Source: Streptomyces sp. NBC_01317 (GTDB lineage: Bacteria > Actinomycetota > Actinomycetes > Streptomycetales > Streptomycetaceae). Taken from it: 64,000 nucleotides of DNA. The position numbers were made by a program, and so were the translations under genes. The stretch's first letter is position 1, and every line of letters begins with the position of its first letter. The stretch covers positions 5,751,001 through 5,815,000 of the forward strand of contig NZ_CP108393.1 of the NCBI RefSeq assembly GCF_035961655.1, read 5' to 3'. This document shows, one piece after another, positions 1 to 64,000 of the stretch. Below the pieces are notes generated by a model that was not told the DNA's origin, ran no database searches, and saw nothing but the letters and a program-made list of their open reading frames with translations.

Positions 1-285
1 GGTGAGGGCGGTGACCTGGCCGGCGAGGCCGCGCAGGTCGGCGCCGTTGTTGCGGGCCCGGTCCGTGAGGTCGCGATGGGCGGCGCGGCGGTCGCGGGTG
101 GCTCGGACGCGTTGTTCGCCGGTGCTTCCGGCGGCTCCGGGGCGTTGTCCCAGGTAGCGGCGCCCGTCCTCGGGTGCGTCCGGCGCGTGGCTCCGGGCCG
201 TCCGCAGGACGCCGGACCCGGCACCTGAGCCGGGCCGGGATCGGGCTGGTCGGCCGCTGTCAGGCGTCGCGATGCTGATGCGCAC
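1..285 (-). CDS. hypothetical protein, 3' end outside window
   Basis: An open minus-strand frame runs off the left edge. Read from a GTG at 285 it gives about 95 residues, of which the part from about residue 35 onward is charged and helical-looking (for example DRRAAHRDLTDRARNN), with mostly G/C third positions. The first 30 residues are proline/glycine-rich and overlap the start of the hsp18-like pseudogene on the other strand, so the true 5' end is uncertain and the gene itself may be a remnant. No family is recognised; the helical tail is only loosely reminiscent of small accessory proteins found beside recombinases and transposases in Streptomyces, and I do not press that. Confidence 0.3.
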   Translation of the reverse strand, partial: MRISIATPDSGRPARSRPGSGAGSGVLRTARSHAPDAPEDGRRYLGQRPGAAGSTGEQRVRATRDRRAAHRDLTDRARNNGADLRGLAGQVTALT

Positions 286-708
286 TGACCCCGTTCCGTG
301 AACTCGACCGGCTCACCCAGCAGTTGATGGGCCCTGGCGCGTGGTCGCGGCCGGCCGCGACGCAGGTGGACGCCTGTCGTGACGGTGACGGTGACGAGTA
401 CATGGTGGCGCTCGATCCCCGGTGTGGCGCCGGACGCGCTCGACGTCGACGTCGAGCGGAACCTGCCCACGGTCAGGGCCGAGCAGCGCCCGGTGCCGAG
501 GGCGGACACCGTCCAGACGGAGCCGGCCGAGCACCCGCTGAGGGTGTTCTCCCGGCAGATCGTCCTGGCCGACACCCTGGACACCGAACGCATCGAGGCC
601 TACTACGACGCGGGCGTGCCGCCACCGCGCATCCCGATCGCCGAGCGTGCCAAGCCTCGCAGGATCAGCGTCAACGGGCCGTCCGGCGCCCGGGAGATCT
701 CCGGCTGA
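272..708 (+). pseudogene. hsp18/Hsp20-family small heat-shock protein, frameshifted
   Basis: Three reading frames joined end to end give a recognisable Streptomyces Hsp18-type protein. The ATG at 272 opens with MLMRTDP and stops at 299-301. Shifting frame at about 290-293 continues with FRELDRLTQQLMGPGAW and then DEYMVALD. A second shift near 416-418 (two bases missing) restores PGVAPDALDVDVERN, PLRVFSRQIVLADTLDTERI and IPIAERAKPRRISV to a TGA at 706-708. The usual GVLTLRIP-like strand of the alpha-crystallin domain reads GVPPPRIP, a further sign of decay. Small heat-shock proteins are ATP-independent holdases; this copy cannot make a full-length product without two frameshifts. Sequencing error is possible but would need at least two independent indels. 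Confidence 0.75.
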
Positions 709-1031
709 ACCGGGCCCCGGGGCTGGAGGCGGGGTTCCGCCTCCCGCCTCCCCGCCCCCGCGTCCGGCGCGGCTCCCCGGCCGGCGCGACCACGGCCGCC
801 TCTTCCCCCGTCGGCGGTTGCCCGTCCCCGACCGGCCCTCCGCGATTCCCCGCGCGGTTCCGTCGCCCGCCCGCCCGGCTGAGACGCTCCCACCCCCGTT
901 CCGTCGCACGTCCTCACGCGCCTTGACGTGTCTTCAGCTGATTTTCAGGTGTAACGCGGGGAGGAGAGGGCAGCAGCCGCCTCGGCCGTCCCCCATCTTT
1001 CGCCCCGGCTCATCCTCTCGGGAGAGAAAAC
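709..1031. other. intergenic stretch before the sigma-factor gene
   Basis: This stretch holds no convincing gene; the overlapping frames here are proline/arginine-rich shadows. Just before the sigma gene there is a TTGACG at 923-928, a possible -35 element, but no well-spaced -10, so the promoter is not resolved. A purine-rich GGGAGAG at about 1019-1025 serves as the ribosome binding site of the next gene. Confidence 0.5.
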
Positions 1032-1922
1032 ATGTCCATGCACCGCCCGTCCGCGACGCTGCTCCGGGAAGCGGCAGGAACATCCGACGGTGACGCCCGG
1101 ACCGGCGGGCTGCCGTGGATCGAGGACGCGGAGAAGATCGCGCCCAAGGACGCCCGGGACCTGTCGAAGCTGTTCTTCGACCGGTTGCGGGAGTTGGAGG
1201 AGGGCACGCACGCCCACCAGTACGCCCGCAACACACTGATCGAGATGAACCTGTCCCTGGTCGCCTTCGCCGCGCGCCGCTTCCGCAGCCGGGCCGACCA
1301 GATGGAAGACATCGTCCAGGTGGGAACGATCGGGCTGATCAAGGCGATCGACCGGTTCGAACTCTCCCGTGAGGTGGAGTTCACCACCTTCGCGATCCCC
1401 TACATCGTGGGCGAGATCAAGCGGTTCTTCCGTGACACCAGCTGGGCCGTGCACGTGCCACGGAGGTTGCAGGAGCTACGGGTCGGCCTCGCCCGGGCCA
1501 AGGACCACCTGGCGCTCGCCCTGGACCGCGACCCCACCGTCCGCGAACTCGCCGCGCACATGGAGCTGACCGAGGACGAGGTCATCGAGGGCCTGATCGC
1601 CTCGAACGGCTACAACAGCGACTCGCTCGACCTACCCGCCGACTCGGGCACGGACGCCCGGGGCGGCACAAGGACCACCTCGCTCGCCGACTTCGTCGGC
1701 GCCTGCGATCCCGCCATGGAACTGGTGGAGGACTTCCACAGCCTCGCCCCGCTCCTCGCCACCCTCGACGACCGGGAACGCCTCATCCTGGAACTGCGCT
1801 TCGGCCAGGAACTGACCCAGGCCGAGATCGGTGAACGCCTGGGCGTCTCCCAGATGCACGTCTCACGTCTCCTGTCGCGCACCCTGGCCCGCCTCCGCGC
1901 CGGGCTGCTCGTCGAAGAATGA
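1032..1922 (+). CDS. RNA polymerase sigma factor, SigB/SigF/SigG family
   Basis: A 296-residue group 3 sigma factor that would direct RNA polymerase to stress or development promoters. Region 2 spans about residues 68-145, with the core-binding and -10-reading stretch QMEDIVQVGTIGLIKAIDRF followed by FTTFAIPYIVGEIKRFFRD. Region 3 covers about 150-200, and region 4 about 235-290, with the -35-reading helix-turn-helix ELTQAEIGERLGVSQMHVSR. The ATG at 1032 follows a good GGGAGAG site. Family members are usually held by an RsbW-like anti-sigma factor, but none is encoded nearby, so this one is an orphan in the window. It lies between a broken hsp18 gene and a MerR-like regulator, which fits a stress-related neighbourhood. 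Confidence 0.93.
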   Translation: MSMHRPSATLLREAAGTSDGDARTGGLPWIEDAEKIAPKDARDLSKLFFDRLRELEEGTHAHQYARNTLIEMNLSLVAFAARRFRSRADQMEDIVQVGTIGLIKAIDRFELSREVEFTTFAIPYIVGEIKRFFRDTSWAVHVPRRLQELRVGLARAKDHLALALDRDPTVRELAAHMELTEDEVIEGLIASNGYNSDSLDLPADSGTDARGGTRTTSLADFVGACDPAMELVEDFHSLAPLLATLDDRERLILELRFGQELTQAEIGERLGVSQMHVSRLLSRTLARLRAGLLVEE

Positions 1923-2443
1923 GCACAGGCGCCGAAGAATGACCACAGGCGCCTGTCACCTTCTTCCGCTACGTGTCGTCGCTCGTTCCCCAGCCCCCCG
2001 CTTCCCGGCCCCGCGCTTCCCGGCCCGGCAGGCCCCGATTGCCTCATGGCCGGACACGCGGAAATCTCTGTCGGCTGGAGTAGACATTGGGTGGTGATGT
2101 GGTTATGGTTTCTCTCGTAGCCAGAAGGACAGCAGGGCCTGGCAGACACGAACTGCCGGTCAGCGGTACAGCAGTTGCGATATGTAGGACGGTTCGGTGG
2201 TGGAGTCGCGAAGCCAGCGCGGTAGCAGGACGGCGACGAGGCTGACGACCGGACCGGGTGGCCCGCGGTGATCAGGGGCCGCCGTGAGCAGTAGCACAGC
2301 AGTGCGGGTAGGTGAGCAGCACCTCGGTGAAGGCGTCGGCTGCGGGCGCGCGCATCGGGAGGTTCGGCAGTGGGGTTCTAAGCCAGGGCAGACGCAGGAC
2401 GGGCGACGGGGCTGGCTGCCGAAGACGTGGCGCTACCGCAGGC

Positions 2444-2491
2444 CACCGAGCAGTACGTATCACCAGCAGTACGCGTCACCGGCAGTAGGTA
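2444..2491. repeat. three tandem 16-bp direct repeats (iteron-like)
   Basis: Three head-to-tail units begin at 2444, 2461 and 2477, each of the form CACC(G/A)-GCAGTA followed by a variable CGTAT/CGCGT/GGTA tail. Spacing is 17, 16 and 15 bases, about one and a half helical turns. Direct repeats of this kind are bound cooperatively by MerR-like single-HTH proteins such as BldC in Streptomyces, and the next gene encodes a protein of that general type. A link between the two is inference. Confidence 0.55.
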
Positions 2492-2707
2492 AGTAACTGA
2501 TCCCAGAGGGAAGAACGGAGGGGCCGAGCGCCATCAGGATCGCCCGGGCGGAGTCACAGAGCCCGGGTACCGCAGGACATCGATAGTGAGGTGGTCTCCG
2601 GTCGAGCAACCGCGATCCCCGCAGTTCCCGTCCTCTCCCGGGTGGGTGTGCGGACACAGAAGGCCGACGCGGAACCGCGGTCGGCAGATGGTGTAGCAGT
2701 TCCTTCG

Positions 2708-2739
2708 GGGCCTTGGTGCCAAGTGGCACCAAGGCCCCT
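2708..2739. promoter_or_regulatory. 32-bp near-perfect palindrome upstream of MerR-like gene
   Basis: GGGGCCTTGGTGCCA at 2708-2722 is exactly complementary to 2725-2739, separated by two bases. It ends 36 bases before the start codon at 2776. As DNA it is a strong candidate operator for a dimeric regulator; as RNA it would form a very stable hairpin in the leader. No T-run follows, which argues against a simple terminator. Confidence 0.6.
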
Positions 2740-2775
2740 CCACGCGTTCCATGAGAGTTCCACGAGAGAGGTGCA

Positions 2776-3114
2776 ATGACCGCGGACGACTCGTTCGGCC
2801 GTCTTGATGACGACGACTACCCCGCCTACACCATGGGCCGGGCCGCCGAGATGCTCGGCACCACCCAGGGCTTCCTGCGCGCCATCGGCGAAGCCCGCCT
2901 CATCACCCCGCTCCGCTCCGCGGGCGGACACCGCCGCTACTCCCGCTACCAACTGCGCATCGCCGCCCGTGCCCGGGAACTCGTCGACCAGGGCACCCCC
3001 ATCGAGGCCGCCTGCCGCATCGTCATCCTCGAAGACCAGTTGGAAGAAGCCCGGCGCATCAACGCCGAGTACCGGCGCACCGCCCAGCCGACGGACCCCC
3101 GGACCGCAGTCTGA
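2776..3114 (+). CDS. MerR/BldC-like helix-turn-helix regulator
   Basis: A 112-residue DNA-binding protein. Residues about 17-70 form a MerR-type winged helix: YTMGRAAEMLGTTQGFLRAIGEA, then the wing RSAGGHRRYSRYQLR. The rest is a short helical tail (IVILEDQLEEARRINAEYRR) that could dimerise; there is no ligand-binding domain of the size found in classical MerR activators. The start follows GAGAGG at suitable spacing. Genes of this type are common as single copies in Streptomyces. The unusual 5' region, with tandem direct repeats and a long palindrome, suggests autoregulation, which is inference. HspR-like function was considered because of the nearby hsp18 remnant, but the evidence is only positional. 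Confidence 0.85.
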   Translation: MTADDSFGRLDDDDYPAYTMGRAAEMLGTTQGFLRAIGEARLITPLRSAGGHRRYSRYQLRIAARARELVDQGTPIEAACRIVILEDQLEEARRINAEYRRTAQPTDPRTAV

Positions 3115-3185
3115 GGAGACGAGACGGTGGCCTCCCGTGACCTCCCGGCCGCCGCCACCGCCCTACGACCCGGACTCCGGCCGGC

Positions 3186-4013
3186 TCAGCGCTTCGGGGC
3201 GAACCTCGCCGAGTACTCCGCGAGGTTCTCCTCGAACGGCCCGTCCTTCTGAAGACCGTTCTCGAACGCCTGCCTCGCCCACTCCTGCACCTCAGGAGTC
3301 GCCAGTGCCGCGAAGAACAGGTTGGCCTGTGTGGCGAGTTCGTCCGCCTTCGGGAGCGTCCGCGGATCGACCTCCCGTTTCAGTTCCCGGATCGCGCTGA
3401 CCGAGAACCCCGAGACGCGCCGCACGAATTCATCGATGAACGCGTCGAACTCGGCGTCGGGCACCGCCCTGTTGACGTATCCGTACCGCTCCGCGAGCGC
3501 CCCGTCGAAGTCCTCGCCACCCGCCATGATCTCCAACGCCCGCCCCCGCCCCACCAGACGCGGCAGGCGTGCGACGGCGCCGCCGCCCGGGATGGCGCCG
3601 CCCGTGATCTCGAACTGGCCCAGCACGGCGCGCTCCAGGCTCGCGAACCGGATGTCGGTGGCGAGGACGAACTCGCTTCCCGCCCCCCGTACCCGCCCGC
3701 GAATCGCACTCACGGTGAGCGCGGGAAGCCTGCTCAGCCGGATCAGCACGTCCGTGAACGGCGACATGCCCTCCAGCAGCGACGGCTGGTCGGCGAGCAG
3801 TGAACCGTCGTCGGCGAGGTCCCAGTGCGCGATGAAGTACTCGGGATCGGCGCTCTCGAAAAGGACCACCGCGAGGTCCGGGTCGTTCTCGGCGGCTTCG
3901 AGGAGCGCGCGCAGCTCGATGATGAACTGCGACCCGACCAGGTTGACCGGAGGGTTGTCGAAGGTCACCCGCCACAGGGACGGGGAGGACTTGGTGACAG
4001 TGAGCTGTGTCAT
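3186..4013 (-). CDS. enoyl-CoA hydratase/isomerase family protein (crotonase)
   Basis: A 275-residue crotonase-fold protein of normal family length, beginning with the typical FDNPPVNLVGSQFI stretch and carrying the oxyanion-hole segments near residues 100-145 (SAIRGRVRGAGSEFVLATDIRFAS, then FEITGGAIPGGGAVARLPRLVG). Crotonases act on acyl-CoA thioesters by hydration, isomerisation or related chemistry. One of the acidic residues used by bona fide hydratases, normally in a GxxPExG-type loop, reads GGAIPGGG here, so the exact reaction is open and a hydratase may be too specific a name. It is a single gene, downstream of an MFS exporter but separated by a terminator and its own putative promoter/operator, so it is probably transcribed alone. 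Confidence 0.85.
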   Translation of the reverse strand: MTQLTVTKSSPSLWRVTFDNPPVNLVGSQFIIELRALLEAAENDPDLAVVLFESADPEYFIAHWDLADDGSLLADQPSLLEGMSPFTDVLIRLSRLPALTVSAIRGRVRGAGSEFVLATDIRFASLERAVLGQFEITGGAIPGGGAVARLPRLVGRGRALEIMAGGEDFDGALAERYGYVNRAVPDAEFDAFIDEFVRRVSGFSVSAIRELKREVDPRTLPKADELATQANLFFAALATPEVQEWARQAFENGLQKDGPFEENLAEYSARFAPKR

Positions 4014-4022
4014 GAAATGGAC

Positions 4023-4051
4023 CTTATAGGGTGAGTCCGAATTTCCGACTC
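4023..4051 (-). promoter_or_regulatory. putative promoter with 19-bp imperfect palindrome
   Basis: On the minus strand a TATAAG lies at 4028-4023, only about ten bases before the crotonase ATG at 4013, so the transcript would have almost no leader. Immediately upstream, GAGTCCGAATTTCCGACTC (4033-4051) is an imperfect dyad covering the spacer and -35 region, as expected for a TetR-type or other repressor operator. No regulator gene adjoins it. Confidence 0.4.
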
Positions 4052-4068
4052 GGGTGGTGAGGGTACGA

Positions 4069-4095
4069 GGACGGGGGCGTCCTCAGCCCCCGTCC
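4069..4095 (-). terminator. hairpin terminator after the MFS gene
   Basis: GGACGGGGGC (4069-4078) pairs perfectly with GCCCCCGTCC (4086-4095) around a seven-base loop. It lies about 40 bases beyond the stop codon of the minus-strand MFS gene and before the crotonase promoter, so it probably ends the MFS transcript. Confidence 0.65.
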
Positions 4096-4135
4096 CCGGC
4101 CGCAAGCCCCAGCCGCAAGCCCCAGCCCCAAGCCC

Positions 4136-5617
4136 TCAGCTCACCGTCCGCGGCAACCGCAAGCTCAGCAGCCCCGTCAGCAGGATCAGCCCCATCATCG
4201 CCACCAGGGTCACCGTCAGCGCGTCCCCCATGCCGCCGGAGTCCGTCAGGCTCAGGAACAGCGTCCCCAGCGTGGCCACCCCCAGCGCCAGCGAGGCCTG
4301 CTGCGCCGTGACCATCACGCCGCTGCCCACCCCCGCCCGCTCGGGCGGCACGTCCGACAGCACGATCCGGAACAGGTTCGGCAGCTGGAGACCACCGCCC
4401 AGACCGGCCACGGCCACCCCCGGCAGCAGGTCCAGCGCGCCGACCGACGGCCAGTCCCGCCAGACGAGCAGGGCCAGCAGCCCCAGCCCGGTGAACTGAA
4501 TCGCCGCGCCGACCGTCAGCACCCGCGTCCCGAACCGCCCGAGCAGCCGCGGCCCCGCCAGCGACGCCGCGAAGAACGTCACCGCCAGCGGCACCAGCGC
4601 CAGCCCCGACCCGATGGCACTCATGCGGAGGCCCTGCTGGAGGGCGATCGCCAGCACGAACATGAACCCGCCGAAGCAGATCGCGAACGGCACGGTCAGT
4701 CCCACCCCGCGCCGCAGCGACACCAGCCGGAACAGGCTCGGCGGCAGCAGCGGTATCCGCCCCTGCCGGTCCTCCCGCCGCTCCACCCACAGGAACGCGG
4801 CCGTGGCCACCGGGAAGACCCCCAGCGTGACCCACGTCCACAGCGGCCACCCCGCCGCCCTGCCCTCGGTCAGCGGCACCAGCAGCGTCACGAGCGCGGT
4901 GGTCAGCAGCAGCGTGCCCGGTACGTCGATCGGCGCGGGCTTCTGCGACTTCGTCTCGGGCACCGTACGGAACGCCAGGAAGAGACCGACCAGCGCGACC
5001 GGTACGTTCACCAGGAAGATCGCCCGCCAGCCGCTGCCCGCGATGTCCGCCGCCACCAGCACGCCGCCCAGGATCTGGCCCGCCACCATGGAGAGCCCCG
5101 CGGTCGCGCCGTACAGGCTGATCGCCTTCGCCCGCCGCTCCCCGGCCGTCGTCGCGTGGATGGTGGCCAGGACCTGCGGCAGCATCAGCGCCGCCGCCGC
5201 GCCCTGGGCCACCCTCGCGCCCACCAGTGTCCAGGCGTCGGGCGCCAGGCCGCAGGCCAGCGAGGTGATGCCGAAGGCCGCGATGCCGGCCATGAACAGG
5301 CGCCTGCGGCCGAGGGTGTCGCCGAGCCGTCCGCCGAGGACGAGCAGGACGGCGTACGCGACGCCGTAACCGGCCACGACCAGTTCGAGCAGGGCGGGGC
5401 CCGCCGACAGGTCCTTGTCGATGGTCGGCAGGGCGACGTTGACGATGAAGAAGTCGATCAGGGGGAGGGCCGCTCCGAGGAGCACCGTGAAGAGGCCGAG
5501 GGTGCCGAGGACCGGACCATGGTCATGGATGGCCGGAGCGGGACCCGGAGCGGGAACAGAGGAAACAAGAGGAGCCGGGGCCGGAACGCCGGACTGAGGA
5601 CGGGATGCTGTACTCAC
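4136..5617 (-). CDS. MFS multidrug exporter, DHA2 (14-helix) family
   Basis: A proton-driven membrane exporter of about 493 residues. It shows the DHA2 hallmarks: first helix FTVLLGAALPLIDFFIVNVALPTI, the motif A loop GGRLGDTLGRRR, and ARVAQGAAAALMLPQVLATI, followed by ten or so further hydrophobic segments. The frame is open to 5689, but the 24 extra residues look non-coding, overlap the operator region and lack a site, so I prefer the GTG at 5617 (V-S-T-A-S); the GTG at 5632 is also possible. It is divergent from the XRE/MmyB-type regulator, a common pairing in Streptomyces where the regulator controls the transporter. The substrate cannot be told from sequence. Confidence 0.88.
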   Translation of the reverse strand: MSTASRPQSGVPAPAPLVSSVPAPGPAPAIHDHGPVLGTLGLFTVLLGAALPLIDFFIVNVALPTIDKDLSAGPALLELVVAGYGVAYAVLLVLGGRLGDTLGRRRLFMAGIAAFGITSLACGLAPDAWTLVGARVAQGAAAALMLPQVLATIHATTAGERRAKAISLYGATAGLSMVAGQILGGVLVAADIAGSGWRAIFLVNVPVALVGLFLAFRTVPETKSQKPAPIDVPGTLLLTTALVTLLVPLTEGRAAGWPLWTWVTLGVFPVATAAFLWVERREDRQGRIPLLPPSLFRLVSLRRGVGLTVPFAICFGGFMFVLAIALQQGLRMSAIGSGLALVPLAVTFFAASLAGPRLLGRFGTRVLTVGAAIQFTGLGLLALLVWRDWPSVGALDLLPGVAVAGLGGGLQLPNLFRIVLSDVPPERAGVGSGVMVTAQQASLALGVATLGTLFLSLTDSGGMGDALTVTLVAMMGLILLTGLLSLRLPRTVS

Positions 5618-5644
5618 GAGAGCCAGAGTCACCCCGGACGAAGC

Positions 5645-5685
5645 CTGGTACCAGAGTGTCTTTATCCTGGTACAAGGAGTACCTG
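5645..5685. promoter_or_regulatory. divergent operator region with repeated CTGGTAC words
   Basis: Between the divergent MFS and regulator genes there is a perfect CTGGTACCAG palindrome (5645-5654), a second CCTGGTACAAGG (5666-5677) and a related GTACCTGG just after. Spacing of about two helical turns between the first two suggests cooperative binding by the neighbouring XRE-family protein. The promoter elements themselves are not clear. Confidence 0.5.
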
Positions 5686-5727
5686 GCAATGGGCTGAGCC
5701 CTCCTGCAACCTGGAGGAATGGTAACG

Positions 5728-6657
5728 ATGGTGCAGGAACGCGGCACGACGCTCCCCCAGGCAGCGGTACCGGGCGGATCCACCCCCGGCCCCGCCCTCC
5801 GGGAGCCCGACATCCGCCGCCACGAACTGGCCGGCTTCCTGCGCAGCCGCCGCGAGCGCATCATGCCCGAACAGGTCGGCCTGCCGCGCGGCATCCGCCG
5901 CCGTACGCCAGGACTGCGCCGCGAAGAGGTCGCCCAGCTCTCCGCCGTGGGCGTCACGTGGTACACGTGGCTCGAACAGGCCAGGCCCATCCAGGTCTCC
6001 GCCCAGGTGCTCGACGCCCTCGCCCGCGCCCTGCTCCTCGACCCCAGCGAGCGTTCCCACCTCTTCGCGCTGGCCGGTGCCGTGGACCCCGCGCCCGGCG
6101 CGCCGAGCCCCACCATCACTCCATCGGTACGGCGGATGCTGGAGCGCCTGGAGCCCTTCCCGGCCTGTGTGCAGAACAGCCGGTACGACATCCTCGCGTA
6201 CAACCGCACCTATGCCGTGATGATGTGCGACATGGACGCCCTGCCGCCCGAGGACCGCAACTGCATCTGGCTCGCCTTCACCAACGCGCAGTGGCAGGCC
6301 GCTCTCACCAGTCCCCGCGAGACCAAGCAGACCCTGGTGGCCCGCTTCCGCTCCGACATGGCCGAGCACCTCGCCGAGCCGCCCTGGAAGGCCCTGCTCG
6401 CGCGGCTGCGGAACGCTTCGCCGGAGTTCTGCGAGATCTGGGAGCGGCACGAGGTGATCGGCAACACGGGCCGGAGCAAGCGCTTCGTGAACGCGCGTGT
6501 CGGCACGCTCAACGTGGTCCACACGAACCTCTGGCTCGGACCGACGTCCGGGCCCCGGCTGGTCAGTTACGTCCCCGAGGACGACGAGTCCCAGGCCCGG
6601 CTGGAGAAGCTCCTGATGCTGAAGACGCTGGAGGCGCGGCAGCCGGCGGCGGTCTGA
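5728..6657 (+). CDS. XRE-family regulator with MmyB-like ligand domain
   Basis: A transcription factor of about 309 residues. An N-terminal helix-turn-helix covers about residues 20-95: ELAGFLRSRRERI, GIRRRTPGLRREEVAQLSAVGVTWYTWLEQ and VLDALARALLLDPSERSHL, which is the standard MmyB-family N-terminus. The remaining ~190 residues form the MmyB-like domain (RYDILAYNRTYAVMM through LWLGPTSGPRLVSYVPED), thought to bind a small hydrophobic ligand. GGAGG at 5713-5717 is too close to the first ATG (5719) but well placed for the ATG at 5728, hence the start chosen. It probably represses or activates the divergent MFS gene through the CTGGTAC sites. Confidence 0.88.
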   Translation: MVQERGTTLPQAAVPGGSTPGPALREPDIRRHELAGFLRSRRERIMPEQVGLPRGIRRRTPGLRREEVAQLSAVGVTWYTWLEQARPIQVSAQVLDALARALLLDPSERSHLFALAGAVDPAPGAPSPTITPSVRRMLERLEPFPACVQNSRYDILAYNRTYAVMMCDMDALPPEDRNCIWLAFTNAQWQAALTSPRETKQTLVARFRSDMAEHLAEPPWKALLARLRNASPEFCEIWERHEVIGNTGRSKRFVNARVGTLNVVHTNLWLGPTSGPRLVSYVPEDDESQARLEKLLMLKTLEARQPAAV

Positions 6658-6706
6658 GAGGCCGCTCCCGGGGTCCGAGAAGACTCCCGGAATCCGAGGA
6701 GATTCG

Positions 6707-8179
6707 TTACGCCCGCGCCTCCGCCGCCTGAGCCCCCGCCGGGTCCAGCCGTTGTGCCGTACGCACCGCCGTACCCCGCGCCCACCGCCCGCTGCTCAGC
6801 AGCCCCACCAGCAACACGGCGAGACCACACCCCGTGATGATCCACCACGCCGGCCGGCTCGCGTCCGCGAAGTCGTGCTTACCCGCCGCCGAGGCCATCC
6901 GGCCCGTGGTCGACAGGGCCACCCCACCCGCCAGTACGGCCCCGATCACCGCGACCCCCAGCGTCTGACCGATCTGACGGCTGGTCGAGGCGACGGCGGC
7001 GGCCACCCCCGCCTGCGCGTTGGGCATGCCGGAGACGGCGGTGTTGGTGATCGGCGCGTTCACCATGCCGAAGCCGATGCCGAAGATCACGTACCCGGTG
7101 AAGAGCAGCGGAGTGTGCTGCTCCGCCTTGAATACGGCGAACAGCACCCCGCTCGCCGTCATCGCGATCCCGGCGACCAGCAGCGACAGCCGGGGCCCCC
7201 GGTTGCCCACCAGCCGCCCCGACAGCGGCGCGCACACGAAGGTCATGGCCGCCATCGGCAGGATGTACAGCCCGGCCTTCAAGGCGGACAGCCCCCGCAC
7301 GTCCTGGAGGTAGAGCGTGTTCAGGAAGAGGAACCCGCTCAGCCCGGCGAACGCGCACACGGCGATCAGCGTCGCGCCGCTGAACGGCGCGCTGCTGAAG
7401 AACCGCAGGTCGATCAGTGGCTCGTCGCGCCTCGGCTCGTACAGGATCAGCGCGACCAGCGAGAGTATCGAGAAGCCCACGAAGGACAGGATCTCCGGCG
7501 AGGTCCAGCCGGCCTTGGGCGCCTCGATGATCGCGTACGTGAGGGTGGCGAGCACCCCGATGACCAGCAGCTGGCCCACCGGATCGGGCCTGCGGGCCTT
7601 GGGGGCGCGGGACTCGGGGACGTACCGCCAGGTCAGGATCAGCGCGGTGATCCCGATCGGGATGTTGAGCCAGAAGATCGCCCGCCAGCTGATGGTGTCC
7701 ACCAGCAGGCCGCCGATGATCGGCCCCAGCGCCAGCGAGATCCCGACCACCGCGCCCCACGCCCCGATGGCGCGGGCGCGCTCGCGCCGCTCGGTGAAGG
7801 TGTTGGTGATGATCGACACCGCGACCGGGTTGAGCATGGAGCCGCCGATGGCCTGGAGGATCCGGAACGCGACGAGCGATTCCAGGTTCGGCGCGGCCGA
7901 GCAGAGCGCCGAGCCGACCGTGAAGATCACCAGCCCGGTCATGAAGACCTTGCGCCGCCCGATCCGGTCGGCCGTGGAGCCCGCGAGCATCAGCAGCGAC
8001 GCCAGGACGAGGGTGTACGCGTCGATCGTCCACTGGAGCCCCGCCACCGACGCGTGCAGTTCCTTCTGCAACGTGGGCAGGGCGACGTTCAGGATGGTGT
8101 TGTCGAGGCTGACGATCAACAGGCTCATGCAGCAGATCACCAGCACCAGCGTCCGCCGCCGGGGGCTCAGCTCAGGCAT
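6707..8179 (-). CDS. MFS drug exporter, EmrB/QacA-like (DHA2)
   Basis: A 490-residue, 14-helix exporter. The first helix reads TLVLVICCMSLLIVSLDNTILNV; it continues with LPTLQKELHASVAGLQWTID, motif A as STADRIGRRKVF, and SWRAIFWLNIPIGI between helices 6 and 7. The ATG at 8179 (MPELSPRRR) is chosen over the much longer open frame, which would run across the divergent dus gene. There is no good ribosome site; a TACTAT lies about ten bases upstream on the minus strand, so translation may start at or near the 5' end of the message. It overlaps no other gene and is convergent with the MmyB-type regulator. Substrate unknown. Confidence 0.88.
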   Translation of the reverse strand: MPELSPRRRTLVLVICCMSLLIVSLDNTILNVALPTLQKELHASVAGLQWTIDAYTLVLASLLMLAGSTADRIGRRKVFMTGLVIFTVGSALCSAAPNLESLVAFRILQAIGGSMLNPVAVSIITNTFTERRERARAIGAWGAVVGISLALGPIIGGLLVDTISWRAIFWLNIPIGITALILTWRYVPESRAPKARRPDPVGQLLVIGVLATLTYAIIEAPKAGWTSPEILSFVGFSILSLVALILYEPRRDEPLIDLRFFSSAPFSGATLIAVCAFAGLSGFLFLNTLYLQDVRGLSALKAGLYILPMAAMTFVCAPLSGRLVGNRGPRLSLLVAGIAMTASGVLFAVFKAEQHTPLLFTGYVIFGIGFGMVNAPITNTAVSGMPNAQAGVAAAVASTSRQIGQTLGVAVIGAVLAGGVALSTTGRMASAAGKHDFADASRPAWWIITGCGLAVLLVGLLSSGRWARGTAVRTAQRLDPAGAQAAEARA

Positions 8180-8243
8180 GCGCACGATAGTACGTCTAAC
8201 TAACCATTCTCGGCGGGAGGGGGTGGTGGGCCACAATGGTGAG

Positions 8244-9425
8244 ATGACCGCAGCACTCCCACTCTCCGCGCCTCCGTCCGCCGCCCCGCTCGCGACGCTG
8301 TCTCCGCTGGCCATCGGCCCGTACGGGGTGCGTCCGCCGGTGGTGCTCGCGCCCATGGCCGGGATCACCAACGCGCCCTTCCGGACGCTGTGCCGCGAGT
8401 TCAGCGGGGGCAAAGGGCTGTTCGTCAGTGAGATGATCACCACACGCGCGCTCGTCGAACGCAACGAGAAGACGATGCAGCTGATCCGTTTCGACGCGTC
8501 CGAGACCCCGCGCTCGATCCAGCTGTACGGAGTCGATCCGGTCACCGTCGGCAAGGCGGTCCGCATGATCGTGGACGAGGGCCTGGCGGATCACATCGAC
8601 CTGAACTTCGGCTGCCCGGTCCCCAAGGTCACCCGCAAGGGCGGCGGCTCGGCGCTCCCGTACAAGAGGCCGCTGCTCCGCGCGATCCTCCACGAGGCGG
8701 TCTCGAACGCCGGCGACCTCCCCGTCACGATGAAGATGCGCAAGGGCATCGACGACGACCACATCACCTACCTCGACGCGGGGCGGATCGCGGTCGAGGA
8801 GGGCGTCACGGCGATCGCCCTGCACGGCAGGACGGCGGCGCAGCACTACGGCGGTACGGCGGACTGGGACGCGATCGCGCGCCTCAAGGAGCACGTGCCG
8901 GAGATTCCGGTCCTCGGCAACGGCGACATCTGGTCGGCGGACGACGCGCTGCGGATGATGCGCGAGACCGGCTGCGACGGCGTGGTCGTCGGGCGCGGCT
9001 GCCTGGGCCGCCCGTGGCTGTTCGGCGACCTGGTGGCCGCCTTCGAGGGTACGGGGGCCCCGGCGCGCCCCGGCCTTCGCGAGGTGTCGGTCGTGATGCT
9101 GCGTCACGCGGAACTGCTGGGGGAGTGGATCGGCGACGAGGCACGCGGCGTGATCGACTTCCGCAAGCACGTGGCCTGGTACCTGAAGGGCTTCGCGGTC
9201 GGCTCCGAGATGCGCCGCCGCCTGGCGATCACCTCGTCCCTGGCCGAACTGGACGCGCTGCTCTCCGAGTTGGACCTGGACCAGCCCTGGCCGGACGGCG
9301 CGGACGGCCCCCGGGGCCGCACGTCGGGCAACAACCGGGTGGTCCTGCCGGACGGCTGGCTCAAGGACCCGTACGACTGCTCGGGCGTGAGCGCGGACGC
9401 GGAACTGGACACGTCAGGCGGCTGA
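8244..9425 (+). CDS. dus: tRNA-dihydrouridine synthase (DusB-like)
   Basis: A 393-residue FMN enzyme that reduces uridines in the tRNA D-loop using NADPH. The FMN-binding barrel starts with VLAPMAGITNAPFRTLCREF (about residues 34-53). The conserved catalytic cysteine lies in NFGCPVPKVTRKGGGSAL (about 121-138), followed by MKMRKGIDD, ALHGRTAAQHYGGTADW and LGNGDIWSADDA. The C-terminal RNA-binding region is the DusB type (RKHVAWYLKGF). The long upstream extension of the frame is antisense to the MFS gene and is rejected; the ATG at 8244 follows GGTGAG closely. Related dus genes lie near ppdK in other Streptomyces, as here. Confidence 0.93.
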   Translation: MTAALPLSAPPSAAPLATLSPLAIGPYGVRPPVVLAPMAGITNAPFRTLCREFSGGKGLFVSEMITTRALVERNEKTMQLIRFDASETPRSIQLYGVDPVTVGKAVRMIVDEGLADHIDLNFGCPVPKVTRKGGGSALPYKRPLLRAILHEAVSNAGDLPVTMKMRKGIDDDHITYLDAGRIAVEEGVTAIALHGRTAAQHYGGTADWDAIARLKEHVPEIPVLGNGDIWSADDALRMMRETGCDGVVVGRGCLGRPWLFGDLVAAFEGTGAPARPGLREVSVVMLRHAELLGEWIGDEARGVIDFRKHVAWYLKGFAVGSEMRRRLAITSSLAELDALLSELDLDQPWPDGADGPRGRTSGNNRVVLPDGWLKDPYDCSGVSADAELDTSGG

Positions 9426-9450
9426 CGCCGCCTTTGCGTTGGTACGGCCC

Positions 9451-9651
9451 TCAGCGCGCGACGTACGCGACGAAGTCGCCCCAGGCGGCGGCGGAGACCG
9501 TGAGCGTTGCCCGGGCGGGGTCCTTGCTGTCGCGGACGGGAACGAGCCCGGCGAAGCCGTCGCCGACTTCGAGGCACTCCCCGCCGTCGCCGCTGCTGTA
9601 ACTGCTCTTGCGCCAGCGGGCGGCGCTGAGATCGGGTCGGACGTTGCTCAT
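9451..9651 (-). CDS. DUF397 small protein
   Basis: A 66-residue protein with the DUF397 signature: RWRKSSYSSGDGGECLEV, then VRDSKDPARATLTVSAAAWGDFVAYV. These small proteins are nearly always paired with an XRE/DUF5753 regulator in streptomycetes and are thought to work with it (the WhiJ-type arrangement). The ATG at 9651 overlaps the stop of the regulator gene by four bases (ATGA) and has AAGGAG upstream inside that gene, so the pair is translationally coupled. The frame extends further upstream but only as the regulator's shadow. Confidence 0.9.
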   Translation of the reverse strand: MSNVRPDLSAARWRKSSYSSGDGGECLEVGDGFAGLVPVRDSKDPARATLTVSAAAWGDFVAYVAR

Positions 9652-10484
9652 GACTGCATCTCCTTCAGCGCGGTACGGATCATCCGGGCCGACTCGACGG
9701 GGCTGCACGCGTTGATCCGTGTCAGATCGTAGGACATCGCGCACTTCGTGACCCGATCAGGATCCATGAAGAGCTGGCCGGTGAAGTTCCCTTCCATGTA
9801 GGCGATCCGGGGCCTGTCCGGGAGGTCGAGAAGACACACGGTGGCGCCCAGACAGGGGTGCTCGCCCACGGCTGTCGGGACGACCTGGATGACCATGGCC
9901 GGGTGCTCCGCCATCTCGGCCAGATGACTCAACTGCTCGGCCATGACCTTGGTTCCGCCGATGGGGCGCCGCAGCAGGTCCTCCTCCAGGATGAACCACA
10001 TGGCGGGGGGTTCCGCGCGGCGGAGGATGTCCTGTCGCTTGAGCCGGGTCTCGATGCGGTGCCCCAACAGGCCGTCGCCGGCCCGGGACCGCGCTCCTTT
10101 CATGAGCGCGGTCATGTACCTCTCCGTCTGCAACAGGCCGGGGACGAACGAGGTCGTGTAGGTGCTGATGGACGACGCGGTCGCTTCGAACTCGATGTAC
10201 AGCTCCATCCAGTCGGCGACTACGGGCGTGTGAGCGGCGAACCGGTACAGCCGCTCGAACAACCCACCCGTCTCCAACGCGACGTCAAGCGCCGTCGCGT
10301 TCGCCAAGGTCGCCGGTACCAAACAGAGTTCGATCTGAGCGATACGACTCCCCGTCATATGCGCAACCGCCGCCAATTTCGTCTGGCTCCATCCCCGGGC
10401 CTCTCTACGGAGACGTAACTCCGCACCCAGGAACGCCTCCGGACTGGTGTACGGGTCCAACTCTTTGCCCGCCAAAGGAATCAC
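9648..10484 (-). CDS. XRE-family regulator with DUF5753, contains TTA codon
   Basis: A 278-residue WhiJ-like regulator. The helix-turn-helix lies at about residues 20-75 (GAELRLRREARGWSQTKLAAVAHM), and the DUF5753 domain covers about 90-275, with the familiar TSFVPGLLQTERYMTAL, LKRQDILRRAEPPAMWFILEE and HPAMVIQVVPT. It forms a coupled pair with the DUF397 gene. Codon 23 is TTA (10416-10418), so translation should depend on the bldA leucyl-tRNA and be favoured late in growth. The GTG at 10484 is the longest reasonable start; a TTG nine bases downstream is possible. Two small plus-strand ORFs lie divergently upstream. Confidence 0.9.
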   Translation of the reverse strand: MIPLAGKELDPYTSPEAFLGAELRLRREARGWSQTKLAAVAHMTGSRIAQIELCLVPATLANATALDVALETGGLFERLYRFAAHTPVVADWMELYIEFEATASSISTYTTSFVPGLLQTERYMTALMKGARSRAGDGLLGHRIETRLKRQDILRRAEPPAMWFILEEDLLRRPIGGTKVMAEQLSHLAEMAEHPAMVIQVVPTAVGEHPCLGATVCLLDLPDRPRIAYMEGNFTGQLFMDPDRVTKCAMSYDLTRINACSPVESARMIRTALKEMQS

Positions 10485-10593
10485 CGCTCTTTACGCTCAG
10501 ACCGTCAAGGGCTACCCCCTGTTGAGCCTAACCGCAGACACCGATTCTTGTTGCACAGACGGTGATGAAGCGATGACGGAGGGCCCAACCCCC

Positions 10594-10767
10594 ATGTGTG
10601 ACCGAGCCCTGGAACCCCCGGCCCCCGACGGATCGGCCCAGCTTGAGGCCACCGTGGACGGCCGGGGTTTCCATCGCCTCGTACCGGACGACGGGGCGGC
10701 CTACGCCCCGGTGACGGACGAACTGTTGGAGCGGGTGCTCCATGGACTGAGGCGGTTGGCGGAATGA
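10594..10767 (+). CDS. small hypothetical protein
   Basis: A 57-residue acidic protein (MCDRALEPPAPDG to LERVLHGLRRLAE) with no family I recognise. The ATG at 10594 is preferred because GGAGGG (10578-10583) sits ten bases before it; an ATG at 10573 lacks a site. It lies divergently from the XRE-DUF5753 gene, a place where streptomycetes often carry short companion ORFs, and overlaps the next small gene by four bases, so the two are probably co-translated. Third-position bias supports coding. Confidence 0.55.
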   Translation: MCDRALEPPAPDGSAQLEATVDGRGFHRLVPDDGAAYAPVTDELLERVLHGLRRLAE

Positions 10768-10970
10768 CGGACAAGAGCAACGCACGGCGAGTTCTCGCGC
10801 GGCTGACAGAGGAATTCGGCAAGGACGGCGTCCTGATCGTCCCCAAGCCCGACCCCGGCGCCGAAGGGGCGGATCTCATCCCCGGCTCCGCCCTCCGCTG
10901 GCCCCCCTGCGAATGCGGCAATTCCCTCTGCCCGGACTACAAAGAGCCGTCCGCGCGGGGCAACTCCTAA
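10764..10970 (+). CDS. small Cys-containing hypothetical protein
   Basis: A 68-residue protein ending WPPCECGNSLCPDYKEPSARGNS. The three cysteines of CxCxxxxC could bind a metal, though the set is incomplete for a classical zinc finger. The start overlaps the previous ORF (ATGA), so the two form a small operon. The stop overlaps the stop of the convergent minus-strand gene by a few bases. Function unknown; a partner or antagonist of the adjacent XRE/DUF397 pair is conceivable from position only. Confidence 0.6.
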   Translation: MTDKSNARRVLARLTEEFGKDGVLIVPKPDPGAEGADLIPGSALRWPPCECGNSLCPDYKEPSARGNS

Positions 10971-12310
10971 AAGGGCGGCTCCAAGGAGTACCCGTTCTCG
11001 CCGAGAGGGGCGGGCTTCGGTTCGGCGGCACGCTGTTCGGCCACGGTGGGGTGGACCGCGATCGCCTCGGCGGCTCGGCCCTGCCGGACGAGGACCTCGT
11101 ACAGGTGCTCACGCGCCCTGATCGTGCCCACGGCGCGCAGTTCGTCGGCGGCGGCGTCAAGACGGCCGGCCCTGGTGAGGAGGTCGGCCTTGACGATACG
11201 TGGGTCGGTCCAGGGACGCGGATCGGCTTCGGCCACGGCGATCGCCTCGTCGACGCGGCCCAGGCCGGCGAGGGCCCAGGCCCGCCACCCGTGCTGGAAC
11301 TCCTCGTGGCCGTGGTGGGGCACGACGCTGGGGTGCTCGACCAGGTGGAGCAGTTCCTCGGGGCGGTCGAGAAGCGCGACGAGGGGTGCCAGGAGGTTGG
11401 AGCAGTCGTACCAGCCGAAGCCGGGTTCGGCGACGGCGATCGCGTCGTCCAGCCGGCCGTCTGCCAGCAATGTGGCGGAGAGCCACGCGCGGTACCCGAC
11501 CCAGTCGTCGGAGGTGATGGCGTCTCGCATCACGGCCTCGGCCTCTTCGGCGCGGCCGTGGCGGCGCAGGGCGTCGGCGTAGATGTCCAGGACGGCGTGC
11601 GCGTCCTGACCGGTGGCCAGGTCGCGCAACTCCTCCAGCCGCCCGTGACGTGCCAGCAGTTCGGCGTAGGCGGTGAGGGTGTTCTGGGTGAGGGAGCGGC
11701 GCCCGGTTATGTCCTGGCCGAGAACCCGGATCGCGTCGTCGGCGCGGCCCGCGCGTTCCAGCACCTGGGCCTGCGATTCCCGCGCATCGTGGGGGGCGAT
11801 CAGCTCCAGCACCCGCTGGTCACGGTCGTACCCTGCGGTGATCTCCACCAGGACGGACAGGACGGGCAGGACGGACGGGCACGAGGTGCCGTCGAGATAC
11901 GGGATGAGCAGGTCGATGGCCTCGTCCACGCGCCCCGCCTCGGCGAGCATCTCGGCGAAGTCACGGCACTCGGCCTCGGCCTCGGCCTCGGAGGCCGGGC
12001 CGGCTTCGTCCGGGCGGACCAGATCCAGGGCGTCCTCCGTCCGGCCCGACCGGAGCAGGATCCTGGCCTTCGCCCGCAGGGCGGTCCGCCATCCGGTCGC
12101 GGCGAACGGCTCCATGACGGCTAGCGCCCGCCCGAACTCCCCGGCCCGGCACAGCGTCTCCACCGCTCCCTCGGCGCAGAACCACTCGCCGCGTTCGACT
12201 GCCACCTGCGCGGCCAGGTCCAGGTGACCGTGTTCCAGCAGGAGCCCCACCCTTCTCGGCGAGATACCGCGATAGTTGCCCGCCTGCCACGCAAGATCGT
12301 CCACGTCCAT
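10967..12310 (-). CDS. TPR-like helical repeat protein
   Basis: A 447-residue soluble protein made of about ten degenerate helix-turn-helix repeats of roughly 34-40 residues, visible as recurring LxRxGRxxEA or LAxAGRVDEAI pieces (for example FAEMLAEAGRVDEAIDLL, LERAGRADDAIRVL, LLARHGRLEELRDL, LATLLADGRLDDAIAVAE-like). Such solenoids act as protein-binding scaffolds. No catalytic or DNA-binding domain is visible. The ATG at 12310 lies beside a GGGAGGAG-rich stretch on the other strand but has little of its own as ribosome site, so the start is moderate. It is divergent from the next gene and convergent with the two small ORFs. Confidence 0.8.
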   Translation of the reverse strand: MDVDDLAWQAGNYRGISPRRVGLLLEHGHLDLAAQVAVERGEWFCAEGAVETLCRAGEFGRALAVMEPFAATGWRTALRAKARILLRSGRTEDALDLVRPDEAGPASEAEAEAECRDFAEMLAEAGRVDEAIDLLIPYLDGTSCPSVLPVLSVLVEITAGYDRDQRVLELIAPHDARESQAQVLERAGRADDAIRVLGQDITGRRSLTQNTLTAYAELLARHGRLEELRDLATGQDAHAVLDIYADALRRHGRAEEAEAVMRDAITSDDWVGYRAWLSATLLADGRLDDAIAVAEPGFGWYDCSNLLAPLVALLDRPEELLHLVEHPSVVPHHGHEEFQHGWRAWALAGLGRVDEAIAVAEADPRPWTDPRIVKADLLTRAGRLDAAADELRAVGTIRAREHLYEVLVRQGRAAEAIAVHPTVAEQRAAEPKPAPLGENGYSLEPPF

Positions 12311-12379
12311 GGGAGGAGAGTAGAGAAGCCCCCTGACATCTCACCGGGCGTTGTCAGTACCAGGTGTCAGGCTTACGAC

Positions 12380-13543
12380 ATGCTGATCGAGGGATACGAG
12401 GACGGCCCACTGGCCGCCGGGGAGCCGCTGCTGTCCCGCTCGGGTTTCTGGTCGAACTACCTACTAGCGATGTGCGCGGGTGGGACAGGCACCGAGCGTC
12501 CTGGACCACACCGGTTCGGCGAAGACGGCGCCGATGCCGACGCCTTGTCGGAGATCCTCCTGGACCCCGAGCGGTGGCCGGTGTTCCGGGTGCCCGCCTC
12601 GGAGGGCCCCGGAGTTGTGGTGGTCTCCCGCAACCTGGTCGGTGACTACGGCATCGACTTCCTCCTCACCTCCGCCGGACCGAGCGGCGCGCGGCGGATC
12701 GCGGGCGGGGAGGGGGAGGTGTCGGGAACGGGCCTGACCTGGCAGAACCTGCTGGCGATCGCGAACGACGCGGCGCCCACGGCCGAGGGGGTCCATGACC
12801 CCGACGCCCGCCTCCTCCTGATCCTGCCCCTCCTCAACGACCCGGACGTTCCGGAGGGAGCACCGGCGAGGATCAGCGCGGCGCTCACTGCGGTGGGGGT
12901 CCCCCAGTCCTCCGCCCCCAGCATCGCGGAGTATCTGCTCGGCTGTCTGACGAGCGGATCGTGGCACGATCCCTCGTGGCACTCACCGCTGAGCGGCGAA
13001 CGCGCGGTTTCCAAGCCCCTGTTCACCGGCTGGGAAAAACCACTTGAACCACCTGCTTACGGTTTCCGTATGACGACAACTCTCCGCCTCGCCGAGGTGA
13101 CCGCCGCGAACTTCGAAGACGCGATCGCAGTGAAGGTCCGCCCCGATCAGGAGCATCTGGTCGCGCCGGTGGTGAAGTCCCTGGCGGAGGCGTACGTCCA
13201 CCCGGGCATCGCGTGGCCGCGCCTGATCCTGGACGGCGACCGGATCGTCGGTTTCCTGATGGCGTTCTTCGACATCGACTTCGCCGGTGACGGCACCGGC
13301 AAGGACATCCGCTCGGGCCTCTGGCGCCTCAACATCGCCGCCGGCGAACAGGGCCACGGGTACGGCCGCTTCGCGGTCGAGGCGGTGGCCACCGAGATCC
13401 GCCGCCGCGGCGGCACCCGCCTGACGGTCACCTGGCACCCTGGCGACGACGGCCCCGAGGGCTTCTACCTGGGCCTCGGCTTCCACCCGACCGGCGAGAC
13501 GAGCGGCGACGAGCGCGTCGGCGAGCTGGAGCTGGCACGGTGA
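12380..13543 (+). CDS. unknown N-terminal domain fused to GNAT acetyltransferase
   Basis: A 387-residue frame with two parts. Residues 1-230 (LIEGYEDGPLAAGEPLLSRS through EYLLGCLTSGSW) have the composition of a real actinomycete protein but match no family I know. Residues from about 231 begin with a methionine (MTTTLRLAEVTAANF) and form a complete GNAT domain resembling diamine acetyltransferases: VGFLMAFF, then the acetyl-CoA loop EQGHGYGRFAVEAV and GFYLGLGFHPTG. The second part looks like a stand-alone protein, and the linker (SKPLFTGWEKPLEPPAYG) is poorly conserved in character. It may therefore be a recent in-frame fusion of two genes, or two genes of which the second starts at 13070 without a ribosome site. 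Confidence 0.65.
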   Translation: MLIEGYEDGPLAAGEPLLSRSGFWSNYLLAMCAGGTGTERPGPHRFGEDGADADALSEILLDPERWPVFRVPASEGPGVVVVSRNLVGDYGIDFLLTSAGPSGARRIAGGEGEVSGTGLTWQNLLAIANDAAPTAEGVHDPDARLLLILPLLNDPDVPEGAPARISAALTAVGVPQSSAPSIAEYLLGCLTSGSWHDPSWHSPLSGERAVSKPLFTGWEKPLEPPAYGFRMTTTLRLAEVTAANFEDAIAVKVRPDQEHLVAPVVKSLAEAYVHPGIAWPRLILDGDRIVGFLMAFFDIDFAGDGTGKDIRSGLWRLNIAAGEQGHGYGRFAVEAVATEIRRRGGTRLTVTWHPGDDGPEGFYLGLGFHPTGETSGDERVGELELAR

Positions 13544-13642
13544 GCGCGGCGCCCGCGTGGCAGTTGGGCACGTGGGGGGTGACATCCGAGGAAAACCGTG
13601 GGCCTGCTGGTGTGTCAGTGGCTGGTGGCATACTCCGCCGGT

Positions 13643-14128
13643 ATGTCTGAGCAGGTGTGTTTGAGGGGCGTCGAACCGGCCGATCTGGAAGCGTTCTTCG
13701 CGTACGAGCACGATCCTGAGGCCGTGCGGCGGGCCAACTTCCCGCCCCGGGAACGGGAAGCCTTCATGGCCCACTGGACCACCAACATCCTGGGGAATCC
13801 TACGGGCTTTGTGCAGGCCGTCACCGTGGACGGAGAGCTGGCGGGCAACGTGATGGCTTGGTGGGACGAGGGGCGCCGCTCCATCGGGTACTGGCTGGGC
13901 AGGCGGTACTGGGGGCGTGGGATCGGCACGCGGGCGGTGGCGTTGTTCTTGGAACAGGAGAAGGCCCGCCCCTTGTACGCGGATTCGTTCGTCGGGAACA
14001 CCGGCTCGGTGCGACTGCTGGAGAGACTCGGCTTCCGGCGTACCGACACGGTCTGGTACGGCGAGCTTGAGCACGTCAGGTTGGTGCTCGACGAGCCGTG
14101 TGGGGGATGTGTGGCCGGGGTGGGCTGA
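13643..14128 (+). CDS. GNAT acetyltransferase, RimJ/RimL type
   Basis: A 161-residue N-acetyltransferase. It has the RimJ-like opening (VCLRGVEPADLEAFFAYEHDPEA), a central strand AGNVMAWWDEGRRSIGYW and the acetyl-CoA pyrophosphate loop RRYWGRGIGTRAVALF, ending SVRLLERLGFRRT. It transfers acetyl from acetyl-CoA to an amine, perhaps a protein N-terminus or an antibiotic; the substrate is not evident. The ATG at 13643 fits the family N-terminus better than the GTG at 13598. A CATACT ends nine bases before the ATG, so it may be read from a leaderless message. Confidence 0.85.
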   Translation: MSEQVCLRGVEPADLEAFFAYEHDPEAVRRANFPPREREAFMAHWTTNILGNPTGFVQAVTVDGELAGNVMAWWDEGRRSIGYWLGRRYWGRGIGTRAVALFLEQEKARPLYADSFVGNTGSVRLLERLGFRRTDTVWYGELEHVRLVLDEPCGGCVAGVG

Positions 14129-14301
14129 ACGGGTTCGTCCGGTTCTGGGGGCCGTCGGCGATCCGGACAGCAGGGCAGAGGTTTGCGTCAGATGTCCCTG
14201 AAAGGCGATTCGGTGGGCGGTGGGCGGGACAGTGCTGTTGCCGGGTCTGTCGGCTTCCGACCCGGGACCGTCACCGAACGCCGAACAAGGGAGTCCTGTC
14301 C

Positions 14302-15939
14302 GTGCCGTCCTTGTTGCACTACGCCGTCGTCACCGATCCGACCTCGCTACCCGCCTCGCAGCCCGGGGCGCCGTCCGTGGGGACGGTGTACGTCATCGTC
14401 TCCAACACCCACCAGTCCGATGTGAGGTGGGAATACATCGATGTGGAGATACCGGTCGGCACCGGTCCGTCCGACCTGACGGACGATCCCACGGTGATCA
14501 GCGCGAGTGCCGACCTGGACTACACGGCATGGCTTGAGCCGGCACCCGATTTCAGCTGGAACGCCGGCCTCGGGCGCTTTCGGGCCCATCACCCCCAAGG
14601 GGGCGGCAGATTAACCCTGCCTTACGACCAGTCGTTGATCCTGAAGCTGGACGGCATACCGGTTTCCGGTACGGCGGGGCTGATCCGGCTGCGCATACTG
14701 GAGAAGTCCGGTGGCGGTGACGACAACGTACCGATGCGGCGGGATCATTTCACCACCACGCTCGGATTGGTGAAGCAGGCCGCCCCGAGGATTCCGCGCA
14801 ACTTCCGTCCGGAGAAGAATTCGTTGGTGGATGTGGATGCCGGTGGGAGTGTCGTTCTGAAGTGGGACGGGCCCGACAACCTCGATTACTGGATCCGTGA
14901 TCCGGAAGGAAACGAGACGGTGGTCGCGACGGCGGCGGCCCAGGGATCTCCGGTGAGGCAACAGCCCTACATGTGGTCGCCCATCGTCCCGCCGAAGCGA
15001 GGTACCACGTACACCCTGGTGGCGGGGGTGCGGGGCACGGGACAGCCGGAGCAGGGGTACTTCCTCACCACCACCGTCCACGCACTCGTCCCCGAGTTCG
15101 GGAGCGGGACCCGTACGCCGTGGGTCGAGGGGACGGTCAACCAGGGCCGCGTCACCTTCTCCGCCGACGGCGCGGAGATCCGTAACGGCAGCGGAGGGTG
15201 GGGGACGATCCACGCCGACAAGGCCGACGTGAATGGCGTCAACACCAAGTGGGTGCAGGGGCGTGACACCAACGACGGTCGGATCGAGTTCCCCGACACC
15301 GGGCTCGACGTCTTCCACGGGCAGGGGCGGGAGTGGGGGACTGTCCATGCCGACAAGGCGGACGTGAACGGTGTCAATACGAAGTGGGTGCAGGGGCGTG
15401 ACACCAACGACGGGTGGATCGAGTTCCCGGACACCGGGCTCAATGTCTTCCACGGGTCGGGGCGGGAATGGGGGAACGTCCACGCCGACAAGGCCGACGT
15501 GAACGGCGTCAACACCAAGTGGGTGCAGGGGCGCGACACCGGCGACGGCTGGATCGACTTCCCGAAGTCCGGGGTACGGGTATTCGCGGACGGGCAGAAC
15601 GAATGGGGCACCCTCAAGGCCGGCAAGGCCGATCTGGACGACCTGATCACCGGCGAGGGAAAGGTGCGGGGGCACTTCATCGTGGAGGGAGGGATGAAGC
15701 TGAGCCACGAAGGCCAGTCGCTGTTCCTCACTCTTCCCGACCGGATCGTCTTCGAGGGGATCAACGACTTCAAGAAATGGGTGACGTTCGCCGACGGCCT
15801 GGCGGTCACCTACAGCAAGACAGGCTCCGTCTGGATCAGCAAGGCGTCCAAGGGACTGAGCGTCCACGGCGACCTCCAGGTCGACGGAGTCATCTCCGTG
15901 ACAACCGGCGGCAACTCGCCGCAGGTCAGGACTCTGTAG
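14302..15939 (+). CDS. tandem-repeat fibre-like protein, contains TTA codon
   Basis: A 545-residue protein started by GTG after AAGGGAG (14287-14293). The first ~300 residues contain beta-rich, immunoglobulin-like stretches (VGTVYVIVSNTHQSDVRWEY; VVLKWDGPDNLDYWI; TYTLVAGVRG). Residues about 300-435 are three near-identical 45-residue repeats, each running WGTxHADKADVNGVNTKWVQ then GRDTNDGWIEFPDTGLxVFHG, followed by a partial fourth and a C-terminal part with VHGDLQVDGVIS. No signal peptide or membrane helix is seen. The repeat style and the 'KADxxG' and 'GDLxVDG' motifs recall phage tail fibres and other beta-solenoid tips, but I cannot assign a family. Codon 104 is TTA (14611-14613), implying bldA-dependent expression. 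Its stop overlaps that of the convergent GntR gene by 14 bases. Confidence 0.8.
   Translation: MPSLLHYAVVTDPTSLPASQPGAPSVGTVYVIVSNTHQSDVRWEYIDVEIPVGTGPSDLTDDPTVISASADLDYTAWLEPAPDFSWNAGLGRFRAHHPQGGGRLTLPYDQSLILKLDGIPVSGTAGLIRLRILEKSGGGDDNVPMRRDHFTTTLGLVKQAAPRIPRNFRPEKNSLVDVDAGGSVVLKWDGPDNLDYWIRDPEGNETVVATAAAQGSPVRQQPYMWSPIVPPKRGTTYTLVAGVRGTGQPEQGYFLTTTVHALVPEFGSGTRTPWVEGTVNQGRVTFSADGAEIRNGSGGWGTIHADKADVNGVNTKWVQGRDTNDGRIEFPDTGLDVFHGQGREWGTVHADKADVNGVNTKWVQGRDTNDGWIEFPDTGLNVFHGSGREWGNVHADKADVNGVNTKWVQGRDTGDGWIDFPKSGVRVFADGQNEWGTLKAGKADLDDLITGEGKVRGHFIVEGGMKLSHEGQSLFLTLPDRIVFEGINDFKKWVTFADGLAVTYSKTGSVWISKASKGLSVHGDLQVDGVISVTTGGNSPQVRTL
15199..15603 (+). repeat. three tandem 135-bp coding repeats
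   Basis: Units begin at 15199, 15334 and 15469 and a diverged partial unit follows from 15604. They are highly similar at DNA level, so they arose by recent duplication, and unit number may vary between strains. Each encodes 45 residues of the fibre-like protein. Confidence 0.92.
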
Positions 15940-16693
15940 CCAACGGCATGTCCGGCCCCGCCGTCCGGGCCAGCGGGGCCGCTGCCGCCGAGTTGGAGAC
16001 GCTGAAGGCCACCGTGCCCGCGCGGTAGCGGTCGTCCGTCCATTCGATCGTGCGGCCCGCCGCCGTGTAGGTCAGGTAGCGCTGGCGCAGGAGGGGGCTG
16101 CCGCGGCGGACGTGGAGGAGGCGGGCGTCCTCGCTGCCTGCTGCCACCGCGTCTATCAGGTGCTCGCCGTAGTGCGCCACGATGCCCGCGTTCTCCGCGA
16201 TGCTGTTCATGATCGAGACGCAGTCGTCGGGCAACTCCCGTACGGCGGGGGCCACCCAGTCCGTGTACGCCGTCCGCTCCACCAGGACCGGTTCGCCGTC
16301 CAGGCGCCGCAGGCGGAGCACGTACAGGACTTCGGCCCCCGCCGTCGTCCCGAGCCGGGACGCCTCTTCCGGGTTCGCGGGGCGGGTGACGCGGCTGAGG
16401 ATCAGGCTCGACGGTTCGCGGCCCATCGCGTGGGCCCACTGCGCGAAGCTGTTCAACTGCTGGAAGCTGTGCCGCAGTTCCTGCCGCAGTACGACGCGTC
16501 TCGCCCCCTGCCGGGAGCCGATGAGGCCCTCCGAGGCGAGCAGGCCCACCGCCTGCCGTACCGTGCCGCGCGAGACCGACCAGCGGGCCGCCAGGTCGCT
16601 CTCCGACGGCAGCCGCGCCCCCACCGGATGCTCACCCGCCAGGATCGCCTGCCTCAGCGCCTCCGCGATCTCCAGATAGCGCGAACTCGGCAC
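15926..16693 (-). CDS. GntR-family regulator with UTRA domain
   Basis: A 255-residue HutC-type regulator. The winged helix covers about residues 3-72 (SSRYLEIAEALRQAILAG, RLPSESDLAARWSVSRGTVR), and the UTRA ligand domain about 90-250 (SRLGTTAGAEVLYVLRLRRL, LVERTAYTDW, LLRQRYLTYTAAGRTIEW). The GTG at 16693 follows a GAGGGGG site; the open frame to 16816 adds a repetitive, unlikely N-terminus. It is divergent from an ABC importer operon of the phosphonate/iron/polyamine type and most likely controls it, with a UTRA ligand related to the transported compound. A candidate operator lies at 17006-17019. Confidence 0.9.
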   Translation of the reverse strand: MPSSRYLEIAEALRQAILAGEHPVGARLPSESDLAARWSVSRGTVRQAVGLLASEGLIGSRQGARRVVLRQELRHSFQQLNSFAQWAHAMGREPSSLILSRVTRPANPEEASRLGTTAGAEVLYVLRLRRLDGEPVLVERTAYTDWVAPAVRELPDDCVSIMNSIAENAGIVAHYGEHLIDAVAAGSEDARLLHVRRGSPLLRQRYLTYTAAGRTIEWTDDRYRAGTVAFSVSNSAAAAPLARTAGPDMPLATES

Positions 16694-17005
16694 GCCTGCC
16701 CCCTCGGTCGATGAGCTGTACTCGGTGAGCCGTACCCGATGAGCTGTGCTCAGTGGGCTGGGCTCCATGAACCGGGCTTCATGAACTGTGCGCAGATGCG
16801 CCCACCCGTCGCGCACCCGCTCTTCACTCTAACCGCACGTGAAACCTGCGTGTCCAGGGAGGAGATGGCTCGTAAGATCCCGAAAAGTTCCTCCCTCGCG
16901 GCCGTGATCAGGTCGTTATGGGTATTTGTGTCTTCCTCGGGTCGTGTGGCCGCAGACACCGGACGTTCACTCACGCGACACCTGAACCGTGCGAACTGAT
17001 GCCAG

Positions 17006-17019
17006 CTTGTATGAACAAG
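17006..17019. promoter_or_regulatory. candidate GntR operator
   Basis: CTTGT-ATGA-ACAAG is a perfect inverted repeat with a four-base spacer, about 34 bases before the GTG of the binding-protein gene. HutC-subfamily GntR proteins bind short AT-containing dyads of this size, and the only local GntR gene is divergent. Assignment is by position and form. Confidence 0.5.
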
Positions 17020-17052
17020 TGAGACCCACCCTCGCTCCCCGGGAGACCCAGC

Positions 17053-18219
17053 GTGACCCGACTCCGCGTCCGTCCCCACGGCAGGCTGATAGCCGCCGTG
17101 GCGCTCAGTACCGCCGCGCTCACCGCCCTCACCGCCTGTGGCGCCAAGTCCGACACCGCCGACGCCACCACGGCCGGCGGCGTCAAGGCCGGGGCCGCCA
17201 CCTCCGTGGCCGACTTCGGCAGCATGGACGACCTGGTCGCCGCCGCCGAGAAGGAGGGGACGCTCAACACGATCGCGCTCCCGCCGGACTGGGCGAACTA
17301 CGGCGAGATCATCAAGGCCTTCGAGGCCAAGTACAAGATCAAGATCAAGAACGAGACCCCGGACGCCGCCAGCGCCGACGAGATCAACGCCGTCAAGTCC
17401 CGCAAGGGCCAGGACCGCGCCCCCGACGTCGTCGACCTCGGTGTCCCGTTCAACCAGAGCGGCGCCGCCGAAGGCCTCTTCGCGCCGTACAAGGTCGCTT
17501 CGTACGACAAGATCCCGGCCGAGCAGAAGGACGCGCAGGCCCGCTGGTACAACGACTACGGCGGCTACATCTCCATCGGCTGCGACGCCTCGCGCATCAA
17601 GGTCTGCCCCACGACCTTCGCCGACCTCCTCAAGCCCGAGTACAAGGGCAAGGTCGCCCTCAACGGCAACCCGAACAAGTCCGGCTCGGCCTTCGGGGGC
17701 GTGTACGCGGCCGCCCTCGCCAACGGTGGCTCCTTCACGGACATCCAGCCCGGCATCGACTTCTTCGGCAAGCTGAAGAAGAACGGCAACTTCATCCCCG
17801 TCGAGTCCACCCCGGCCACGGTCGAGAAGGGCGAGACGCCCATCTCCATCGACTGGGACTACCTGAACGCCAGTTACGCGGGCGAGTTCAAGTCCAAGGG
17901 CCTCGACTGGAAGGTCTCCGTCCCCACGGACGGCGTCTACGCCCAGTACTACTCCCAGGCCATCAACAAGGACGCGCCGCACCCCGCCGCCGCCCGCCTG
18001 TGGATGGAGTACCTGTACAGCGCCGAGGGCCAGAACCTGTGGCTCAAGGGCTTCGCCCGGCCGGTCCTGCTGCCCTCGATGACCGCCGACGGCACGGTCG
18101 ACAAGACCCTCGTCGCCAACCTCCCCCAGGTCGCCGGCACGCCGACGTTCCCCAAGTCCGCCGACCTCGACGCCGTCAAGGCCGTCCTCGCCAAGAACTG
18201 GGACAAGGCCGTCTCCTGA
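17053..18219 (+). CDS. ABC importer substrate-binding lipoprotein (2-aminoethylphosphonate-like)
   Basis: A 388-residue periplasmic-type binding protein anchored to the membrane by a lipobox (LTALTAC, cysteine 29). The body is a type 2 binding fold of the AfuA/PhnS class: LNTIALPPDWANYGEIIKAFE, the pocket loop DVVDLGVPFNQSGAAEGLFAPY, RWYNDYGGYISIGCDAS and AARLWMEYLYSAEGQNLWL. These are features I associate with binding proteins annotated for 2-aminoethylphosphonate, though the class also includes iron and thiamine binders. GGGAG precedes the GTG. It is the first gene of a tightly packed operon with two permeases, an ATPase and a HAD phosphatase. Confidence 0.85.
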   Translation: MTRLRVRPHGRLIAAVALSTAALTALTACGAKSDTADATTAGGVKAGAATSVADFGSMDDLVAAAEKEGTLNTIALPPDWANYGEIIKAFEAKYKIKIKNETPDAASADEINAVKSRKGQDRAPDVVDLGVPFNQSGAAEGLFAPYKVASYDKIPAEQKDAQARWYNDYGGYISIGCDASRIKVCPTTFADLLKPEYKGKVALNGNPNKSGSAFGGVYAAALANGGSFTDIQPGIDFFGKLKKNGNFIPVESTPATVEKGETPISIDWDYLNASYAGEFKSKGLDWKVSVPTDGVYAQYYSQAINKDAPHPAAARLWMEYLYSAEGQNLWLKGFARPVLLPSMTADGTVDKTLVANLPQVAGTPTFPKSADLDAVKAVLAKNWDKAVS

Positions 18220-19112
18220 TGCCCACCCAGACCCTGCCCGCACCGGGCGCCGCCGACGGCACACGCCGTCGGCGGCGGGCGCCGCGCGCCTGGCTCGGTA
18301 CGCTGCCGCTGCTCGTCTTCGCCGGACTGTGCTTCGGACTTCCCGTCGGCGCCCTGCTGTACGGGGCCGTCACCCATAAGGAGCCGGGCCGGGCCACCTC
18401 GCTGACCGGCGAGAACATCACCACGACCCTCCAAGGGCCCTACCTCAACTCCCTTGCCGGAAGCGTGGAGTTGTCCGCCCTCACCGCCCTCGTCGGCACC
18501 GTCCTCGGCATGCTGATCGCCCAGGCCGTCGTCACCTCGCGCGGCGGCGCGCTGCGGGAGTCCGTCCTCACCGCGTCCGGGGTGCTCGCCAACTTCGGCG
18601 GCATCCCGCTCGCCTTCGCCTTCGTCGCCACCCTCGGCATCTCCGGTGTGGTCACCCAGCTCGTGCACCTCGACTCGCTCGGCTGGAACCTCTACTCCTT
18701 CACCGGCCTGTCCGTGATCTACCTCTACTTCCTCGTCCCGCTGATGGTCCTGATCAGCGTCCCCGCGCTGGACGGGCTGCGCCCGCAGTGGCGCGAGGCC
18801 GCGCAGAACGCCGGCGCCACCGACGGGCAGTTCTGGCGCCACGTCGGCCTGCCCGTCCTCGCGCCCACCCTGCTCGGCGGATTCGTGCTGCTCTTCGGCA
18901 GCGCCTTCGCCGCGTACGCCACCGCCGCCGCGCTGGTCGGCGGCTCCGTCCCGCTCGTCACCCTCAAGATCGCGGACGCGCTGTCCGGCAACGTCCAGGT
19001 CGGTCAGGAGAACGTGGCGCTCGCGCTGAGCCTCGACATGATCGTGATCGCCGGACTGGTCATGGCGGTCTATCTGCCCCTCCAGCGACGGAGCACCCGA
19101 TGGCTGCACTGA
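18219..19112 (+). CDS. ABC importer permease 1
   Basis: A 297-residue inner-membrane permease with six predicted helices (first: WLGTLPLLVFAGLCFGLPVGALLYG). The coupling loop EAAQNAGATDGQFWRHVGLPVL matches the EAA motif that docks on the ATPase. The ATG shares a base with the stop of the binding-protein gene (TGATG), so translation is coupled. The reading frame continues upstream for over 1 kb, but that portion is an arginine-rich shadow of the binding-protein gene. Confidence 0.9.
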   Translation: MPTQTLPAPGAADGTRRRRRAPRAWLGTLPLLVFAGLCFGLPVGALLYGAVTHKEPGRATSLTGENITTTLQGPYLNSLAGSVELSALTALVGTVLGMLIAQAVVTSRGGALRESVLTASGVLANFGGIPLAFAFVATLGISGVVTQLVHLDSLGWNLYSFTGLSVIYLYFLVPLMVLISVPALDGLRPQWREAAQNAGATDGQFWRHVGLPVLAPTLLGGFVLLFGSAFAAYATAAALVGGSVPLVTLKIADALSGNVQVGQENVALALSLDMIVIAGLVMAVYLPLQRRSTRWLH

Positions 19113-20083
19113 CCCCCACCGCGACCGCCGCCCCGCGCGACGACACGCCGTCGGACGGGGGCGGTACGGTACGGGCCCGGCGCCCCCGCCGCCGTATCTG
19201 GCGCGGTGTGGTCCTGGCCCTGGCGGGCGTCTACTTCGTCGTCCCGCTGCTGGCCTCGTTCGTCTTCACCGTCCACACCCCCGGACAGGGCGTCTCGTTC
19301 GACGCGTACACCGGCATCCTGTCCGCCGACGGCTTCACCCAGAGCCTGTTCCTCTCCCTGGGCCTGGCAGCCGCGACCATCGCGCTCGTCCTGCTGCTGA
19401 CCGTGCCGGCGCTGATCGCGGTACGGCTCGGCGCGCCCCGGCTGCGGTCCGTCGTCGAGGTCGTCTGCATGCTGCCCCTGGTGGTGCCGCCGATCGCGCT
19501 GGTCAGCGGGATCACGACCGTACTGCGCTGGGGCCCGGACCACCTGTCCACCACCCCGCTCTACCAGACGTTCATCGCCGTCCAGGACGAGTCGTTCCCG
19601 CTGGTGCTGGTGTTCGCGTACACCGTGCTGGCGCTGCCGTTCGTCTACCGTTCGCTGGACGCCGGGCTGAGCGCGATCAACGTCACGACGCTCGTGGAGG
19701 CCGCCCGCAACTGCGGGGCGCGCGTCCCGTACACCGTCCTGCGCGTCATCCTGCCCAACCTGCGCTCCGCGCTCGCCAGCGCGTCCTTCCTGACCCTCGC
19801 GCTGGTGCTCGGCGAGTACACCATCGCCGCGCTGCTCGGATTCCGGCCCTTCGCGGTGTGGATCGTCTCGATCTCCGGCTCCGAGGCGCAGACTTCGGTC
19901 GCGGTGTCCCTGCTCAGCCTGCTGATCACCTGGCTCCTGCTGCTGGTGCTGTCCCGTGTGGGGTCCCGCTCGGGGGCCGGCGCCGGTGCCGCCGCCGCGG
20001 GGTCCGCGCCCGCCGGCGGCTCCGCACCCGGGACCAGCAGCTCGCCCACTGCCCCGTCCGCCTCGTCCGCCGCCAAGGAGTAG
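19100..20083 (+). CDS. ABC importer permease 2
   Basis: A 327-residue partner permease. After a polar N-terminus, six membrane segments begin with GVVLALAGVYFVVPLLASFVFTV. The EAA loop is EAARNCGARVPYTVLRVILPNL. The C-terminal 35 residues are a low-complexity Gly/Ala/Ser/Pro tail. It overlaps the preceding permease by 13 bases and ends with an AAGGAG that serves the next gene, so the operon is continuous. Confidence 0.9.
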   Translation: MAALTPTATAAPRDDTPSDGGGTVRARRPRRRIWRGVVLALAGVYFVVPLLASFVFTVHTPGQGVSFDAYTGILSADGFTQSLFLSLGLAAATIALVLLLTVPALIAVRLGAPRLRSVVEVVCMLPLVVPPIALVSGITTVLRWGPDHLSTTPLYQTFIAVQDESFPLVLVFAYTVLALPFVYRSLDAGLSAINVTTLVEAARNCGARVPYTVLRVILPNLRSALASASFLTLALVLGEYTIAALLGFRPFAVWIVSISGSEAQTSVAVSLLSLLITWLLLLVLSRVGSRSGAGAGAAAAGSAPAGGSAPGTSSSPTAPSASSAAKE

Positions 20084-20085
20084 CC

Positions 20086-21201
20086 ATGTCTTCCACGTCC
20101 ACCGCGACCGCCGAGCGGCCCGGGGAGCCGGGCGCTCCCGGCGCCCTGGTCGAATTCCGGGGCCTGCGCCGGGAGTTCGGCCCCACCGTCGCCCTCGACG
20201 GCCTCGACCTGACGGCCAGGCCGGGCGAACTCCTCGCCCTGCTGGGCCCGTCGGGCTGCGGCAAGACCACCGCCCTGCGCGTCCTCGCCGGCTTCGAACA
20301 CCCCGACGCGGGCGAAGTGCTCGTGGACGGGAAGGACATCACCGGGGTGCCGGCCAACCGCCGTGACGCGGGCATGGTGTTCCAGTCGTACAGCCTCTTC
20401 CCGCATCTCAACGCCCGCGACAACGTGGCCTTCGGCCTGCGGGTACGGAAGGTGTCGACCGCCGAGCGCCACCAGCGCGCGGACGAACTCCTCGAACTGG
20501 TCGGCCTGCCCACCCACGCCGGCCGCTTCCCGCACCAGATGTCCGGCGGTCAGCAGCAGCGCGTGGCGCTCGCCCGCGCGCTGGCCCTGCGGCCGCGTGT
20601 CCTGCTGCTGGACGAGCCGCTGTCGGCGCTCGACGCGAAGGTCCGCCTCTCGCTGCGCGAGGAGATCCGCCGGCTCCAGCTGTCGCTGGGCATCACCACC
20701 ATCTTCGTCACGCACGACCAGGAGGAGGCGCTGTCCATGGCCGACCGGGTGGCCGTGCTCAACGCGGGGAAGCTGGAGCAGTGCGCGGCGCCCTCGGAGC
20801 TGTACGAGCGGCCCGCGACGGCGTTTGTCGCGGAGTTCGTCGGCACCATGAACCGGCTGCCCGGACGGCTCACCGACGGGGGCCGGGTCGAGGTCGCGGG
20901 CAGTGTCCTGCCCGTGGACGGCGAGATCCCGGCCGGGCGCGAGGTGGAGGTCCTGCTCCGTCCCGAGAACGTCACGGCGACGCCGGACCCGGACGGCACC
21001 GCCACGGTCGTCTCCGCGTCCTTCTTCGGCTCGGTGACCCGGGTCCTGCTCGACCTGCCCGGCGGGGGCACGGTCAAGGCCGACGTGGCATCGCGTGACG
21101 CGGGCGAGCTGGTGCCCGGGGTACGGGCGTCCGTCCGCCCGGCCGACCGGCCGGTGCTGGTCGTGGCAGCCGCCACCCCGTCCGCCGGGAAGGCGGCGTG
21201 A
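20086..21201 (+). CDS. ABC importer ATP-binding protein
   Basis: A 371-residue ATPase that powers the importer. The Walker A motif is GPSGCGKTT (residues 54-62), the Q-loop VFQSYSLFPH, the signature MSGGQQQRVALARAL (about 151), Walker B LLLDEPLSALD (about 173) and the switch histidine FVTHDQEEALSMADR. The last ~130 residues are a TOBE-type regulatory domain (EVEVLLRPENV). It starts two bases after the second permease, with AAGGAG upstream, and overlaps the HAD gene by GTGA. Confidence 0.93.
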   Translation: MSSTSTATAERPGEPGAPGALVEFRGLRREFGPTVALDGLDLTARPGELLALLGPSGCGKTTALRVLAGFEHPDAGEVLVDGKDITGVPANRRDAGMVFQSYSLFPHLNARDNVAFGLRVRKVSTAERHQRADELLELVGLPTHAGRFPHQMSGGQQQRVALARALALRPRVLLLDEPLSALDAKVRLSLREEIRRLQLSLGITTIFVTHDQEEALSMADRVAVLNAGKLEQCAAPSELYERPATAFVAEFVGTMNRLPGRLTDGGRVEVAGSVLPVDGEIPAGREVEVLLRPENVTATPDPDGTATVVSASFFGSVTRVLLDLPGGGTVKADVASRDAGELVPGVRASVRPADRPVLVVAAATPSAGKAA

Positions 21202-21944
21202 ACACGCCGGCCCCACCACCACCCGCCGTTCCCCCGGCGGCCCCGTCGCCCGTCCCCTCACCCGCCGCCGTCCTCTTCGACATGGACGGCACCCTCGTCG
21301 ACACCGAGGTGCTCTGGTGGGAGACGGCCGACGAGGTCGCCTCCGGGCTCGGCCACCGGCTCGGTGACGCCGACGCGCCCGAGGTCGTGGGGCGGGCCGT
21401 CCAGGACACCGCCGCCCATCTCGTACGGGTGGCGGGCACCGGCCACGCCGGGCGCGTCGCGGACGAGCTGGCCGGGTCCTTCTTCCGGCGCGTCGAGAAG
21501 GGCGCCCCGCTGCGCCCCGGCGCCCAGCGGCTGCTGGCCGAGCTGGAGCGCGCCGGTGTGCCGTTCGCCCTGGTGAGCGCGTCGCCCCGGGCCGTCGTGG
21601 ACTCCGTGGTCGCCGGGGCCCTGGCCGAGGTGCGCTTCGCCTTCACGCTGTCGGCCGACGACACCGTACGGACCAAGCCGCACCCCGACCCGTACCAGGA
21701 GGCGGCCGACCGCCTCGGTGTGCCCACCGGGGCGTGTGTGGCCGTGGAGGACTCGCCCGACGGCAGCGCCTCGGCCCAGGCGGCCGGGTGCGCGGTCCTG
21801 GTGGTGCCGTCGATGCTGCCGGTGCCCCCGGCGGACCGGCGGTACTTCGCACGGAGCCTGGAGGACGTGGATCTGGGGGTGCTGCGCGCCTGCGCGGCCG
21901 GAAACGCTCCCGACGGCGGTCCTCACGGCCCTGCGGCAGAGTGA
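21198..21944 (+). CDS. HAD-superfamily phosphatase, beta-PGM-like
   Basis: A 248-residue hydrolase. Motif I is FDMDGTLVDTE (nucleophile Asp28, acid/base Asp30), motif II VSASPR, and motif III/IV KPHPDPYQEAADRLG with VAVEDSPDGSASAQAAG. It should remove phosphate from a small metabolite. It is not a canonical PhnX phosphonatase, which differs around motif I, so any role in phosphonate breakdown is guesswork from its place as last gene of the importer operon. GTG start overlapping the ATPase stop. The proline/alanine-rich first 20 residues may be dispensable. Confidence 0.88.
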   Translation: MNTPAPPPPAVPPAAPSPVPSPAAVLFDMDGTLVDTEVLWWETADEVASGLGHRLGDADAPEVVGRAVQDTAAHLVRVAGTGHAGRVADELAGSFFRRVEKGAPLRPGAQRLLAELERAGVPFALVSASPRAVVDSVVAGALAEVRFAFTLSADDTVRTKPHPDPYQEAADRLGVPTGACVAVEDSPDGSASAQAAGCAVLVVPSMLPVPPADRRYFARSLEDVDLGVLRACAAGNAPDGGPHGPAAE

Positions 21945-22295
21945 TTCTTGCCACGTTTGATGCGGCACTCGCTCAGAAGAGCGAAATCAAGATCGCCGCG
22001 GGTGGCTGTACTTCCGAAAGGGTGGCACGCCGTGCCACCCTTTTCTCGTTCACTTCTCGAACTCAAACGATCCGAGTCACGCTCGCATGAGCGTAATAGG
22101 TCATGGGCAGGTCATGCCCGCTTCGGACTGTGAAGGGGCGCGGACGGGGGCGCGTTCCGTAGTTCGCTTTCGATCTGCTGGCGGACGGGTGGTTAAGGCC
22201 GTACGACGGTCAGGTGGACGTACCCCCACACCTTCGATCTGGGTATGTTCCCTCCACGTCAGGGCAGCCACCGCGTCGTCGAGGAGTCGAGACCC
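21945..22295. other. intergenic region between importer operon and ppdK
   Basis: The region holds a strong terminator-like hairpin (22017-22043), a smaller one (CGCTC-AGAA-GAGCG, 21969-21982) and a GGGCA-GGTCA-TGCCC dyad at 22105-22119. The stretch to 22090 is less GC-rich than coding DNA here. A 49-residue frame starting with a GTG that overlaps the HAD stop runs through the hairpin to 22090; the hairpin makes real coding unlikely. The ppdK promoter is probably in 22200-22265, but its elements are not clear. Confidence 0.5.
22017..22043 (+). terminator. terminator of the importer operon
   Basis: AAAGGGTGGCACG (22017-22029) pairs perfectly with 22031-22043, and four T's follow on the plus strand, giving a classical intrinsic terminator about 75 bases after the HAD stop. 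The A/T ends make it usable from either strand. Confidence 0.8.
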
Positions 22296-25055
22296 GTGTC
22301 GGAAAACGAAGACCACGAAGCCCACCCCGAGCGGGGCGAGCGCACGGAGAAGACCGAAAAGACGGAGAAGTACGTCTACGACTTCACCGAGGGCAACAAG
22401 GACATGAAGGGTCTCCTCGGTGGCAAAGGTGCCAACCTCGCCGAGATGACCAACCTCGGGCTGCCCGTCCCTCCGGGCTTCACCATCACCACGGACGCGT
22501 GCAACGTCTACCTCGACAGCGGTACGGAACCGGCCGCCCTGCGCGACGAGGTCAGCGCCCATCTCGACGCCCTGGAGCGGCGGATGGCCAAGAAGCTCGG
22601 CCAGTCCGACGACCCGCTGCTCGTCTCCGTACGCTCCGGCGCCAAGTTCTCCATGCCCGGCATGATGGACACCGTTCTGAACGTCGGGCTCTCCGACCAC
22701 TCGGTCGCGGGGCTCGCCACCCAGTCCGGGGACGAACGCTTCGCGTGGGACTCGTACCGCCGCCTGATCCAGATGTTCGGCGCCACCGTGCTCGGCGTCG
22801 ACGGGCACCTCTTCGAGGAGGCGCTCGAAGAGATCAAACACGCCAAGAAGGCCGCCACCGACGTGGATCTGGACGCCGGGGACCTCAAGAAGCTGGTCAA
22901 GCAGTTCAAGAAGATCGTCTCCCGCGAGGCGGGACGGGACTTCCCGCAGGAGCCCCGCGAGCAGCTGGACCTCGCGATCCGCTCGGTCTTCGACTCCTGG
23001 AACACCGGCCGCGCCAAGCTCTACCGCCGCCAGGAGCGCATCCCCGGCGACCTCGGCACCGCCGTCACCATCTGCTCGATGGTCTTCGGCAACCTCGGCC
23101 CCGACTCGGGTACGGGCGTGGCCTTCACCCGGGACCCCGCCAGCGGACACCAGGGGGTGTACGGCGACTACCTCCAGAACGCGCAGGGTGAGGACGTCGT
23201 CGCGGGCATCCGCAACACCGTGCCCCTCGCCGAGCTGGAGACCCTCGACAAGAAGTCGTACGACCGGCTGATGGCGATCATGGAGACCCTGGAGACGCAC
23301 TACCGGGATCTGTGCGACATCGAATTCACCATCGAACGCGGGCAGTTGTGGATGCTCCAGACCCGCGTCGGCAAGCGCACAGCGGGCGCCGCCTTCCGGA
23401 TCGCCACCCAACTGGTCGACCAGGGACTGATCGACGAGGCCGAGGCCCTCCAGCGTGTCAACGGCGCCCAGTTGGCGCAGCTGATGTTCCCGCGCTTCGC
23501 GGAGGACTCGAAGGGCGAGCTGCTCGGGCGCGGGATCGCCGCCTCGCCCGGCGCGGCCGTCGGCAAGGCCGTCTTCGACTCGTACACCGCGATCAAGTGG
23601 TCCCGCTCCGGCGAGAAGGTCATCCTGATCCGCCGCGAGACCAACCCCGACGACCTGGAAGGCATGATCGCCGCCGAGGGCATCCTGACCTCGCGGGGCG
23701 GCAAGACCTCGCACGCGGCGGTGGTGGCCCGGGGCATGGGCAAGACGTGTGTGTGCGGCGCGGAGGAGTTGGAGGTCGACACCAAACGCCGCCGGATGAC
23801 GGCCGGTCAGATCGTCATCGAGGAGGGGGACGTGGTCTCCATCGACGGCTCGACCGGCAAGGTCTACCGGGGCGAGGTGCCCGTCGTCCCCTCGCCCGTG
23901 GTCGAGTACTTCGAGGGGCGCATGCACGCGGGCGCCGACGAGGCCGACGAACTGGTCGGGGCCGTCCACCGGATGATGGCGTACGCGGACCGGCGCCGCC
24001 GGCTGCGGGTGCGCGCCAACGCGGACAACGCCGAGGACGCCCTGCGCGCCCGCCGCTTCGGCGCCCAGGGGATCGGCCTGTGCCGTACGGAACACATGTT
24101 CCTCGGCGAGCGCAGGACGATGGTCGAGAAGCTCATCCTCGCGGACACGGACGACGAACGGGACCACGCGCTGGGGGCGTTGCTGCCCCTCCAGAAGAAG
24201 GACTTCGTCGAGCTGTTCGAGGCGATGGACGGACTGCCCGTCACCGTACGGCTGCTGGACCCGCCCCTGCACGAATTCCTGCCGGACATCACGGAGTTGT
24301 CGGTACGGGTCGCGCTCGCCGAGGCCCGCGAGGACCACAACGAGAACGACCTGCGGCTCCTCCAGGCCGTCCACAAGCTCCACGAGCAGAACCCGATGCT
24401 CGGCCTGCGCGGGGTACGGCTCGGGCTGGTCATCCCCGGGCTGTTCGCCATGCAGGTACGGGCCATCGCCGAGGCGGTGGCCGCCCGGACCCTCGCCAAG
24501 GGCGACCCGCGCGCCGAGATCATGATCCCGCTCGTCGGTACGGTCCAGGAGCTGGAGATCGTCCGGGACGAGGCGCTGCTGGTCATCGCCGAGGTCGAGC
24601 GGGCCACGGGGGTCGAACTGCGCCTGGCGCTGGGCACGATGATCGAGCTGCCCCGGGCCGCGCTGACGGCGGGTCAGATCGCGGAGGCGGCGGAGTTCTT
24701 CTCGTTCGGTACGAACGACCTCACCCAGACCGTCTGGGGCTTCTCCCGTGACGACGTCGAGGCGAGCTTCTTCACCGCGTACCTGGAGAAGGGCATCTTC
24801 GGGGTCTCCCCGTTCGAGACAATCGACCGGGACGGCGTCGGCGCGCTCGTCCGCAGCGCGTGCGAGGCGGGGCGCGCCACACGTCCCGGCCTCAAGCTGG
24901 GCGTGTGCGGCGAGCACGGCGGTGACCCGGAGTCGGTGCACTTCTTCCACGAGGTGGGCCTGGACTACGTGTCCTGCTCGCCTTTCCGGATCCCCGTCGC
25001 CCGCCTCGAAGCGGGGCGCGCGGCGGCGGCCTCGGCCGGGAGTGACTCCCGGTAA
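22296..25055 (+). CDS. ppdK: pyruvate, phosphate dikinase
   Basis: A 919-residue enzyme interconverting pyruvate + ATP + phosphate with phosphoenolpyruvate + AMP + pyrophosphate, linking glycolysis and gluconeogenesis. The N-terminal ATP-grasp domain starts GNKDMKGLLGGKGANLAEMTNLGLPVPPGF. The phosphohistidine swivel has SRGGKTSHAAVVARGMGK (His about 473). The C-terminal PEP barrel has LRLALGTMIELPRAAL, FSFGTNDLTQT and the active-site cysteine in LGVCGEHGGDP (about 871). GAGGAG at 22281-22286 fixes the GTG at 22296. A short charged N-terminal extension (TEKTEKTEK) precedes the domain. It is monocistronic, bounded by terminators. Confidence 0.96.
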   Translation: MSENEDHEAHPERGERTEKTEKTEKYVYDFTEGNKDMKGLLGGKGANLAEMTNLGLPVPPGFTITTDACNVYLDSGTEPAALRDEVSAHLDALERRMAKKLGQSDDPLLVSVRSGAKFSMPGMMDTVLNVGLSDHSVAGLATQSGDERFAWDSYRRLIQMFGATVLGVDGHLFEEALEEIKHAKKAATDVDLDAGDLKKLVKQFKKIVSREAGRDFPQEPREQLDLAIRSVFDSWNTGRAKLYRRQERIPGDLGTAVTICSMVFGNLGPDSGTGVAFTRDPASGHQGVYGDYLQNAQGEDVVAGIRNTVPLAELETLDKKSYDRLMAIMETLETHYRDLCDIEFTIERGQLWMLQTRVGKRTAGAAFRIATQLVDQGLIDEAEALQRVNGAQLAQLMFPRFAEDSKGELLGRGIAASPGAAVGKAVFDSYTAIKWSRSGEKVILIRRETNPDDLEGMIAAEGILTSRGGKTSHAAVVARGMGKTCVCGAEELEVDTKRRRMTAGQIVIEEGDVVSIDGSTGKVYRGEVPVVPSPVVEYFEGRMHAGADEADELVGAVHRMMAYADRRRRLRVRANADNAEDALRARRFGAQGIGLCRTEHMFLGERRTMVEKLILADTDDERDHALGALLPLQKKDFVELFEAMDGLPVTVRLLDPPLHEFLPDITELSVRVALAEAREDHNENDLRLLQAVHKLHEQNPMLGLRGVRLGLVIPGLFAMQVRAIAEAVAARTLAKGDPRAEIMIPLVGTVQELEIVRDEALLVIAEVERATGVELRLALGTMIELPRAALTAGQIAEAAEFFSFGTNDLTQTVWGFSRDDVEASFFTAYLEKGIFGVSPFETIDRDGVGALVRSACEAGRATRPGLKLGVCGEHGGDPESVHFFHEVGLDYVSCSPFRIPVARLEAGRAAAASAGSDSR

Positions 25056-25185
25056 CGGTCCGCTTTCCGACATATTCCAGGGCCTTCCGAACCACCGAAC
25101 CACCGTTTGGCACACCCCAGAACACCGGAACCGCCCTTCGGTTCACCCACCCTCGCCGACCCGGGGGGCGGTTCCGGGGCACAGA

Positions 25186-25224
25186 GAAGGGGCGGGCGTC
25201 CCGTGCGGAGACGCCCGCCCCTTC
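25186..25224 (+). terminator. ppdK terminator
   Basis: GAAGGGGCGGGCGTC (25186-25200) is perfectly complementary to 25210-25224 with a nine-base loop, about 130 bases after the ppdK stop. It is a very stable GC hairpin, typical of Streptomyces terminators that lack a T-run. Confidence 0.75.
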
Positions 25225-25547
25225 GTCGTGCGCCGGCGCCACGTACGTCGTGCGCACCGGCCCCCGGGCGTCCGGCCGCCCTACTCTCGTCATGGCCGCG
25301 TCATCTTTCTTCGCGGGCGCCGAGAATTATCGAGGAACCATGGAAATTGACAGCGGGCGGAGCGCGGCCTGCGGATCCCCACCCACAGACCGCGCTCCAT
25401 TACCCGGGCCGGACATGGAGCCGCAACCGCGAACGACCGCCGCCGAGCGCAGAAAGCCCCCCACGGCCTTCACTGCGCTTTACGCTCGTTCAGGTTTCAT
25501 GCCCGACGGGGTATAGCTTTTCGCTTGGGACCGTACCTCCGCGATAG

Positions 25548-25567
25548 GTTTCAACTGTGGCTGAAAC
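25548..25567. promoter_or_regulatory. dyad upstream of winged-helix regulator gene
   Basis: GTTTCA (25548-25553) and TGAAAC (25562-25567) form a six-base inverted repeat with an eight-base spacer, 85 bases before the GTG at 25653. Spacing suits a winged-helix dimer, so autoregulation is possible. Confidence 0.35.
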
Positions 25568-25652
25568 TCCGTGGTGACCGCCTGTGATGGCGTGCATACT
25601 CGGTGGTGGGGATAATTGCGGATGCAACCAGCGGTGAACGGGTGGGATTTGA

Positions 25653-26708
25653 GTGCTGCGTATTCATTTCACGGGGAAGGATCTCGGCGGGGTCCGGATG
25701 GCCGGAGGACCCGACCCCCTGTGGGAAACGATTCTCAGCTTTCACCGAATACGGGATCGGCGCGGCCCGCTCGTCTTCGGCGAATGGCGAACGGAAACCC
25801 GCAGCCGGCTGAATGGTGAAACACGGCTGCTCTCCGCGCTCGTTCCCCAGCGCGGCTATTTCCCCGATTTCCTGACCCCGTCCGAGGGCCGGTACGGGCT
25901 CGACGCCGGCCTGGAGGCCCTGCGCGCGACCACCCCCGAGCGCATCCGCGCGGAACTGGCCCTGCTCGCCTCGGGCCGGGGCGGGCGCAAGTCCCGCCCG
26001 GCGCGCAAGGACGCCGCCCGGCTCACCGACTCCACCCGCCTCGCCGACCTCGCCGACGGCGAACCGGCCCCGCTGGCCCGCCTCGTGGAGGTGCTGCGTG
26101 TCTACCACCGGGCCGCCGTCGAGCCGTACTGGCCGCACATCAGGGCCAGGGCCGACGCGGACCGCGCGCTGCGCGGCCGGGCCCTGCTCGACGGGGGCGC
26201 GGACGAACTGCTCGCCACCCTCCCGCCGATGCTGCGCTGGCGCGCCCCGGTCCTGGAGGCGGACTACCCGGTCGACCGCGAACTGCACTTGAACGGCCGG
26301 GGGTTAAGGCTCCAACCGTCCTTCTTCTGCCGCAGCACCCCGGTGGTCCTCCACAACCCGGCGCTGCCGCCCGTCCTCGTCTATCCCGTCACCCACTCCG
26401 ACGTACCGGTGCCCCACGAACGGCCGGACGCGCGCCTCTCGTTGGGCCGGCTCGTCGGCCACACCCGCTCCGCCGTCCTCGAAGCCATCGAGCACGGCTG
26501 CACGACCAGCGAACTGGCCCGCAGAACCGCGGTGTCCCTCGCCTCGGCGAGCCAGCACGCCTCCGTCCTGCGGGAGGCCGGCCTGGTCGTCACGCTGCGG
26601 CACGGCAGTTCCGTACTGCACACGCTGACCCCCCTGGGCGCCGCCCTCCTGCGGGGCGGCGCCCCCACCGACGGGTGTTACGCCCGGAACGGGCCCGTCA
26701 CCTCGTAG
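25653..26708 (+). CDS. ArsR-like winged-helix regulator, contains TTA codon
   Basis: A 351-residue protein whose first ~240 residues form the uncharacterised domain found in streptomycete ArsR-type regulators (DUF5937-like: LRIHFTGKDLGGVRMAGGPDPLWETILSFH; DELLATLPPMLRWRAPVLEADYPVDRELHL). The C-terminal ~80 residues are a winged helix: LVGHTRSAVLEAIEHGCTTS, then ELARRTAVSLASASQHASVL and LREAGLVVTLRHGSSVLHTLT. The GTG at 25653 is preceded by GGTGGG. Codon 218 is TTA (26304-26306), placing it under bldA control. Its last 31 bases overlap the end of the convergent PhoX-like gene. Confidence 0.85.
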   Translation: MLRIHFTGKDLGGVRMAGGPDPLWETILSFHRIRDRRGPLVFGEWRTETRSRLNGETRLLSALVPQRGYFPDFLTPSEGRYGLDAGLEALRATTPERIRAELALLASGRGGRKSRPARKDAARLTDSTRLADLADGEPAPLARLVEVLRVYHRAAVEPYWPHIRARADADRALRGRALLDGGADELLATLPPMLRWRAPVLEADYPVDRELHLNGRGLRLQPSFFCRSTPVVLHNPALPPVLVYPVTHSDVPVPHERPDARLSLGRLVGHTRSAVLEAIEHGCTTSELARRTAVSLASASQHASVLREAGLVVTLRHGSSVLHTLTPLGAALLRGGAPTDGCYARNGPVTS

Positions 26709-27844
26709 GTGATGCCGCCGGACGAACTCCCGCTCGTACCGCGCTGGCTGGAGAAGTACAGCCGCCTGCCGTCGGGGGAGAAGGCGGGCCCGGTGATCTC
26801 CGAGGCGGACTGCCCGCCGACCCGCAGGAACGGCGCGACGACGTCGTCCGGGGTGATCACGCAGATCTCCAGATTCCCGCCGTCCTCCGCCACGAACAGG
26901 TCCCCGGACGCCGACCCGGTGACGTTGTCGACACCGGTGAGCGGCGCCGTACCGGACACGAGCGAGTCGTCGTAGGCGAGTTCGAGGGTCGAGGCGGCCG
27001 CGTTGTACTGCCAGACGCGGTTGTCGCCCTTGGTGGTGAACCAGCAGGTGTCGTTGGCGTAGTAGCAGCCCTCGCCGCCGTTGAACCGCTTGGCGCCCGA
27101 CACCTGGTTACGGGTCGCGGTGGCGCCGCTCGGGTCGGGAACGGTCTTCCACGTGACGGGCCCGCTGGTGGCCGTGCCCGCGACGAGCACCTCCAGCCGC
27201 CCCGCCGACAGATCGCCCCACGTCGAGGGCGTGAAGCGGTAGAAGCACCCGTCGGTGGTGTCCTCGGTGAGGTAGATCGTCCGCCGTACGGGGTCGGCGG
27301 CGGCGGCCTCGTGCTTGAACCGGCCCATCGTGTCCCGCCGTACCGCCGCCTTCACACCCCACGGATCGGTCTCGTACACATACCCGCGGTCGACCTCCTC
27401 GCAGGAGAGCCAGGTGTTCCACGGGGTCTTGCCGCCCGCGCAGTTCTGGTGCGTCCCGGAGAGGATCCGGTACGCGCCGGTGATCGCCCCGGTCGAGGAG
27501 AAGCGGACCGCGCCCGCGCCGCCCGACGGATCGATCTCCGAGTTCGAGACATAGATCCAGCCGGTGCCGTCCGCGTAGCAGGCCCCGCCGTCGGGCGCGT
27601 TGTGCCAGGTGTACGCCGTACCGGACACCTGCTGCCCGGACCGCGCGATCACGCGGCTGGTGAACCCGGCGGGCAGCCGGATGTTGTTGCCGTCCGCCGC
27701 GCCGAGGGCCCCGTAGGGCCCGGCGCCCGGCTGGGCGGGCGCGGCAAAGGCGGCGCCGCGCCACAAGGTGCCGCCGAGAGCGGCGGCCGACGTGCCGATG
27801 ACGGCTCCGCGCAGGAAACTGCGACGTTCCACTGGTCGCTCCAT
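26678..27844 (-). CDS. PhoX-like DUF839 protein, Tat-exported
   Basis: A 388-residue secreted protein. The N-terminus VERRSFLRGAVIGTSAAALGG is a twin-arginine signal, cleaved around AAFAAPAQ. The mature part is a six-bladed-propeller DUF839 sequence (TAYTWHNAPDGGACYADGTG, WNTWLSCEEVDRGYVYE, DPVRRTIYLTEDTTDGCFYRF, GEGCYYANDTCWFTTKGDNR, SGDLFVAEDGGNLE) of the PhoX type. PhoX proteins are Ca/Fe-dependent alkaline phosphatases; this one is shorter than classical PhoX, so activity is not certain. No convincing PHO box is seen upstream. The ATG at 27844 gives the cleanest Tat signal. Confidence 0.85.
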   Translation of the reverse strand: MERPVERRSFLRGAVIGTSAAALGGTLWRGAAFAAPAQPGAGPYGALGAADGNNIRLPAGFTSRVIARSGQQVSGTAYTWHNAPDGGACYADGTGWIYVSNSEIDPSGGAGAVRFSSTGAITGAYRILSGTHQNCAGGKTPWNTWLSCEEVDRGYVYETDPWGVKAAVRRDTMGRFKHEAAAADPVRRTIYLTEDTTDGCFYRFTPSTWGDLSAGRLEVLVAGTATSGPVTWKTVPDPSGATATRNQVSGAKRFNGGEGCYYANDTCWFTTKGDNRVWQYNAAASTLELAYDDSLVSGTAPLTGVDNVTGSASGDLFVAEDGGNLEICVITPDDVVAPFLRVGGQSASEITGPAFSPDGRRLYFSSQRGTSGSSSGGITYEVTGPFRA

Positions 27845-28034
27845 GGGGGTGTCGTGACCGCCCCGCGACGCCGGCCGGCGACGCGGGGTCGCACGCCGAC
27901 GAATCCTAGGGGTTCTGAATGGCCTTGTGTTGAACGGGAGTTGAGGTGCAGTGGTCGGCGCTCGACCGGCCTTTGGCCGGGGCGGGCCCACCCGGGAGGT
28001 GTCGCGCGCTCACCTGCGTCGTAAGGTCGCGGGC

Positions 28035-28814
28035 GTGCCCGACATATCCGTGACCACGCTCCTTCTGCTCTGCCTCGCCGCCGCCGGGGCCGGGTGGATC
28101 GACGCCGTGGTGGGCGGGGGCGGGCTGCTTCTTCTGCCCGCGATGCTGCTCGGGCTGCCGCACGTCCCGGCCGCGCACATCCTCGGGACCAACAAGGCCG
28201 TCGCGATCGTCGGCACTTCGGGGGCGGCGGTGACGTACCTGCGCAAGGCCCCGGTCGACGTGCGGACCGCTGTCAGGATCGGGGGCGCGGCGCTGGTGGG
28301 CTCGATGACCGGGGCGTTCTTCGCGGCCGGGATCAGCAGTGACGTGCTGCGGCCCGTGATCATGGTGGTGCTGCTGGGGGTGGCGGCCTTTGTGATGCTG
28401 CGGCCCTCCTTTGGCCGCGCGGAGGCGGGGGGACCGGTCACCCGGGGCCGTACCGTCACGGCGATCGTGCTGGTCGGCGGGGGGATCGGCTTTTACGACG
28501 GGCTCTTCGGGCCTGGTACGGGAACGTTTCTCGTGCTGGCCCTGACCGCCGTCCTCCACCTGGATCTGGTGACCGCGTCGGCGACCGCGAAGATCGTGAA
28601 CGTGTGCACGAATGCCGGGGCGCTCGCGATGTTCGCGTACCAGGGCACGGTGATGTGGCAGCTGGCGGGGCTGATGGCGGTGTTCAACCTGGCGGGCGGG
28701 ATGTTCGGGGCCCGGATGGCGCTCAGGAAGGGCAGCGAGTTCGTGCGGGGGGTGCTGCTGGTGGTGGTGTTCTCGCTGGTGGCGAAGCTCGCGTTCGATC
28801 AGTGGACGGGGTGA
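28035..28814 (+). CDS. TauE/SafE-family membrane permease
   Basis: A 259-residue membrane protein with about eight hydrophobic segments and the family's paired motifs: AGWIDAVVGGGGLLLLPAML with LGTNKAVAIVGTS, and GIGFYDGLFGPGTGTFLVLAL with ATAKIVNVCTNAGAL. The family moves sulfite, sulfonates or related small organic anions. GTG at 28035 after AAGG; the upstream extension is arginine-rich shadow. A single gene between the PhoX-like and sortase genes; substrate unknown. Confidence 0.9.
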   Translation: MPDISVTTLLLLCLAAAGAGWIDAVVGGGGLLLLPAMLLGLPHVPAAHILGTNKAVAIVGTSGAAVTYLRKAPVDVRTAVRIGGAALVGSMTGAFFAAGISSDVLRPVIMVVLLGVAAFVMLRPSFGRAEAGGPVTRGRTVTAIVLVGGGIGFYDGLFGPGTGTFLVLALTAVLHLDLVTASATAKIVNVCTNAGALAMFAYQGTVMWQLAGLMAVFNLAGGMFGARMALRKGSEFVRGVLLVVVFSLVAKLAFDQWTG

Positions 28815-28850
28815 GGGGGGTACGGGGGTTGCTCGTGGGGGTCGGTGAGG

Positions 28851-29537
28851 TCAGTGGGTGTGGGTGAGGTGGGCGTACGCCACCACGTTGCCCTGGTAGC
28901 CCGTTCGCTTCGAGAAGCCGCCGCCGCAGGTGATCAGCCGTAGCTCGGCCCGGTCGGCGGCTCCGTACACCTTGCGGTCGGGGAAGTCCTCGTTCGTGTA
29001 GACCTCCACGGCGTCGACCGTGAACTCCGCCGTACGGCCGTCCTGCCGGGTGACCTCGATCCGGTGGCCCTTCCTGAGCGAGCCCAGGGCGTAGAAGACG
29101 GCGGGTCCGCGCGCGTTGTCGACGTGGCCCGCGACGATCGCCGTGCCCTTGGCGCCGGGGGATGGTCCGTCCCGGTACCAGCCCGCGAGGTTCGTGTTGT
29201 CGGCGGGCGGGACCTCCAGGCTGCCGTCCGGCGTCAGGGCCAGGTCGGTCAGCGGTGTGTCGACGCGGAGGGCGGGGATGCGCAGCCGTACGGGGGTGGA
29301 GGGTGGGAGGGGGGTTGCTGTTGTGGTGTGTTGGGGCCCCGGTGACTTCTGGCGCTGGTGCGGGGGTGGGGACGAGCCCGGGCCTGGGCCTCGGCCTGGG
29401 CCTGGGCCGGCCGCGAAGGCTTCGGAGGGCGGGGGAGTGGGTGGGGTGACCGGCTCGGATCCGGTCCTGATGAGCCAGATCCCGGCGAAGACGGCGATCA
29501 CCAGCAGCCAGGCCTGGCCCTTGACCTGCGCGTTCAT
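28851..29537 (-). CDS. class F sortase
   Basis: A 228-residue membrane-anchored transpeptidase. One N-terminal helix (AWLLVIAVFAGIWLI) is followed by a Pro/Gly-rich linker and the sortase domain from about residue 80. The catalytic residues are visible: His in IVAGHVDNARGPAVFY, Cys in LRLITCGGGFSKRTGYQGNV and Arg just after it. Sortases cut a sorting signal and join the protein to the cell wall. The neighbour at 29698-30369 has an exported, C-terminally anchored layout and may be its substrate. GGAGG precedes the ATG. Confidence 0.92.
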   Translation of the reverse strand: MNAQVKGQAWLLVIAVFAGIWLIRTGSEPVTPPTPPPSEAFAAGPGPGRGPGPGSSPPPHQRQKSPGPQHTTTATPLPPSTPVRLRIPALRVDTPLTDLALTPDGSLEVPPADNTNLAGWYRDGPSPGAKGTAIVAGHVDNARGPAVFYALGSLRKGHRIEVTRQDGRTAEFTVDAVEVYTNEDFPDRKVYGAADRAELRLITCGGGFSKRTGYQGNVVAYAHLTHTH

Positions 29538-29622
29538 GGGGCGGGTCCTCCGGTCCTCCGGCTCGCCTTCCGGTCGTTCGGGTTGCTCCGGCTCGCCTTT
29601 CGGCTGTTCCGGATGAAGGTGC

Positions 29623-29660
29623 CCCCGCCCCCGTCAGCGATGAGCGTGACGGGGGCGGGG
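29623..29660 (-). terminator. hairpin after the secreted-protein gene
   Basis: A 14-base stem, 29623-29636 with 29647-29660, is perfect and GC-rich with a ten-base loop. It lies about 40 bases beyond the stop of the minus-strand gene at 29698 and before the sortase start, so it probably limits read-through between the two. Confidence 0.7.
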
Positions 29661-29697
29661 ACGAGGGCGGGGTACGGGGCGGTGGAGACCGGCCCTG

Positions 29698-30369
29698 TCA
29701 GCTGCCCTGCGCGCCGCTCGCCCGGCGGCGCAGGAGCGTGACCCCGCCGACGGCGGCCATGGCCAGAACGGCCGTGCCCACCGCGATCTGGGTGGTGTCG
29801 GGGGCGACGCTGCCGCCGACACCGGTGTTCACATGGCCCCGGGGCGTCCGGCCGTCCGGCTCGTGGCCCTCCCGGCCCGGGTCGTCGCGCCCGTGGTCGT
29901 CGCGCCCGTGCTCCCATTCCGGCTCCCGGCCGCCCCGGTCGTGGGCGTTCGGGTCGGCGCCGGTGGGGTCGTCGGCGTACGGGTCGCCGGGCGCGCCCGG
30001 GTCTTCTTCCTGGAGGTCCAGGTCGGCCGGCTCGCTCCGGTCGGCGAGGGTGTCCCCGGTGGCCGCCGGGCCGTTCTCGCAGTTCATGGGGACGCCGTAC
30101 GTACCGAGTGGCTCGGCTGCGTCTGCGTCGGCCGTACCTGCGTCGGCCGTACCCGCATCGGCCGTACCCGCGTCGGTCGTACCTATGTCGTCCGCGCCCG
30201 TGTCCGTGTCCGCCGTACCGAGCCGCGTGTCCACGGCCTCGCAGGCCGCGGCGAGCGCGGACGGAGCCGTACCACCGCTCGCGAACGCGGCAGCCGCTCC
30301 TCCCGCCGACAGTACGGTCGCGGCGGCCGCCAGCGCGGTACCGGTGAGCAGGCGGGCGGTGGTGCGCAT
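29698..30369 (-). CDS. exported protein with C-terminal anchor, possible sortase substrate
   Basis: A 223-residue protein with a Sec-type signal (LLTGTALAAAATVLSAGGAAAAFA), a short region with two cysteines (CEAVDTRLG; PMNCENGP), a tandem GTADA repeat, a long acidic Asp/Gly/Pro stretch and a C-terminal helix (TTQIAVGTAVLAMAAVGGVTLL) ending in RRR. This layout is that of wall-anchored surface proteins, and a sortase gene follows downstream. No textbook LPXTG is visible; VNTGVGGS just before the helix is the nearest thing. GGAGG precedes the ATG. The function of the exposed part is unknown. Confidence 0.75.
   Translation of the reverse strand: MRTTARLLTGTALAAAATVLSAGGAAAAFASGGTAPSALAAACEAVDTRLGTADTDTGADDIGTTDAGTADAGTADAGTADADAAEPLGTYGVPMNCENGPAATGDTLADRSEPADLDLQEEDPGAPGDPYADDPTGADPNAHDRGGREPEWEHGRDDHGRDDPGREGHEPDGRTPRGHVNTGVGGSVAPDTTQIAVGTAVLAMAAVGGVTLLRRRASGAQGS
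30125..30184 (-). repeat. four tandem 15-bp coding repeats
   Basis: Units start at 30125, 30140, 30155 and 30170 and differ by one or two bases. On the minus strand they encode the repeated Gly-Thr-Ala/Thr-Asp-Ala pentapeptide in the exported protein. Slippage could change unit number. Confidence 0.85.
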
Positions 30370-30621
30370 GGCGGTCCTCCGGAGCGGCGCGGGACGGTCT
30401 TCTTCTCCGAGGTAAGGCGCAGCCCGGCGCGTACGCCTGCTGATGGCCGATCAGATTCGCCGTACACGGACCGCCGCCGGACACCCCGGGAGGGTGTTGT
30501 CGCAGGTCATACGGGAGCGGCGGCCGGATCGCCGGTCCGGCCGGCCGCCCGCGCCGAACGGGTGACGCCACGCGGCCTTACCCACGTGCGGCGGCCCCCG
30601 GAGGCTGTCACGCTGTGCTCG

Positions 30622-31341
30622 ATGAACACGACCGACATGACCTCGCTCAGCGCCACCGCCGCCCGGAACAACGCCGACTGGTGCGCGTCCGTCGCCCGGT
30701 CCCACGGGATCGCCGGGACCCTCGGCGAGCGGGTGTGGTGGAGCCCGCGCAGGACGCCGCCGTACTATCCGGACGCCGTCACGCTGCGTCCCGACGCGGT
30801 GCCCGCCGACTTCCTTCCGTCGGTCGACCGGGGATCGCCGGGGTGTTCGGTCAAGGACAGTTTTGCCGCGCTGGACCTGGCCTCGGACGGCTTCACCGGG
30901 ATCGTGGACGCGCGGTGGATCCACCGTCCGGCCGAGCGGCCCGTACCCGAGTGGCCCGGCCTGCCCGCCGAACGGGTCCTGACGGCCGACCGACTGTGTG
31001 TGTGGCAGGCGGCCTGGGCGGGGGGTGAGGACACCCCGGACGTGTTCCGGCCCGCCCTGCTGGACGATCCGACCGTGCTGGTGCTGGCCTTCCGCGACGG
31101 GGACGACCTGGCCGGGGGAGTGGTCCTGAACGAGGGGGCGGGGGTGGTCGGCGTCTCGAACCTCTTCGCCGCGGACAGCGCGGCGGTGGCCGGCGTCTGG
31201 TCCTCGGTGGTCACGGCGGCCGCCGACTACCACCCGGGCCTGCCCCTGGTCGGTTACGAACAGGACGACGACCTCACCCCCGCGCTCGCCACCGGCTTCG
31301 ACGCGCTGGGCCCCCTCCGCATCTGGCTGCACACGTCGTGA
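30622..31341 (+). CDS. hypothetical protein (possible acetyltransferase-like fold)
   Basis: A 239-residue soluble protein. The C-terminal half (TVLVLAFRDGDDLAGGVVLNEGAGVVGVSNLF, then SAAVAGVWSSVVTAAADYHPGLPLVGYE and GFDALGPLRIWLHTS) has the strand-helix rhythm of GNAT proteins, but no clear acetyl-CoA loop. The N-terminal half resembles nothing I can name. The ATG at 30622 has no ribosome site; an ATG at 30637 is equally possible. The upstream 250 bases, divergent from the exported-protein gene, show no clear motif. Confidence 0.65.
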   Translation: MNTTDMTSLSATAARNNADWCASVARSHGIAGTLGERVWWSPRRTPPYYPDAVTLRPDAVPADFLPSVDRGSPGCSVKDSFAALDLASDGFTGIVDARWIHRPAERPVPEWPGLPAERVLTADRLCVWQAAWAGGEDTPDVFRPALLDDPTVLVLAFRDGDDLAGGVVLNEGAGVVGVSNLFAADSAAVAGVWSSVVTAAADYHPGLPLVGYEQDDDLTPALATGFDALGPLRIWLHTS

Positions 31342-31395
31342 CCCGGCGGCGCTCTCGGCCGCGCGGCTCTTGAACGGGGCCCGGCGCTCGGCCGG

Positions 31396-32187
31396 TCAGA
31401 GGCGGTCCCCCTCCACCCCTTCGTACAGGTCCGTCACCGTCTTGAGCAGCCCCGGTTCGCCCGGGAACTCCGTCGAGTCGATGCGGGAGACCGGCGCGAT
31501 GCCACGGGAGTTGGTGACGAAAGCGGCCTGGAAGCTGAGGAGTTGGGCGAGAGTGACCTCGCGCCGTACCGACGGCACGCCGGAGCCGGGCAGTTGGGAA
31601 TCCAGCAGCGCCATGGTGATGCCGGTCAGCACGGGCGCGTCCGGCCAGACGAGTGAAGTGCCGTCCCAGAAGCAGATGTTGGCGACGGCGCCCTCCGCCA
31701 CCACCCCGCCGTCCCCGGTGAGCAGCGCGCTGTCGAAGCCCGCGCGTACCGCGAGACGGCCGTAGTGGGCCTGGCCGAAGTCACCGAGGTGTTTGAGGTG
31801 GGGGGCGGTCCGCAGGTACGGGACGGACATCAGGGCCACCGGGCTCCCGCCGACCGGGTCCGCGGGCGGCCGTACGGTCACCATGACCGTGGCCTCCTCC
31901 GCCGCCTCGGGCCACTGGACGTGGACCCTGACCGAGGCGTCCCGTACGTCACCGAGGGCGTGCCGGAGCAGGGCCCGTACCCGCTCCCCGTCCAGACCCG
32001 CGCCGAACATCTCCCGGGTCGCGGAGTCCAGCCGGGCCAGATGGAGCGCGAGGCCGCGCACCCGGCCGTCCCTGACCTGCATGGCGGTGAAGTGCCCGTA
32101 GTGATCGAGCGCGCGGAACCGCAGGCCGTCGTCGGTGGCGGGCCGGCCGTCGATCTCGATGAGCGGATGTGAGGGGGAGAACGTCAT
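31396..32187 (-). CDS. class IV PLP aminotransferase
   Basis: A 263-residue fold-type IV enzyme (branched-chain aminotransferase/aminodeoxychorismate lyase family). It has the opening LIEIDGRPATDDGLRFRALD, the segment TAPHLKHLGDFGQAHYG with the likely PLP lysine, FDSALLTGDGGVVAEGAVAN and a late RGIAPVSRID. The ATG at 32187 is chosen because the upstream extension is antisense to the FMN reductase gene. Reaction uncertain: transamination of branched-chain or D-amino acids and ADC lyase activity are all possible. Divergent from the SoxR-box-bearing reductase gene, 66 bases away. Confidence 0.87.
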   Translation of the reverse strand: MTFSPSHPLIEIDGRPATDDGLRFRALDHYGHFTAMQVRDGRVRGLALHLARLDSATREMFGAGLDGERVRALLRHALGDVRDASVRVHVQWPEAAEEATVMVTVRPPADPVGGSPVALMSVPYLRTAPHLKHLGDFGQAHYGRLAVRAGFDSALLTGDGGVVAEGAVANICFWDGTSLVWPDAPVLTGITMALLDSQLPGSGVPSVRREVTLAQLLSFQAAFVTNSRGIAPVSRIDSTEFPGEPGLLKTVTDLYEGVEGDRL

Positions 32188-32216
32188 GCCCCCACCGTAG
32201 GACCTACGAGACCTAC

Positions 32217-32247
32217 TTGACCTCAACCAAGGTTCAGGGATGAGGCT
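32217..32247 (+). promoter_or_regulatory. SoxR box and promoter of FMN reductase gene
   Basis: TTGACC (32217-32222) is a -35 element. CCTCAACCAAGGTTCAGG (32221-32238) matches the 18-bp SoxR palindrome of Streptomyces with one mismatched pair. GAGGCT (32242-32247), 19 bases from the -35, fits an over-long MerR-type spacer; transcription would start at or beside the ATG at 32254. In S. coelicolor SoxR, activated by redox-active compounds such as actinorhodin, controls an FMN reductase gene (SCO2478) with just such a site. Confidence 0.8.
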
Positions 32248-32253
32248 GGTCGC

Positions 32254-32943
32254 ATGGACCTCGACACAGCACAGCCCCCGGCACAGCCCATGGCGCCACT
32301 CACCACATCCGAACCGACCGCTTCCGCCGCTTCCGCCGCCTCCGCTGCCCCCGAACCGGCCCCTTCCATCCCTCTGAAGCTCGCCGTCATCCTCGGCAGC
32401 ACCCGTGAAGGCCGCTTCGGCCCGGTCGTCGCCGACTGGTTCTTGAGCCGGACCGACCGGCACGCCGGCTTCTCCGCCGACCTGGTCGACCTCGCCGACA
32501 TCGACCTGCCGACCGCCCTCTCCTTCCGCCCCGGTCCGGCCGTACAGGACCAACTGGCCAGGGTCAGCCCCCGGTTGGCCGACGCCGACGCCTTTGTCGT
32601 CATCACCCCCGAGTACAACCACTCCTTCCCCGCCGCCCTCAAGTCCCTGATCGACTGGCACTACGGCGAATGGCAGGCCAAGCCGGTCGGGTTCGTCTCG
32701 TACGGAGGAATCTCCGGCGGTCTGCGTGCCGTCGAGCAACTGCGCCAGATCTTCGCGGAGATGCACGCCGTGACCGTCCGGGACACGGTCTCCTTCCACA
32801 ACGCGGGCGCCCACTTCGACGAGGAGGGCCACCACAAGGACCCGTCCGCCGCCGAGACGGCCGCCACCGCGATGCTCGACCAGCTCGCCTGGTGGGGCCT
32901 GGCCCTACGGGACGCCAAGTCCACCCGCCCGTACGGGAAATGA
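32254..32943 (+). CDS. NADPH-dependent FMN reductase, predicted SoxR target
   Basis: A 229-residue flavodoxin-fold oxidoreductase. A 40-residue low-complexity Ala/Pro/Ser N-terminus precedes the core: LKLAVILGSTREGRFGPVVADW (FMN phosphate loop), AFVVITPEYNHSFPAALKSLIDWHY (flavin-ring loop) and GFVSYGGISGG. It reduces FMN or quinones with NAD(P)H, probably to deal with redox-cycling compounds. It begins right at the predicted transcription start downstream of the SoxR box, so the message is probably leaderless. It looks like the counterpart of SCO2478 in the S. coelicolor SoxR regulon. No soxR gene is in the window. Confidence 0.92.
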   Translation: MDLDTAQPPAQPMAPLTTSEPTASAASAASAAPEPAPSIPLKLAVILGSTREGRFGPVVADWFLSRTDRHAGFSADLVDLADIDLPTALSFRPGPAVQDQLARVSPRLADADAFVVITPEYNHSFPAALKSLIDWHYGEWQAKPVGFVSYGGISGGLRAVEQLRQIFAEMHAVTVRDTVSFHNAGAHFDEEGHHKDPSAAETAATAMLDQLAWWGLALRDAKSTRPYGK

Positions 32944-33155
32944 CATACAGAGCATCCGCCTTCTCGGCGACCGGCCGCATCCCTGACGTGTGTCGGCGGC
33001 ATCGTGACGGCCGTCCACCAGGACGCACCGCTGTCGTTGCTGCTGGATGCGGTAGAACCGTCCGTACGTCCGTGCGTCGGTACGGGCGACCGGCCTCGCT
33101 GTACAGTCCGGCCGTTCCCCTCGTCCCCCTCGCCCGCCTCGAAGGAGCCGCCCCC

Positions 33156-33641
33156 GTGTCACTGCCCGACCACCACCGGGGCGGAGAACTGCCCTTCTTC
33201 GTGTACGGCACCCTGCGGCCGGGCGAGGACAACTACGAACTCTTCCTTCGGGGCCGTACCACCGGCGAGGAGCCGGCCCGCCTGGAGAACGCGGCGCTGT
33301 ACGACGGCCCCGGCTACCCGTACGCGATCGAGGCCCCGGGAGCGACGGTCGTCGGCGAGATCGTCTCGGCGCTGCCGGGGGCGGAGGTGGGCGCGGGGCC
33401 GGGCTCGTACCGCGAACTGCTCTCCGTCCTAGACGAGTTGGAGGAGTACGTAACACCCGGCGATCCCCGCAACCTGTACGAGCGGGTGCCCCGCGACGTG
33501 CGGCGCGCGGACGGGACCACGGTCCGGGCCTGGGTGTACTTCGCCGCGCCGCGCGTGGCCCGCGAGCTGAGAGCGGCGGGCCGTCCGATCGCGGGAGGCG
33601 ACTGGATCGCGCATGTCACCCACCGCTCGCCCGGGCCCTGA
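33156..33641 (+). CDS. gamma-glutamylcyclotransferase-like (AIG2 fold) protein
   Basis: A 161-residue protein of the GGCT/AIG2 fold. FFVYGTLRPGEDNYELFL contains the conserved YGTLRxG substrate loop and LSVLDELEEYV the acidic residue used as general acid/base. Family members cyclise gamma-glutamyl peptides to 5-oxoproline, but many AIG2-like proteins have unknown substrates. AAGGAG (33142-33147) precedes the GTG at 33156; the longer frame upstream is a shadow. Probably transcribed alone; the 210 bases before it have no clear promoter beyond a TGTACAGT near 33100. Confidence 0.85.
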   Translation: MSLPDHHRGGELPFFVYGTLRPGEDNYELFLRGRTTGEEPARLENAALYDGPGYPYAIEAPGATVVGEIVSALPGAEVGAGPGSYRELLSVLDELEEYVTPGDPRNLYERVPRDVRRADGTTVRAWVYFAAPRVARELRAAGRPIAGGDWIAHVTHRSPGP

Positions 33642-33734
33642 CAGCGCGACGGCCCGTGTGATCGGAGCCGGTGGAAGGCAGCGGCCGATAATGGTGTCGA
33701 CAGCACCCCTCGGCACCCGGCAGAGTGATCGCCC

Positions 33735-34493
33735 GTGACGAGTAGTGAACTGTGGAGCCGCGAGACCGCCGACCGCTACGACGCCGGGGAGACCGAAACG
33801 TCCTCGCCCGCCGTTCTCGGACCGACCGTCGCCTTCCTGGCGGAGCTGGCCGGAGACGGCCGGGCACTGGAGTTCGCGATCGGGACCGGCCGCGTGGGTG
33901 TCCCGCTCCGGGAACGCGGCGTACCGGTCGTGGGAATCGAACTGTCCGAGCACATGGCGGCGGTACTGCGGCGCAAGGTCGACGAGGACACGCTTCCGGT
34001 GACCCTCGGGGACATGGCCACCACCGTTGTCCCCGGCGGATTCACCCTGGTCTACCTCGTCTACAACACCATCTCGAACCTGCTGACGCAGGACGAGCAG
34101 GTCGAGTGCTTCCGCAACGCCGCACGTCATCTGGAGCCCGGCGGCCGATTTGTCATCGAGCTGGGGGTGCCGCCGCTGCGGTTCCTGCCGCCCGGCCAGG
34201 TCGCGGTGCCGTTCGACGTCTCCGAGCGGCATCTCGGCTTCGACACCTTCGACCTGGTCGAGCAGATCCTTGTCTCGCACCACTTCTCCCGCGAGGGCTC
34301 CGGCGGCGGTGACGGTGACGACGGCCGCTACCGCCGCGACAACTCCCGCCACCGGTACGCCTGGCCGGCGGAGCTCGACCTGATGGCACGGATCGCCGGG
34401 CTCGAACTGGAGCGTCGTGTCGCGGACTGGGACGGGGCACCGTTCACCCAGGACTCCGGCAAGCACATCTCCGTGTGGCGCAAGCCCACCTGA
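33735..34493 (+). CDS. class I SAM-dependent methyltransferase
   Basis: A 252-residue methyltransferase. Motif I is ALEFAIGTGRVGVPLRERG, followed by the acidic strand VVGIELSEHM, motif II/III as LVYLVYNTISNLL and the post-motif RFVIELGVPPL. It starts with GTG 3-4 codons before ELWSRETADRYD, a common opening in this group. A glycine/aspartate-rich insertion (GSGGGDGDDGRYRRDN) interrupts the C-terminal part and looks like a variable loop. The acceptor substrate is unknown. Convergent with the DUF218 gene. Confidence 0.87.
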   Translation: MTSSELWSRETADRYDAGETETSSPAVLGPTVAFLAELAGDGRALEFAIGTGRVGVPLRERGVPVVGIELSEHMAAVLRRKVDEDTLPVTLGDMATTVVPGGFTLVYLVYNTISNLLTQDEQVECFRNAARHLEPGGRFVIELGVPPLRFLPPGQVAVPFDVSERHLGFDTFDLVEQILVSHHFSREGSGGGDGDDGRYRRDNSRHRYAWPAELDLMARIAGLELERRVADWDGAPFTQDSGKHISVWRKPT

Positions 34494-34524
34494 TCCCACC
34501 TGGCCCCTCCCCACTTCACCCCTC

Positions 34525-35256
34525 TCACCTCGGCGACGCCGACCCCAGGGCCTCGGCCACTCCCGGTTCCGCCGGCCCGAGGAAGTGGGGGTCCGGCCGC
34601 AGCGCCGCGTCCAGCGCCGCCTTGCCCGCCGCGAACACCTCCCGCACGCCGCCGTAGTACCAGGTCACGTCGTGCCGCTCGTCGACCCCGACCCCGTACG
34701 AGTCGACCCCGGCGGAACGGCAGAGGGCCACGGCCCGCCGGACATGGAACCCCTGCGTGACGAGCACCGCCCGGTCGACCCCGAATATCTTCTTGGCCCG
34801 GGCGCAGGAGTCCCAGGTGTCGAACCCCGCGTAGTCGCTGACGATGCGCCCGTCCGGCACGCCGTGTCCGGTCAGGTACGTGCGCATCGCGTCCGGCTCG
34901 TCGTACTCCACCCGGCTGTTGTCGCCGGTGACCAGCACGACCCGTACCTTGCCCGTACGGTACAACTCGGCCGCCGTGTCGAGGCGGTGCGCGAGATACG
35001 GCGACGGACGGCCCTCCCGCAGCCCGGCGCCGAACACCACGGCGACGTCCGTGGCCGGGACGTCCGCGACCGTACGGACATGGCTGTCGGCCGCCGTGTA
35101 CATCCAGGTCACCGGTGCCAGCGCGAGCACACACCCCGCCATCACGGCCTGTACGGCGAGGCGTTGGCCACGCCGGGTGCGCGGCAGGCGCGGCAGAGTG
35201 ACCGGACGCGCCAGGCGCGGGGGCCGGGGGAGGCGTGGCAGCTTCGGCAGTGGCAT
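34525..35256 (-). CDS. SanA/YdcF-like DUF218 membrane protein
   Basis: A 243-residue protein with a basic, proline-rich N-terminus, one membrane helix (AVQAVMAGCVLALAPVTWMY) and an external DUF218 domain: VAVVFGAGLREGRPSPYLAHRLDTAAELYRTG, VVLVTGDNSRVEYDEPDAM, TWDSCARAKKIFGVDRAVLVTQGFHVRRAV. The domain is related to E. coli SanA, linked to cell-envelope integrity and vancomycin resistance. The biochemical role is unknown. Single gene, 87 bases downstream of the SWIM-protein operon on the same strand, so it could be read from it; the gap shows no terminator. Confidence 0.87.
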   Translation of the reverse strand: MPLPKLPRLPRPPRLARPVTLPRLPRTRRGQRLAVQAVMAGCVLALAPVTWMYTAADSHVRTVADVPATDVAVVFGAGLREGRPSPYLAHRLDTAAELYRTGKVRVVLVTGDNSRVEYDEPDAMRTYLTGHGVPDGRIVSDYAGFDTWDSCARAKKIFGVDRAVLVTQGFHVRRAVALCRSAGVDSYGVGVDERHDVTWYYGGVREVFAAGKAALDAALRPDPHFLGPAEPGVAEALGSASPR

Positions 35257-35343
35257 GGGTCTCCCTGATGGATCGTGCTGTGCTCTGCTGTGCGGTCGTT
35301 CGTCTGTGCGTTCCCCTCCCTTCAGGACGATCGGCGGCGCCGA

Positions 35344-37320
35344 TCAGTTCGCCGCCGGCTCCGGTGGTGCCCATGCGGCGAGCAGCAGTGACTCGGCCGC
35401 CGCCGACGCGTAGACCGCCGCGGCCAGCCACGCCAGCGCGAAGTTCCCGGGATCGGCGGGCAGCAACCGGCCCAGCGCGTCATGGCGCCGGTCCGCCGCC
35501 GCTTCGGCGAGCGCCTGGACGCGCTGCGCACCGGTCGTGAGCCCCACGGCCCGCAGCCGCCGTGAAAGGTCCCCGTCGCCTGCCGCCGCGGCCACCGCCC
35601 GCCCACCCGCGACCCCGCGCTCCACCGCCCGCCGCAGCAGGTCGAGTTCGACCGGCAGCCCCGGGAGCGGACGGCCAAGGGGCACGGCGTCGACGACACG
35701 CACCAAAGCGGGCGCGCCCGCTCCAACCGGCGTTCCCTCAGCAACCGGCCCATCCCCACCGACGGGCGCGGTCACCGCGACCGTCGCGGATCCCACCGGC
35801 GCGAGGTGCGAACGGTTCAGCAGCCGTAGGCCCAGATCCGTGCGTACGGTCCTGTCGTCGTGCCCCCGCCAGGCCGCGGCCAGGACGTGCACCCGGTCGG
35901 GGCGGTCGGGTACCGCCCGGGCGATCAGCCGGAGCGTGAGCCCCGGCCGGGAGGACAGGAGCCGGAGGTTGTCGGCGTACGGGAGATCGGGGCGTTCGTC
36001 CGGGGCGGCCAGGCGGAGCGTCGGGCCGCCCGACACCACGAAGCCCGCGTCCGTGACCGTACCGTCCAGGAACAGCAGATCGCCGCCCGCCGCCCGGGCG
36101 TCGGCCGGCTCGGCCGACCAGCTGAGGGCCGCGGCCAGTTGGGCGGCGGGTGACCGTTCCCAGAGCGCGGCCAGGGGCGCTTCGTGCCACCCCGCGCCCG
36201 TCGCCCGTACGGAACGCACCTGCCCACCGCCACCGATCCGGCCGTCCGGTGACACCGTCGGCGAGGTGAGGATGACCCCACCGCCGTCCCCCAGGTCACG
36301 CAGCCCCAGCGCGCAGCCGCCGGGCACGGGCGACCCCGACGCCTGGAGCGCCCGCTCCGGACCGCCCGGAGCCACGTCGGAGAGTGTCCGGAGCGTGCCG
36401 TCGGGGGCCAGGGCGTAGACCGTGGCGCCCGCGTACCCGGAGGCGGTCACCACCGCTTCGGTGAAGAGCCCATGCAGCCGCAGCGGGCCCTCGGGCTGAT
36501 AACTCCGGCGCGCGGGGGCGAGGGCCGCCGCCGGTCTGCGGACCAGATCCAGCAACTCCACCAGATCGGCGGAGAGATCGGACAGCCGGAACGCCGGGTC
36601 GTCCGAGCGGGCCTCACCCAGCCGCCGCGCGATGCGTACGGCGGTGGCGGCGGGGCGGTGCAGCCCCGCCAGCCGCGCGGAGTGCGCGGCGTGGAGCAAT
36701 TCGGCCCGGTGCACCGCGCCGGACCCGGTGACACCGGCGACCAGCACGGCCGTCGCGGCCTCCCGCAGCGCGTCGAGGGCCGTGGACTGTACGGGGGTGA
36801 CCGCCACGGAGGCGATGCCGGAAGCGGGGCCGTTGCCGGGCGGGGCCGATACGGCGCCCCCGTCACCGCTCCCGTCGCTCCCGTCGCGTCTCGCGTCGGC
36901 CCCCGGATCCGCAACCGTCCCCGGACCCGGACCCGCAGCCGTCCCCGTCCCCGGACCCGTCCCCAGCGGCGTCCCGGCCTCAGCCACCGTCTCGCTCGCG
37001 GCCTCTACCTCCGCCGCGAGGGGCGCGCTCGACAGGACGGCCGCGCGATGCAGACAGGCGGGCGCCAACAGGCAGCCGCACAAGGCGTCCGCCGCGTCGG
37101 CCACGATTCCCGCCGTGACCCTGAGCGTCACCACCGTGTCCTCGGCGACCCGGACCAATACGCCGTCCTCGGTGGCTTCCACCGGCCAGCCGGCCACGTT
37201 CGCCACCGCCCCGTCCACGCGTTTGCGCAGCCGTACGGGCAGCAGGTCGAGCGCGGCGGCCGCCACGTCGGCGGCAACCGGTGGCAGTCCCGGAGCGGAT
37301 ACCGGAGCGGATCGGGTCAT
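35344..37320 (-). CDS. SWIM zinc-finger protein (YehQ-like), last gene of AAA/VWA operon
   Basis: A 658-residue protein. Near residues 78-90 it has DALCGCLLAPACLHRAAVL, a SWIM-type CxC...CxH zinc motif, which binds DNA or protein. The rest is alanine-rich with a low-complexity Gly/Pro/Thr section about residues 110-165 and long helical stretches, without another known domain. The ATG at 37320 overlaps the stop of the VWA gene (ATGA) and has AGGAGG upstream, so the two are coupled; the frame continues to 37479 only as shadow. In E. coli, YehQ is the SWIM protein beside the YehL ATPase and YehP VWA protein, and this gene has the same partners. Confidence 0.82.
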   Translation of the reverse strand: MTRSAPVSAPGLPPVAADVAAAALDLLPVRLRKRVDGAVANVAGWPVEATEDGVLVRVAEDTVVTLRVTAGIVADAADALCGCLLAPACLHRAAVLSSAPLAAEVEAASETVAEAGTPLGTGPGTGTAAGPGPGTVADPGADARRDGSDGSGDGGAVSAPPGNGPASGIASVAVTPVQSTALDALREAATAVLVAGVTGSGAVHRAELLHAAHSARLAGLHRPAATAVRIARRLGEARSDDPAFRLSDLSADLVELLDLVRRPAAALAPARRSYQPEGPLRLHGLFTEAVVTASGYAGATVYALAPDGTLRTLSDVAPGGPERALQASGSPVPGGCALGLRDLGDGGGVILTSPTVSPDGRIGGGGQVRSVRATGAGWHEAPLAALWERSPAAQLAAALSWSAEPADARAAGGDLLFLDGTVTDAGFVVSGGPTLRLAAPDERPDLPYADNLRLLSSRPGLTLRLIARAVPDRPDRVHVLAAAWRGHDDRTVRTDLGLRLLNRSHLAPVGSATVAVTAPVGGDGPVAEGTPVGAGAPALVRVVDAVPLGRPLPGLPVELDLLRRAVERGVAGGRAVAAAAGDGDLSRRLRAVGLTTGAQRVQALAEAAADRRHDALGRLLPADPGNFALAWLAAAVYASAAAESLLLAAWAPPEPAAN

Positions 37321-40300
37321 CGGTGCGCACCTCCTACGCGTTCGCCGACCCAGCGGGCCAGCTCCAGTGGGCTCAGCGCCGCGACCGGCATGCCGGCCCC
37401 GACCAACTGGCCCGCGATCCCGGTCGAATAACGCGGCCTGCCCTCGTCGTCCAGCGAGGCGCAGCCGAGCACGTGGCACCCGGCGTCGACCAGGGCCCGT
37501 ACCTCCGCGAGCAGCGGCGAGACCGGGCCGCCCTCCTCGAAGTCACTGATCAGGACCACGAGCGTGCGGGACGGCACCGACACCAACTGTCGGGCGTGGC
37601 GCAGCCCCAGCGCGATGTTCGTCCCGCCGCCGACGCTGACCTCCAGCAGCAGGCTCAGGGGGTCGTCGACCTGGTCGGTGAGGTCGACGACTTCGGTGGA
37701 GAACGCCACGAAGTGCGTACTCACCGCGGGAACCCCCGCCAGCACGGCGGCGGTGAGCGCGGCCCAGACCGTCGAGGCCTCCATCGAGCCGGACACGTCC
37801 ACGACGAGGACGAGCCGCCAGTCGGCTGTCTTGCGGGCGCGGGTACGGAACACGGGCCGCTCCGGCAGCACGGTCAACGCGCCGGTGTCCGGGTCCCGGC
37901 GGGCGGTCGCCAGGTTGGCCCGGATGGTACGGGCCAGGTCCAGCGGACCGCCCGGGCGGCGGGTGGGGCGCGGATGGGAGAGGCCGGTGAGCGCGGGGCG
38001 CAGCCGGTGGGCGAGCGCCTCGGTCAACTCGGCCACCAGCTTCGCCACCAGGGGGCGGAGCCGGGCGAGTTGGTGCTCGGGGAGGCCGCCCGCGTACGAC
38101 AGGACGGTCCGCAGCAGCTCCACGGAGGGGCGGGCCGCCGCGGGGTCCAGCTCCATGGCGGCGTCGATCCGCCCGGCGTCGGCGGCAGCGGCGAGCACCT
38201 CCTCGCGGACGCCGGGCCCGAACAGCGCGGTCAACTCCTCGGACCAGGACCGCACATCGGGGTACGGCGCCCCGTCCCCACCCCGCGAACCACCCCGCCC
38301 CTCCTCGCCCCGAGCCCCCTCACCACGTCCAAAGCCGTACAACTCGTCCAACGCGGCACCGACCCGCCCGGCCCCACCCCGCAACTCCCGCCCCCGCCCG
38401 AGCAACAGCCGCCACCGCTCACCGGGGGAGAGAGCGAGTACGCCGCCTGTCGCGCCATCCCGGGGAACGCCGACCGCAACGGTCCCCGCTCCCGCACCCC
38501 CGACCTCAACCGTTGCGACGACCGTGACCGGTCCTGCCATAACCGGTCCTGCCGTAACCGGTCCGGCTGCGGCCGGCTCCGCCGTGGCCGGCCGCGCCTC
38601 ACCGCTGCCCGCGCCCGCAGGCAGACCCGTCGCCAGGTCGGCCGTCAGGCCGGGAAACAACCCCCTCGCCGTCAGGGCCTCCCGGCCCGCCAGGTCCGCC
38701 GACGCCAGGAGCGCCAGCGTCGCCGGATCCGTCATCGGGCCCGGCAAGGTGCCCGCCGCCAGGCCCGTGCGGTCCTCCACCGTGGCCAGGAGCCGGCTCC
38801 TCGCCGCCGGGGAGAGCGTGTCGAAACCCGCGCGCAGGGCGGGCAGCCGGTCCAGGAAATCCCGGTCGGGCAGGGCCTCGACCCGTTCCATCAGGGGGTC
38901 CAGAGCGGGACCGGTCTCCATCAGCGAACCCGCCGCGAGCAGCGCGCCGCGCAGGAATCCGCCCAGGTCCGTACGGAGCGCGGACGTGGTCGCGCCGTCC
39001 ACGCGGGACGCCAGCCGGACGCCGAACTCCGTCGCGTCCCCGCTCCCCAGCAACACCCGGGCCACCCCCGCCGCGCCCCTGATCAGCGCCGTGGCGTCGG
39101 CCTCCAGCCGGACCAGCGCGGCGTCGAGCCGCAGACCGCCACCGAGCGCCGCCGCGGCCCGCCCCGCCAGGGAGACCAGCGCCCGCGCGTCCTCCGCGTC
39201 GGTGGAACCCGCCAGTCCGTCCAGCGCGCGCACCCCCGCGGCGGTGAGGTCGTCGTACGCCTCGGAGAGCGCGGCCCGTTCCCACCCGCCGGGCAGGCCC
39301 GGCAGATGACCGGACCTGATCCGGTCCAACAGGGCCAGCCCGGTGAGCAGTTCGGGCAGCGTCCCGGAGGCGGGCAGCAACTCGGCGGTCTCCGAGAGGC
39401 GTTCCGCGGCGAGGTCTGGGAGTCCGCACCGCGCCGCCTCCTCAAGACCGGCCAGCACCTCCGGGGCCGTCGGGCCGCCGAGCAGGCGCTCCCTCGTCCG
39501 CCGCTGCCGCAGCGTCCCCTCGGTGGCCTGCTCCAGCGTCACTCCCCGCACACCGGTCACATCGAGCATCGCGGCCGTCGACGGAGACCAGGTCACCGTC
39601 CACCGCGTCGTCAGCGGGGCGGCGTCGCCCACTCCCGCGACGCTGCTCTCCTCCCCGTACGGGACACGGCAGGCGGCCAGCCGGCGCAGGGCCAGCTCCC
39701 GGCGCCGGTCCAGGTCGCCGCGGTGCGCGTCGAGACGCAACTCGCGGCGGCCCGGCGCGGTAGGCGTGGGCAGCGACAGCCCACCGAGGAGCGTCTCGAC
39801 GGACGGTCCGAGCCCCGAACGCGGCGTCCCGGGCGCGAGCCGTCCCTGCCGGGTCCCGACCAGGACCTTCTCCATCGAGGCGGCCACGACGCGGCCCCGC
39901 CCGTACAACTGCCCCTGCGTGAGGACGGTCTGCGCCGCCTCCACCACCTCGCCCCGCCCGGCGGCCGGAAGCCCGCGCAGCGACGCCAGATCCCGGGCGA
40001 CCCGGACCACCTCACGGGCGTCGGCGGGCCCGCTGGGGTGACCGCCGTCCCGTACGGCCGCACAGATCCGTACGGCGGTCGCCGTCAACAGGTCGTCCAG
40101 CAGCACCGGATCGCCCGCCGCGAGATGCACCCCACGCTGCCACTCCGGATCCCTGATCCCGGCCGGATACCCGGACCGCTCGTCCAACAGGGCATACGAA
40201 TACGGCACGAGCGAGGTGACCACGCCCCCACCCTTGGCGGCCGGCGAGGCGTCACCCCCCACCACCCGCCCCACATCGGCCCCCGCAGGCCGGGCCGCGT

Positions 40301-41087
40301 CGGCCCCAGCGGCCCGCGCCACGTCGGCCCCCTCGGACCGGCCCACATCGGCCCCTGCGGCCCGCGCCTCGTCCGGCCCTCCCCGGACCAGCGCTGGCGC
40401 GTGGAAGGCCCCGATCACCGCGGCCGTACGGCGGCCGACCCGTTCGGCCAGGTGGCGGCGCATGTTCGCCTCCCGGCGGAGGTCGTACGGGTCGACCGCA
40501 CCTGCGTCCGCCCGCAGCGCCCAGCCCACCAACAGCGCGGCCCGCCGCAGGGCCTCCGGTCCCGAGCCCGGGGCCATCGTCTCGACCAGCCGATCCCACA
40601 GATCGTCCCCGCCCCGCCCCCCGGCCCGTGCCCGCAACGCGGCACTCAACGCCCCGCCACGACCGTCCCCCTCCGCGCCCCCGCCCAGGCCCCGCTCCTC
40701 CCGCGCCTCCAGCGGCAGATCGAACGCGACCACCTCCACCCCCGCCTCCCGCGCCCAGCGGATCGCCGCCAGTTCCGGGGAGAACTCCGCGAACGGCAGG
40801 AACACCAGCCCGCCGCCCGTTCCGTCGCTCCGGCCGCCCGCCAGGGCCACCGGTGGGACCGTCGCCGGGTCGGCGAGATACGGCAGCCAGGGCGCGAACT
40901 CCTCCGGCAGTTCGATGAACAGCACCTCCGGTGCTGCCTGCGTCAGCATGGCCGGCACGGCGGCGGCCAACGCGGGGGAGTGGTGCCTTACCCCGATCAG
41001 ATACGGCTCCGTACAGTCGGCCAGCCGGTTCAACGCCTTCCCGGGCGGGGCCGTCCTCCCAAGCCCCGCCCCCTCACCCCAGCTCAT
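37317..41087 (-). CDS. DUF5682-VWA fusion protein (YehM/YehP-like)
   Basis: A 1256-residue protein joining two parts that are separate proteins elsewhere. The N-terminal ~750 residues are DUF5682-like, opening LADCTEPYLIGVRHHSPALAAAV and VLFIELPEEFAPWLPYLADP, with alanine-rich linkers near 265-300. A variable Gly/Ala/Pro linker follows near 830-880. The C-terminal VWA domain (about 1085-1250) has an intact metal site: DVSGSM (about 1094), GGGTNI and ISDFEEGG. VWA proteins act as adaptors for MoxR-type AAA+ ATPases, encoded immediately upstream. The ATG at 41087 overlaps the ATPase gene by 14 bases; the open frame further up is shadow. Confidence 0.88.
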   Translation of the reverse strand: MSWGEGAGLGRTAPPGKALNRLADCTEPYLIGVRHHSPALAAAVPAMLTQAAPEVLFIELPEEFAPWLPYLADPATVPPVALAGGRSDGTGGGLVFLPFAEFSPELAAIRWAREAGVEVVAFDLPLEAREERGLGGGAEGDGRGGALSAALRARAGGRGGDDLWDRLVETMAPGSGPEALRRAALLVGWALRADAGAVDPYDLRREANMRRHLAERVGRRTAAVIGAFHAPALVRGGPDEARAAGADVGRSEGADVARAAGADAARPAGADVGRVVGGDASPAAKGGGVVTSLVPYSYALLDERSGYPAGIRDPEWQRGVHLAAGDPVLLDDLLTATAVRICAAVRDGGHPSGPADAREVVRVARDLASLRGLPAAGRGEVVEAAQTVLTQGQLYGRGRVVAASMEKVLVGTRQGRLAPGTPRSGLGPSVETLLGGLSLPTPTAPGRRELRLDAHRGDLDRRRELALRRLAACRVPYGEESSVAGVGDAAPLTTRWTVTWSPSTAAMLDVTGVRGVTLEQATEGTLRQRRTRERLLGGPTAPEVLAGLEEAARCGLPDLAAERLSETAELLPASGTLPELLTGLALLDRIRSGHLPGLPGGWERAALSEAYDDLTAAGVRALDGLAGSTDAEDARALVSLAGRAAAALGGGLRLDAALVRLEADATALIRGAAGVARVLLGSGDATEFGVRLASRVDGATTSALRTDLGGFLRGALLAAGSLMETGPALDPLMERVEALPDRDFLDRLPALRAGFDTLSPAARSRLLATVEDRTGLAAGTLPGPMTDPATLALLASADLAGREALTARGLFPGLTADLATGLPAGAGSGEARPATAEPAAAGPVTAGPVMAGPVTVVATVEVGGAGAGTVAVGVPRDGATGGVLALSPGERWRLLLGRGRELRGGAGRVGAALDELYGFGRGEGARGEEGRGGSRGGDGAPYPDVRSWSEELTALFGPGVREEVLAAAADAGRIDAAMELDPAAARPSVELLRTVLSYAGGLPEHQLARLRPLVAKLVAELTEALAHRLRPALTGLSHPRPTRRPGGPLDLARTIRANLATARRDPDTGALTVLPERPVFRTRARKTADWRLVLVVDVSGSMEASTVWAALTAAVLAGVPAVSTHFVAFSTEVVDLTDQVDDPLSLLLEVSVGGGTNIALGLRHARQLVSVPSRTLVVLISDFEEGGPVSPLLAEVRALVDAGCHVLGCASLDDEGRPRYSTGIAGQLVGAGMPVAALSPLELARWVGERVGGAHR

Positions 41088-42234
41088 CGCGCAGCTCCCA
41101 CAACGTCCTCCACAGGGGCGCTCCCGCCTCCGCGCGGCGGCGGATCGGGCCGTCCCAGTAGCCCAGCAGCCTCGCGTGGTCGGCCGGGTCGTCCTTCTGG
41201 ACCGTCCCCAGCAGGTGGCCCGGCAACATGCGGAGCACATCGCGGCCGTCGTTCAGGTACGCCGCTCCCAGGCCCATCGCCGTGGCCACCTGGACCGCCT
41301 CCGCCGTCGACATGACCGTCGAGGGGCGCTCGACCTCCCAGCCCTCCGAGCTCCTCCCCGTCCGCAGGTCCCGGAACGCGGTGATCAAGGCTTCCAGCAC
41401 GGTGTCGTCCACCGAGAACTCCGCCCCGCCGCGCACCAGCGCCGCCGTCGCCTGGCTGCGTACCAGCGCCGTCTCCGCGTCCAGGTCGTCGATCGGGCCC
41501 ACCGTCTCGAAGTTGAAGCGCCGTTTCAGCGCCGCGGACATCTCGGAGACGCCCTTGTCGCGCAAGTTGGCCGTGGCGATCAGCGTGAAGCCGGGCGCCG
41601 CGTGCACCGTGCTGTCGCCGTCCTCCCCGCCCGCCAGTTCCGGAACGGACATCCGGCGTTCGGAGAGCAGCGAGACCAGCGCGTCCTGCACCTCGGGCAG
41701 ACAGCGCGTGACCTCCTCGATCCGGGCCACCGCGCCCCGGGTCATGGCCCGCAGGACGGGGGAGGGGACCAGGGCGTCCCGGCTCGGGCCCTTGGCCAGC
41801 AGCATCGCGTAGTTCCAGCCGTAACGGAGCTGGTCCTCCGTGGTGCCCGCCGTGCCCTGCACCGTCAGCGTGCTCGTGCCGCACACGGCGGCCGACAACA
41901 GCTCGGAGAGCATCGACTTGGCCGTACCGGGCTCGCCCACGAGCAGCAGCCCGCGCTCGCCCGCGAGTGTCACCACACACCGCTCCACCAGCGAGCGGTC
42001 GCCTACGAACTTCCGTGACACCGCGAGCTTCCCCCCGTCCGGCGCCTTGAGCTGTTCGCCGTCCGTGCCGCAGACGAACAGCACCACCGCGCGGGGCGTC
42101 AGCCGCCAGCCCGGCGGTCGCGGTCCGTTGTCGTACGACGCCAGGAACGCCAGCTCCGCCGCGAAGCGGTCCTCCGGCAGCTCCACCTGCCGGGCGCCGC
42201 CCGCCCTCGCCGCCGGTACGGTCTGTTCCCTCAT
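41074..42234 (-). CDS. MoxR-type AAA+ ATPase (YehL-like)
   Basis: A 386-residue ATPase. Walker A is GEPGTAKS (about residues 98-105), a Walker B-type segment AVARIEEVTRCLPEVQDALV (about 165-184), sensor 1 FTLIATANLRDKG (about 216-228) and arginine-finger region AALKRRFNFE (about 235-244). The GAVARIEE line replaces the usual aspartate-glutamate with Ile-Glu-Glu, as in several MoxR relatives. An N-terminal ~85 residues are specific to this subfamily. MoxR ATPases remodel or activate partners together with VWA proteins. The start overlaps the upstream gene (ATGA), and the product is probably made in step with the fusion protein downstream. Confidence 0.92.
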   Translation of the reverse strand: MREQTVPAARAGGARQVELPEDRFAAELAFLASYDNGPRPPGWRLTPRAVVLFVCGTDGEQLKAPDGGKLAVSRKFVGDRSLVERCVVTLAGERGLLLVGEPGTAKSMLSELLSAAVCGTSTLTVQGTAGTTEDQLRYGWNYAMLLAKGPSRDALVPSPVLRAMTRGAVARIEEVTRCLPEVQDALVSLLSERRMSVPELAGGEDGDSTVHAAPGFTLIATANLRDKGVSEMSAALKRRFNFETVGPIDDLDAETALVRSQATAALVRGGAEFSVDDTVLEALITAFRDLRTGRSSEGWEVERPSTVMSTAEAVQVATAMGLGAAYLNDGRDVLRMLPGHLLGTVQKDDPADHARLLGYWDGPIRRRAEAGAPLWRTLWELRDELG

Positions 42235-45200
42235 CGTCTGCCTCCCCGGCCGCCACGGCCCTTGAACTCCTCGAACGCCGGCACCTCGCCGTCGCCCACC
42301 CGCCGCCACGCGGCCTCGAACAGCGCGGGCACCGGCAGGTCGGGCACCACGAAGCCCGGCCTGTCCCACGGCAGCAGCGCCGTCTTCCAGCTCTCCACGG
42401 GCAGCCGGGGAGCGTCCTTCTCCTCCAGCCAGCCGCCGGGCAGGAACACCGTGCGTCCCGCGCGCGCCCGCCTGCCCTCCACCACCAGGTCCGTGGCGGC
42501 CAGTTCGGCCCGCGCCTTCTTCAACCGGGCCGGCTTCCACCCCGTCCACGCCGCCTGGTTCCGGTCCGTCGGATCGGGCAGCGCCAGCAGCATCAGGTAG
42601 AGCGCCGACGCGTCCTCCGAGATCCCGGACCGGCGCGAGACATCGGCCACCAGGCCCTCCACGCTCAGCTGCGGGTTCTGCGGCGGGCCGGCCGGGCCGT
42701 CCGCCGAGACCAGGGCCAGGAACTCGTCACTCAGGACAGCCCGCAGCCCCTCCAGCCCCGACGCCTTCCCCGCCGTGGCCACCAGCAGCTTGAGGTCCGG
42801 GTGGTCGGGACCCCCGCCGCCTCCGCCGTCGACCCCCGGCTCGGGCAGGACGGCCGAGGGCCGCACCCACACCTCCTCGCCCGTCCCCCACCGCGTCGGT
42901 TTCAGGACCAGCGCCGCAGACAGCTCGAACAGCTCGGCATCACCCGCGGCCCGCGTCGGCGCCAGTCCGTACGCCTCCCGCAGACGCGGCGACACCGGGT
43001 CGTAGGCGAAGTCCCGGTCCACCCCCAGGTCCATCAGCAGACCCGGGTCGGCGAGCCGCTCCCGCAGCCTCAGCACCGTCTCCGGCAGTACCGCCCGCAG
43101 CGGATCGCCGAACGGCAGCCGGTACGCGAGCCAGCGCAGCGCCTCGACCCAGCTGCCCAGCGTGCTCCCGGTGAGCAGCCGCGACGCGTCGACCGGTGCC
43201 AGCTCGCCCTCCACCAGGCGCTGTTCCGTACGGCCCGTCAGCTCGCCCTGCCAGGCGGGGTTGAGCACCGCGTCCACGGCCTGGCTCGCGTGCAACTCGG
43301 CGGCCACCCCACGGATCACGGCAGGAGGCAGGACCCGCCGCTTGCCGCGCGTCGCGATCCACTCGCCCACCAGCGGCTCCGCCGGGAACCCGGCCGTCCA
43401 CAGGCCGGCCACGCGCTCCGGGTCGGCAGGCAGCAGCAGCGCCGTGAACAACCGCCGCTGCTCGCTGCCCAGCCCGCTCAGCAGGGACACCGCCCACTCC
43501 AGCTCGGGCTTCTTCACGTCCAGCGGCTCCAGGTACTCGGCGGGCACCTGGTTCCCCCGGTAGCGGTTCAGCCCCGGGCAGCCGAGCTGGAACAGCACGC
43601 CCGCCGACGGTGTGATCCCCACCCGCTCCGCGAACTCCACGCCCAGCTCCGGGCGGTACGGCAGCGGACCACGCTCACGCACCGACTCCACCAGGCGCCG
43701 CACCGCCGGCGCCCGCACCGGGTCGTCCGCCGCGCCCAGCACCGTGGAGCCGGTGACCGTCGTGCCCTCCCAGGCGCCGAAGACGCCGGCGGGGTCGTAC
43801 TCCAGGCACTGCCAGTACTCCTCCTTCTCGTCGGCCCGCGAACAACCGACGATCAGCAGCCGCCGCGCGCCCGCGTGCCGCACCTCGCCGCGCAGCCGTC
43901 GGTCGTCGTTGCCGCTATTGTCGTTATTGTCATCGTCTTCGTCCGCGTCCTCCTCGGGGCCGACCGGCATCCGCAGCTCCACGATCCGCAGCCGCCCCCG
44001 CGGATCGACCATGATCGCCGTGCCGCCGTCCTCGCCGGGAACGCCCTCACCGGAATCGGCGCCCTCCCCTCCCGCGCGTACGTCCAGCGCCGCGTCCAGG
44101 AGTTCCAACAGGGCCTCCCGATGCGGTTCAGGCGTCACCGGTACGGCCGCCCGGACCGCGAGCGCCACCAGCGTGGATCCGTACACGGGCACCCAGCCGA
44201 CGCTCTCGGGAGCGGCCTCCGGCCGCCCCGGCACGCCGTCCGCCGCGAGCAGCGCCGACAACCGGCCGATCTGGTCGAAGATCACCGTCGAGCTCTGGGA
44301 CATGTGCCGGTAGCCGAAGTGGTACCCGTCGGGCACCAGGCCCTCGAACGCCTCCTCCAGCACCTTGTCGTACGCATGACGCACCGTCGGCCCGTCCGCC
44401 GCCAGGTCCCCGGGACCCCGCTCCGCCCGCTCCGCGAGCTTCGCGAGGCGTTCCGCGTGGCGGGCCGCCTCCCTCACCACGCCGGCCACCCCCGCCACCA
44501 GCCCGGGGTGGGTGACCTCCGGCAGCAGCGCGCGCACCGCCGCGTCCGGCTCCGCACCGCCGGCGACGGCCGACAGCAGCGCCTCCGCGTCCGTGTCCGT
44601 CACCGCGCGCAACGCGGCCGATCCCCGTTCGTCGCGGGGCCGCAGCGCGTGCCAGTGCGACGTCGGCGGGACGAGCGGGGTGCCCGCGCCGTACGTCCCC
44701 TCCGTGCCCCCCGCGGTGTGGCGAGCGAGGCAGATCCCCTCGCCGTCGTACAGCTCGATCTGCGCCCCGCCGTACGACGCCTTCTCGCGCGGGTGCAGGA
44801 CGGCTCCGCCCGGCAGCCGCATGGGCGGCAGCGGGACCCCGGAGTGCTCCGGGACGGCCGGGCCGCGGTTGCCGTCCACCGAACAGGCCGTCAGCGTCCC
44901 CTCGGTCGGGTCGTACGTCACGTACCAGCCCAGCAGTCCGTCCTTCGTCCCGAAGGGGGAGGACTCCAGGCCGGGACGCACAGGGAGCAGCCGGCAGGCG
45001 TTCTCCCGCAGCCGGATCGCGTCGCCGGTCAGGGCCGTCGCGAAGAAGGCCGGTACGGAGACGCGGCCCCGGCGGGCCGACGCCGGGTCGTACTCCCACC
45101 ACTGGTTCTCGTGCAGGACCCAGACGGAGATGCCGTCCGAGGCGACCGGCCTGCGCTCGTCCGCGAACGAGATGTCGCCCGGATGGACCGGCCGGCCGCC

Positions 45201-47282
45201 GTAGCACCGGCTGCCGTCGGCCAGGGGGAGCGAGGGCATGCCGCCGCCGTTCCCCTGGCCGTTGATCTCGCCCTGGGGCTTGAAGACCTCGGTGGGACGG
45301 CCCGACCACACACCGCGCCGGTCGTCACCCCATCCGTTGACGACGAGCCACTGACCGTCCACGTACGCGATGTGGGTCGTGTCCCACGTGGTCTTCGAGA
45401 CCGTGGGCAGCGTGAGCGTCCGCCGGTCGAGCACCTGGTCGGGGCCGACGGCCGCCACCTGGGGGCCGACCCGGACGAGCAGGGCGGGCCAGGCGTCCGT
45501 CAGCCGGTACGGCTCGTCCGCGCCCGCCCTGACCCTGCCGCCCGGAGCCGCGTTCTTCGTGGTCTTCCCCAGGTGGGGCAGGGCCTCCTCCAACCCCTGA
45601 TGGCCCAGCTCGTCGAGGATCCCGCCGCGCAGGGTCCTGGCCAGGGCGGGGGCGGGGGACACCGCCGTGATCCGCCGGACCGCCCCGGGCGCGGTGGCCA
45701 GTACGGACGGCGACGAGAACCGCGACAACCGGTGCAGCCTGTCGTTCAGCTCGGGCAGCCCGAACGGCCGGCCCAGGTCGTCGGCCCGCTCCTCCAGCCA
45801 GCCCGCGAGCACCGTGCGCAGCGCGGGGTGACGGGCCATCGATTCGAGCAGCTCGGGCGCCCCGCCGCGGCCGGCCTCCTGCTCCACGGCGCCCCGCAGC
45901 GCCCGGGCGAACCGCGGCTCCGAGGTCACCGCCAGCAGATCCCTGCGGCCCTCCCGCTCGTCGGACACCCAACTGCCCAGGTGTACTTCCCTCCCCTCGT
46001 CGGAGAGATCCTCGACCGGCACGCCCCAGGACAGACAGGCGTCCAGCAGGTCCAGGTCCACCCCGGTCCGCCACCCGGTGCCGCTGCTCAGCCGCACCGG
46101 CACCGCGTCCGCGACCAGGCGGTCCACCAGCCGCTCCACCAGGGTCAGTTCGGCGGCGAGCCGCGGGGTCTGCCCCCAGCCGCGCTGCCGGTGGGCCGCC
46201 CAGGACGTCACCCAGCCGGCCGCCGGGACCGAGCCGTCCAGCAGCAGGTCCACCGCGCCGCACCGCTCCAGCAGCGCCAGCCACGAGTCGTCGAACGCCG
46301 CCGCGTCGCCGCCCGGAGCCGGCATCAGCGTCAACAGCCGCTCCCGCACCGCCCGGTCCTCGGTCGCCACGTCCGACAGGGACGGCAGGGCGGCCTGCCA
46401 GAAACTCACCGCCGCGCGGTTCATCGCCCCCGTGTGGATGATCTCCGCGAGCAGGGACCGCTCCTCGGCGCGCGCGTCGAGCCCCGCGCCCTTCGACAGC
46501 CGGCGCAGATCCTCCAGCATCCCCGCGTACGGGGCGAGTCCGGACGCGCACCGCTCCACGGACAGGGTCCTGAACTGCGCGTGCGCCTCTTCGGGAGACA
46601 GCCGTACCGCCAGCCCCCTGGCATGCTCGCGCAGCGCCTTCCCGCTGAGCGCGCCCGCCGCGGCGAACTCCAGGAAGACCTCCCGCAGCCGTTCCTCGTC
46701 CACCGCCAGCGCGTACCGCTGCTCGGCCGTCCTGGCCTTGCCGAAGAACGTCGCCGCCTGCGCCGTGGACTCCACGGCCAGGAAGAGCCTCGCGACCTGT
46801 TCGTAGAAGGTGGGCAGGAAGTGCGGTACGGAACGGTCGAGCCGCTCCCCGATCTCGTCGAACCCCTCCTTCGCCAGCCCCGGCTTGGTGGCCACGAGCC
46901 GCGCGAGCCGCTCCATCTCCTTGACCACGGCGAGCGCGTGATGCCCGTTGCCCGGGTCGTTCACGAGCGCCCACGCGGGGAAGCCCAGGGACTGCCGCTT
47001 CACCCGGCCGACCTCGGCCACCTCCGCGGCGGAGAAGCCCAGATACTCGGCGGAGAGGTCCTCGGCGGCCCCGATCGCGCCGGGCACGAGCCGTACCACC
47101 GTGCGCCCGTTGAGCACCGGATGGCCGTACGCCCTGGCCGTCAGCACATCGCCCGCCACGGCCCCGCCCTCCGCGCCGAGCGGCAGCACCGCCCCGGCGT
47201 CCAGCAGATCCCCCGCCGGGAGACCCGCCTCCAGCGGTCGCCCGTCGTTCACAACACCCCCACGCACAACGCCCCCGCTCAC
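42231..47282 (-). CDS. giant protein of unknown function in AAA/VWA operon
   Basis: A 1683-residue protein with no domain I can name. The first ~600 residues are helical and Leu/Ala-rich (for example PGLAKEGFDEIGERLDRSVPHFLPT). A central part, about residues 610-860, is rich in Trp, Gly and Asp with blade-like strands (TTHIAYVDGQWLVVNGWGDD, DGISVWVLHENQWWEYD, LLGWYVTYDPTEGTLTACS), suggesting a propeller or similar beta domain. An acidic low-complexity run (EEDADEDDDNNDNSGNDD) lies near 1107-1125. The final ~500 residues are again helical. It starts with a GTG overlapping the DUF4132-like gene by GTGA and ends overlapping the ATPase gene. No WGR domain is present, unlike E. coli YehI/MolR. It may be the substrate-recognition or effector part of the system. 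Confidence 0.85.
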   Translation of the reverse strand: MSGGVVRGGVVNDGRPLEAGLPAGDLLDAGAVLPLGAEGGAVAGDVLTARAYGHPVLNGRTVVRLVPGAIGAAEDLSAEYLGFSAAEVAEVGRVKRQSLGFPAWALVNDPGNGHHALAVVKEMERLARLVATKPGLAKEGFDEIGERLDRSVPHFLPTFYEQVARLFLAVESTAQAATFFGKARTAEQRYALAVDEERLREVFLEFAAAGALSGKALREHARGLAVRLSPEEAHAQFRTLSVERCASGLAPYAGMLEDLRRLSKGAGLDARAEERSLLAEIIHTGAMNRAAVSFWQAALPSLSDVATEDRAVRERLLTLMPAPGGDAAAFDDSWLALLERCGAVDLLLDGSVPAAGWVTSWAAHRQRGWGQTPRLAAELTLVERLVDRLVADAVPVRLSSGTGWRTGVDLDLLDACLSWGVPVEDLSDEGREVHLGSWVSDEREGRRDLLAVTSEPRFARALRGAVEQEAGRGGAPELLESMARHPALRTVLAGWLEERADDLGRPFGLPELNDRLHRLSRFSSPSVLATAPGAVRRITAVSPAPALARTLRGGILDELGHQGLEEALPHLGKTTKNAAPGGRVRAGADEPYRLTDAWPALLVRVGPQVAAVGPDQVLDRRTLTLPTVSKTTWDTTHIAYVDGQWLVVNGWGDDRRGVWSGRPTEVFKPQGEINGQGNGGGMPSLPLADGSRCYGGRPVHPGDISFADERRPVASDGISVWVLHENQWWEYDPASARRGRVSVPAFFATALTGDAIRLRENACRLLPVRPGLESSPFGTKDGLLGWYVTYDPTEGTLTACSVDGNRGPAVPEHSGVPLPPMRLPGGAVLHPREKASYGGAQIELYDGEGICLARHTAGGTEGTYGAGTPLVPPTSHWHALRPRDERGSAALRAVTDTDAEALLSAVAGGAEPDAAVRALLPEVTHPGLVAGVAGVVREAARHAERLAKLAERAERGPGDLAADGPTVRHAYDKVLEEAFEGLVPDGYHFGYRHMSQSSTVIFDQIGRLSALLAADGVPGRPEAAPESVGWVPVYGSTLVALAVRAAVPVTPEPHREALLELLDAALDVRAGGEGADSGEGVPGEDGGTAIMVDPRGRLRIVELRMPVGPEEDADEDDDNNDNSGNDDRRLRGEVRHAGARRLLIVGCSRADEKEEYWQCLEYDPAGVFGAWEGTTVTGSTVLGAADDPVRAPAVRRLVESVRERGPLPYRPELGVEFAERVGITPSAGVLFQLGCPGLNRYRGNQVPAEYLEPLDVKKPELEWAVSLLSGLGSEQRRLFTALLLPADPERVAGLWTAGFPAEPLVGEWIATRGKRRVLPPAVIRGVAAELHASQAVDAVLNPAWQGELTGRTEQRLVEGELAPVDASRLLTGSTLGSWVEALRWLAYRLPFGDPLRAVLPETVLRLRERLADPGLLMDLGVDRDFAYDPVSPRLREAYGLAPTRAAGDAELFELSAALVLKPTRWGTGEEVWVRPSAVLPEPGVDGGGGGGPDHPDLKLLVATAGKASGLEGLRAVLSDEFLALVSADGPAGPPQNPQLSVEGLVADVSRRSGISEDASALYLMLLALPDPTDRNQAAWTGWKPARLKKARAELAATDLVVEGRRARAGRTVFLPGGWLEEKDAPRLPVESWKTALLPWDRPGFVVPDLPVPALFEAAWRRVGDGEVPAFEEFKGRGGRGGRR

Positions 47283-48181
47283 AGCGCCCCCTCCTCTTCG
47301 CTCTCGACCACACGGCCCGCGAACACCAGCGCGGCCATCCGCTCACCTTCGGACCAGGCGACCGGCCCCACTTCACCGAGCGGCAGCCGCCGCCCCGTCC
47401 CGTCCCGCCACTCCAGCGCTCCCGTCCGCGCCTCCGCGTCCGGATAGTCGCCCCCCAGCCAGTACGCCGCCTCCAACTGCCGTCCGTCCTCGACCAGCCG
47501 GCACAGCGCCTGGCCGCCCCGCACCCGGTAACCGAGCGTCAGCGCCCGCCCGGTGGCATGCCGCAGCTGGGCGAACTTCCCGTTCGCGTACGCGCTCCAG
47601 GACGTGTCCGTGCCGGCCGTCCCCGCGACCCCCTCCGGCTCCGGCCGTTGCCACACCTCGCGGAACAACTGCTCCACGCCCTGCTCGACCTTCAGCTCCG
47701 CCGCGAACTCCCGCAGCTCCGCCAGGTCTTCGAGCAGCACCGGATGGGGGATCAGCACCGACGTCACTCCCGCCGGGTCCAGCCACACCGAATCCCCGTC
47801 GAGATCCACGATCCCGAGCCCCTTCACCGGATCCGCGTCCCGCAGGAACCCGGCGCGCGCGGTGTCCGCCGACCCGTCCTCGCCCACCGGCGCCACCACC
47901 AGATCCCGCAGCGCCGCCTGCCACGCCGTGTCCGGCCACACCCGCGCCAACAGCGCGACCGGCACCGGCAGCGACCGCACCAGCCAGGCGTCCACCTGCT
48001 CCCGGCACTCGCTCTCGTGCCGCGCCAGCCACTCGGCCAACTGCCTGAGCCTGACCACCTCGACGTCGTCCTTGAGCTTCGGCGGCACCTGCTTCAGCGC
48101 CCTGCCCGCGGCATTGCGGCACAGCACCCGCGTGCCCTCCAGCGAGACGGCGTACCCGCCCGCCGTTTCGATCCAACCCAT
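47279..48181 (-). CDS. DUF4132-like protein, first gene of AAA/VWA operon
   Basis: A 300-residue protein. Its C-terminal half resembles the DUF4132 domain of E. coli YehI: VTSVLIPHPVLLEDLAELRE, EQLFREVWQRPEPE, then ATGRALTLGYRVRGGQALCRLVEDG, which corresponds to the 'HP...QPF.Q..R' pattern of that domain. The N-terminus (GRALKQVPPKLKDDVEVVRLRQLAEWLARHESECREQV) is a helical region also seen next to DUF4132. GGAGGGG precedes the ATG at 48181; the open frame runs 22 codons further without a site. It opens the five-gene operon, whose promoter must lie in 48182-48295. Confidence 0.8.
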   Translation of the reverse strand: MGWIETAGGYAVSLEGTRVLCRNAAGRALKQVPPKLKDDVEVVRLRQLAEWLARHESECREQVDAWLVRSLPVPVALLARVWPDTAWQAALRDLVVAPVGEDGSADTARAGFLRDADPVKGLGIVDLDGDSVWLDPAGVTSVLIPHPVLLEDLAELREFAAELKVEQGVEQLFREVWQRPEPEGVAGTAGTDTSWSAYANGKFAQLRHATGRALTLGYRVRGGQALCRLVEDGRQLEAAYWLGGDYPDAEARTGALEWRDGTGRRLPLGEVGPVAWSEGERMAALVFAGRVVESEEEGAL

Positions 48182-48248
48182 GGCAGGACCCCTCCCCGAC
48201 CTTCTGGTTCTCGAACTGATCACCACGTTAGGCGGGGGGTCTGACAAC

Positions 48249-48262
48249 GGCCCGATCGGGCC
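48249..48262. promoter_or_regulatory. perfect 14-bp palindrome between permease and AAA/VWA operon
   Basis: GGCCCGATCGGGCC is a perfect palindrome, 34 bases beyond the stop of the minus-strand permease gene and 68 bases upstream of the first gene of the AAA/VWA operon. With no loop it is more like a protein-binding site than a terminator, but it may also serve as a weak hairpin ending the permease transcript. Confidence 0.4.
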
Positions 48263-48295
48263 CGTGAGCTGCTGGAACGCCGAGGTGGCCCCGCG

Positions 48296-49873
48296 TCAGA
48301 CGATGTCCTCCATCTGCTGGATGTCCCGGGGCGAGCGGGAGTGGGTACGGGTCTCCCGGACGCGGCGCGCGAACGGCCAGTACGCCGTCGCCAGCAGCAG
48401 CGCCCCGGCCAGCGCGGCCACCGCGTAGTTCATCGTGTCGATGGTGACGGGGTAGCTCTGCGGCAGGCAGAACAGCACCGTGCAGAAGGTCACCCAGACC
48501 ACCGCCGTCCAGCCCACCAGGTTGCTCCAGCGGCCCAGGTGCCACGGCCCGGGAGTGAACCGCTCGGGGCGCACGAGCTTGAGGAAGACCGGGATGATGT
48601 ACACCGGCGTGATCCCGACGACGCTGATCGCCGTGATCGCGCCGTACGCGGTGGTCGACCACAGCGACGGCAGGGTCAGCGCGAAGGCCGCGACCACCGT
48701 CATGCACACGGCCCAGTACGGCACCAGGGTGCGGCGGCTGATGCGGCGCCAGAGGTGCGAGAAGGGGAGTTCGCCGTCGCGGCTGACGGCGAAGACCATC
48801 CGTGAACCCGACGTGGTCACGGCGATCGTGCAGAAGAACATCGCGCCGATCACCAGGAGCAGCATCAGCGTCGCGCCGTCGGTGCCGAGCGCGTCGATGA
48901 GGATCTGGGCGGGCGGCACCCCGGTCGCGGTCGCCTGGGTGGCGGCGTAGTCCTGGATCGCGAACGTGAGGCCCGCCAGCAGGATGAACCCGCCGATCCA
49001 CGACCACACGATCGACTTGATGATGCCGCGCGGCGCCGAGACGGCGGCCTGGGTGGTCTCCTCCGACAGGTGCGCGGAGGCGTCGTACCCGGTGAAGGTG
49101 TACATGGTCAGCAGCAGGCCGAGCGCGCACACGTACAGCGGATTCGAGAAGCCCGTGTCGTTGACGAACTCACCGAAGACAAAACCGGGCGACTGGTGGC
49201 TGTCGGGCAGGATCCACAGCGTGCCGACGATCGTCACGATGCCGACGAGGTGCCACCACACGCTCAGGTCGTTGAAGAACGCGGCGATCCGCACCCCGCA
49301 CAGGTTGATCGCCGCGACGGCTGTCAGGATGACCGCGAGGATCAGCAGCGTCGACCCGGGTGTGGGTTCGTAGCCTGTCTGGAGACTCAGCAGCGCGCCG
49401 AGGAAGGCCGCGGCGCCGTAGCCGCTGCCGGCCAGACCGCCCAGCATGCCGAGCAGGTTGATCCACCCGGTGTAGTACCCCCAGCGCGGTCCGCCGAGGA
49501 TACGGGCCATGTAATACATGGCCCCCGAGGTGGGGTACGCGCTCGTCACCTCCGCCAGGGCCATCCCGATGATCAGGACCATGGCCCCGGCGCCGACCCA
49601 GCCCCACATCATGACGGCCGGGCCGCCGTGGCCCATGCCGTATCCGTAGAGGGTCATGCAACCGGTCAACACCGAGATGACACTGAAACTGATGGCGAAG
49701 TTCCCGAACGGGCCCATGCGCCGGGCCAGAACGGGCTGGTAGCCCAGCTCCTTGAGGCGTTGTGCGTCCGGTGTGTCGCCCCGGTCGCCGACAGCGGGGG
49801 TCCGGGAGGAGCCGGAAGTCCCTGAGGTGCCGGTGGGCGAACCGGTCGGTGAGGTGCCTGTCGAGGAAGACAA
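48296..49873 (-). CDS. APC-family amino-acid permease
   Basis: A 525-residue, 12-helix transporter of the amino acid-polyamine-organocation superfamily, closest in feel to GABA/choline-type permeases. Key segments are ELGYQPVLARRMGPFGNFAISFSVISVLTGCM-like opening, AEVTSAYPTSGAMYYMARIL, TGYDASAHLSEETTQAAVSAPRGI and SGSRMVFAVSRDGELPFSHLW. The TTG at 49873 is chosen because AAGGA lies seven bases upstream and the N-terminus becomes a normal polar tail; the frame is open to 50071 but that part is proline-rich and overlaps the gene upstream. Substrate unknown. Confidence 0.87.
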   Translation of the reverse strand: MSSSTGTSPTGSPTGTSGTSGSSRTPAVGDRGDTPDAQRLKELGYQPVLARRMGPFGNFAISFSVISVLTGCMTLYGYGMGHGGPAVMMWGWVGAGAMVLIIGMALAEVTSAYPTSGAMYYMARILGGPRWGYYTGWINLLGMLGGLAGSGYGAAAFLGALLSLQTGYEPTPGSTLLILAVILTAVAAINLCGVRIAAFFNDLSVWWHLVGIVTIVGTLWILPDSHQSPGFVFGEFVNDTGFSNPLYVCALGLLLTMYTFTGYDASAHLSEETTQAAVSAPRGIIKSIVWSWIGGFILLAGLTFAIQDYAATQATATGVPPAQILIDALGTDGATLMLLLVIGAMFFCTIAVTTSGSRMVFAVSRDGELPFSHLWRRISRRTLVPYWAVCMTVVAAFALTLPSLWSTTAYGAITAISVVGITPVYIIPVFLKLVRPERFTPGPWHLGRWSNLVGWTAVVWVTFCTVLFCLPQSYPVTIDTMNYAVAALAGALLLATAYWPFARRVRETRTHSRSPRDIQQMEDIV

Positions 49874-49992
49874 CGGTCGTCCTTCTGCCGTGGTGGTGGG
49901 GGGATGGGGGGTGTCGGGAACGAAGGGAACGAAGGGGGTACGGGGGGACGAGGTACGGGGGACGGACGAGGTACGGGGACGGACGGGCGCGG

Positions 49993-51039
49993 TCAGGTGG
50001 CCGGCCGGTGCCGGTGTCTGCCGAACCGCGCAGGGCTCGTCCGCGCGGAGGACTCGGCGACACTCAGGCACTGGCTGCGGCAGCGCGCGATGTGATCGAC
50101 GAGGGCATCCCTGTCACCCGGGTCGGCGAGCCGGAACTGCCAGGGACGCGGCGTGATGTGACGTCCCATCGCCTGGAACACCCTCCCCGCTTCCTTGTAC
50201 TGCTGTCCGGCCCACAACGCGTGCGCGAGGTAGTTGAGGTCCTGTACGGAACGCTCCGCCTCCGTACGGAGGGCGAACCATCCGTGAAAGGCGGACAGCG
50301 CGTCCTGGATCGCGTAGCTGTTCAGCCAGTGCATGTCGAGCGCTTCCCTGGGAAGCCGACGCCACCGCTCGACCCGTACGTACACCGGCAGCATCAGCAG
50401 GGCCGCCGCCGCGGGCTGCTCCGCCCGGCTGAGCACCCAGCGCGCGTAGCCGTCCGCGTGGCTGACCGCGGCGGCGTCGGGCCGGCTGAGCCAGTACTGG
50501 AGCATCCGGTGGTACGCCTCGCGGTTGTACGGGTCCAGGGCGTCCGCCCGCCGCAACAGCCCCCAGGGTCCGGCCGGCAGCATGGGGTCGGAGGCCTTCA
50601 CCCGGTGCTCGCCCGCCTGTTGGTCCTCGTCGATGACGGCGAGGGCCAGGAAACAGGTCCAGGGCACGGGGTTGTCCAGCGCCGCGTGCACGGCGGTACG
50701 GCAGGCGCCGAGGGCCGTGTGCCACAGGTTGTCCGCGTTCGGATGCCCGCCCCGGAAGGCCCGGAGCGCCCGCTCGGACGCGACACGCGCGAGCATCACC
50801 GTGGCGGTGGCGTCGGGTTCGTCGTCCGCCCACGCCTCGACGACGTCGGTACCGGCGGCCGAGGCCGCGAGGACCTGGCTGCGGTACGTCCAGGCCGCCC
50901 AGGAGCGCGAGGTGTCCGTACGCGCGAGCAGCGTCCGCATGGACACCCACCGGCCGAACGCGACCTCCTCCAGGGCCACCCTCAACTCGGTGTCGGAGCC
51001 CGCCGGATGCATCACCGGGCGCCAGTCGCCTTCCGCCAT
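49993..51039 (-). CDS. hypothetical helical protein
   Basis: A 348-residue soluble protein of helical character (VALEEVAFGRWVSMRTLLARTDTSRSW; YNREAYHRMLQYWLSRPDA; AIQDALSAFHGWFALRTEAERSVQDLNYLAHALWAG). It resembles tetratricopeptide-like hypothetical proteins of streptomycetes, but I see no defined repeat or catalytic motif. A GGGGGG-type site precedes the ATG at 51039. It lies two bases downstream of a small ORF on the same strand, so the two are probably cotranscribed. Confidence 0.78.
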   Translation of the reverse strand: MAEGDWRPVMHPAGSDTELRVALEEVAFGRWVSMRTLLARTDTSRSWAAWTYRSQVLAASAAGTDVVEAWADDEPDATATVMLARVASERALRAFRGGHPNADNLWHTALGACRTAVHAALDNPVPWTCFLALAVIDEDQQAGEHRVKASDPMLPAGPWGLLRRADALDPYNREAYHRMLQYWLSRPDAAAVSHADGYARWVLSRAEQPAAAALLMLPVYVRVERWRRLPREALDMHWLNSYAIQDALSAFHGWFALRTEAERSVQDLNYLAHALWAGQQYKEAGRVFQAMGRHITPRPWQFRLADPGDRDALVDHIARCRSQCLSVAESSARTSPARFGRHRHRPAT

Positions 51040-51041
51040 GC

Positions 51042-51191
51042 TCAGCCCCCCGCGACGCCGGTGTCACGGACGCGAGCCGCGGACACAGCGGTGGTACGGG
51101 GCACGGTGGTACGGGGCACGGTGGTACGGGGCACGCGGCCCACGGGAGGTATCGGCCGGGTCTGTAACGCGGCAGCGAACGTCGTCTCCAC
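51042..51191 (-). CDS. small protein with VPRTT repeats
   Basis: A 49-residue peptide starting with GTG after AAGGGGG, reading VETTFAAALQTRPIPP then three VPRTT units and a short tail. Its stop lies two bases before the ATG of the next gene, which argues for a real coupled ORF or a leader peptide. No family is recognised. The 51-base region just upstream leads into an AT-rich control region shared with dgt on the other strand. Confidence 0.5.
   Translation of the reverse strand: METTFAAALQTRPIPPVGRVPRTTVPRTTVPRTTAVSAARVRDTGVAGG
51090..51134 (-). repeat. three perfect tandem 15-bp repeats
   Basis: GGTGGTACGGGGCAC is repeated exactly three times (51090, 51105, 51120). On the minus strand it encodes the VPRTT pentapeptide. 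Perfect identity suggests recent expansion. Confidence 0.92.
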
Positions 51192-51363
51192 ATATCCCCC
51201 TTCCCCCACGGGACTTCCCCGTGAAGCGTGAGGCTTTCCATGAAGCAGCCCCCACCGCGGTCCATTGCACACTACACGGCGTGTTCGAGCACTTACGGAA
51301 TCTTTTCGCAAATTAAAAATCGCAACTCGGCCACAATGCACGCACCATGCGCACCGCCGTATT

Positions 51364-51393
51364 GGGGAAATCCACTCACTATTCCATTTCCCC
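51364..51393. promoter_or_regulatory. inverted repeat upstream of dgt
   Basis: GGGGAAAT (51364-51371) and ATTTCCCC (51386-51393) form a perfect eight-base dyad with a 14-base spacer inside the most AT-rich patch of this part of the window (about 51290-51393). It lies between the minus-strand small gene and dgt and could control either. Confidence 0.5.
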
Positions 51394-51400
51394 CCGGATC

Positions 51401-51440
51401 GGCCTGTCCGGGCCGGTCCGGGGCCGTCCGGGCCCGTCCG
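51401..51440. repeat. four phased 10-bp direct repeats upstream of dgt
   Basis: Four consecutive units of the form GG-C/G-C-N-GTCCG occur exactly every ten bases (51401, 51411, 51421, 51431), so equivalent bases lie on one face of the helix. They end 58 bases before the dgt start. They may be a cooperative protein-binding array or simple slippage products. Confidence 0.7.
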
Positions 51441-51498
51441 GGCGATATGCGGTGGCCCGGGGGGACTCGCTGTCGGTCCCTCCGGTTACCTTCGATAC

Positions 51499-52839
51499 AT
51501 GGCAGGCACCACCGGTACGACCCCATCCCACTCCCCGGCCCCCTCGACCCCTTCGACCCCTTCCACCCCCTACGACAGCGCGGCCACCGAGCGCTGGGCC
51601 ACGGAGCCCGACAAAAGGCCCGGCAGGACCGCGTTCCAGCGCGACCGCGCCCGCGTGCTGCACTCCGCCGCGCTGCGCCGCCTGGCGGGCAAGACGCAGG
51701 TGGTCACCCCGGGGACCCGTAACCAGGACTGGGACGCCAGCGCGCGCACGCGCCTCACGCACTCCCTGGAGTGCGCCCAGGTGGGCCGCGAGCTGGGCGC
51801 GGCCCTCGGCTGCGACCCGGATCTCGTCGAGACCGCCTGCCTGTCGCACGACATGGGCCATCCGCCCTTCGGCCACAACGGCGAGCAGGCCCTCAACGAC
51901 TTCGCCAAGGACTGCGGCGGCTTCGAGGGGAACGCGCAGTCGCTGCGCCTGCTGACCCGGATCGAGCCCAAGCGGTTCGTCGTGTCCGAGGAGACGGGCG
52001 AGCCGGTCAGCGTCGGCCTCAACCTGACCAGGGCCGCCCTGGACGCCGCGACGAAGTACCCCTGGCCGCGCGGTGCCCACCCCACCGAGCCCGCCTCCGT
52101 GAAGTTCGGCGTGTACGAGGACGACCTGCCGGTCTTCGCCTGGGCCCGGGAGGGCGCCCCGGCGGGCCGTACGTGCTTCGAGGCGCAGGTCATGGACTGG
52201 TCCGACGACGTCGCCTACTCGGTCCACGACTTCGAGGACGGGTTGCACGCCGGCCATGTGGACCCGGCCGCGCTCTCCTCGGAGACCGAACGCGACTCGA
52301 TCTGGGCGGTCGCGATAGGCCGGTACGTCCCCGCGGACACCGACCCGGCGGAGCTGTCCGCCGCGCTGGACCGCCTCATGGGACAGCGCTGGTGGCCGCA
52401 CGGCTACGACGGCTCCGCCGTCGCCCAGGGCCGCCTCAAGGACGCCACCAGCCAGCTCATCGGCCGTTTCTGCCTGGCGGCGGAGGGCGCCACCCGCGAG
52501 GCGTACGGCACGGGCCCGCTCACCCGGTACGGCGCCGAGCTGGTCGTCCCGCGCGAGGCGCGCCACGAGTGCGCGGTCCTCAAGGCCGTCGCCGACCGTT
52601 ACGTCATGCAGCGGGCCGAGCAGGAGACCCTCCGCGCCGACCAGCGGATCGTCCTCGCCGAGCTGGCCGAGGCGCTCACGGCGGGCGCCCCGGAGGGACT
52701 GGACCCGCAGTTCCGCGCGCTGTTCGACACGGCCGGGGACGACCGTGCCCGCAAGCGGGTGATCGTCGACCAGATCGCCTCCCTCACGGACGCGGCGGCC
52801 CGCTCCCTGCACAGCGGCCTCCACAGAAGAGGGCACTGA
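51499..52839 (+). CDS. dgt: dGTP triphosphohydrolase
   Basis: A 446-residue HD-domain enzyme that splits dGTP (and often other dNTPs) to nucleoside and tripolyphosphate. The HD signature appears as [17 protein letters not shown] and [16 protein letters not shown]; later metal and substrate pieces include [29 protein letters not shown] Pro/Thr/Ser-rich stretch follows the start. The ATG at 51499 has no ribosome site, but TACCTT (51487-51492) is placed so that transcription would begin at the A of the ATG, i.e. a leaderless message. The open frame upstream is not coding-like. Confidence 0.93.
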
Positions 52840-53002
52840 CGGCAGAGGGACGCACTGTCGGCGCCCCGTCAGCCCTCACCCCCCGCTCGGGCCACGCCCC
52901 CCGCCCGCCGTACGCCGCACAGCACCGGCGCGCCCCCTCTTCCCCCATTACGCTCCGTACGGGACGCTCGCAGATGGCGGCTGAGCAAAAAGGAGGCATC
53001 AA

Positions 53003-54289
53003 GTGGTCGACGCACATCGGACATTTGTCATCGTCGGCGGCGGGCTCGCCGCGGCGAAGGCCGCGGAGACCCTCCGGACGGAGGGCTTCACCGGCCGGGT
53101 GATTCTGATCGGCGACGAGCGCGACCATCCCTACGAGCGCCCACCCCTCTCCAAGGGCTATCTGACCGGCAAGGACGAGCGCGACAGCGTCTTCGTGCAC
53201 GAGCCCGCCTGGTACGCGCGGTCCCAGGTCGAGCTGCACCTGGGCCAGACGGTCACCTCGATCGACCGCGGCACCCGCTGCGTGCACCTCGGCGACGGCA
53301 CCTCCGTGCACTACGACAAGCTGCTGCTGGCCACCGGCTCAGAACCGCGCCGCCTCGACGTCCCCGGTACGGATCTGGCGGGCGTCCACCACCTGCGCCG
53401 CCTCGCCCACTCCGACCGGCTGCGCCAGGTGCTCTCCGCCCTGGGCCGGGACAACGGCCACCTCGTCGTCGCCGGGGCCGGCTGGATCGGCCTGGAGGTC
53501 GCCGCGGCGGCCCGGGAGTACGGCGCCGAGGTCACCGTCGTCGAATCCGCGGCCACCCCGCTGCACCAGGTCATCGGCCCCGAGCTGGGCCAGCTCTTCA
53601 CCGACCTCCACCGGGAGCACGGAGTCCGCTTCCACTTCGGGGTACGGCTCACCGAGATCGTCGGCCAGGACGGCATGGTCCTGGCGGCCCGTACGGACGA
53701 CGGGGAGGAGCACCCCGCCCACGACGTGCTCGCCGCGATCGGTGCCGCTCCCCGGGTCTCCCTCGCCGAGGCGGCCGGCCTCACCCTCGCCGACCGCGCC
53801 ACGGGCGGCGGCATCGCGGTCGACGCCTCGCTGCGTACCTCGGACCCGGACATCTTCGCGGCCGGGGACGTGGCCGCCTTCCCGCTCTCCGGCTGGGGCG
53901 AGGGCCTGCCCGTCGACCGGGTGCGCGTCGAACACTGGGCCAACGCCCTGAACGGCGGGCCCGCCGCCGCGCGGGCGATGCTCGGCCAGGACGTCACGTA
54001 CGACCGGATCCCGTACTTCTTCTCCGACCAGTACGACCTGGGCCTGGAGTACTCGGGCTGGGCGCCGCCCGGCTCGTACGACCAGGTGGTGGTCAGGGGC
54101 GACGCGGGAAAGCGCGAGTTCATCGCCTTCTGGACCAAGGACGGCCGGGTCCTCGCGGGGATGAACGTCAACGTGTGGGACGTCACCGAGGACATCCAGC
54201 GCCTGATCCGCTCCGGCGCCCGGCTGGACCCGGAGGCGCTCGCCGACCCGTCGGTGCCGCTCGCCTCGCTGGCGGCCGACGGCACCTGA
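53003..54289 (+). CDS. FAD-dependent ferredoxin/NAD(P) reductase
   Basis: A 428-residue pyridine-nucleotide-disulfide-type reductase. The FAD loop is FVIVGGGLAAAKAAETL, the second dinucleotide loop LVVAGAGWIGLEVAAAAREYG, and the third FAD motif TSDPDIFAAGDVAAFPL. The C-terminal domain (IPYFFSDQYDLGLEYSGWAPPG) is that of ferredoxin or rubredoxin reductases serving P450 or dioxygenase systems. AAAGGAGG just upstream fixes the GTG at 53003. No ferredoxin gene adjoins it. It lies between dgt and dnaG, as in other streptomycetes. Confidence 0.93.
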   Translation: MVDAHRTFVIVGGGLAAAKAAETLRTEGFTGRVILIGDERDHPYERPPLSKGYLTGKDERDSVFVHEPAWYARSQVELHLGQTVTSIDRGTRCVHLGDGTSVHYDKLLLATGSEPRRLDVPGTDLAGVHHLRRLAHSDRLRQVLSALGRDNGHLVVAGAGWIGLEVAAAAREYGAEVTVVESAATPLHQVIGPELGQLFTDLHREHGVRFHFGVRLTEIVGQDGMVLAARTDDGEEHPAHDVLAAIGAAPRVSLAEAAGLTLADRATGGGIAVDASLRTSDPDIFAAGDVAAFPLSGWGEGLPVDRVRVEHWANALNGGPAAARAMLGQDVTYDRIPYFFSDQYDLGLEYSGWAPPGSYDQVVVRGDAGKREFIAFWTKDGRVLAGMNVNVWDVTEDIQRLIRSGARLDPEALADPSVPLASLAADGT

Positions 54290-54382
54290 CGACTCCGAGG
54301 GCCCCCGACCCCGACCGCTCCGAGGCGCCTCCTCCCGACCGCACTGTCCGCCGATGTCGTAGCGCCACCGTAGAATCCACGC

Positions 54383-56308
54383 GTGGCCGGCAGGATCAAC
54401 GATGACGACGTGAAGGCGGTTCGGGACGCGGTCCCGATCGACGCCGTCGTGTCCGAGTACCTCCAGTTGCGCAGCGCGGGCGGCGGGAACCTGAAAGGGC
54501 TCTGCCCCTTCCACGACGAGAAGTCCCCCTCCTTCCAGGTCAGTCCGAGCAAGGGTCTCTTCCACTGCTTCGGCTGCCAGGAGGGCGGGGACACCATCGC
54601 CTTCGTGATGAAGCTCGACCACCTCTCCTTCTCCGAGACGGTCGAGCGCCTCGCCGCCCAGGCGGGCATCACGCTGCGGTACGAGGAAGGCGGCTACAAC
54701 CCGGCGGGCCAGCGCGGTGAGCGCACCCGGCTGGTGGAGGCCCACAAGGCCGCCGCGCTCTTCTACGCCGAGCAGCTGTCGGGCGCCGAGGCCGAGATCG
54801 GCCGCACGTTCCTCGCCGAGCGCGGGTTCGACCAGGCGGCGGCCGAGCACTTCGGCGTCGGCTACAGCCCGGTCGGCTGGGACCACCTCACGAGCTATCT
54901 GCGCGGCAAGGGCTTCTCCGACAAGGAGTTGCTGCTCTCCGGCCTCTCCCAGGACGGCCGCCGCGGCCCGATCGACCGCTTCCGCGGCCGGCTGATGTGG
55001 CCCATCAGGGACATCTCCGGCGAAGTGGTCGGCTTCGGCGCGCGGAAGCTGCGCGACGACGACAACGGCCCGAAGTACCTCAACACCCCCGAGACCGCGA
55101 TCTACAAGAAGTCCCAGGTCCTGTACGGCGTCGACCTGGCCAAGAAGGACATCGCCAAGGCCAGCAGGGCCGTGGTGGTGGAGGGGTACACGGACGTCAT
55201 GGCCTGCCACCTGGCCGGCGTCACCACCGCCATCGCCACCTGCGGCACCGCCTTCGGCGCCGACCACATCAAGATCCTCAGACGGCTGCTGATGGACAAC
55301 GGCAGCGCACGCGTGATCTTCACGTTCGACGGGGACGCGGCGGGCCAGAAGGCCGCGCTGCGCGCCTTCGAGGACGACCAGAAGTTCGCGGCCGAGACGT
55401 ACATCGCCATCGCCCCCGACAACATGGACCCCTGCGACCTGCGCCTCGCCAAGGGCGACGAAGCGGTCCAGGACCTGGTCGAACCCCGCACGCCGCTCTT
55501 CGAGTTCGCGATCCGCCAGATCGTCTCGCGCTACGCGCTGGAGACCCCGGCGGGGCGGGCCGCCGCGCTGGACGAGGCGGCGCCGATCGTGGCCCGGATC
55601 AAGAACGGCGCGTCGCAGCACGAGGTCGCCGTCCAGCTCGCCGGCATCCTCGGCATCCTGGACACCCAGTTCGTGGTCAAGCGGGTCGCGCAGGTGGCGC
55701 GTTGGGCGCGCGACCGGGGCGGGCGCGGCCCGGCGGCGCCCCCCGAGCGCGGCGCCCGGCGCAACGACCCGCAGGGGCCTCAGGGCGCCCAGGCACCGGC
55801 CGGCCGCGGCCCCTCGGGACCCGCGCTGAATCTCCGCAGCCCCGCCCACCGCACCGAGCGCGAGCTGCTCAAGCTCGCCCTCCAGCGGCCGGAGCTGGTC
55901 TCCCCGGCCTTCGACGCGTACGGCGGCGACGAGTTCACCGCCCAGCCGTACGCGGCCGTGCGCCGCGCGATCGAGGACGCGGGCGGGGCCGAACAGGGCG
56001 TGGGGGCCGCCTTCGAGTACCTGGCCCGGGTCCGCGACGCCGCGCCCAACGACGCGGTGCGCGCGATGGTCACGGAGCTGGCGGTCGAGGTCTTCCACGG
56101 CAAGACGATCGACGAGACCTACGCGGGGGAGCAGCTCGTCCAGGTCCGGCTGCGCGCGGTCGACCTGCGGATCCGCGACGTCACGGGCACCCTGACCCGC
56201 CTCGGCACCCACTCGGACCCGGAGCACTACGCCGCCGTACAGAACGAGTTGTGGGTGCTCCAGCAGTACGGCCAGTCCCTGCGCAACCAGGGCGCGGCCG
56301 CGCTCTGA
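54383..56308 (+). CDS. dnaG: DNA primase
   Basis: A 641-residue primase that makes RNA primers at the replication fork. The zinc ribbon LCPFHDEKSPSFQVSPSKG-LFHCFGCQEGG occupies about residues 37-66. The catalytic core follows, with the Toprim motifs VVVEGYTDVMACHLAG and VIFTFDGDAAGQKAAL. A Gly/Pro/Gln-rich linker (about 465-490) leads to the C-terminal helicase-binding domain (RTERELLKLALQRPEL). The GTG at 54383 lacks a ribosome site but lies seven bases after TAGAAT (54371-54376), indicating a leaderless transcript. It precedes the HrdA-like sigma gene. Confidence 0.96.
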   Translation: MAGRINDDDVKAVRDAVPIDAVVSEYLQLRSAGGGNLKGLCPFHDEKSPSFQVSPSKGLFHCFGCQEGGDTIAFVMKLDHLSFSETVERLAAQAGITLRYEEGGYNPAGQRGERTRLVEAHKAAALFYAEQLSGAEAEIGRTFLAERGFDQAAAEHFGVGYSPVGWDHLTSYLRGKGFSDKELLLSGLSQDGRRGPIDRFRGRLMWPIRDISGEVVGFGARKLRDDDNGPKYLNTPETAIYKKSQVLYGVDLAKKDIAKASRAVVVEGYTDVMACHLAGVTTAIATCGTAFGADHIKILRRLLMDNGSARVIFTFDGDAAGQKAALRAFEDDQKFAAETYIAIAPDNMDPCDLRLAKGDEAVQDLVEPRTPLFEFAIRQIVSRYALETPAGRAAALDEAAPIVARIKNGASQHEVAVQLAGILGILDTQFVVKRVAQVARWARDRGGRGPAAPPERGARRNDPQGPQGAQAPAGRGPSGPALNLRSPAHRTERELLKLALQRPELVSPAFDAYGGDEFTAQPYAAVRRAIEDAGGAEQGVGAAFEYLARVRDAAPNDAVRAMVTELAVEVFHGKTIDETYAGEQLVQVRLRAVDLRIRDVTGTLTRLGTHSDPEHYAAVQNELWVLQQYGQSLRNQGAAAL

Positions 56309-56604
56309 CGCGTACGGCCGCCACCACGCGGCCCGTTGGCCGCCCCCCGGACGACCCCCTTCCGTAACGGCCCGGTCACGCACGGGACTCAGAAAAACAC
56401 CGCACGCCCCTCGTGGCGGTGATGTGTCGTACCCCACACTGGTTGCGGTCCCTGAGTCCCCGGGGCGCGGCCCGGCTACGCACGTCGGGCGCCGCACCCC
56501 CGCGGGATCCGCTCATCGTGTACGGGACGGATGCGGCCCGGCCGTTTGCGTCCCGCTGCCGCACGCCCCCGAACCGGCAGTGATCACCCTGGAGGTCGCC
56601 CCCC
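56309..56604. other. intergenic region before the HrdA-like sigma gene
   Basis: About 300 bases without a credible gene. A GGAGG at 56590-56594 serves the sigma gene. No promoter element is convincing; the stretch near 56420-56450 (GGCGGTGATGTGTCGTACCCC) is the most AT-containing part and the likeliest site. Confidence 0.4.
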
Positions 56605-57801
56605 GTGCAGACCCAGACCCAGTCCGTGAGCCCGGCCTTGACGCTGACCAAAGACCTCACGGCCTACCTGACCGAACAACCGGCCCTGTCACCGGCCGTC
56701 CCGGCCTTGTCTCCGGCCGTCCCGGCCCTCTCACCGGCCGTCCCGGCGCAAAACCGCGCCGCGCACCACCCTGAGACGCTCCCCCCGCTCCACCCACTCC
56801 ACCCGCGCCAGGTGACCGTCGTGGAGACCCTCACCGAGGACCCCGTGGACGACGTGCCCGAGCCCCGCCGGGGCAGCCGCGCCGACAGCGGCCCCACCTC
56901 CGACCTGTTCCGCCAGTACCTGCGCGAGATCGGCCGCATCCCCCTGCTCACCGCCGCCGAGGAGGTCGAACTGGCCCGCCGCGTCGAGGCCGGGCTCTTC
57001 GCCGAGGAGAAGCTCGGCACCGCCACTGACCTGGACTCCCGCCTCGCCCTGGACCTCGACCGCCTCGTGGTCATGGGCCGGATGGCCAAGCGCCGGCTGA
57101 TCGAGGCCAACCTGCGCCTCGTCGTCTCCGTCGCCAAGCGCTACATCGGCCGCGGCCTGACCATGCTCGACCTCGTCCAGGAGGGCAACCTCGGGCTGAT
57201 CAGGGCCGTCGAGAAGTTCGACTACGCCCGCGGCTTCAAGTTCTCGACGTACGCGACCTGGTGGATCCGCCAGGCCATGTCCCGGGCGCTGGCCGACCAG
57301 GCCCGTACCATCCGGGTCCCCGTCCACGTGGTCGAGCTGATCAACCGGGTCGTCCGCGTCCAGCGCCGGCTGCTCCAGGAACGGGGTTACGAGCCCAGCG
57401 CCGAGGAGGTCGCGGCCCAGCTGGACGTCTCGCCCGAGCGTGTCGGCGAAGTGCTGCGCCTCGCCCAGGAGCCCATCTCCCTCCACACCCCGGTGGGCGA
57501 GGAGGACGAGGTGGCGCTCGGCGACCTGATCGAGGACGGCGACGCCGCGTCCCCCGTCGAGTCCGCCGCCTTCCTGCTGCTGCGCCAGCACCTGAACGCG
57601 GTCCTCTCCACCCTCGGCGAGCGCGAACGCAAGGTCGTACAGCTGCGGTACGGGCTGGACGACGGCCGGCCCCGCACCCTGGAGGAGATCGGCAGCATCT
57701 TCGGCGTCACGCGGGAGCGCATACGCCAGATAGAGGCGAAGACCCTCGGCAAACTGCGTAACCACACCTACGCGGATCAACTGCGCGGCTACCTGGACTG
57801 A
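56605..57801 (+). CDS. hrdA: RNA polymerase sigma-70 family factor, HrdA-like
   Basis: A 398-residue group 1/2 sigma factor. Region 1.2 is [31 protein letters not shown] (about 99-130); region 2 [67 protein letters not shown] (about 165-230); region 3 about 235-310; and region 4 [27 protein letters not shown] with [20 protein letters not shown]. The N-terminus is short, with a sevenfold-residue repeat PALSPAV, unlike the long acidic tail of HrdB. Non-essential principal-like factor by analogy with HrdA, which in S. coelicolor also lies next to dnaG; hence the symbol. GTG start after GGAGG. Confidence 0.9.
56680..56742 (+). repeat. three tandem 21-bp coding repeats in hrdA
   Basis: Units at 56680, 56701 and 56722 each encode PALSPAV, differing mainly at third positions. 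They lie in the variable N-terminus, outside sigma regions needed for core or promoter binding. Confidence 0.88.
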
Positions 57802-57803
57802 CA

Positions 57804-57840
57804 GCGGCGCCGCACCCCGTGAACCCGGGTACGGCGCCGC
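57804..57840. terminator. bidirectional terminator between hrdA and ABC exporter genes
   Basis: GCGGCGCCG (57804-57812) pairs with CGGCGCCGC (57832-57840), and the stem continues inward with ACCC/GGGT after one mismatch. It sits between two convergent genes, 3 bases after the hrdA stop codon and 24 bases from the other, so it can end both transcripts. Confidence 0.8.
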
Positions 57841-57863
57841 ACCGTCACGTACCGCGTCCTGCC

Positions 57864-59795
57864 TCAGTCGACCTCGGCGACCGCCTGCGCGAACTGCGAC
57901 GCGTACAGCCGCGCGTACGCCCCGTCCGCCGCCAGCAGTTCCTCGTGTGTGCCCTGTTCGACGATGGAGCCGTTTTCCATCACGAGGATGACGTCGGCGT
58001 CACGGATCGTGGAGAGCCGGTGCGCGATCACGAAGCTCGTACGGCCGTGGGCGAGGCGCGCCATCGCCCGCTGGATGAGGACCTCCGTGCGGGTGTCGAC
58101 CGAGCTGGTCGCCTCGTCCAGCACGAGGATCACCGGGTCGGACAGGAACGCCCGCGCGATGGTGATCAGTTGCTTCTCGCCGGCGCTGACGCCCGTACCG
58201 TCGTCGTCGATGACGGTGTCGTACCCGTCGGGCAGCGTGCGGACGAACCGGTCCGCGTGCGCGGCCCGCGCGGCCTCCTCGACCTCCTCGCGCGTGACCT
58301 CACGGGAGGACCCGTACGCGATGTTGTCGGCGATGCTCCCGCCGAACAGCCACGTGTCCTGGAGGACCATGCCTATCCCGGAGCGCAGCTGCTCCCGGGA
58401 CATCCGCGCCACATCCACCCCGTCGAGGGTGATCCGCCCACCGGTGACCTCGTAGAACCGCATCAGCAGATTCACCAGCGTGGTCTTGCCCGCACCCGTC
58501 GGCCCCACGATCGCGACCGTCTGCCCCGGTTCCACCGACAGCGACAGATCCTCGATCAGCGGCTTCTCGGGGTCGTACCGGAAGGACACGTGCTCCAGCG
58601 CCACCCGGCCCTGCGACTCCTTCCGCAGCCGCTCCACGGCCGGGGTGTCGGCCTCCTGCTCCGGCGCGTCCAGCAGGTCGAAGATCCGCTCGGCCGACGC
58701 GACCCCGGACTGCACCAGGTTCGCCATCGACGCGACCTGCGTCAGCGGCATCGAGAACTGCCGCGAGTACTGGATGAACGCCTGTACGTCCCCGATCGAC
58801 AGGGTGCCGGAGGCGACCCGCAGCCCGCCGACGACCGCGATCAGCACATAGTTCAGGTTCGAGATGAAGAGCATCAGCGGCTGCATGATCCCGCTGTTGA
58901 ACTGCGCCTTGAACCCGGCCTCGTAGAGCTTGTCGTTCTCTTCGCGGAACGCCTCCGCGGACTGTTCGGCGCGCCCGAAGACCTTCACCAGCGCGTGGCC
59001 GGTGTACATCTCCTCGATGTGCGCGTTCAGCGTGCCCGTGACCTTCCACTGCTGCACGAAGTGCGGCTGCGACCGCTTGCCGATCCGCGTCGCCACGAAG
59101 ATCGACACCGGTACGGTCACCAGCGCCACCAGGGCCAGCAGCGGCGAGATCCAGAACATCATCCCCAGCACGCCGACGATCGTCAGCACGGAGTTGATGA
59201 GCTGCCCCATCGTCTGCTGCATGGTCTGCGAGATGTTGTCGACGTCGTTCGTCGCCCGGCTGAGCACCTCGCCGCGCGGCTGCTGGTCGAAGTACGACAG
59301 CGGCAGCCGCGACATCTTCGCCTGCACCGCCTCGCGCATCCGGAAGACCGTGCCGTTGATGACCCGGATCGAGAGGCGCGTGGACACCAGCATGAGCAGC
59401 CCGGCGCCCAGGTAGATCAGCAGCGTCACGAGCAGCACTTCGCCGATCGCGTCGAAGTCGATGCCGTGGCCCGGGGTGAAGTCCACCCCCGAGAGCAGGT
59501 CGGCGAGACCGTTGTCGCCCTTGTCCCGCAGCGAGTCGATGGCCTGCGCCTTGGTGGTGCCCTCCCGCATCTGCCCGCCGACCACCCCCGCGAAGATCAG
59601 GTCGGTGGCCCGGCCCAGGATCTTGGGCCCGGTCACCGAGAAGGCGACGCTCAGCACCCCGGCGCCGAGCATCCACCAGAGGGTGGTCCTCTCCACGGCG
59701 AGCAGCTTCAGCAGCCGCTTGCTCGATCCCTTGAAGTCCATGGACCGCTGCGTCGGGCCCGCGGCCATCATCATGCGTCCGCCAGGACCGCTCAT
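57864..59795 (-). CDS. ABC exporter, fused membrane and ATPase domains (subunit B)
   Basis: A 643-residue half-transporter. Six membrane helices occupy about residues 40-350 (for example LLVTLLIYLGAGLLMLVSTRL), and the ATPase domain 380-630: Walker A VGPTGAGKTTL, Q-loop VLQDTWLFGGSI, signature TGVSAGEKQLITIARAF, Walker B VILVLDEATSSVDTR, and H-loop FVIAHRLSTI. The signature reads VSAGEKQ in place of VSGGQ; with a normal Walker B glutamate. It shares a base with the end of the upstream exporter gene (TGATG), and the two very probably form a heterodimer, as with multidrug or lipid exporters. Confidence 0.93.
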   Translation of the reverse strand: MSGPGGRMMMAAGPTQRSMDFKGSSKRLLKLLAVERTTLWWMLGAGVLSVAFSVTGPKILGRATDLIFAGVVGGQMREGTTKAQAIDSLRDKGDNGLADLLSGVDFTPGHGIDFDAIGEVLLVTLLIYLGAGLLMLVSTRLSIRVINGTVFRMREAVQAKMSRLPLSYFDQQPRGEVLSRATNDVDNISQTMQQTMGQLINSVLTIVGVLGMMFWISPLLALVALVTVPVSIFVATRIGKRSQPHFVQQWKVTGTLNAHIEEMYTGHALVKVFGRAEQSAEAFREENDKLYEAGFKAQFNSGIMQPLMLFISNLNYVLIAVVGGLRVASGTLSIGDVQAFIQYSRQFSMPLTQVASMANLVQSGVASAERIFDLLDAPEQEADTPAVERLRKESQGRVALEHVSFRYDPEKPLIEDLSLSVEPGQTVAIVGPTGAGKTTLVNLLMRFYEVTGGRITLDGVDVARMSREQLRSGIGMVLQDTWLFGGSIADNIAYGSSREVTREEVEEAARAAHADRFVRTLPDGYDTVIDDDGTGVSAGEKQLITIARAFLSDPVILVLDEATSSVDTRTEVLIQRAMARLAHGRTSFVIAHRLSTIRDADVILVMENGSIVEQGTHEELLAADGAYARLYASQFAQAVAEVD

Positions 59796-61570
59796 CAGGC
59801 AGCCTCCGCCTCGGTCAGCTGGGAGAGAACGATCTCCCGGTATGTCTCGTTGCCCGCCATCAGCTCGTGGTGCCGGCCGCTGCCGACCACCCGGCCCTCG
59901 TCCAGGACGATGATCCGGTCCGCGTCACGGATGGTGGACACCCGCTGGGCGACGATCACGACCGTCGCCTCCGCGGTCTCCCGCGCGAGCGCGCGCCGCA
60001 GCGCCGCGTCGGTCGCGTAGTCCAGCGCCGAGAACGAGTCGTCGAACAGGTATATCTCCGGCCGCTGCACCAGCGTCCTGGCGATGGCCAGGCGTTGGCG
60101 CTGCCCGCCGGAGACGTTCGTACCGCCCTGGGATATCGCGGCGTTCAGGCCGCCCTCCAGCGCGGAGACGAAGTCCTTGGCCTGCGCCACCTCCAGCGCG
60201 TGCCACAGCTCCTCGTCGGTCGCGTCCGGCTTGCCGTACCGCAGGTTGGTCGCCACCGTCCCGGAGAAGAGGTACGGCTTCTGCGGGACCAGGCTCACGG
60301 TCTTCGCCAACAGCGCCGGATCGAGCCCGCGTACGTCCTGGCCGTCCACGAGCACCTCCCCGCCGGTGGTGTCGATCAGCCGGGGGACCAGGCTCAGCAG
60401 CGTCGACTTGCCGCTGCCCGTCGACCCGATGACGGCGGTCGTCTCGCCGGGGCGCGCCACCAGCGAGACGTCCCTCAGCACGGGCTCCTCGGCCCCGGGG
60501 AAGCGGAACTCCCCGCTCCGTACCTCCAGATGACCGTGCCGCCGCAGCTCCGTCACGGGAGCCTCCGGCGGTACGACGCTGGACCGCGTGTCCAGCACCT
60601 CCTCGATGCGCTCCGCGCACACCTCGGCGCGCGGCACCATCATGAACATGAAGGTGGCCATCATCACGGCCATCACGATCTGCATCAGATACGCGAGGAA
60701 CGCGGTCAGCGCGCCGATCTGCATCCCGCCGCTCTCGATGCGGTGCGCCCCGAACCAGACGACGGCGATCGACGAGACGTTGACGACCGTCATCACCGTC
60801 GGGAACATCAGCGCCATCAGCCGGCCGGTCGACAGCGCGACGTCGGTCAGCTCGGTGTTGGCTTCCCCGAAACGCTTCTTCTCGTAGTCGTCCCGGACGA
60901 ACGCCCTGATCACACGGTTGCCGGTGATCTGCTCGCGCAGAATCCGGTTCACCGAGTCCAGCCGGGTCTGCATGGTCCGGAAGAGCGGCCGCATCTTCCT
61001 GACGATGAGGCTCACCGAGATCCCGAGCACCGGCACGACGGCCAGCAGCACGGACGACAGCGGCACGTCCTGGCCGAGCGCCATGATGATGCCCCCGACA
61101 CACATGATGGGCGCCGACACCATCAGCGTGAACGACATCAGCGTCAGCATCTGGACCTGCTGCACGTCATTGGTGGTACGCGTGATCAGCGACGGGGCCC
61201 CGAACTGCCCGACCTCGCGGGCGGAGAAGCTCTGCACCCGCCCGAATACGGCGGCCCTGACGTCCCTGCCGAGCGCTGAGGCGGTACGGGCGCCGTAGTA
61301 GACCGCGCCGATGTTGCAGATCACCTGGCCGACGCTGACGGCGATCATGATCCCGCCGAAGCGCAGGATGTAGCCCGTGTCCCCCTTCACGACACCGTTG
61401 TCGATGATGTCCGCGTTGAGCGTGGGCAGATAGAGGGTGGCGACGGTCTGGAGCAGCTGGAGCGCGACCAGCAGACCTATCGCTCTTTTGTACGGGGCGA
61501 GATGGGTACGCAGGAGTCGTAGCAGCACGCGGAGTCTCTCGGGGTCGGCAAGATCGGGGGTCGGACCCAT
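59795..61570 (-). CDS. ABC exporter, fused membrane and ATPase domains (subunit A)
   Basis: A 591-residue half-transporter with six helices (first: AIGLLVALQLLQTVATLYLPTL) and an ATPase with Walker A IGSTGSGKSTL, signature TNVSGGQRQRLAIARTL and H-loop AQRVST. In Walker B the usual catalytic glutamate is replaced: IYLFDDSFSALD has Asp-Asp where Asp-Glu is expected, and the switch histidine reads AQRVST. Degenerate site residues in one half are typical of heterodimeric exporters, so this is the low-activity partner. No clear ribosome site at the ATG 61570. Substrate unknown. Confidence 0.93.
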   Translation of the reverse strand: MGPTPDLADPERLRVLLRLLRTHLAPYKRAIGLLVALQLLQTVATLYLPTLNADIIDNGVVKGDTGYILRFGGIMIAVSVGQVICNIGAVYYGARTASALGRDVRAAVFGRVQSFSAREVGQFGAPSLITRTTNDVQQVQMLTLMSFTLMVSAPIMCVGGIIMALGQDVPLSSVLLAVVPVLGISVSLIVRKMRPLFRTMQTRLDSVNRILREQITGNRVIRAFVRDDYEKKRFGEANTELTDVALSTGRLMALMFPTVMTVVNVSSIAVVWFGAHRIESGGMQIGALTAFLAYLMQIVMAVMMATFMFMMVPRAEVCAERIEEVLDTRSSVVPPEAPVTELRRHGHLEVRSGEFRFPGAEEPVLRDVSLVARPGETTAVIGSTGSGKSTLLSLVPRLIDTTGGEVLVDGQDVRGLDPALLAKTVSLVPQKPYLFSGTVATNLRYGKPDATDEELWHALEVAQAKDFVSALEGGLNAAISQGGTNVSGGQRQRLAIARTLVQRPEIYLFDDSFSALDYATDAALRRALARETAEATVVIVAQRVSTIRDADRIIVLDEGRVVGSGRHHELMAGNETYREIVLSQLTEAEAA

Positions 61571-61659
61571 CTTGCGACACCCGGGCGGCGGAACCGTATG
61601 GATTTACGTCCAAGGCCGGGTCAAGAAGCGCGCTGTACTGGGCGTGGGGCGCGCGGGCA

Positions 61660-61696
61660 GGCGCCAAGTGTGCGGTGTATCACACCTGGAGGCGCC
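61660..61696 (-). terminator. imperfect hairpin between kinase and ABC exporter genes
   Basis: GGCGCC at 61660-61665 and 61691-61696 flank an inner GTGTG (61668-61672)/CACAC (61681-61685) stem with an eight-base loop. It lies some 75 bases beyond the stop of the minus-strand kinase gene and may end its transcript. A GGTGT-ATC-ACACC dyad within it (61674-61686) could instead be a protein site. Confidence 0.4.
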
Positions 61697-61768
61697 GGGG
61701 CGCCGGTCCCGTACAACAGGGCCCCGCGACCCCCGTACAAGAACGGCCTTGCTGCTTCCCTACGTCCG

Positions 61769-63214
61769 TCACATCCCGGGGCCGAACGCCCCCGGATGGA
61801 TCTGCTCGCGCGTCGCCGCGTACTGCTGCCGTACGGCCGTCCCGACCGCCGCGTCCTCGCCCGGCTCGAAGACCTGCGCCGCCGCGCCCTGCCAGAGCGG
61901 CGGGGTGCGCGGGTCGAGCGTCCCCCGCGAGACCCCCAGCGCCCAGGCCGCCTGACGGGCCGCGCCGAGCGCGGTGTAGTCGGCGGGCTGCGGTACGACC
62001 ACCTGCGCCCCGAAGATCGCCGGAGCGGCGGCCTGTACGGCGGGCAGCTCGGCGGCAGCCCCCAGCAGGAACACCCGCCGGACCTCCACCCCACGCCCGC
62101 GCAGTACGTCCATCGCGTCGGCGAGCGAGCAGAGCATGCCCTCGAAGGCGGCCCGCGCCAGGTGTTCCGGCTTCATCGACTCGCGGCGCAGCCCGGTCAG
62201 CGTGCCCGCGGTGTGCGGGAGCTGGGGGGTCCGCTCGCCTTCCAGGTACGGGAGCATCACCAGCCCGGAGGCGCCGGGCGTGGACTTGAGCGCCAGGGCG
62301 GACAGCTCCGCGAGGTCGCCGGCGCCCACCATCTCCGCCGTGCCCCGCAGGGCCCGTACCGCGTTGAGCGTGTGGACGACCGGGAGGTGCATCCCCGTGG
62401 CGTCCGCGAACGACGTGATCATCCCGGACGGATCGGCCAGCGCCTCGTGGTGGACGGCCATCACGGACCCCGAGGCGCCCAGCGACACCACGGCGTCCCC
62501 GACCCCGACGCCCAGGCCGAAGGCGGCGGCCATGGTCTCGCCGGTGCCGGCGGAGATCAGGAGCCCCTCCGGGGTGGTGCCGGCGGAGTCGGCGGGGCCG
62601 AGCACCTCGGGGAGGGCGGCCTGATGGCCCAGGGCCAGCTCGACCAGATCGGGACGGTACGAACCGGTCCGCGCCGACCAGTAACCCGTCCCGGAGGCCG
62701 CGCCCCGGTCGGTGGTCCTGCGAGCCGGCCGGCCGAGGAGCTGCCAGACGAGCCAGTCGTGCGGCTGGAGGACCAGCGCGGTGCGCTGCGCCGCCTCCGG
62801 CTCGGCCCGTGCCATCCAGCGGAGCTTGGAGATCAGCTGCGCGTGCTGCGGTACGGACCCGACGGCCTCGGCCCACGCCTGTCTGCCGCCGAGGGCGTCG
62901 ACCAGGTCGGCGGCGGCGACCTGGGCGCGCTTGTCCTTGCTGAGCAGGGCGGGCCGTACGAGATTCCCCTGCCGGTCCAGCGCGACCATGCCGTGCTGCT
63001 GCGCGGCCACGCCGATGGCCTGGACCCCCTCCAGCAACCCGCCGGACGCGGCTTCGCCGAGCGACAGCAACCAGGCCTGCGGATCGACCTCGGTGGCCTT
63101 GGGTTCGACGGGATGCGCGGCGAAACCCTGGCGCAGCACGACGCCCGTGTCCGCGTCACAGACGACGATGCGTGTGAACCCGGACGAACTGTCCAACCCG
63201 GCGACTATTCCCAT
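61769..63214 (-). CDS. FGGY-family sugar kinase, xylulokinase-like
   Basis: A 481-residue carbohydrate kinase with the two actin-fold halves. The N-terminal phosphate loop is IVAGLDSSSGFTRIVVCDADTG; VAAQQHGMVALDRQG and the catalytic-aspartate region RRTTDRGAASGTGYWSART follow. The second half has LISAGTGETMAAAFGLG, VSLGASGSVMAVHH and VFLLGAAAELPAVQAAAPAIFG. It most resembles xylulokinase, but the substrate loop is not diagnostic. ATG at 63214. No sugar transporter or isomerase gene is nearby, so the pathway is not shown by context. Confidence 0.9.
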   Translation of the reverse strand: MGIVAGLDSSSGFTRIVVCDADTGVVLRQGFAAHPVEPKATEVDPQAWLLSLGEAASGGLLEGVQAIGVAAQQHGMVALDRQGNLVRPALLSKDKRAQVAAADLVDALGGRQAWAEAVGSVPQHAQLISKLRWMARAEPEAAQRTALVLQPHDWLVWQLLGRPARRTTDRGAASGTGYWSARTGSYRPDLVELALGHQAALPEVLGPADSAGTTPEGLLISAGTGETMAAAFGLGVGVGDAVVSLGASGSVMAVHHEALADPSGMITSFADATGMHLPVVHTLNAVRALRGTAEMVGAGDLAELSALALKSTPGASGLVMLPYLEGERTPQLPHTAGTLTGLRRESMKPEHLARAAFEGMLCSLADAMDVLRGRGVEVRRVFLLGAAAELPAVQAAAPAIFGAQVVVPQPADYTALGAARQAAWALGVSRGTLDPRTPPLWQGAAAQVFEPGEDAAVGTAVRQQYAATREQIHPGAFGPGM

Positions 63215-63275
63215 GGCACCCGATTCTGCCCCACGAGCACCGCTCGGGACGATCCCGGGACGTGCCGGGTATCGG

Positions 63276-63297
63276 GGGGCGGCCGGGGGACCGCCCC
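63276..63297 (-). terminator. short GC hairpin after the YtxH-like gene
   Basis: GGGGCGG (63276-63282) pairs with CCGCCCC (63291-63297) around an eight-base loop, 20 bases beyond the stop of the minus-strand gene at 63317. It is short and without a T-run, so the terminator call is moderate. Confidence 0.5.
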
Positions 63298-63316
63298 ACC
63301 CACGTCTCTCAGGTGC

Positions 63317-63646
63317 TCAGGTGGCGCTGCTACCCCAGTCGTCCTGCCCGCTCCCGTTCGCGCGGCCGTTCTGGCTGCGCTCCCGGAGCGAGCGCACGCG
63401 CGAGGCGACGGAGCCGGGCATCTTGTCCCCGACCTTGTCGCCGACGACGGCGCTGACCGAGTGGTACGCCTTGCCCGCGTACTCCCGCCCGACCGTGCTC
63501 GCGGTCTCGGCGGCGTTGCGTACGGCCGGGTTCTGCGACACCTGACGTGCCGACTTCTTGAGCTGCTCGTAGCGCTCGCGCCCGGCCCGCGTGCCGATCA
63601 CGTACCCGAGAGCCACTCCAGCGATGAACGTGAGGCGGTACCGCAT
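63317..63646 (-). CDS. YtxH-like small membrane-associated protein
   Basis: A 109-residue protein. The first 25 residues (MRYRLTFIAGVALGYVIGTRAGRERY) form a short membrane helix followed by the GTRAGRERYEQLKKSAR segment common to YtxH-like actinomycete proteins; the rest is helical and charged (AVRNAAETASTVGREYAGKAY). Function unknown; relatives are sometimes induced by stress. GGAAGG is well spaced for the ATG at 63646; a GTG nine bases earlier would overlap that site. It may be cotranscribed with the downstream kinase. Confidence 0.8.
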   Translation of the reverse strand: MRYRLTFIAGVALGYVIGTRAGRERYEQLKKSARQVSQNPAVRNAAETASTVGREYAGKAYHSVSAVVGDKVGDKMPGSVASRVRSLRERSQNGRANGSGQDDWGSSAT

Positions 63647-63856
63647 GGCTGCCACCCTTCCCTAGCGTCAAAGTCCCCAGCGTCGGACCGTCGGGCCCTG
63701 TCTACCGCGTACCCCGCCAGGACCGGGCATCACCCGACGTGACCCCGGGGATACCGATTGGCGGAGCACCCCCCTGCTTGCGCTAATGTATGTGTCGCAG
63801 CGAACGTGCGCCGCCCGGGACGCCCGGGGTAGGTGCGTTCGGTGCAAACACAGCAA

Positions 63857-63929
63857 TCCCCTGTAGCTCAATTGGCAGAGCAGCCGGCTGTTAACCGGCA
63901 GGTTACTGGTTCGAGTCCAGTCGGGGGAG
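63857..63929 (+). tRNA. tRNA-Asn (GTT anticodon)
   Basis: A 73-base cloverleaf. The acceptor stem TCCCCTG pairs with CGGGGGA, the D-arm is GCTC-AATTGGCA-GAGC, the anticodon arm GCCGG-CTGTTAA-CCGGC carries GTT, and the T-arm is ACTGG-TTCGAGT-CCAGT. The discriminator base is G; CCA is not encoded. A TTGGCG (63758) and TAATGT (63784) upstream may be its promoter, but their spacing is long. Confidence 0.95.
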
Positions 63930-63934
63930 CGCGA

Positions 63935-64000
63935 TCCCCTGTAGCTCAATTGGCAGAGCATTCGGCTGTTAACCGGAGGGTTGCTGGTTCGAGTCCAGCC
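63935..64000 (+). tRNA. tRNA-Asn (GTT anticodon), second copy, cut by window end
   Basis: A near-identical copy starts five bases after the first and runs off the right edge about seven bases short. The anticodon arm TTCGG-CTGTTAA-CCGGA and T-arm GCTGG-TTCGAGT-CCAGC differ from copy 1 by changes that largely preserve pairing, so both are functional in appearance. The short spacer implies one shared primary transcript. Confidence 0.92.

Follow-up and report, generated by a model that had tools for sequence, protein, structure and literature searches.

A five-gene operon of Streptomyces sp. NBC_01317 is preceded by what looks like a RecA-NDp (PafBC-type, LexA-independent) DNA-damage promoter. 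The operon lies in the 64,000-nucleotide stretch of DNA that was analysed (the window) and probably encodes a DNA-damage-inducible MoxR-VWA remodelling machine; the motif is observed in the DNA, and induction is what we infer from it. The promoter, overlooked in the original prediction, points to a DNA-damage response and is what is new here, the domain set itself being a variant of E. coli yehI-L-M-P-Q.

A conserved five-gene unit

Five genes occupy positions 35344-48181 of the minus strand, with checked start codons and successive overlaps of 4, 4, 14 and 4 bases. The features are as follows.

48225..48247, minus strand: putative RecA-NDp (PafBC-type) promoter element, TTGTCAGAC-N8-TAACGT, 43 nt before the g1 start (motif match)
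47279..48181, minus strand: g1, DUF4132-domain protein, first gene, 300 aa; ATG at 48181; Pfam PF13569, 5.2e-24
42231..47282, minus strand: g2, the giant, 1683 aa; GTG start; family without library match
41074..42234, minus strand: g3, YehL-like MoxR-type AAA+ ATPase, 386 aa; ATG start; Pfam AAA_5, 1.5e-39
41914..41937, minus strand: P-loop GEPGTAKS of g3, GXXXTAKS form; 75/75 complete homologues
37317..41087, minus strand: g4, DUF5682-VWA fusion, 1256 aa; ATG start; PF18934, 1.1e-177; VWA_CoxE (PF05762), 1.7e-65
40980..40994, minus strand: first GX2H-type motif of DUF5682, GVRHH, residues 32-36 (sequence alignment)
40911..40913, minus strand: invariant Glu59 of DUF5682 (sequence alignment)
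40473..40475, minus strand: invariant Arg205 of DUF5682 (sequence alignment)
40401..40412, minus strand: second GX2H motif of DUF5682, GAFH, residues 226-229; G226 and H229 invariant
37785..37799, minus strand: MIDAS motif of the VWA domain, DVSGS, residues 1097-1101; 62/62 homologues
35344..37320, minus strand: g5, SWIM-motif protein, last gene, 658 aa; ATG start; motif only
37048..37080, minus strand: SWIM-type motif CGCLLAPACLH of g5, CxCx6CxH, residues 81-91

That the overlapping genes form a single unit had been predicted earlier. The reading frames and start codons agree with this, and all five genes are collinear on a common strand in each of the 58 loci with enough contig (from a sample of 80 loci kept out of 294 relatives, 78 of them with a g1 match). 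Co-occurrence extends beyond close relatives, the set being present in Streptomyces, Actinacidiphila, Embleya, Kitasatospora and Dactylosporangium. The five-gene set is thus a real unit, conserved beyond chance. As to the domains originally named, AAA+ and VWA were recovered by Pfam; SWIM was recovered as a motif and not by Pfam. A consensus scan of positions 34900-48500 yielded no terminator-like site.

A putative damage-type promoter element ahead of g1

The pattern TTGTC[AG]G-N10-TANNNT matches once in both strands of the window, and this match is the element before g1. The RecA-NDp consensus reads tTGTCRgtg-8nt-TannnT in the available text of PMC5656591. The window element agrees with its capital-letter core and spacing, and has gac in place of gtg (two weakly conserved positions off). 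Within 150 nt upstream of g1, the core TGTCR-N11-TANNNT occurs at 74 of 77 loci and in 3 of 1504 control stretches. When the 12 fixed positions are scored, 35 of the 77 loci are perfect and 20 carry one mismatch (0 and 1 of 1503 controls); the 77 loci are related, so these counts are not independent events. For this count one locus with a g1 match was set aside (77 of 78 used), as it has less than 200 nt upstream. In the columns 30 to 4 nt before the core no base rises above 0.59 (the core columns are fixed by anchoring). The LexA-type pattern CGAACN4GTTCG, allowing up to one mismatch, is absent between 26.8 and 54.8 kb of the window.

The genome from which the window comes has 22 perfect RecA-NDp-type sites, against 1 for a reversed-pattern control. 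They precede, among others, recA, ruvC, ung, the gene for a UvrD-family helicase and a RadA-like gene. Twenty of the 22 genes behind these sites were scanned, ten by Pfam and ten by NCBIfam, and three of those scanned gave no family match. Many of the genes lie outside repair, among them ones for carotenoid desaturase-like, MFS, lectin and MoaA proteins; the moaA site is perfect and lies 77 nt upstream of the gene. The motif is found in all 61 same-genus genomes, where the control matches 0 or 1 time per genome. This bears on the question of a LexA-independent damage regulon in Streptomyces. In the portion of a S. venezuelae LexA study that was available, an initial search suggested that the PafBC motif of M. 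smegmatis is not conserved there (PMC9380542).

Could the element be a conserved intergenic sequence that has no part in the damage response, the operon doing something unrelated? The shared ancestry of the loci, the imperfect window copy and the many genes behind the 22 sites that have no evident repair role would allow for this. Nevertheless, core and spacing persist at 74 of 77 loci while the columns ahead of them stay at or below 0.59, the same pattern stands before recA, ruvC and ung and recurs throughout the genus, and independent DUF5682 types have the element at other genes (see below). We consider this reading highly improbable, and favour a damage-responsive promoter.

The proteins of the operon

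The giant, g2, has no match in Pfam, NCBIfam or PADLOC, and a profile search against the PDB gave none either. Sub-threshold Pfam matches over 24 giants fall into 8 families, one member each, none recurring. Its relatives number 1242 proteins at E<=1e-3 out of 8000 candidates scored. In one locus (L147) g1 is fused to the giant, and in another (L148) the first third of g1 is. By eye, the giant gives the impression of helical repeats on either side of a beta-propeller-like middle, which we do not put forward as a claim. A relationship to YehI was considered and rejected, BLAST and HMM searches giving no significant similarity.

The assignment of g5 to the SWIM class is suggested by its CxCx6CxH motif. 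Of 62 homologues, 61 have it in this form, and the remaining one satisfies the search pattern only through a different string; Pfam does not call SWIM in g5 and has no match to it at all. For g3, a MoxR relative appears in 1 of 50,697 phage records.

Metallohydrolases of the TIKI/TraB type are marked by the residue set GX2H, E, R, GX2H. The DUF5682 part of g4 carries the same pattern as this TIKI/TraB/EreA-ChaN superfamily; it differs in that a VWA domain and another long region are attached to it. Residues G32, R34, H35 and H36 are present in all 54 aligned rows of type A (the window's type, window included), and H35, H36, E59, R205, G226 and H229 are invariant in 29 of 29 DUF5682 rows drawn from four types. 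The type D rows and L136 have another residue at the first G of the first motif. Profile comparisons with hhalign gave no significant similarity between DUF5682 and TIKI/TraB, in a setting where the positive control (Ere vs TraB) likewise failed and one of three column-shuffled controls outscored the real pair. Against Ere, the first motif is in register, with an E value of only 0.17. No PDB profile matched DUF5682 at E<=10. Below the Pfam threshold, ChaN appears in 2 and TraB in 1 of the 29 members; when ten members were rescanned, the match to TraB spanned the second GX2H region (L130, 177-207), and that to ChaN ran over residues 93-229 of L126. This signal is weak because other single matches (for example EccE at 0.011) are equally good. 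Judging from the residue pattern, DUF5682 is possibly a TIKI-like metallohydrolase.

The VWA domain stops nine residues short of the g4 C-terminus. DVSGS, GGGT and [VI]SDF are each present in 62 of 62 homologues; the pattern GGT[NDE] is found in just 7 of these, against 62 for GGGT followed by any residue. The best VWA family for g4 in Pfam is VWA_CoxE which, together with the perfect motif before moaA, raises the thought of a machine for inserting cofactors or metals (CoxD/CoxE-like, or with the molybdate role implied by the MolR name, as used in the accessible part of PMC8533742) that happens to be damage-regulated. We think this improbable: there is no further gene inside the window's cassette, and therefore no metalloenzyme client is encoded there. 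Moreover, moeA and moeB of D. radiodurans were not differentially expressed, as far as that same text goes (PMC8533742).

Under the preferred reading of a damage-inducible remodelling machine, DNA damage would trigger transcription from the RecA-NDp (PafBC-type) promoter ahead of g1. Family membership suggests that g3 would form the ATPase ring and that the g4 VWA domain would use its intact MIDAS site to capture a client. The DUF5682 part, with its TIKI/TraB-type residue set, might be the catalytic or processing centre. The observed fusions suggest that g1 and g2 may work as a single unit, either a scaffold or one that recognises targets; g5 could contact nucleic acid or protein through a Zn-binding SWIM motif. 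ATP turnover would then drive the remodelling, and possibly the cleavage, of proteins on damaged DNA or in repair or replication complexes.

Related DUF5682 sets

The same genome holds a second set, type B (SWIM | MoxR-DUF5682-VWA, close to a succinyl-CoA-ligase-type gene). It shares MoxR, DUF5682, VWA, SWIM and RecA-NDp-type sites with the window operon, but its DUF5682 and VWA are separate and its MoxR P-loop reads GVPGTAKT. A perfect site precedes SWIM and a one-mismatch site precedes MoxR, in this genome and in 8 of 8 others of the genus. No second DUF4132 gene or giant was found in this genome. Perfect sites also accompany a plasmid-borne type A set, a type C set (L151) and 3 of 4 type D loci, where the distance from the site to the next start codon of the first called gene is 21-58 nt; none was found at the fourth (L154). 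Outside the genus, seven loci with type B or related sets (L219-L224 and L226) have no site with up to one mismatch ahead of them; in L219 and L223 the sites close to the start of SWIM all carry three mismatches. At L218 a site within the one-mismatch limit does precede SWIM, and L225 has one only at an unrelated place. Sets from Nocardia (type B) and Nonomuraea (type C) have no site. Most of the deeper actinobacterial sets showed no good site.

A link to DNA damage seems to exist for some related sets of other bacteria as well. In Deinococcus taeanensis, a SWIM-DUF5691-AAA-DUF5682-VWA operon has a perfect RDRM-type (DdrO-type) site 19 nt before SWIM, with 0.0017 expected in the locus; this is one locus, searched with a pattern that we derived from published sites. 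For DRA0166, a DUF4132 protein of D. radiodurans, the available sections of PMC8533742 report mitomycin induction and membership of the DdrO regulon, and E. coli molR is listed as LexA-regulated in the excerpt of PMC11039860. Alpha-type SOS boxes are absent from the 600 nt before five rhizobial operons, and SOS patterns are absent just upstream of an Iodobacter operon. Separately, a one-mismatch LexA-like site before E. coli yehF was discarded, the locus having 8 such sites where 8.0 are expected, which is chance level. Neither DUF5682 nor DUF5691 occurs as a term in the literature among the matches listed; DUF4132 occurs in 3 of the papers searched.

A broader and tentative proposal, which we hold as possible rather than probable, is that DUF5682/MoxR/VWA/SWIM sets form a branch of the bacterial DNA-damage response that is widespread and has gone unrecognised. 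In this view an AAA+ ATPase would drive a machine whose metalloprotease centre is of TIKI type. Three unrelated damage regulons would each have taken it up on their own, namely the PafBC-type one of Streptomyces, that of DdrO in Deinococcus and that of LexA in E. coli, and the giant/DUF4132 pair would read damage sites in actinobacteria. The shared damage-regulon signature makes the role of the DUF5682/yeh family testable concretely and cheaply.

Comparison with known systems

With the RecA-NDp/PafBC regulon of actinobacteria the operon shares the motif, the 8-nt spacing and the position ahead of the first gene. It differs in content: the accounts, in the parts available, cover mycobacteria and one Streptomyces macrodomain gene and name no DUF5682 system.

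MoxR-vWA ternary conflict systems share the MoxR-vWA pair and a GXXXTAKS P-loop, a form that the available text of PMC7159879 gives for two conflict classes. The operon might accordingly be an anti-phage or conflict system of this kind, its damage promoter answering phage attack on DNA. In line with this, g3 has a sub-threshold match to bpMoxR of one such class (0.00018; 21.1 bits, cut-off 27), as does the type B MoxR of the same genome, and the giant is patchy: if partial and divergent matches are counted, 45 of 101 genomes of the genus have one at E<=1e-3. One type A set sits on a plasmid, the related Iodobacter set adjoins a type I restriction system and IS elements, and vWA-MoxR-VMAP systems are reported close to type III CRISPR loci in the accessible portion of PMC10910872. 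However, PADLOC has no match for g1, g2, g4 or g5, and Pfam finds no VMAP, iSTAND, FtsH or beta-propeller in them; the operon likewise lacks a recognised VMAP, iSTAND, FtsH or vWA-beta-propeller of the kinds described in that partial text of PMC7159879, which has no mention of DUF5682, DUF4132, SWIM or yeh. Effectors of the conflict systems are there described as hypervariable, whereas here no variable effector was seen and the five-gene set stays the same in all 58 loci. Among the flanking genes, those that Pfam matches are ordinary (aminotransferase, amino-acid permease, DUF218, methyltransferase, HD phosphohydrolase, oxidoreductase, DnaG primase), the remaining flanking ORFs being without one. 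A type B relative in 9 of 9 same-genus genomes, among the matches listed, suits a house function. We regard the conflict reading as unlikely, and the defence role guessed at originally is not supported.

The closest counterpart of the proposed remodelling machine is E. coli yehI-L-M-P-Q, with which it has in common both the domain set (DUF4132, MoxR, DUF5682, VWA and, judging by the motif, SWIM) and the gene order of K-12. The kinship suggested in the original prediction holds at the level of the proteins, g3 being 46% identical to YehL (288 bits), the VWA part of g4 39% identical to YehP (210 bits) and its DUF5682 part 25% identical to YehM. For g5 and YehQ the similarity is not significant, and g5 has the CxCx6CxH motif. 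YehM and YehP are separate in E. coli but fused as g4 in the window, and in place of full-length YehI (1210 aa) stand a 300-aa DUF4132 protein and the 1683-aa giant. Since g1 has only the DUF4132 domain and the similarity between giant and YehI is insignificant, we file the operon as a yeh variant and not as the E. coli type.

Five overlapping genes form a conserved cassette

The window belongs to the 8.07-Mb single-contig genome of Streptomyces sp. NBC_01317. Five genes, with successive overlaps of 4, 4, 14 and 4 bases, follow one another on the minus strand in this order of transcription:

g1, minus strand, first: DUF4132 protein, 300 aa
g2, minus strand, second: the giant, 1683 aa, no known family
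g3, minus strand, third: MoxR AAA+ protein, 386 aa
g4, minus strand, fourth: DUF5682-VWA protein, 1256 aa
g5, minus strand, fifth: SWIM-motif protein, 658 aa

The original prediction of an AAA+/VWA/SWIM/DUF4132 operon was correct as to genes, overlaps and domains, except that the SWIM assignment is motif-based, with no Pfam match. An HD/HD_assoc gene (51265-52839) and a DnaG primase gene (54383-56308) are found close to the operon and make up an ordinary-looking replication neighbourhood.

Scanning the alignment of the giant against named genomes yielded 294 relatives, 80 of which were retained. Among the candidates scored, the closest named relatives are from Streptomyces, with 93% identity in Streptomyces sp. 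SID3212. Where the contig has room, the other components are always present (g1 in 77/77 loci, g3 in 71/71, g4 in 60/60 and g5 in 59/59), and the five genes are collinear on a single strand in all 58 loci with enough contig. The five genes are thus a real cassette, with hosts that include Streptomyces, Kitasatospora, Embleya, Actinacidiphila and Dactylosporangium. Since the giant was matched in 45 of 101 drawn genomes of the genus (E<=1e-3, partial and divergent matches counted), 11 of 148 of the class and 7 of 296 of the phylum (profile, E<=1e-10), the cassette is accessory and patchy. A DUF5682 gene adjoins the giant in all seven phylum-level positives, and one copy of the cassette lies on a linear plasmid. 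Several same-genus genomes carry, away from the first, a second and more divergent giant-like ORF (~30-35% identity).

At two relative loci, g1- and g2-like sequences are fused in a single ORF. In L147, a full g1-like part precedes g2-like parts; in L148, the N- and C-terminal portions of g2 come after the first third of g1, with no match for the stretch between them (about 540-1075). From such arrangements, g1 and g2 can be taken to belong together. MoxR, DUF5682, VWA and SWIM genes were absent from the 20 kb examined at each locus.

A damage-type promoter motif precedes g1

The DNA upstream of g1 shares a block, TTGTCAG...TA...T, across loci. A mycobacterial LexA-independent damage promoter reads tTGTCRgtg - 8 nt - TannnT (PMC5656591); other papers name it RecA-NDp and report PafBC to act through it, and ClgR is reported to have a role as well. 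In the window the element is TTGTCAGAC-CCCCCGCC-TAACGT, ending 43 nt before the g1 start codon, and is the sole match to TTGTC[AG]G-N10-TANNNT on either strand of the 64 kb.

Twelve fixed positions were scored at the best place within 150 nt upstream in the 77 loci with enough upstream DNA. Matches were perfect in 35 loci, with one mismatch in 20, two in 14 and three to five in 8, as against 0, 1 and 5 stretches with zero, one and two mismatches among 1503 random stretches from the same loci. The core TGTCR-N11-TANNNT was found in 74/77 loci versus 3/1504 control stretches, and 35 of the 36 perfect matches in these loci (3.45 Mb, both strands counted) precede g1. Because the loci share ancestry, these counts measure conservation and not 77 independent events. 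Thirty nucleotides ahead of its called start, the L148 fusion has the motif with one mismatch; none was found upstream of the L147 fusion. Adjoining the former is a divergent gene (L148:3838-6471) with macro and arginine ADP-ribosyltransferase Pfam domains, and a perfect RecA-NDp-type match (6310-6332) lies near its called ORF start on the same strand.

The genome of NBC_01317 holds 22 perfect sites versus one with the pattern reversed, and the motif occurs in 61/61 same-genus genomes scanned (control matches, 0 or 1 per genome). Directly downstream are recA, ruvC, ung and genes for a UvrD-family helicase, a WGR protein and a RadA-like protein, but for many of the rest no role in repair is evident (20 of the 22 downstream genes were scanned). 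In this genome the motif marks damage genes. The WGR-domain protein (behind the site at G000:C1:769582-769604) has weaker beta-propeller-type Pfam matches, and the E. coli yeh region likewise has a PF05406 (WGR) gene, yehF.

Other DUF5682 sets carry the motif

The actinobacterial DUF5682 sets encountered fall into four kinds:

Type A: the window's arrangement
Type B: SWIM divergent from MoxR-DUF5682-VWA; also in the NBC_01317 genome
Type C: E. coli-like, with a YehI homologue and a MoxR 64% identical to YehL (L151, L255)
Type D: VWA-MoxR-DUF5682, preceded by one or two unknown genes (L152-L155)

For type B, a perfect site lies 7 nt before the SWIM gene of NBC_01317. In 8/8 further same-genus genomes SWIM is preceded by a perfect site and MoxR by one with a single mismatch, as against no perfect and three one-mismatch sites in 17 control regions. 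Perfect sites also stand 70 nt before the YehF-like match of type C locus L151, 85 nt before g1 of the plasmid type A set, and in three of four type D loci (21, 32 and 58 nt ahead of the first called gene, counted to the nearest start codon downstream). L150, a type A set from a different family, has the core only. Other loci speak against a general rule: of the nine examined beyond the genus, all type B or related, L218 alone shows a near-match ahead of SWIM. The sites that L219 and L223 have close to the start of SWIM carry three mismatches and were left out of the positive count. The motif was not found at Nocardia type B, Nonomuraea type C or Rhodococcus DUF4132 loci, and in Embleya the one site, with a single mismatch, is kilobases away from the DUF4132 gene. 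The motif recurs at other DUF5682 sets, and the most useful new fact is the likely membership of the cassette in the LexA-independent DNA-damage regulon.

Two other phyla offer hints of a parallel. A Deinococcus taeanensis plasmid carries SWIM-DUF5691-AAA-hypothetical-DUF5682-VWA, with a perfect match to TTATGYN5RCRTAA, a pattern that we derived from the DdrO sites in PMC8533742, 19 nt before SWIM (base composition predicts 0.0017 perfect sites for this locus). The same source places a DdrO site before drA0165-drA0166, DRA0166 containing DUF4132, and reports that mitomycin C raises DRA0166 protein in the wild type and not in an irrE mutant. In E. coli, molR is listed among known LexA-regulated genes (PMC11039860), and this leg rests on that listing because a LexA-type site was not above chance in the 28-kb yeh locus. 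One source calls a YehI-like protein "molybdate metabolism regulator". Given this old name of MolR, it is odd that in NBC_01317 moaA (GTP 3',8-cyclase) has a perfect RecA-NDp-type site (G000:C1:6434970-6434992) 77 nt before it. An alpha-type SOS box was absent within 600 nt upstream of five rhizobial operons.

Possible activities

MoxR-VWA pairs are described as ATP-driven remodellers of a client peptide, which the MIDAS site of the VWA domain captures (PMC7159879). The MoxR P-loop is intact in 75/75 homologues and the MIDAS pieces DVSGS, GGGT and [VI]SDF in 62/62. In DUF5682, residues H35, H36, E59, R205, G226 and H229 are invariant in 29/29 rows from types A to D; TIKI/TraB metallohydrolases have this residue pattern. 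Sub-threshold matches to two Pfam families of the TIKI/TraB superfamily came up in 3/29 members, no better than some unrelated matches. Profile-profile comparison with TIKI/TraB was uninformative: nothing was significant, and the positive control (Ere versus TraB) failed too. The probability of a hydrolase step is therefore put at about one in three. The original prediction had guessed at defence. Such a role is possible, given that infecting phages can cause DNA damage and that the window MoxR is similar to conflict-system MoxR proteins; none of the present results decides for it, however.

Relationship to Yeh-type systems

Rhizobial plasmids carry either a full DUF4132 protein within the operon or SWIM-DUF5691-AAA-DUF5682-VWA, the first gene of one such set being annotated hypothetical. 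DUF5691 immediately precedes the AAA gene in one Deinococcus (L244:9156-10610) and two Rhizobium sets (L248, L250). On Iodobacter fluviatilis plasmid pl1, typed mobilizable, a DUF4132-AAA-DUF5682-VWA-SWIM set (L245) lies between IS elements and adjoins a type I restriction-modification system. Gene order in the window is that of yehI-L-M-P-Q in E. coli K-12. Its MoxR scores 288 bits to YehL versus 248 bits to the type B MoxR of its own genome, and shares with YehL the P-loop GEPGTAKS. Among the Yeh-type MoxR-VWA systems, the cassette stands as a new variant.
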